From contig CAIWVX010000013.1 of assembly GCA_903916205.1 (NCBI GenBank), positions 1-18,447 on the forward strand: a stretch of 18,447 nucleotides of DNA. Direction: 5' to 3'. Below are positions 1 to 18,447 of the stretch, in pieces; position 1 is the first letter of the stretch; the number at the start of each line of letters is the position of its first letter. The notes under the pieces are model-generated. The model worked only from the letters and a program-made list of their open reading frames with translations. It ran no database searches and was not told where the DNA came from. Source of the stretch: an uncultured beta proteobacterium (GTDB lineage: Bacteria; Pseudomonadota; Gammaproteobacteria; Burkholderiales; Rhodocyclaceae). Made by a program: the position numbers and the translations under genes.

Positions 1-3000
1 CTGGCCCCTACAATCAAGTCGGACAAACCGTCGCCGTTGACATCGCCCGCGTCCGATACCGAGATACCACTGTTGTCACCTGCGGCTTCACCGTTAATGA
101 CAAACCCTCCCGTCCCTGCCGCAATCGCTGAAAGCTCAATAGGAATAAAGACAGAAAAATTCAAGGTCGTGGCATCAGCCATCCCAACATAATAATTGCC
201 AAAGAAATCTTTAACTGCCGTAGCCTCCACAGTGACGTAATACGCCCCTCCTAAAACCAAATTGTTGGTCGAGTTGATCGTCAGAGTAGCGCCACTAAAC
301 GTCACTTGGGTGCTATCGGTAATAGCAATAATCCGCGTGTCGCTGGGCGTGTTGGCATTGGTAATGACGATATTGCCCGTCCCCATAAACACGTTTTTGT
401 TGAAAGTCAGCACAATGTTGCTCTCAGGCAACAATGACCGATCATCAGCCGGAGTCGAGCGGGAGAGTATCGGGGCGGTTTCAATCACCGGTAGCGGCTG
501 GGAGTCGATGTTGGCAATGGGGCTGTGGGTAAAGGCGTTGCCTGCGGCGTCGCTGATGTATCTCGTTAACACCGTATTGAGCGCATCCTCATCAATAACG
601 GTTTGACCGTTCTGACCGGCACCAATGGTATAAGTCAGCGTGCGCGTGTTGCCGTTGCCACCCCAGTTGGCACTGACTCCGGTTCCTCCTACCGTAAAGA
701 TAGTGCTGTCGGTGCCACTGGTCAGGCCACTTACCGTACCGTCAAAGGTAATGGTCAGGGTGATGGTTTCACCCAAGCTGTCGCCACCTGTCGTGCCGGT
801 TAGGACGGGACCCAGCGTGTACGACGGCGCGGTGCTGGAGAGTGTCGGGGCGGTGGTGTCAATCATCGGCAGCGCCGTGGTGTCGATTTCGGTAATGGCG
901 CCGTCGGTAAAGGCGTTGCCTGCGGCATCCCTGATGCCGCTTTCCAGCACCGCCTTGAGCGCCACCTCATCAATCATGGCTTGGCCGTTCTGGCCGGCGT
1001 GAATGGTATAGGTCAGCGTGCGTATGTTGGTGCCATCAGTGCCATGCCAACTTGCGCTTACCCCGTTGCTGGCAAGGGTTCCGCCGACCTTAAAGATGCT
1101 AACGTCGTCGAGGCTACCCGTGGTCAGACCATTCACGGCACCGTCAAAGGTTAGGGTCAGGGTGATGGTTTCATTCTCGCTGTTGCCCGCCGTGCCCGCT
1201 ACGGCGGTGCCTAGCGTGTACGATGGTGCGGTGCTGGAAAGTGTTGGGGCCGTCGTGTCAACCTTATAACTCCCATTCAAGAGAACCGGATTAAAGGTCG
1301 TCACCGCCGCATTACCCGCCGCGTCCGTTAGCGTGGCCGTACCCGGCGCTAGGTTGGCATCAATCGCAATCCCGTCAGTATCCGTGTCCCCCGCCGCAAT
1401 GGTGTAGGTGAAATAAAGTAATGATCCACTCGTATTCGCATAGGTCGCCGTACGTGGGCCACTGTCGAGGTTTAAGGTCAGCGTTGGCGTGCCAGTAACG
1501 GTGGTGGCCTCGCTCATTATCACGGCAACGGTAACAATGTCGTCCACGTTCAAGTAAGCGCCTTGCCTATTGGAGCCGTGGCTGATGCTCACTGAACTCA
1601 CCGTCGGGGCCGTGGTGTCAATCACCGGCAGCGGTGTGGTGTCGATCTCGGCAATGGCACCGTGGGTAAAGGCGTTGCCTGCGGCGTTGCTGATGTGTGT
1701 TCTTAGCACCGTATTGAGCGCCGCCTCATCAATCATAGCTTGGCCGTTATTGCCTGCCTGAATGGTATAGGTCAGCGTGCGAGTGTTACCGCTGCCACCC
1801 CAATTTGCGCTGACTCCGGTTCCTCCTACCGTAAAGATACTGCTGTCGGTGCCACTGGTCAGGCCGCTTACCGTATCGTCAAAGGTAATGGTCAGGGTGA
1901 TGGTTTCTCCCTGGGTATCGCCACCCGTCGCGCCGGTTAGGGCGGCACCCAGCGTGTATGACGGCGCGGTGCTGGAGAGTGTCGGCGCGGTATTGTCTAC
2001 CGTGTAGCCGGTGTAGGTGATGGAATCGGCTGTTGGTGGAACTAAAAGTTGGTGCGTGACATTACCGGTGATCGCGCCCGAATTGTCAGCCACTAGGCTG
2101 GTTAAGCTGATGGCTGTGCCATTGCCTGTTGCCGGTACGCTGCCGGTGAAGGTGAGGGTGTTGACACCGGTCACTGCTGTGGCGGTAGCGGTTACGTCCT
2201 GGCCGTTAACGCTGAAATGCGCCGTCATCGGCCCCGTGCTCGTCACCGCTTCGCTCAGGGTGACGACAAAATTTAGCGCATCGCCGGATTGGCCTAGATT
2301 GGTATTGCCAACGCGGTCGGTCACGCTGATGCGTTGTACTACCGGCGGGGCGAGCACACTGACATCGAGCGTTTTGGTGGCCGTCAAACCACCGCCATCG
2401 GTGGCTGTTGCCGTCAGAGAATACGGTGTTGTGCTTACCGCGTCGAAGTTGTTATGCGAAATGTGGCCCGACGCATTGATGCTAAAACCGGCGGCGAGGC
2501 TTGCGTCGTCAAGTGCGTATTTGAGGGTTCCATTCGCGCCCGCATCAACGTCGGTGAAACCCGTGTCGATACCCGCCCAAGTCTGATTAATCACGGCCTG
2601 CGGTACGGTGACCGTAGCGGGCGCCGTCGGGGCTTCGTTCACGTCAGACAGGTTGATAATAAATGTTTTTGTTTTTGACCCCACATTGAGGGTGATGGTG
2701 TAGCTTGGCTTAGACTCAAAATTGAGCACATCGCCGGCCTTGAAGAAAAGCTCATTGCCAACGACTTCAAAGTAGCTGGCGTCCGCGCCGGTGAGCGTGG
2801 CGGTATTGGTCCCTAGACCGTCGTCGATAAATCGGACGGTGCCGACTTTGAGGTGAGACGTGGTCGCGGTGTTTTCAGCCGTCGGGCCAATCGGGTTGAT
2901 CGTGGTGACCGTCTTGCCAGAGGCGTCGGTGGATGTGATGACTTCATTCAGCAAGATGTCCGTTGGGGCGTTATCGATGATGTTGAGTACGACGTAGCTG

Positions 3001-4397
3001 GAGACCGTTAACGCCGGGCTGCCCGATTGGGTGGCCGTAGCGACAATGGTTTTGACACCATCCGCGCCCAAGGCCGTGATGTCGGCGGCCTGAAGCGTGT
3101 AAGTCCATTGGGTGCCGGTAACGACAGCGGTACCGGTGGCGGCGGTGCCAGCAAAGCTTAGATTGACGGCGGTATAACCGGCAACGACGGTGCCGGTGAG
3201 GCTGATCCCGGCGGTCACTTCATTGGGAAGAATGACCCCATCGCCCGTAATCGGATCAATGGTGATCGGGCCTTTGCTGGACAAGGTAGCGCCCACGCTC
3301 TTAAGCGTACCCGGCGTATTAACCTCGGCGATGCTGACCCCTTCAATAAGCAACAGCTTCCCATCGCCTCCGAGAACTGCGCTCGCTTTGTCTCCTGAGA
3401 TGTTTGATACGAGCGTACTTAGGGTGGTTTCCTGATTACCGCCATTCTTCGAGTCAATGCCGGAAAAGGCGGCGAGCGTCGGTGACACATCGGCGCTGGT
3501 GGTCACGTCGCCGGTCAACCCGAAAATCTTGGCGATGGCGGCATTCCAATCGATGACATCCTGTGCAGAGGCTACGCTGCCATCCGCCGCCATCATTTTT
3601 CGTGCGGCAATCGTGGTCAACGGGTTGATGTTGAGGGCCATGCCTGCGCCGCTGTTCACCCCAACCGCGAGCAAGCCTAGGGTGCCAAGATCAGTTAATT
3701 GCCCCGTAGCTTCATCGATATAGTCTCCGCCAGTATCGGTGTTAACCACTTTGGCGATGACTACGCCGTTGTAAGCGCCGATGTCAATACTGAAATTTCC
3801 GTCTTTGTCCACGATACCGGCTAGGCCAAGTTTAGTTTTGCCATCTTGTTGATAAAGCTGGACGGTGACCGTCCCCGCTTTGAATGGGCCCATCTGAAGG
3901 TTGCCGCCAACCAAATTGCTAATTGCCGCAACGGCACCTGTGATTCCTCCGTCTGCCGTAAAGATGGTTCCCAAACCGACAGCGCTGAACGCCAGAGCGA
4001 GTGCCGCACCTGCACCGGTACCAGCGGCTACTTCAACGCTACCCGAGGCCGCCGGATTGGCGGCGCCCCCCGACACAGAAGCGTCGCCAAGCGTTTCTAC
4101 TTCGACTTGGGCCAGCTGTAGCGGTTCATCGCTGGCGCTCTGACTGCTTTCGCCATCCTGCGCGTCAGCGAGCGTGTCGCTGACATCGGAAGATTGTGCC
4201 GAGGCGTCCTGATCTTCGTCCTCTGAAGGCTTGCGCTTGACGGTCTTTTTCTTTTTGCCAGCCGTCTGCTGCGCAGCTTGAAGCTCAGGTGTGCCGACTG
4301 GCGATGCGATGTCAGACGACACCTCTTGAAGCGACGCATCCTGTTCATTGGCTACTACATTGTGAGCGTCAGCCGAACGAAAATCGTTGGATTTCAT
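1..4397 (-). CDS. Giant Ig-like/cadherin-domain repeat adhesin (C-terminus beyond the window)
   Basis: One frame stays open for 1465 codons from the ATG at 4397 to the window edge. The N-terminal ~110 residues are polar and charged, with a short lysine run (KKKKTVKRK) and no signal peptide. An alanine/glycine-rich hydrophobic stretch (ALALAFSAVGLG) follows, then a domain with a Gly-Asp-rich beta pattern. From about 2990 down to 2630 there is a cadherin-type module (PTDILLNE, FIDDGLGTNTATLTGADA, ending DVNEAPT), followed by a second cadherin-like module. Three copies of a repeat starting TAPTLSSTAPSYTLG, one unrelated Ig-like module between them, and an SbsA-type Ig-like module follow. The last visible residues (GDVNGDGLSDLIVGA) are an FG-GAP-type calcium-binding repeat. 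Known relatives are surface or biofilm adhesins, often exported by type I secretion with a C-terminal signal; that signal would lie outside the window, so the export route is inference. AAAGGA lies a few bases before the ATG and supports this start. Confidence 0.85.
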   Translation of the reverse strand, partial: MKSNDFRSADAHNVVANEQDASLQEVSSDIASPVGTPELQAAQQTAGKKKKTVKRKPSEDEDQDASAQSSDVSDTLADAQDGESSQSASDEPLQLAQVEVETLGDASVSGGAANPAASGSVEVAAGTGAGAALALAFSAVGLGTIFTADGGITGAVAAISNLVGGNLQMGPFKAGTVTVQLYQQDGKTKLGLAGIVDKDGNFSIDIGAYNGVVIAKVVNTDTGGDYIDEATGQLTDLGTLGLLAVGVNSGAGMALNINPLTTIAARKMMAADGSVASAQDVIDWNAAIAKIFGLTGDVTTSADVSPTLAAFSGIDSKNGGNQETTLSTLVSNISGDKASAVLGGDGKLLLIEGVSIAEVNTPGTLKSVGATLSSKGPITIDPITGDGVILPNEVTAGISLTGTVVAGYTAVNLSFAGTAATGTAVVTGTQWTYTLQAADITALGADGVKTIVATATQSGSPALTVSSYVVLNIIDNAPTDILLNEVITSTDASGKTVTTINPIGPTAENTATTSHLKVGTVRFIDDGLGTNTATLTGADASYFEVVGNELFFKAGDVLNFESKPSYTITLNVGSKTKTFIINLSDVNEAPTAPATVTVPQAVINQTWAGIDTGFTDVDAGANGTLKYALDDASLAAGFSINASGHISHNNFDAVSTTPYSLTATATDGGGLTATKTLDVSVLAPPVVQRISVTDRVGNTNLGQSGDALNFVVTLSEAVTSTGPMTAHFSVNGQDVTATATAVTGVNTLTFTGSVPATGNGTAISLTSLVADNSGAITGNVTHQLLVPPTADSITYTGYTVDNTAPTLSSTAPSYTLGAALTGATGGDTQGETITLTITFDDTVSGLTSGTDSSIFTVGGTGVSANWGGSGNTRTLTYTIQAGNNGQAMIDEAALNTVLRTHISNAAGNAFTHGAIAEIDTTPLPVIDTTAPTVSSVSISHGSNRQGAYLNVDDIVTVAVIMSEATTVTGTPTLTLNLDSGPRTATYANTSGSLLYFTYTIAAGDTDTDGIAIDANLAPGTATLTDAAGNAAVTTFNPVLLNGSYKVDTTAPTLSSTAPSYTLGTAVAGTAGNSENETITLTLTFDGAVNGLTTGSLDDVSIFKVGGTLASNGVSASWHGTDGTNIRTLTYTIHAGQNGQAMIDEVALKAVLESGIRDAAGNAFTDGAITEIDTTALPMIDTTAPTLSSTAPSYTLGPVLTGTTGGDSLGETITLTITFDGTVSGLTSGTDSTIFTVGGTGVSANWGGNGNTRTLTYTIGAGQNGQTVIDEDALNTVLTRYISDAAGNAFTHSPIANIDSQPLPVIETAPILSRSTPADDRSLLPESNIVLTFNKNVFMGTGNIVITNANTPSDTRIIAITDSTQVTFSGATLTINSTNNLVLGGAYYVTVEATAVKDFFGNYYVGMADATTLNFSVFIPIELSAIAAGTGGFVINGEAAGDNSGISVSDAGDVNGDGLSDLIVGA
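483..860 (-). repeat. Adhesin repeat unit, copy C (126 codons)
   Basis: The unit starts DTTAPTLSSTAPSYTLG and ends near SQPLPVI. It is the same length as the copy at 1620-1997 and closely similar to it at the DNA level, including shared runs such as GACTCCGGTTCCTCCTACCG on the plus strand. It is a bacterial Ig-like module with a TLTYTI core and an AAGNAFTH tail. Confidence 0.8.
861..1259 (-). repeat. Adhesin repeat unit, copy B (133 codons, diverged)
   Basis: Same opening motif (DTTAPTLSSTAPSYTLG) and same core (RTLTYTI, GQNGQAMIDE, DAAGNAFTDGAI) as the other two copies. It is seven codons longer because of small insertions around SLDDVSIF and TLASNGVSASWHGTDGTN. It lies directly beside copy C and is more diverged from copies A and C than these are from each other. 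Confidence 0.8.
1620..1997 (-). repeat. Adhesin repeat unit, copy A (126 codons)
   Basis: Starts DNTAPTLSSTAPSYTLG and ends TTPLPVI. It is separated from copy B by a different Ig-like module (1260-1619, opening DTTAPTVSSVSI). It is nearly the same as copy C in DNA and protein, which suggests recent duplication or gene conversion between the two outer copies. Confidence 0.8.
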
Positions 4398-5069
4398 GGC
4401 ATTCCTTTAAATGTTATGTCAATTTATTAAGGGTTAAAAAACAACCTCCCCTGTTGCAATGTTCGAATGGGGATGATCCTGATTTTTTAGACGTTGAGGT
4501 GCGGAAAGTCACGCAATTTCGACGAGGAGGAGTTTGACGGCGATGTTGGCCTGCCGGAACCCCTGCCACAGACCTACTAGGCGCAGCATCGATTGGCTTA
4601 TGCGCCCTGCTAACATTTGGAAAAACACAGCACATTTTTATGCCGGATGTCGCGAAGCCTAATGGTCTATATGTTGTATCACTCCTTGAAGGTACAAAGC
4701 ATTTATTTTTTCACTGGATTCTGATGGTATATGAGAGTAATCCTTTTGCATATATGACTTTATGCATAGACACTCGTTTGGCATTATGTAACTTCTATTG
4801 AAATCATCGACTTGAAATTTTTTATGACGATAAATAAATGTAAAATAAACCATCACGGCGCAAAATAAGGGATTAAAACCTGCTGTCGTGGAGTTTTTAC
4901 GCGCATTTATGGGCGCAGACGGGGATGACGACAACGGGGTCGTCGATGGTGGAATTTGCGAAACAGCCCCCTTGCTAAATGCAGCGACAGGGTGAGCTGA
5001 CGTGAGGAACTTTCGCCAGAAAGTCCATCATGCTCGTCTCATCAAGAGACGAAAGCAGAACCCGATGAA
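4398..5069. other. Intergenic stretch without an intact gene
   Basis: No frame here looks like a recognisable protein. Just upstream of the adhesin ATG (4398-4440) the DNA is AT-rich and probably holds its promoter, but no convincing -35/-10 pair is visible. Positions ~4640-4890 are clearly more AT-rich than either flank. On the plus strand 4905-4997 there is a short open stretch with an acidic run (DGDDDNGVVDGG) that ends in a stop. The sequence around 4950-4975 (GGGGCTGTTTCGCAAATTCC on the minus strand) resembles the termini of some IS5-type insertion sequences, but no partner end was found. Two hairpins lie at 5006-5052. Confidence 0.6.
5006..5052. other. Pair of adjacent hairpins
   Basis: Hairpin 1 is GGAACTTTC (5006-5014), loop GCCA, GAAAGTCC (5019-5026), with a single bulged A. 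Hairpin 2 is TCGTCTC (5034-5040), loop ATCAA, GAGACGA (5046-5052), a perfect 7-bp stem. No T-run follows on either strand, so these do not look like standard intrinsic terminators. The function is unknown; a structured RNA or the end of a mobile element is possible. Confidence 0.4.
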
Positions 5070-5257
5070 TTAAAGTCTAGCCGCCAAGCGATCCGTATTG
5101 CTGAAGGCATCCATTTCGATCAGCCGGATGGCTGCACCCATCGGGTCAACGCGGGTGATTGTTTGCAGTAGGGGTAAGGAATTGCGCTCGATTCGAGTTT
5201 GTCCATGCGCTCCCACAAGCGCGGGCACTTGAGCGGTTAGCGCAACGCTCTCTTGGC
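5070..5257 (-). pseudogene. Degenerate C-terminal gene remnant downstream of fliJ
   Basis: Directly behind the fliJ stop, one minus-strand frame reads like a real protein tail: VALTAQVPALV, then LPLLQTITRVDP, MGAAIRLIEMDAF and SNTDRLAARL before a TAA at 5070-5072. Between VPALV and LPLLQT a second frame gives an equally protein-like segment (ERMDKLESSAI), as if two compensating single-base indels had occurred near 5218 and 5190. There is no good start codon or ribosome binding site; the frame upstream runs into fliJ and makes no sense there. I do not recognise the family. It could instead be a short gene of about 52 codons starting at a GTG. A decayed tail left by a rearrangement behind fliJ is the more likely reading. 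Confidence 0.35.
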
Positions 5258-5704
5258 CTATAGCGAATCGTCGTCGAGTCTGAGGCGGGCGGCGTATTCG
5301 TCTTGGGCTTTTTGTTCGTGCCGAATCTGCAGAATTTCTTCGTTGGCAAAGTGGCGATCAGATAGGGTGTCAAATGCCTTGAGTTTAATGCGTTGCTGCT
5401 GCCAGTGTGCCTGGCCTGTTGAGGTGTTTTGTATCTCTTGCTGGACGGTCTGGTTTTGCGCTTCTATGGCGTCGTCTATGCGGATGAGAAATTCCTGAAA
5501 ATTTTGCCATTCGTTGGGTCTCAGTCCGTTTTGCGCGGCTTGCTGGAAGCGCGTGGCGTATTCGTCACGATACTGTAGCAGCATTTGGAGTTTGACTTTT
5601 GCATCGCGTTCGTTGGCGATTAGGCGTGCTAGACGATTGGTGGCTTCGTCGGCACGGACTTGCATTAAATCAAGAACGACTTGGAGTGAGAACGGCTTGG
5701 CCAT
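5258..5704 (-). CDS. fliJ: Flagellar export chaperone/stalk protein FliJ
   Basis: A 148-residue protein that is almost entirely helical and rich in Gln, Arg, Asp and Ala, with heptad-like spacing over its whole length (for example NRLARLIANERDAKVKLQMLLQYRDEY). This matches FliJ, the coiled-coil stalk that links the FliI hexamer to the export gate FlhA and helps recycle chaperones. The start MAKPFSLQ is typical of the family and the length is usual. It starts 10 bp after the fliI stop, so it belongs to the same transcript. Identification rests on coiled-coil character, length and position; FliJ sequences are poorly conserved. In many proteobacteria fliK follows; here a gene remnant and an adhesin do. 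Confidence 0.85.
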   Translation of the reverse strand: MAKPFSLQVVLDLMQVRADEATNRLARLIANERDAKVKLQMLLQYRDEYATRFQQAAQNGLRPNEWQNFQEFLIRIDDAIEAQNQTVQQEIQNTSTGQAHWQQQRIKLKAFDTLSDRHFANEEILQIRHEQKAQDEYAARLRLDDDSL

Positions 5705-5714
5705 GATTACGGGG

Positions 5715-7121
5715 TTAGACTAAAGCAAAGAGTTGATCAAGGCTTTGCGGAAAATCAGCGCGTTGATTCAGCGTTTGCTGTAAAAAATTTTCAAATGCGG
5801 GATAAAGTTTGATGGCTTGATCGAGTAATGGATCGGAACCGCTAGCATAAGCACCAACACTGATCAGGTCACGAGAACGTTGGTAGCGTGTGTAAAATTG
5901 TTTGAATTGACGAATTTTCTCAAAGTGTTCTGGTTTGATCAGACTGACCATCGCCCGCGAGATGGATTGTTCGATATCAATGGCCGGATAGTGGCCGGCA
6001 TCCGATAGCGTTCTCGAAAGCACGATGTGTCCGTCAAGGATGGCGCGGGCGGCATCGGCAATGGGGTCTTGTTGGTCGTCGCCCTCGGTCAGTACCGTGT
6101 AAAAGGCCGTGATTGAGCCGCCGCCATCCGCGCCGTTGCCCGCACGTTCAACAAGTTGGGGCAGTCGGGCAAACACCGAAGGCGGGTAGCCTCGGGTGAC
6201 GGGGGGCTCGCCGATGGCTAAGGCGATTTCTCGTTGCGCCATAGCAAAACGAGTGAGCGAGTCCATGATTAGCAAAACATGGCGACCTTGATCGCGAAAA
6301 TATTCGGCAATCGATGTGGCATATGACGCGCCTTGAAGACGCATTAAGGGGCTGACGTCAGCGGGGGCGGCGACGACAACGGAGCGTTCTAGACCTTCTT
6401 TGCCGAGAATTTGCTCGATGAATTCTTTGACTTCACGGCCACGCTCGCCGATTAGCCCGACCACAATCACGTCCGCCGATGTGTAGCGTGCCATCATCCC
6501 GAGTAGAACACTTTTGCCCACGCCCGAACCGGCGAATAATCCCATGCGTTGTCCGCGTCCCACGGTAAGCAGCGCGTTGATGGCCCGCACGCCCACATCA
6601 AGTGACTGCTCGATGGCGGCGCGTAACATCGGGTTGATGGGGCGTCCCTGTAGTGGGCGCATGGTTTCGGTTTGGAGCGGGCCAAGTTGATCTAGGGGGC
6701 GGCCACCCCCATCGACAATTCGCCCCAGCAGACTCTCGCCGACGGGCAGCATTTTCGCTCGGTCAACCGCTCGGCGTCGGATGGCCGTAGGCTGCCCTAT
6801 TTTGGGTGCGGTACACGGTGCTTCTAAGGCGACAACCTTGGCTCCCGGAGACAAGCCATAGACATCTTCGCAAGGCATGAGAAAAAGTCGCTCTCCATTG
6901 AATCCAACAACCTCGGCTTCAATTGGCGAACCACCCACAGGGAGTATTCGGCAGGAGCTGCCCAGAGGCAGTTTGAGTCCTGCGGCTTCCATGACCAGCC
7001 CATTGATGCGGGTAAGGTGCCCGCTGGGGAGCAAGGGTGTGGATTGACTCGCGGCATCGCGGCAGTTTTCGAGAAAATCAGACCAACCCGATAGGTGCTT
7101 GTTTTGATCGCTCAGACTCAT
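5715..7121 (-). CDS. fliI: Flagellum-specific export ATPase FliI
   Basis: A 468-residue protein of the F1-ATPase beta-subunit-like FliI/YscN family, which forms a hexamer at the base of the flagellar export gate and couples ATP hydrolysis to substrate unloading. Visible motifs are the Walker A loop AGSGVGKS (197-204), GERGRE with the catalytic glutamate (225-230), Walker B LLIMDS (283-288) and the family signature with [16 protein letters not shown] (about 355-370). The N-terminal ~20 residues would bind FliH. The start ATG lies 6 bp after the fliH stop, with a GAAGG site inside the end of fliH, so the two are translationally close. Length is normal and no key residue is missing. Confidence 0.97.
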
Positions 7122-7127
7122 GCGACA

Positions 7128-7835
7128 TCAGCCTTCGTCACTTAGCCATTCTTGGCTGACACCGATGGACTCTAGCACCCGCTGCCAGCGGCTTTCTAGG
7201 GTGGCATCGACTTCGCTGGCGCCTAGTTCGACGCGACAGCCACCGGGAGTGATTGAGGCGTCTTCAATAATTTTCCAGTTGGTGTGGGAAAGTTGCTCGC
7301 CAAGGTGACTGCGAATCAGTACGGCGTCCTTTGGATGGGCGATCAGCAAGGGATGCCCTTGATGCGGGTGAAGCGTGGCAATAGCCTCTTTGACGACCGG
7401 AATAAGCCATTCGGGTTTGATCTTTAGGCTTTGACGGATGACTTGTTTGGCAATCTCAACGGAGGTAGACAGCAATTGTTCGGCGACCTGTTGGTCGAGT
7501 TCGTGCAGCGCGTGTTGCAGGTTCGACATTAAGGTATCAATTTGCGCGGCGGCATCGCGGGCTTTAGCAATGCCTTCTTCATAACCCGCGTCATAGCCTT
7601 GCTGATGCGCGTCAACATGCATTTGCTCAATTTCAGCGGCGGTTGGAAAAATGACGGGCGGCTCATCCTGTAATGCGATAACGGGCTCAGGATCGGGCTC
7701 GGGTTCTGGCTCCGCTTCCGGCTCCGGCGCGACGTCAAGGGCGGTATTGGCTGCGGCTTGCTCGGCCTCGTCAAAGGCAGCAACCTCCCAGCGTTCATAA
7801 GCCGATAGTTTTTCTTTGGGGATGAAACCGGTCAT
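7128..7835 (-). CDS. fliH: Flagellar assembly protein FliH (FliI regulator)
   Basis: A 235-residue protein in the FliH/YscL family, which dimerises, binds the N-terminus of FliI, restrains its ATPase activity and anchors it to the C ring through FliN. The start MTGFIPKEKLSAYERWEV is a typical FliH N-terminus. Residues ~35-52 form a linker of alternating Glu/Pro (EPEAEPEPEPDPEP). A helical segment with the usual GYDAGYEEGIAKA repeat follows (about 80-95), then the conserved C-terminal domain with SVEIAKQVIRQSLK and ITPGGCRVE. It starts 13 bp after the fliFG stop and sits in the standard G-H-I-J order. The Glu/Pro linker varies between species and probably keeps the N-terminal anchor flexible. 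Confidence 0.93.
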   Translation of the reverse strand: MTGFIPKEKLSAYERWEVAAFDEAEQAAANTALDVAPEPEAEPEPEPDPEPVIALQDEPPVIFPTAAEIEQMHVDAHQQGYDAGYEEGIAKARDAAAQIDTLMSNLQHALHELDQQVAEQLLSTSVEIAKQVIRQSLKIKPEWLIPVVKEAIATLHPHQGHPLLIAHPKDAVLIRSHLGEQLSHTNWKIIEDASITPGGCRVELGASEVDATLESRWQRVLESIGVSQEWLSDEG

Positions 7836-7848
7836 GGGCGCACGAGGC

Positions 7849-10485
7849 TCAGATCATTTCCTCGCCACCCGCGCCGCTTAGCACGATCTGGCCTTCGTCG
7901 GCCAATCGGCGGACGATCTTGAGGATTTCCTTTTGCTCGGCTTCGACCTCAGAGAGACGTACCGGGCCGCGCGACTCCAAGTCTTCGCGCAGCATTTCAG
8001 CGGCGCGTTGCGACATGTTCTTGAAGATTTTTTCACGTAAGTTTTCTGAGGCACCTTTCATCGCCAGAATCAGCGAATCAGATTGGATTTCACGCAGCAG
8101 CGATTGGATCGCACGATCATCAAGGTCAAGCAGATTCTCAAAGACGAACATTTCGTCAAGAACGCGTTGCGCGAGATCCGGGTCATATTCGCGGATTGAC
8201 TCAATGACGGTGGCTTCATTGGCACTACCCATGAAGTTAAGAATCTCGGCCACTGAACGAACCCCACCCATGGCGGCTTTCTTGATATTGGCAGAACCCG
8301 AGAGCAGACGCAGCATGACGTCATTCAACTCTCTCAAGGCATCGGGTTGAATGCCTTCTAGGGTGGCGATACGTAACACCACATCGTTGCGTAAGCGATC
8401 AGTGAACTGGTTAAGTATGGCGCTGGCGTGATCATTCTCCAGATGCACAAGAATGGTGGCAATAATCTGTGGATGCTCGTTGCGAATGAGATCGGCAACG
8501 GTCGGCGCATCCATCCATTTGAGCCCTTCAATCCCGTTGGTTTCGCCACCTTGCAGGATGCGCGAAATGAGGTTGGCGGCTTTGTCGTCACCCAGTGCTT
8601 TGGTCAGTACCGAACGCACGTAAGCATCGGTATCAACATGCACAGCCGCCGATTCGTTCACCGTTCTTTGGAACTCGGCCAGCACTTCCTCGACGCGCGC
8701 ACGTGGTACCGTCTTGAGCGCGGCCATGGCGTGCCCGAGTTTCTGCACTTCCTTGGGAGTGAGATGCATGAGTACTTGAGAAGCGAAATCCTCGCCCAGT
8801 GAAATAAGCAAAATTGCACTCTTTTCTATGCCTTCTTCACCGCCATTGGCTGTCCAGTCTCTGATGATATTGACGACAACCTTCGGATCTTGTTGAGCGA
8901 TAGCGCGTGCCTGTGCAAGTTTTTCTTCGAAGGATTCGGCGGCTGTCGGTGGGGTTATGGTCTCCTCGTCATCAACTATGTCGACGTTCTCACCAAGCGT
9001 CTCGGGCTGTTCCTCTGGTGGAACCTCGGTCATGGTCTTGATCAGTGGTCGAATAACCTTAATTATGAGGTAAAGCACAATGGCGGCCAGCGCTGCATAC
9101 TTGAAAAATTCCTTGAGCAAAGAAAGAACTTCAGGATCTCTCCACATGGGAATCACGATCTCATTGCGATCAATCGTTGAGAACGGCGCGTTAGCTACCG
9201 AAACGGTATCTCCGCGTTCTTTTTTGAATCCCAGCGCTTCTTTAACCAGTACATTAATTTGCTTGATTTCAGTTTCTTCAAGCGGCTTGAGTAAGCCTCT
9301 AGCATCTTTGCGATGATTGATTACTACGGCGGCGGATAGTCGATTGATGGTGCCGATGGATTGTTTGGTGTGGCGAATCGTTTTGTCGACTTCGTAATTG
9401 ATTGTCGAGTCTTTACGCGTATTTATCGGTTGGCCCGAACCGTTTTGTCCTGAGCCAAGGCCTGGGGGTTCGACAATTGGGGCGGTGGCGGGGACGGGCG
9501 GTTGATTGCTTAGGGCGCCAGGTACGCCTTGAGCGTTAGGCGTGACAGTACCTGATTCGCTGGTTTGCTGGCTGCGAATAGCAATATCCGGCGGTGTCGT
9601 ATTGGGCCGGTGGGTTTCTGCTGTTTGTTCGTTTTGCGAAAAATCAACATCTGCGGCGACTTGGACTCGGGCGTTACCGTTACCCACAATGGGGAGCAAA
9701 ATATCTTCAATACGCTTAATGGCGTTCGCTTCAATTTCCTGAACATACTTGATCTGCGTCGGATCAAGTCCGGCTTCCATGAGTTTGCTTTTAAGTTGGG
9801 AAAGCATCGCGCCACTCTGATCAATCAGTGTCACGCTCGAAACCGCTAGGCTCGGGACGCTGGCCGCTACCAAATTCTGGATACCCGCAATTTGCGATGC
9901 TTCGAGAGACCGTCCTGGATAAAGGTTTAGCATTACCGAGGCGGAGGGCTTTAATTCTTCACGTACGAATACTGTTGGCTTGGGGATCGCCAAATGAACA
10001 CGAGCGGCCTGCACCGAGCCAATCGACTGAATGGTTCGTGACAATTCACCTTCAAGGCCGCGCTGGTAATTAACTTGTTCGGCAAATTGGCTGATGCCAA
10101 ACTTTTGATTTTCCATCAGTTCAAAGCCAACGCCCCCTCCTTTGGGTAAGCCTTGAGTGGCTAAGCGAAGACGAACTTCATGCACCCGAACGCCGGGAAT
10201 TAAAATGGCTCCGCCACTTTCACTGAATTTGTAGGGGACGTTGAGTTGCTCAAGGGACGCAATAATTGCGCCACCGTCACGTTCTGAAATATTGGAGAAA
10301 AGAACGCGATAATCGCTTTGTTTGAACCAGGTGTTGCTGGCCACGAGTAAAGCCACAATGACCGCAAAAGAAACCATCAGCAGGATTTTTTGCTGGTTGT
10401 TTAAGCGCGCTAACGCATTACGCAGACGATCTTTTAGATTATCTGCGTCTTCTGGAATTGTCGGATTGGATTCGATTGCCGCCAT
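7849..10485 (-). CDS. fliF-fliG: FliF-FliG fusion: MS-ring protein joined to rotor switch protein
   Basis: One uninterrupted frame encodes 878 residues, where FliF alone is usually about 550-590 and FliG about 330. Residues 1-545 are FliF: TM1 (about 34-50), the YscJ-like ring domains (VLFSN, GVGFELM, QRGLEGELSRTI, ARVHLAIPKPTVFVRE), a Pro/Gly/Ser-rich linker (290-355), TM2 (about 462-480) and the cytoplasmic FliG-binding tail (ARAIAQQDPKVVVNIIRDW). Residues 551-878 are a full FliG: GIEKSAILLISLGED, LTPKEVQKLG, the NEHPQ motif (669-673), MFVFENLL (779-786) and the torque helix region (NLREKIFKNMSQRAAEML, then EDLESRGPVRLSEVE). The junction is at 546-552 (ANGGEEG), near position 8835. No in-frame stop, Met or Val start lies at the junction. 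The ring would therefore carry rotor and base in strict 1:1 ratio. The alternative is a sequencing or assembly indel. Confidence 0.95.
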   Translation of the reverse strand: MAAIESNPTIPEDADNLKDRLRNALARLNNQQKILLMVSFAVIVALLVASNTWFKQSDYRVLFSNISERDGGAIIASLEQLNVPYKFSESGGAILIPGVRVHEVRLRLATQGLPKGGGVGFELMENQKFGISQFAEQVNYQRGLEGELSRTIQSIGSVQAARVHLAIPKPTVFVREELKPSASVMLNLYPGRSLEASQIAGIQNLVAASVPSLAVSSVTLIDQSGAMLSQLKSKLMEAGLDPTQIKYVQEIEANAIKRIEDILLPIVGNGNARVQVAADVDFSQNEQTAETHRPNTTPPDIAIRSQQTSESGTVTPNAQGVPGALSNQPPVPATAPIVEPPGLGSGQNGSGQPINTRKDSTINYEVDKTIRHTKQSIGTINRLSAAVVINHRKDARGLLKPLEETEIKQINVLVKEALGFKKERGDTVSVANAPFSTIDRNEIVIPMWRDPEVLSLLKEFFKYAALAAIVLYLIIKVIRPLIKTMTEVPPEEQPETLGENVDIVDDEETITPPTAAESFEEKLAQARAIAQQDPKVVVNIIRDWTANGGEEGIEKSAILLISLGEDFASQVLMHLTPKEVQKLGHAMAALKTVPRARVEEVLAEFQRTVNESAAVHVDTDAYVRSVLTKALGDDKAANLISRILQGGETNGIEGLKWMDAPTVADLIRNEHPQIIATILVHLENDHASAILNQFTDRLRNDVVLRIATLEGIQPDALRELNDVMLRLLSGSANIKKAAMGGVRSVAEILNFMGSANEATVIESIREYDPDLAQRVLDEMFVFENLLDLDDRAIQSLLREIQSDSLILAMKGASENLREKIFKNMSQRAAEMLREDLESRGPVRLSEVEAEQKEILKIVRRLADEGQIVLSGAGGEEMI

Positions 10486-10571
10486 GCCTGTGATAGTTTG
10501 CTAACTTTGAGATTAATCAAAGCAAAGAGCGAAAAGTTGGGTGAAATATTCTACTATTGTATCTGTTAATT

Positions 10572-10585
10572 GCACTGGATTTTCC
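10572..10585 (-). promoter_or_regulatory. Candidate sigma-54 promoter for fliFGHIJ
   Basis: On the minus strand GGGAAAATCCAGTGCAA carries a GG (10585-10584) and GC (10573-10572) exactly ten bases apart, the essential sigma-54 spacing, and the -12 half TGCA is good. The -24 half is weaker than consensus (GGGAAA against TGGCAC). Transcription would start near 10560, leaving a ~75-base leader to the fliF ATG. It overlaps the first codons of the divergent fleS region. Confidence 0.4.
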
Positions 10586-10590
10586 CTCGA

Positions 10591-11781
10591 ATGAATGATG
10601 TGACGCAAATTGTCGTTCCCGATCCAAAAGCACAGGAGTTGCAACGTGCGTTTGATGTGTTCAATCAGGTTTCTTTGGAGCTGACGCAAGCTTACGAAGG
10701 ATTGCAAAACCGCGTTGAATCGCTTACTTCTGAATTGGCCGTGGCCAATGGCGAATTACGTCGCCAATTTCAGGAGAAAGAAGCCTTGTCCGAGCGACTT
10801 GCCTTGCTGCTCAATGCCCTACCGGCAGGCGTGGTGGTTCTTGATAATTCAGCCGCCGTCAGTGAAGCCAACCCGGTTGCTCGGGACATGTTCGGTGAGA
10901 CCATCATCGGCGGCGACTGGTTATCGTTGACACAAAATCATCTCAAACCAACCGACGCGCCTGATGAGTGGGAATTAGGCGAGCGCCGCGTAGCCATCGC
11001 TGAAAGCCCACTTGATTCTGCCGGGGGGCGGCTCTTACTCATTCATGACATTACTGTAGCTTATGAGTTGAAGGCCAATGCAGAACGCAACCAGCGACTC
11101 GCCGCTATGGGTGAAATGGCGGCTTCTTTGGCGCATCAGTTGCGTACGCCCTTGGCGACGGCATTACTCTACAGTTCTAATTTGGCGCGGGCTGAACTTT
11201 CTAACACCGCTCGGAAACGTTTTGCCAGCAAAGCGACGGAGCAATTGAAACGTCTGGAGCATCTTATTCAGGATGTTCTGCTGTTTGCCCGTGGCGAGAG
11301 TATTGGTCGTGACGTGATTCATGCCGCAACACTTCTTTTGGAAGCCGCGCAGACGATGGAACCGCTTTATCTTGAAAAAGGGATCCGTTTTTCTGCCGCG
11401 TCGACGGTTGGTGACTTTATAATTACCGGTAGTCGAAAGGCGCTCGGTGGCGCGTTGTTGAATCTCTTGGAAAATGCGTTACAAGCCTGTGAGAGTCGAG
11501 GTCGCAGCACCGGAGAAGTAAAATTATCCGCCGAAATATCGGGGCGACAGGTAAGAATTAGCGTGCGCGATACCGGTGGCGGTATTACACCAGAGGCACA
11601 GGCGCGAATTTTCGAGCCTTTTTTCACGACTCGTGGTCATGGTACGGGGCTTGGCTTGGCGATTGCGCTTGGTGTGGCGAAGGCGCATGGCGGGAGTATT
11701 GAAGTTAGCTCATTACCGGGAGAAGGGTCGGAGTTCGTTATGCTCTTACCTGCCGGTTCTGCTGTCGAAGATCAAGAGTGA
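10591..11781 (+). CDS. fleS: Flagellar sensor histidine kinase FleS (FlrB/AtoS type)
   Basis: A 396-residue soluble kinase with no membrane segment. The N-terminal ~70 residues are a coiled coil, followed by a small PAS-like domain (about 70-155: LLNALPAGVVVLDNSAAVSEANP, ending LLLIHDITVA). The dimerisation/phosphoacceptor helix is MGEMAASLAHQLRTPLATAL with His182. The ATP-binding domain shows the N box (NLLENALQAC, 291-300), G1 box (DTGGGI, 327-332), F box (FFTT) and G2 box (GTGLGLAIA, 351-359). The HQLRTPL form is typical of FleS/FlrB, which phosphorylates FleR/FlrC to switch on later flagellar genes from sigma-54 promoters. I chose the ATG at 10591; a TTG seven codons earlier is possible but no better supported. 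fleR follows after 27 bp and forms its partner. Confidence 0.92.
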   Translation: MNDVTQIVVPDPKAQELQRAFDVFNQVSLELTQAYEGLQNRVESLTSELAVANGELRRQFQEKEALSERLALLLNALPAGVVVLDNSAAVSEANPVARDMFGETIIGGDWLSLTQNHLKPTDAPDEWELGERRVAIAESPLDSAGGRLLLIHDITVAYELKANAERNQRLAAMGEMAASLAHQLRTPLATALLYSSNLARAELSNTARKRFASKATEQLKRLEHLIQDVLLFARGESIGRDVIHAATLLLEAAQTMEPLYLEKGIRFSAASTVGDFIITGSRKALGGALLNLLENALQACESRGRSTGEVKLSAEISGRQVRISVRDTGGGITPEAQARIFEPFFTTRGHGTGLGLAIALGVAKAHGGSIEVSSLPGEGSEFVMLLPAGSAVEDQE

Positions 11782-11808
11782 TGTTATAAACGATAAATTG
11801 GACATTCA

Positions 11809-13176
11809 ATGGCTCAGGGTTTACCGATACTGGTTGTCGAGGACGACGCAAATTTGCTTGAAGCGGTTTGCGATACGCTAGAGCTTGCCGGACAGAAGGT
11901 GCTTTCGGCGTCGGGAGGTGAGGCCGCGCTCAACTTGCTCAGCGCTCAATCGGTGGCCTTGGTGGTGAGCGATGTGCGCATGATGCCGATGGATGGCATT
12001 GCCCTACTCAAGGAGATTCGCAGTCGTTTTCCGCATCTCCCGGTGGTCTTAATGACCGCCTATGCCGATGTTGATCGGGCGGTCGAAGCCATGCGCTCCG
12101 GTGCCTGTGACTTTTTGCTCAAGCCGTTTGAACCCAAGGCTTTGCTAGAGCATGTAGCACGCTATCGTTTGCCCGAAGAAATGGATGACGACCGGGTGGT
12201 CGCTAAAGATCCGGTTAGCCGCAATTTATTCGCGCTGGCTATGCGCGTAGCCCAAACGGATACCACGGTTTTGTTGACCGGTGAAAGCGGTGTCGGCAAG
12301 GAAGTGGTTGCTCGCTATATCCATAATCATTCCGTACGCCGAACCGGGCCATTTGTCGCCATCAACTGTGCGGCTATCCCCGATAGTCTGCTGGAGGCGA
12401 CGCTTTTTGGTTACGAGAAAGGCGCGTTTACCGGCGCACAACAGGCACAGGCCGGTAAGTTCGAGCAGGCGCAAAACGGGACTCTTTTACTCGATGAAGT
12501 CACTGAGATGCCTCTGGGCTTACAGGCCAAACTGTTGCGCGTATTGCAGGAGCGAGAAGTCGAGCGGGTGGGGGGTAAAAAACCGGTGGTACTGGATATT
12601 CGCATCATTGCCACGTCGAACCGAGATATGGCCGACGCCGTTACCAAGGGCATTTTGCGTGAAGATGTTTATTATCGGCTCAACGTTTTCCCGCTACTCA
12701 TTCCCGCCTTACGCCAGCGACCCGAAGATATTGTTCCGTTGGCGCAGCACTTTCTCGCCGAACACGGCGGTCGTTCGGGCCGAACCGGTTTGCGATTGTC
12801 ACCTTTGGCGGAACAGGCGCTAAGCGTTCATGCCTGGCCCGGCAATGTGCGCGAGCTTGAAAATGTAATGCAACGGGCGGTAATTTTTGCCAGTGGCGAG
12901 TGTGTAGAGCCTGATGCCCTTCATCTTTCTGTCTTACCGGCCGTTAAAGTAAGTACACCGGCTTCCGCGACTGTTGTTTCTATGGCGATGCCTTCGTTAG
13001 AGAGTGAAGGGCAAAAAAAAGATAACTTGCGCGATCTCGAACGAGAGCATATTCTTGAAACATTAGAGGCGGTGGGTGGATCACGAAAATTGGCCGGTGA
13101 GCGGCTTGGCATGTCTGATCGCACGTTGCGCTACAAACTCAAGCAATATCGCGATACAGGACATCTTTTGGAATAG
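11809..13176 (+). CDS. fleR: Sigma-54-dependent flagellar response regulator FleR (FlrC)
   Basis: A 455-residue NtrC-family activator in three parts. The receiver domain (1-120) has the acidic pocket EDD (11-13), phosphoacceptor Asp55 in VSDVRMMPMDG and Lys105 in LLKPF. The AAA+ domain (about 132-365) has Walker A GESGVGKE (158-165), the sigma-54-contacting loop GAFTGA (205-210), Walker B LLLDE (226-230), an arginine finger region LREDVYYRLNVFPL and WPGNVRELENV. The C-terminal Fis-type helix-turn-helix (about 408-446) reads LEREHILETLEAVGGS, then KLAGERLGMSDRTLRYKLK. It would be activated by FleS and drive sigma-54 flagellar promoters such as the one directly downstream in front of fliE. All key residues are present. 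It starts 27 bp after fleS. Confidence 0.95.
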   Translation: MAQGLPILVVEDDANLLEAVCDTLELAGQKVLSASGGEAALNLLSAQSVALVVSDVRMMPMDGIALLKEIRSRFPHLPVVLMTAYADVDRAVEAMRSGACDFLLKPFEPKALLEHVARYRLPEEMDDDRVVAKDPVSRNLFALAMRVAQTDTTVLLTGESGVGKEVVARYIHNHSVRRTGPFVAINCAAIPDSLLEATLFGYEKGAFTGAQQAQAGKFEQAQNGTLLLDEVTEMPLGLQAKLLRVLQEREVERVGGKKPVVLDIRIIATSNRDMADAVTKGILREDVYYRLNVFPLLIPALRQRPEDIVPLAQHFLAEHGGRSGRTGLRLSPLAEQALSVHAWPGNVRELENVMQRAVIFASGECVEPDALHLSVLPAVKVSTPASATVVSMAMPSLESEGQKKDNLRDLEREHILETLEAVGGSRKLAGERLGMSDRTLRYKLKQYRDTGHLLE

Positions 13177-13189
13177 TTTCATGATTAGC

Positions 13190-13205
13190 TGGCGCACTTC
13201 TTGCG
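13190..13205 (+). promoter_or_regulatory. Sigma-54 promoter of fliE
   Basis: TGGCGCACTTCTTGCG matches the sigma-54 consensus TGGCAC-N5-TTGCA closely: GG at 13191-13192 and GC at 13203-13204, ten bases apart. It lies in the short gap after fleR, with the expected start of transcription near 13216 and a GGAG ribosome site at 13228 before the fliE ATG. The product of the gene just upstream (FleR) is a plausible activator. Confidence 0.85.
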
Positions 13206-13237
13206 TGGTAAATAAAGCGTCGTGTTTGGAGAAGTAA

Positions 13238-13561
13238 ATGGATACCCAAGGTATTGACCAGATGTTAAGCCTGTTGCGTGCGTCAACCGCGCAAGCAACA
13301 GGCCGTGTTTCCGAGGCCCAAGGCGGCGAGGAGAAGGGTGTCGATTTTGCGCAGGTTCTGCAAAATTCGATTTCCCAAGTCAATCAGACTCAGCAAAAGG
13401 CAGAAACAATGGCGGCAAATTTTGCCGCCGGAGACAGTACGGCAAATCTGCATGAGGTCATGATCTCGTTGCAGAAGGCCAATATTTCATTTCAAGAAAT
13501 GGTTCAAGTCAGAAACAAGCTGGTTACCGCCTATCATGACGTGATGAATATGTCCGTTTGA
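13238..13561 (+). CDS. fliE: Flagellar hook-basal body junction protein FliE
   Basis: A 107-residue protein of normal FliE length. The C-terminal half carries the family signature: LHEVMISLQKANISFQEMVQ followed by VRNKLVTAYHDVMNMSV. FliE is the first rod-type protein exported and sits between the MS ring and the proximal rod. A good ribosome binding site (GGAGAAG, 13228-13234) sets the start. It is a single-gene unit between its own sigma-54 promoter and a strong terminator. This is unusual, since fliE commonly leads directly into fliF on the same strand, while here fliF points the other way nearly 3 kb off. Confidence 0.95.
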   Translation: MDTQGIDQMLSLLRASTAQATGRVSEAQGGEEKGVDFAQVLQNSISQVNQTQQKAETMAANFAAGDSTANLHEVMISLQKANISFQEMVQVRNKLVTAYHDVMNMSV

Positions 13562-13578
13562 CCGCTGGCCGGTTCAAT

Positions 13579-13608
13579 AAAAAGGGCACCATAAGGTGCC
13601 CTTTTTTT
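13579..13608. terminator. Bidirectional intrinsic terminator between fliE and cobC
   Basis: GGGCACC (13584-13590), loop ATAA, GGTGCCC (13595-13601), followed by seven T (13602-13608) and preceded by an A-run. It works as an intrinsic terminator in both directions, so it can end fliE from the left and the cob genes from the right. Confidence 0.95.
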
Positions 13609-13627
13609 GTCCGCATAAACTATTTGG

Positions 13628-14134
13628 TTACACGCGGAGTTCGGTCATTTGACCAAACTCAAATTTGAGTTGCGTCCATTGACTGACCGGCAGTTGCCGG
13701 TAGTGTCCGAGCAGTGCGCGTAAGATACCGGCGTGGGTGACTAGCACCATGCGCGGGCCGGTAAGTGAGGACACCAAATCAACCGCACGACGTTGCAGAC
13801 AGACGACTGATTCTCCACCGGGTGGCGTGAATTCAAGGACGTTGGCGGCCCAAGCATCAAGGCTATCGCGCTGGATGTCGGCCCATGGCCGACCTTCCCA
13901 TTCGCCAAAGTTGATTTCACTCAGACGCGCATCGATTTTCATTTGAGGATCGAGGGCTAAGGCCAACTTTCGAGCGCGCAACAAAGGACTGGAGATCACC
14001 GGCGTATCGTGGGGAATTCGCTGTTTAAGCGATTTAGCAACGGGCAACGGATCCTCGCAATCGACATCCAGCTGACCGTAGCAGATCCCCGCATCAATGA
14101 GAGGGCGCGAGTGACGGATCAGAAAAAGTTGCAT
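13628..14134 (-). CDS. cobC: Alpha-ribazole-5'-phosphate phosphatase CobC (histidine phosphatase family)
   Basis: A 168-residue histidine phosphatase. The phosphohistidine motif LIRHSRP has Arg7 and His8; Arg53 lies in SSPLLRARKLA; the acid/base region is INFGEWEG (74-81); the second catalytic His134 is in VLVTHAG. CobC removes the 5'-phosphate from the alpha-ribazole moiety in the late steps of cobalamin assembly. The start overlaps the end of the upstream cobS by 16 bp (ATG inside the last codons of cobS), so the two are co-translated. The name rests on this context, since other members of the family are phosphoglycerate mutases and similar enzymes. It is slightly short for the family but complete. 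Confidence 0.88.
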   Translation of the reverse strand: MQLFLIRHSRPLIDAGICYGQLDVDCEDPLPVAKSLKQRIPHDTPVISSPLLRARKLALALDPQMKIDARLSEINFGEWEGRPWADIQRDSLDAWAANVLEFTPPGGESVVCLQRRAVDLVSSLTGPRMVLVTHAGILRALLGHYRQLPVSQWTQLKFEFGQMTELRV

Positions 14135-14874
14135 AACAGTCCGCCGTAAAAAGCCACTTCAGAAAGTTGTTGTGTCGCACCCAGACAATCGCCGGTGTAG
14201 CCGCCGAGGCGCTGCTTGAATAGACGTGCTAACCACAGGGTAACGAGCAAGGCGAAGACAACGGCCCAGAGCGCCTGTTGTGCAGACAACAACCCGAGTG
14301 GAAGCAGCGCAGTCACGGTGGCGAAGGCCAACCCACGGTCACTGAGGGCGGTTGTGAGGTGCTTGGATTTGCCTTCTTCGCGCACGTAATCAAGGCTGCG
14401 CAGCACGAGGGTTGCGCACAGGCGTGAAAAAGCATGTCCGGCGACTAGCGCCAACGGTATCAGCAATAGATCGATTTCAACCAGCAGAAAAAATTTCGAC
14501 AGCAATATGACTACCAAGGCCAAGGTACCGAAACTCCCGATCTGTGAGTCTTTCATGATCGCCAAAATTTGCGATTTATCCGTGCCGCCGCCGAAACCGT
14601 CCACCATATCGCTCCAACCGTCTTCGTGGAACGCTCCCGTAAGCGACAGGCTGATGGCCATTGAGGCTAGCACGGCCAAGGTTTTTGGCCAGAATATGGA
14701 GACTAGAATAAAGACCGCTGCCGCGATGCTACCAATAACCAAGCCGACTACCGGGAAATAGCGCGTTGATCGCACCAGCGCCTCGTTGCTGTGACCAACC
14801 CAAGCAGGAACCGGCAGCCGCGTGAAGAAGCGAAGGGCGCCAAAGAAAGATTCGAGTTCGTTACGCAGCGGCAT
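14119..14874 (-). CDS. cobS: Adenosylcobinamide-GDP ribazoletransferase CobS, downstream copy
   Basis: A 251-residue membrane protein with about six hydrophobic segments. It joins adenosyl-GDP-cobinamide to alpha-ribazole (phosphate) at the inner membrane. The acidic metal-binding motif is HEDGWSDMVDGFGGG (Asp85, Asp89, Asp92), followed by ILAIMKDSQIGSFG; the C-terminal signature is GGYTGDCLGATQQLSEVAFYG. The more common form of the motif is DGLADTADG, so Trp, Ser, Met and Val here are a local variant, shared with the second copy. The N-terminus reads MPLRNELESFFGALRFFTRLP, as usual for CobS. It overlaps cobC and is separated from cobT1 by 194 bp holding a long hairpin. Confidence 0.95.
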   Translation of the reverse strand: MPLRNELESFFGALRFFTRLPVPAWVGHSNEALVRSTRYFPVVGLVIGSIAAAVFILVSIFWPKTLAVLASMAISLSLTGAFHEDGWSDMVDGFGGGTDKSQILAIMKDSQIGSFGTLALVVILLSKFFLLVEIDLLLIPLALVAGHAFSRLCATLVLRSLDYVREEGKSKHLTTALSDRGLAFATVTALLPLGLLSAQQALWAVVFALLVTLWLARLFKQRLGGYTGDCLGATQQLSEVAFYGGLLCNFF

Positions 14875-14910
14875 GGGCTATTATCAAGTGAGGAAATAGC
14901 GATTTAGGTG

Positions 14911-15032
14911 CGCATCCAGCGTCCCTAACCGCCTGTCGGGCTTGATGGGTTGACGCGAAAAATGAGCCGTCTTCCCACATTTTGCAGCCGACTTGGTCAA
15001 GTCTGACAGGCGGCTAGATTCACGCCGGTGCG
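14911..15032. other. 122-nt imperfect hairpin between cobS1 and cobT1
   Basis: The inner arms CCGCCTGTCGGGCTTGA (14929-14945) and TCAAGTCTGACAGGCGG (14997-15013) form a 17-bp stem if two G-U pairs are allowed; these exist only in RNA read from the plus strand. Outside an internal loop, CGCATCCAGCG (14911-14921) pairs with CGCCGGTGCG (15023-15032) apart from one mismatch and one bulge. Inside, AAAATG can pair with CATTTT. There is no T-run. It could be a structured RNA, an mRNA processing site or a small palindromic element. Confidence 0.5.
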
Positions 15033-15068
15033 GGAATACGCCGAGAGGAAAGAAGCTGGTTTTGAACA

Positions 15069-16109
15069 TTAACCCTTCTCGCTAACGCCCGCCGACTCAA
15101 AGCTGGCCATTTCGTTGAGAAAGGCGGCCGAGGCGCGGATCAGGGGCCAGGCTAAAGCCGCACCGGTGCCTTCGCCGAGGCGTAGGCCCAGGTCGATTAA
15201 GGGGTCGGCATTAAGGTCATGCAATTGGGCGAGGTGACCGGGTTCAGCTGAGCGGTGGCAAAAAATGCAGTACTCACTAATCGTCGAGGCTAGGCGCGAG
15301 GCGGCGAGAAGGGCCGAGGTGACGATGAAACCATCAATTAGCAGGATCATCCCGCGTTCGGCGGCACCAAGCATGGCCCCGGTCATCATAACGGTCTCAA
15401 AGCCGCCAAATTCGGCGAGTACCTCTAGGGGCTTGGCGTTGGTCGGAAGCGCTGCACGCTGGGTCGCCTGTGTCAGCAGATCACGTTTACGGGCCAAGCC
15501 AGCGTCGTCCAAGCCCGTTCCACGGCCAATGCAATCGACGAGCGGCGCACCGGTCAGGGCGTGGGTAATCAGCGCGGCAGAGGCGGTGTTACCAATGCCC
15601 ATTTCACCGAAACCCAAAACATTGCACCCTTCATCCGCCAAGGCGCGGGCGATTTCAACCCCTTTGGCGAGAGCCGCCGCACATTCGGCTTGGCTCATCG
15701 CCGGTTCGTCAATGTAGTTGCGCGTTCCCGGCCCGGTCTTGGCGTTAATAAGACCGTCGCGCAAACCGAATTCATGGGCAACGCCTGCGTCGATGACTTT
15801 GAGTGCCATGCCGCTTTGCCGGGCGAAAACATTGATAGCCGCGCCGCCGGAAAGAAAATTCTCAACCATCTGCCAGGTCACCTCTTGAGGAAAGGCCGAA
15901 ACGCCGACCTTGGCCGCACCATGATCGCCGGCAAACACCAGTAAATGCGGATGGCTTAGCTGAGGGGTTAGCGACTGCTGAATACGCCCGATCTGGCGAG
16001 CCAGTGTTTCAAGCTGCCCCAGCGAACCTTGCGGCTTAGTCTTGTTGTCGATCTTATGCTGCAAAGCCGAATCAAGGGCTGTGCCGAGAGGCGGAATCAA
16101 GAAATTCAT
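15069..16109 (-). CDS. cobT: Nicotinate-nucleotide-dimethylbenzimidazole phosphoribosyltransferase CobT, downstream copy
   Basis: A 346-residue enzyme that transfers phosphoribose from nicotinate mononucleotide to the lower-ligand base (classically 5,6-dimethylbenzimidazole) to give alpha-ribazole phosphate. Motifs are [12 protein letters not shown] (24-34), FAGDHGAAK (59-67), [12 protein letters not shown], the [10 protein letters not shown] loop with Glu169, CIGRGTG, and the catalytic glutamate in LGEGTGA (Glu313). I chose the ATG at 16109 ([13 protein letters not shown]) because it aligns with the start of the second copy. A GTG 20 codons upstream would add a stretch that matches nothing in the family. 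The first 70 residues share 47 identities, by eye, with the upstream copy. The gap to cobS2 upstream is 81 bp, so co-transcription is likely. Confidence 0.95.
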
Positions 16110-16190
16110 AGGATCAATTTTCTGAGAAGGGGATAAAAAAGTGGAAAAGTGATATGGGTTACCGCACACGTCTTGAAAGTGAAGTTTGTT

Positions 16191-16946
16191 TCAGGGCAGC
16201 CGAAACAGTAGGCCGCCGTAGAAAGCTACTTCTGAAAGTTGTTGCACAGCACCGATGCAATCGCCGGTATAACCGCCGATTTGGCGTTTGAACAAGCGTG
16301 CCAGCCACACGGTTACCGCCAGCGCAAGGAGCAGAGCCATGATCACGTGTTGTGGCGGAAGCAACAGCAGCGGCAGCAGACCGCATACGGTAGCTAGAGC
16401 CAATTCGCCCCACCCCAAGCGGTTATTGAAGACCTTGGCTTTGCCGTCATCGCGGGCGTAATCGAGGGCCGCCAGTACGTAAGTGGCGCACAGTCGCGAG
16501 AGCGCGTGCCCGGCAATCAATGCTGCCGGTATCTGATACAGATCGATTTCGATCAGAGTGAAGAAACGCACCATCAGCATCATCACCAGCGCCGTGGCAC
16601 CAAAACTTCCGACACACGAATCACGCATGATTTCGAGGATCTTCTCTTTGGTCCAGCCGCCGCCGAAGCCGTCGACCATATCGCTCCATCCGTCCTCGTG
16701 AATGGCCCCGGTGAAATAGATGGCGGCACTGATGGCGACCAGAACGGCCAGCGTCTTGGGCCAGAAAAAGGAGGCTACGGTGAAAAATAGTGCAGCAATT
16801 ACACCGACTATCGCACCGACCGCCGGGTAATAACGAACGGCGCGTTCAAGTGACAAACGGCCATAGCCGAATGAACCGGGCACCGACAACCGGGTGAAAA
16901 AACGGATAGCCCCAATAAAGGTTTCAAACTCGGATCGAAGAGACAT
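16191..16946 (-). CDS. cobS: Adenosylcobinamide-GDP ribazoletransferase CobS, upstream copy
   Basis: A 251-residue CobS of exactly the same length and register as the downstream copy: HEDGWSDMVDGFGGG again at residues 83-97, then ILEIMRDSCVGSFG, and GGYTGDCIGAVQQLSEVAFYG near the end. The shared W/S/M/V variant in the acidic motif shows that the two copies are sisters from one duplication. Differences are spread through the membrane segments. The membrane topology is retained and no motif residue is lost, so both copies look functional. It lies 118 bp downstream of cobT2 and 81 bp upstream of cobT1. Confidence 0.95.
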   Translation of the reverse strand: MSLRSEFETFIGAIRFFTRLSVPGSFGYGRLSLERAVRYYPAVGAIVGVIAALFFTVASFFWPKTLAVLVAISAAIYFTGAIHEDGWSDMVDGFGGGWTKEKILEIMRDSCVGSFGATALVMMLMVRFFTLIEIDLYQIPAALIAGHALSRLCATYVLAALDYARDDGKAKVFNNRLGWGELALATVCGLLPLLLLPPQHVIMALLLALAVTVWLARLFKRQIGGYTGDCIGAVQQLSEVAFYGGLLFRLP

Positions 16947-17064
16947 TGAAGGTGTCGGCCAGTTGTTTCAGGAAACTGCAAAGTTCATTGATTTTTCTCA
17001 CGCCGAGTAGCTCCCGAAAACGGACTTAACTGGCGGCTAAGTTGTGTTGAAGTCAAGCCACCGG

Positions 17065-18111
17065 CTAGCAAATGTTTTTGCTGACGCCAGCCGATTCAAA
17101 ACTAGCCATTTCGTTCATAAAACTAATCGCCGAACAAACCACCGGATAAGCCACCATGGCACCGGTGCCTTCGCCGAGACGCATCCCGATGTCCATCACC
17201 GGGTCGGCCCCCAAGGCGCGTAGCTGGACGATATGCCCGGCTTCGGCCGATTTGTGGCAGAAAATGACGTAATCGAGCACGCTCGGTTCGAGCCGTACCG
17301 CTGCCAGCAAGGCTGAAGTGGCGATGACGCCGTCGGCCAAAATGGTGATCCCGGCTTCGGCGGCCGCTAGGTAGGCGCCGACCATCATGACAATTTCGAA
17401 GCCACCAAATTCGCGCAGCACGGTCATCACATCGGCGTCTGAGGGGAGTTGGGCGCGGTCAATGGCCTGTTGCATCAGCGCGCGCTTGTGCGCCAAAACT
17501 TCATCATTGATGCCGGTACCGCGTCCGACGCATTCAAGTAACGGGGAGCCGGTTAACTTATGGGTAATCAGCGACGCCGAGCCGGTGTTGCCAATGCCCT
17601 TTTCGCCCATGCCCATCACATTGCAGCCCTTGGCGATTGCCGCACGAGCAAACCCGGCACCACGTTCTAGGGCGGTTTCGCACTGTTCGCGTGTCATTGC
17701 CGCTTCGACGATGTAATTGCGCGTTCCGGTTGGTGAAATCTTGGCATTGATCAAGCCTTCGCGCTCCCCGAAATCATGCGCCACGCCCGCGTCGACGACG
17801 ACCATCGCCATGCCGTTCTGGCGCGAAAAAACATTGGCCCCGGCACCGCCTTGCAGATAATTTTCCACCATCTGCCAGCTCACGTCTTGCGGATAAGCCG
17901 AGATGCCCGCCTTCGCGGCACCGTGATCCCCGGCAAAAATCAGCATGTGTGGATTCGAGAACGTGGGCGACAGCGTGTTTTGGATGCGCCCTACCTGAAG
18001 CGCGATGGCTTCAAGCTTGCCGAGTGAACCGAGCGGCTTTGTTTTGTTGTCGATTTTGTGTTGCAACTCAGCATCAAGGGCGTGGCTGAGCGGTCGAATA
18101 GTGAATTCCAT
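17065..18111 (-). CDS. cobT: Nicotinate-nucleotide-dimethylbenzimidazole phosphoribosyltransferase CobT, upstream copy
   Basis: A 348-residue CobT closely related to the downstream copy ([50 protein letters not shown] with catalytic Glu314). One difference stands out: the conserved loop reads [10 protein letters not shown] (Glu170-Lys171), where the other copy and most CobT proteins have GEM. It also has one extra residue at [11 protein letters not shown] chose the ATG at 18111 ([13 protein letters not shown]), which aligns with its sister copy. An upstream start at 18174 would place the visible TATAAT box inside the gene. It is the first gene of the cob run in this window. A cobalamin riboswitch is not evident upstream. 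Confidence 0.95.
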
Positions 18112-18138
18112 GACGTGACGCATCCCAAAAAAACGTTG

Positions 18139-18144
18139 ATTATA
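18139..18144 (-). promoter_or_regulatory. Candidate -10 box for cobT2
   Basis: A perfect TATAAT on the minus strand, 28-33 bases before the chosen cobT2 ATG. Transcription would start near 18131, leaving a leader of about 20 bases. No good -35 hexamer lies at the right distance, so either an activator is needed or the match is chance. Confidence 0.3.
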
Positions 18145-18305
18145 CGCCCCCGATTCAGTGGCAGATTTCCACACGTGAACCCAAATTCTGCGATTAAAAT
18201 TCTCCTAGCCTGCCGGTTGATATTCTTTTATATTTTTGATCACTGCTGTCCGGTTAAATGAAGGCTTGAATCGCTGAAAGCTATGATTGATGCGGTCTCC
18301 GAGGA

Positions 18306-18447
18306 ATGAAAACTGTCCCCGACTTGAACAATGACTCGCTGATTGTGAGCGAGCGCCTTGGCTTCGAACTGGAAAGCACCGCCTACGCGCTGGATTCGAC
18401 GACCATCGATCTGTGTCTGTCGCTGTTTCCCTGGGCGTTGTTTCGCA
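18306..18447 (+). CDS. IS4-family transposase fragment, apparently 5'-truncated, running off the window
   Basis: 47 codons are visible. ERLGFELESTAYALDSTTID followed by LCLSLFPWALFR matches the region around the first catalytic aspartate of IS4-family DDE transposases (Asp30 here, in YALDST). In intact members roughly 100 or more residues precede this motif; here the sequence before about 18335 does not resemble them and in-frame stops are near, so the 5' part appears lost. The ATG at 18306 is probably fortuitous. It is oriented away from the cob genes. Whether the rest of the element is intact cannot be seen. Confidence 0.75.
   Translation, partial: MKTVPDLNNDSLIVSERLGFELESTAYALDSTTIDLCLSLFPWALFR

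Follow-up and report, generated by a model that had tools for sequence, protein, structure and literature searches.

A single open reading frame for FliF and FliG in a draft Rhodocyclaceae genome and the one-base gap behind it

Does a single open reading frame that holds both FliF and FliG reflect a real gene fusion, or are these two ordinary overlapping genes at whose junction the consensus sequence has lost one base? This question is raised by a frame in the window, i.e., the whole stretch of 18,447 nucleotides that was analysed and that represents the entire contig C13 of its source genome. The assembly of this genome is fragmented (501 contigs, 2.25 Mb), with a completeness of 78.9% and 5.1% contamination.

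The fused frame and its two halves

The coding strand of the frame is the minus strand, the plus-strand reading of 7849-10485 being full of stops (Table 1). A search of the 878-aa protein against NCBIfam assigned residues 18-547 to the FliF family TIGR00206 (E 1e-125, model positions 9-553 of 555) with a score of 420.8 bits against a cut-off of 129.75, and residues 552-877 to the FliG family TIGR00207 (E 1.4e-111, model positions 11-336 of 338) with 373.2 bits against a cut-off of 226.7. All three FliG domains (N, M and C) are included, and the order of Pfam domains along the frame is YscJ_FliF, YscJ_FliF_C, FliG_N, FliG_M, FliG_C. With both families matched above their cut-offs, the given sequence contains, far beyond chance, one stop-free frame with a complete FliF and a complete FliG, as a preliminary description of this DNA had stated. 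The residues at the join are DWTANGGEEGIEK; the ANGGEEG region and an out-of-frame ATG at 8846 were found where that description had placed them. A separate FliG starting from this old ATG was considered and rejected, as its frame, read by eye, closes after six codons. No separate fliF or fliG, for which the preliminary description had wanted the genome checked, was found: the fused frame is the sole match to either gene in the source genome, which is about 79% complete.

Table 1. Positions of the fused frame, its parts and the neighbouring flagellar and regulatory genes in the window.
Feature	Position	Strand	Details
Fused FliF-FliG open frame	7849..10485	minus (10485 -> 7849)	878 aa, ATG start, 0 internal stops
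FliF part	8845..10434	minus	TIGR00206 match, residues 18-547
FliG part	7855..8832	minus	TIGR00207 match, residues 552-877; FliG_N, FliG_M, FliG_C
Join W544-TANGGEE-G552	8830..8856	minus	7-residue joint; Trp-to-Gly 24 nt
One-base gap site (fliF TGA in relatives)	8838..8841	minus	congener alignment
Remnant of ancestral fliG ATG, now out of frame	8844..8846	minus	six codons, then TAG; by eye
fliH	7128..7835	minus	full-length frame
fliI	5715..7121	minus	full-length frame
fliJ	5258..5704	minus	full-length frame
PAS/histidine kinase	10570..11781	plus	domain search
Response regulator with sigma-54 domain	11809..13176	plus	domain search
fliE	13238..13561	plus	domain search

The join in related genomes

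A search of relatives covered 59 genomes, including the window's own, of which 50 gave a match; among genomes of the same genus 26 of 27 matched, G003 being the one without. In all 26 congeners with a readable join fliF and fliG are two genes, and the fliF frame closes at a TGA a few codons past the Trp of the FliF tail, inside the start of fliG. The overlap amounts to approximately 8-14 nt, and fliG lies one base out of frame relative to fliF. The spacing from the Trp codon of the FliF tail to the Gly codon of FliG is 25, 28 or 31 nt in these 26 congeners, i.e., a multiple of three plus one, whereas the window alone exhibits an in-frame spacing of 24 nt. Compared with the commonest congener join of 28 nt, the window is shorter by one in-frame codon, and at the TGA the alignment opens a gap of one base. 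It is this gap that produces the fused frame, for which the loss of the codon is not needed; a single gap at the ancestral fliF TGA therefore explains both the lost stop of FliF and the shifted start of FliG. FliF keeps its entire tail, and FliG loses no more than its first few residues. The ordinary pair of the window's genus (Propionivibrio/Accumulibacter-like) thus has the same genes, the same order and the same overlap sequence, but two reading frames and a fliF TGA, where the window is one base short.

The preliminary description had argued that a change of one base could not account for the fusion. This argument was wrong, because the extra base had been placed after GAAGAAGG, downstream of the ancestral stop. 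While the description was right about the frame and its completeness, the congeners did not bear out its reading of the frame as an established natural fusion: two separate genes in every one of them come close to the result that it had itself named as refuting.

As the fusion is common to none of the 26 congeners, it is not a trait of the lineage. An established and selected fusion, in which the FliF:FliG ratio is locked at 1:1 by design, is accordingly very improbable, although both halves are complete and the frame is open. The old fliG start also persists as an out-of-frame remnant, which points to a young event.

Wider samples were surveyed for further fusions. In the order sample 279 of 399 genomes matched, and among the matches listed the window was the only stop-free span of both genes, each of the other spanning matches containing at least one stop. 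The window was likewise the only stop-free span among the matches listed in the class sample (nine of 369 genomes at E <=1e-150) and in the phylum sample (80 of 398 genomes at E <=1e-100); the three samples overlap in some genomes, and such strict thresholds could hide distant fusions. Several candidates were rejected. G031 and G051 showed large open-frame values, but fliF and fliG are separate in both. In locus L068, flagged in the first screen, fliF ends at a normal stop and FliG is without its N-terminus; at 3690-3710 of this locus, which belongs to a groundwater Betaproteobacteria MAG, fliG lacks its first residues right past the overlap. L012 (G038) contains an internal break of fliG instead of a fusion. 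In L035 / L012 (G038), whose genome is a single contig, this break is a frameshift within the gene.

A second frame of this type was present at L075:2405-5119, in the MAG of Nitrosomonas sp. HKST-UBA151 (identical to G467/L196 by 100% identity and end coordinate). It is an intact FliF-FliG frame of 904 aa with the joint WVN-MDNDG. A search of the genus Nitrosomonas yielded matches in 73 of 85 genomes, of which HKST-UBA151 alone has a stop-free span of both genes. The join spacing was measured on 30 loci of the 73 matching genomes: it is 21 nt in L075/L196, versus 22, 25 or 31 nt together with a fliF stop in all 29 examined congeners. The same kind of one-base join event is thus seen twice, in different genera and both times in draft genomes. 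It might be proposed that the out-of-frame fliF-fliG overlap in Betaproteobacteria is a recurrent fusion hotspot. At least two lineages, the Rhodocyclaceae genus of the window and Nitrosomonas, would then have acquired natural FliF-FliG rotors of full length through independent single-base deletions and would be motile with altered switching; we regard this generalisation as rather doubtful.

A real deletion or a lost base

At present, the observation amounts to a single base, shared by no examined relative, in a draft genome, and two explanations of this base have to be weighed. The one we lean towards is a real, recent and probably tolerated one-base fusion in the sampled population. It is slightly more likely than a sequencing or assembly error, in which the organism would carry ordinary overlapping genes and a base at the fliF stop would be missing from the consensus. 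Such an error is a serious possibility that falls somewhat short of even chances. It would fit with a change of one base in a MAG of this fragmentation, with the two genes present in all 26 congeners, with the fact that the finding was chosen for looking odd, and with the sporadic frame breaks in other fetched loci (5 of 160, see below). However, the gap site contains no long homopolymer, the other genes of the window and approximately 36 kb elsewhere in this genome exhibit no break, and a second genome, the Nitrosomonas MAG, carries the same kind of event. The real deletion is supported by these unbroken 36 kb and the Nitrosomonas case, together with the completeness of both halves and the uniqueness of the gap among the 26 congeners. 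Against it stand the fragmented MAG, the lack of any relative sharing the fusion, the fact that the second case also comes from a MAG, and a joint that is shorter than the one in Vibrio described below.

The 36 kb were obtained in two ways. Sixty further contigs and the window (61 sequences, 302.8 kb) were compared with 800 kb of the congener G026, which yielded 30 gene pairs over 31.1 kb and no frame change. Six of these pairs (7.2 kb) come from the window itself and one (0.5 kb, antisense) was dropped, leaving 23 pairs and approximately 23 kb outside the window. The dropped pair, on L151, bears stops and was rejected as a frame break, because the match is antisense: the other strand carries a frame of at least 328 aa there, which presumably encodes a phosphoserine aminotransferase. 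In addition, congener proteins revealed no frame break in 12.6 kb of contig C59, a region that the comparison with G026 had not reached, after inspection of six stop-bearing matches. For five of them (8707-9540) the frames of the relatives run upstream across the adjacent gene, and in the window's genome the genes at this place are open; the sixth (957-1427) lies opposite an unbroken frame of 163 aa. With no break in approximately 36 kb, the error rate could nevertheless be as high as roughly 8 per 100,000 bases.

A second estimate comes from the fliF/fliG loci themselves. Of 182 loci considered, 160 were distinct and contained both genes, and five of these 160 exhibited breaks inside fliF or fliG. 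Spread over approximately 2.6 kb per locus, this rate leads to an expectation of roughly 0.05 events in the 25-nt join, whereas two were seen. This excess favours tolerated deletions over random error, although it is suggestive only: the argument is weak because the window was preselected and because L075 came from a set of 80 loci kept out of 584 candidates by a ranking that placed same-frame loci high.

If the deletion is real, one base would have been lost at the fliF TGA inside the fliG start, and FliF would then read through into FliG to give the 878-aa chain with its seven-residue joint, while the old fliG ATG would no longer open FliG. Such a change could be tolerated, as the FliF tail and the N-domain of FliG bind 1:1 in any case, so that the motor would still assemble. 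By analogy with other species, the rotor would be expected to work, with its switching bias shifted. While the frame, the overlap in relatives and the one-base gap are observed, the presence of the fusion in cells, the production of its protein and the turning of the motor are inferred.

The expectation is in agreement with fusions made or isolated in the laboratory. According to PMC4768692, PMC7355467 and PMC10128058, artificial fusions of FliF to FliG can build motors that turn, though with biased switching. This agrees with the preliminary description, which had referred to working motors of Salmonella fusions. In one paper, the normal-looking basal bodies of fusion motors are taken as evidence for a 1:1 stoichiometry. 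The Salmonella fusions (Francis 1992; Thomas 2001, as cited in these papers) join FliF and FliG in one chain like the window, and the full-frame one keeps both proteins. Unlike the window's frame, they were laboratory-made or isolated, and suppressors or a linker rich in glycine are reported to alleviate the bias in their rotation. The FliFG fusion of Vibrio alginolyticus (PDB 8Z4D, 8Z4G), which forms MS rings, was made by the same kind of change as in the window, the deletion of one nucleotide at the fliG start (PMC11481574). Its chain in PDB 8Z4D aligns to residues 19-875 of the window's protein. It was, however, engineered and overexpressed in E. coli, and its joint is longer than the seven residues of the window.

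A natural case, with a FliG-like part at the C-terminus of FliF, is reported for Chlamydiaceae in PMC4768692 and lends some support to an established lineage fusion in the window. There, FliF is short and lacks part of the ring domains, only homology to the M-region of FliG is present, and the bacteria are not regarded as flagellated (PMC4768692). The window, in contrast, has a full FliF and all three FliG domains. A literature search that left most subscription journals outside its scope found no natural full-length FliF-FliG fusion. A natural full-length fusion beside a flagellar gene cluster would be new, while engineered full-length fusions and the partial ones of Chlamydiaceae are already known. 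If the base was lost in the consensus instead, the locus would serve as a caution that one lost base at an out-of-frame gene overlap writes a convincing fusion protein.

State of the flagellar locus and other genes of the window

The deletion could also be one step in the loss of the flagellum from a decaying locus. L068, where the overlap is broken in another way and FliG is left without its N-terminus, fits with this idea. Yet the frames of fliE, fliH, fliI, fliJ and both regulators are open over their full length, as is the remainder of the 2.6-kb frame, and FliG of the window is 85-90% identical to that of nine relatives with low dN, which makes decay the least probable of the explanations considered, below even the lineage-wide fusion. 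The ratio dN/dS was dropped as a sign of selection after the fusion, since dS to the relatives was near saturation or not computable and therefore uninformative; post-fusion selection is thus not measurable.

The layout of the cluster looks ordinary: the histidine kinase, the sigma-54 response regulator and fliE diverge from fliFG-fliH-fliI-fliJ. From their position we take the kinase to be FleS-like and the response regulator to be FleR-like. The remaining genes of the window are also full-length frames. At 3-4406 (minus strand) an open-ended frame of at least 1468 aa runs off the contig; its product is repetitive and surface-protein-like, with weak matches to BatD and cadherin. In the region 13628-18174 (minus strand) a cobC-like gene precedes two cobS-cobT pairs that stand in tandem and have diverged, with 60% identity between the CobS copies and 63% between the CobT copies.
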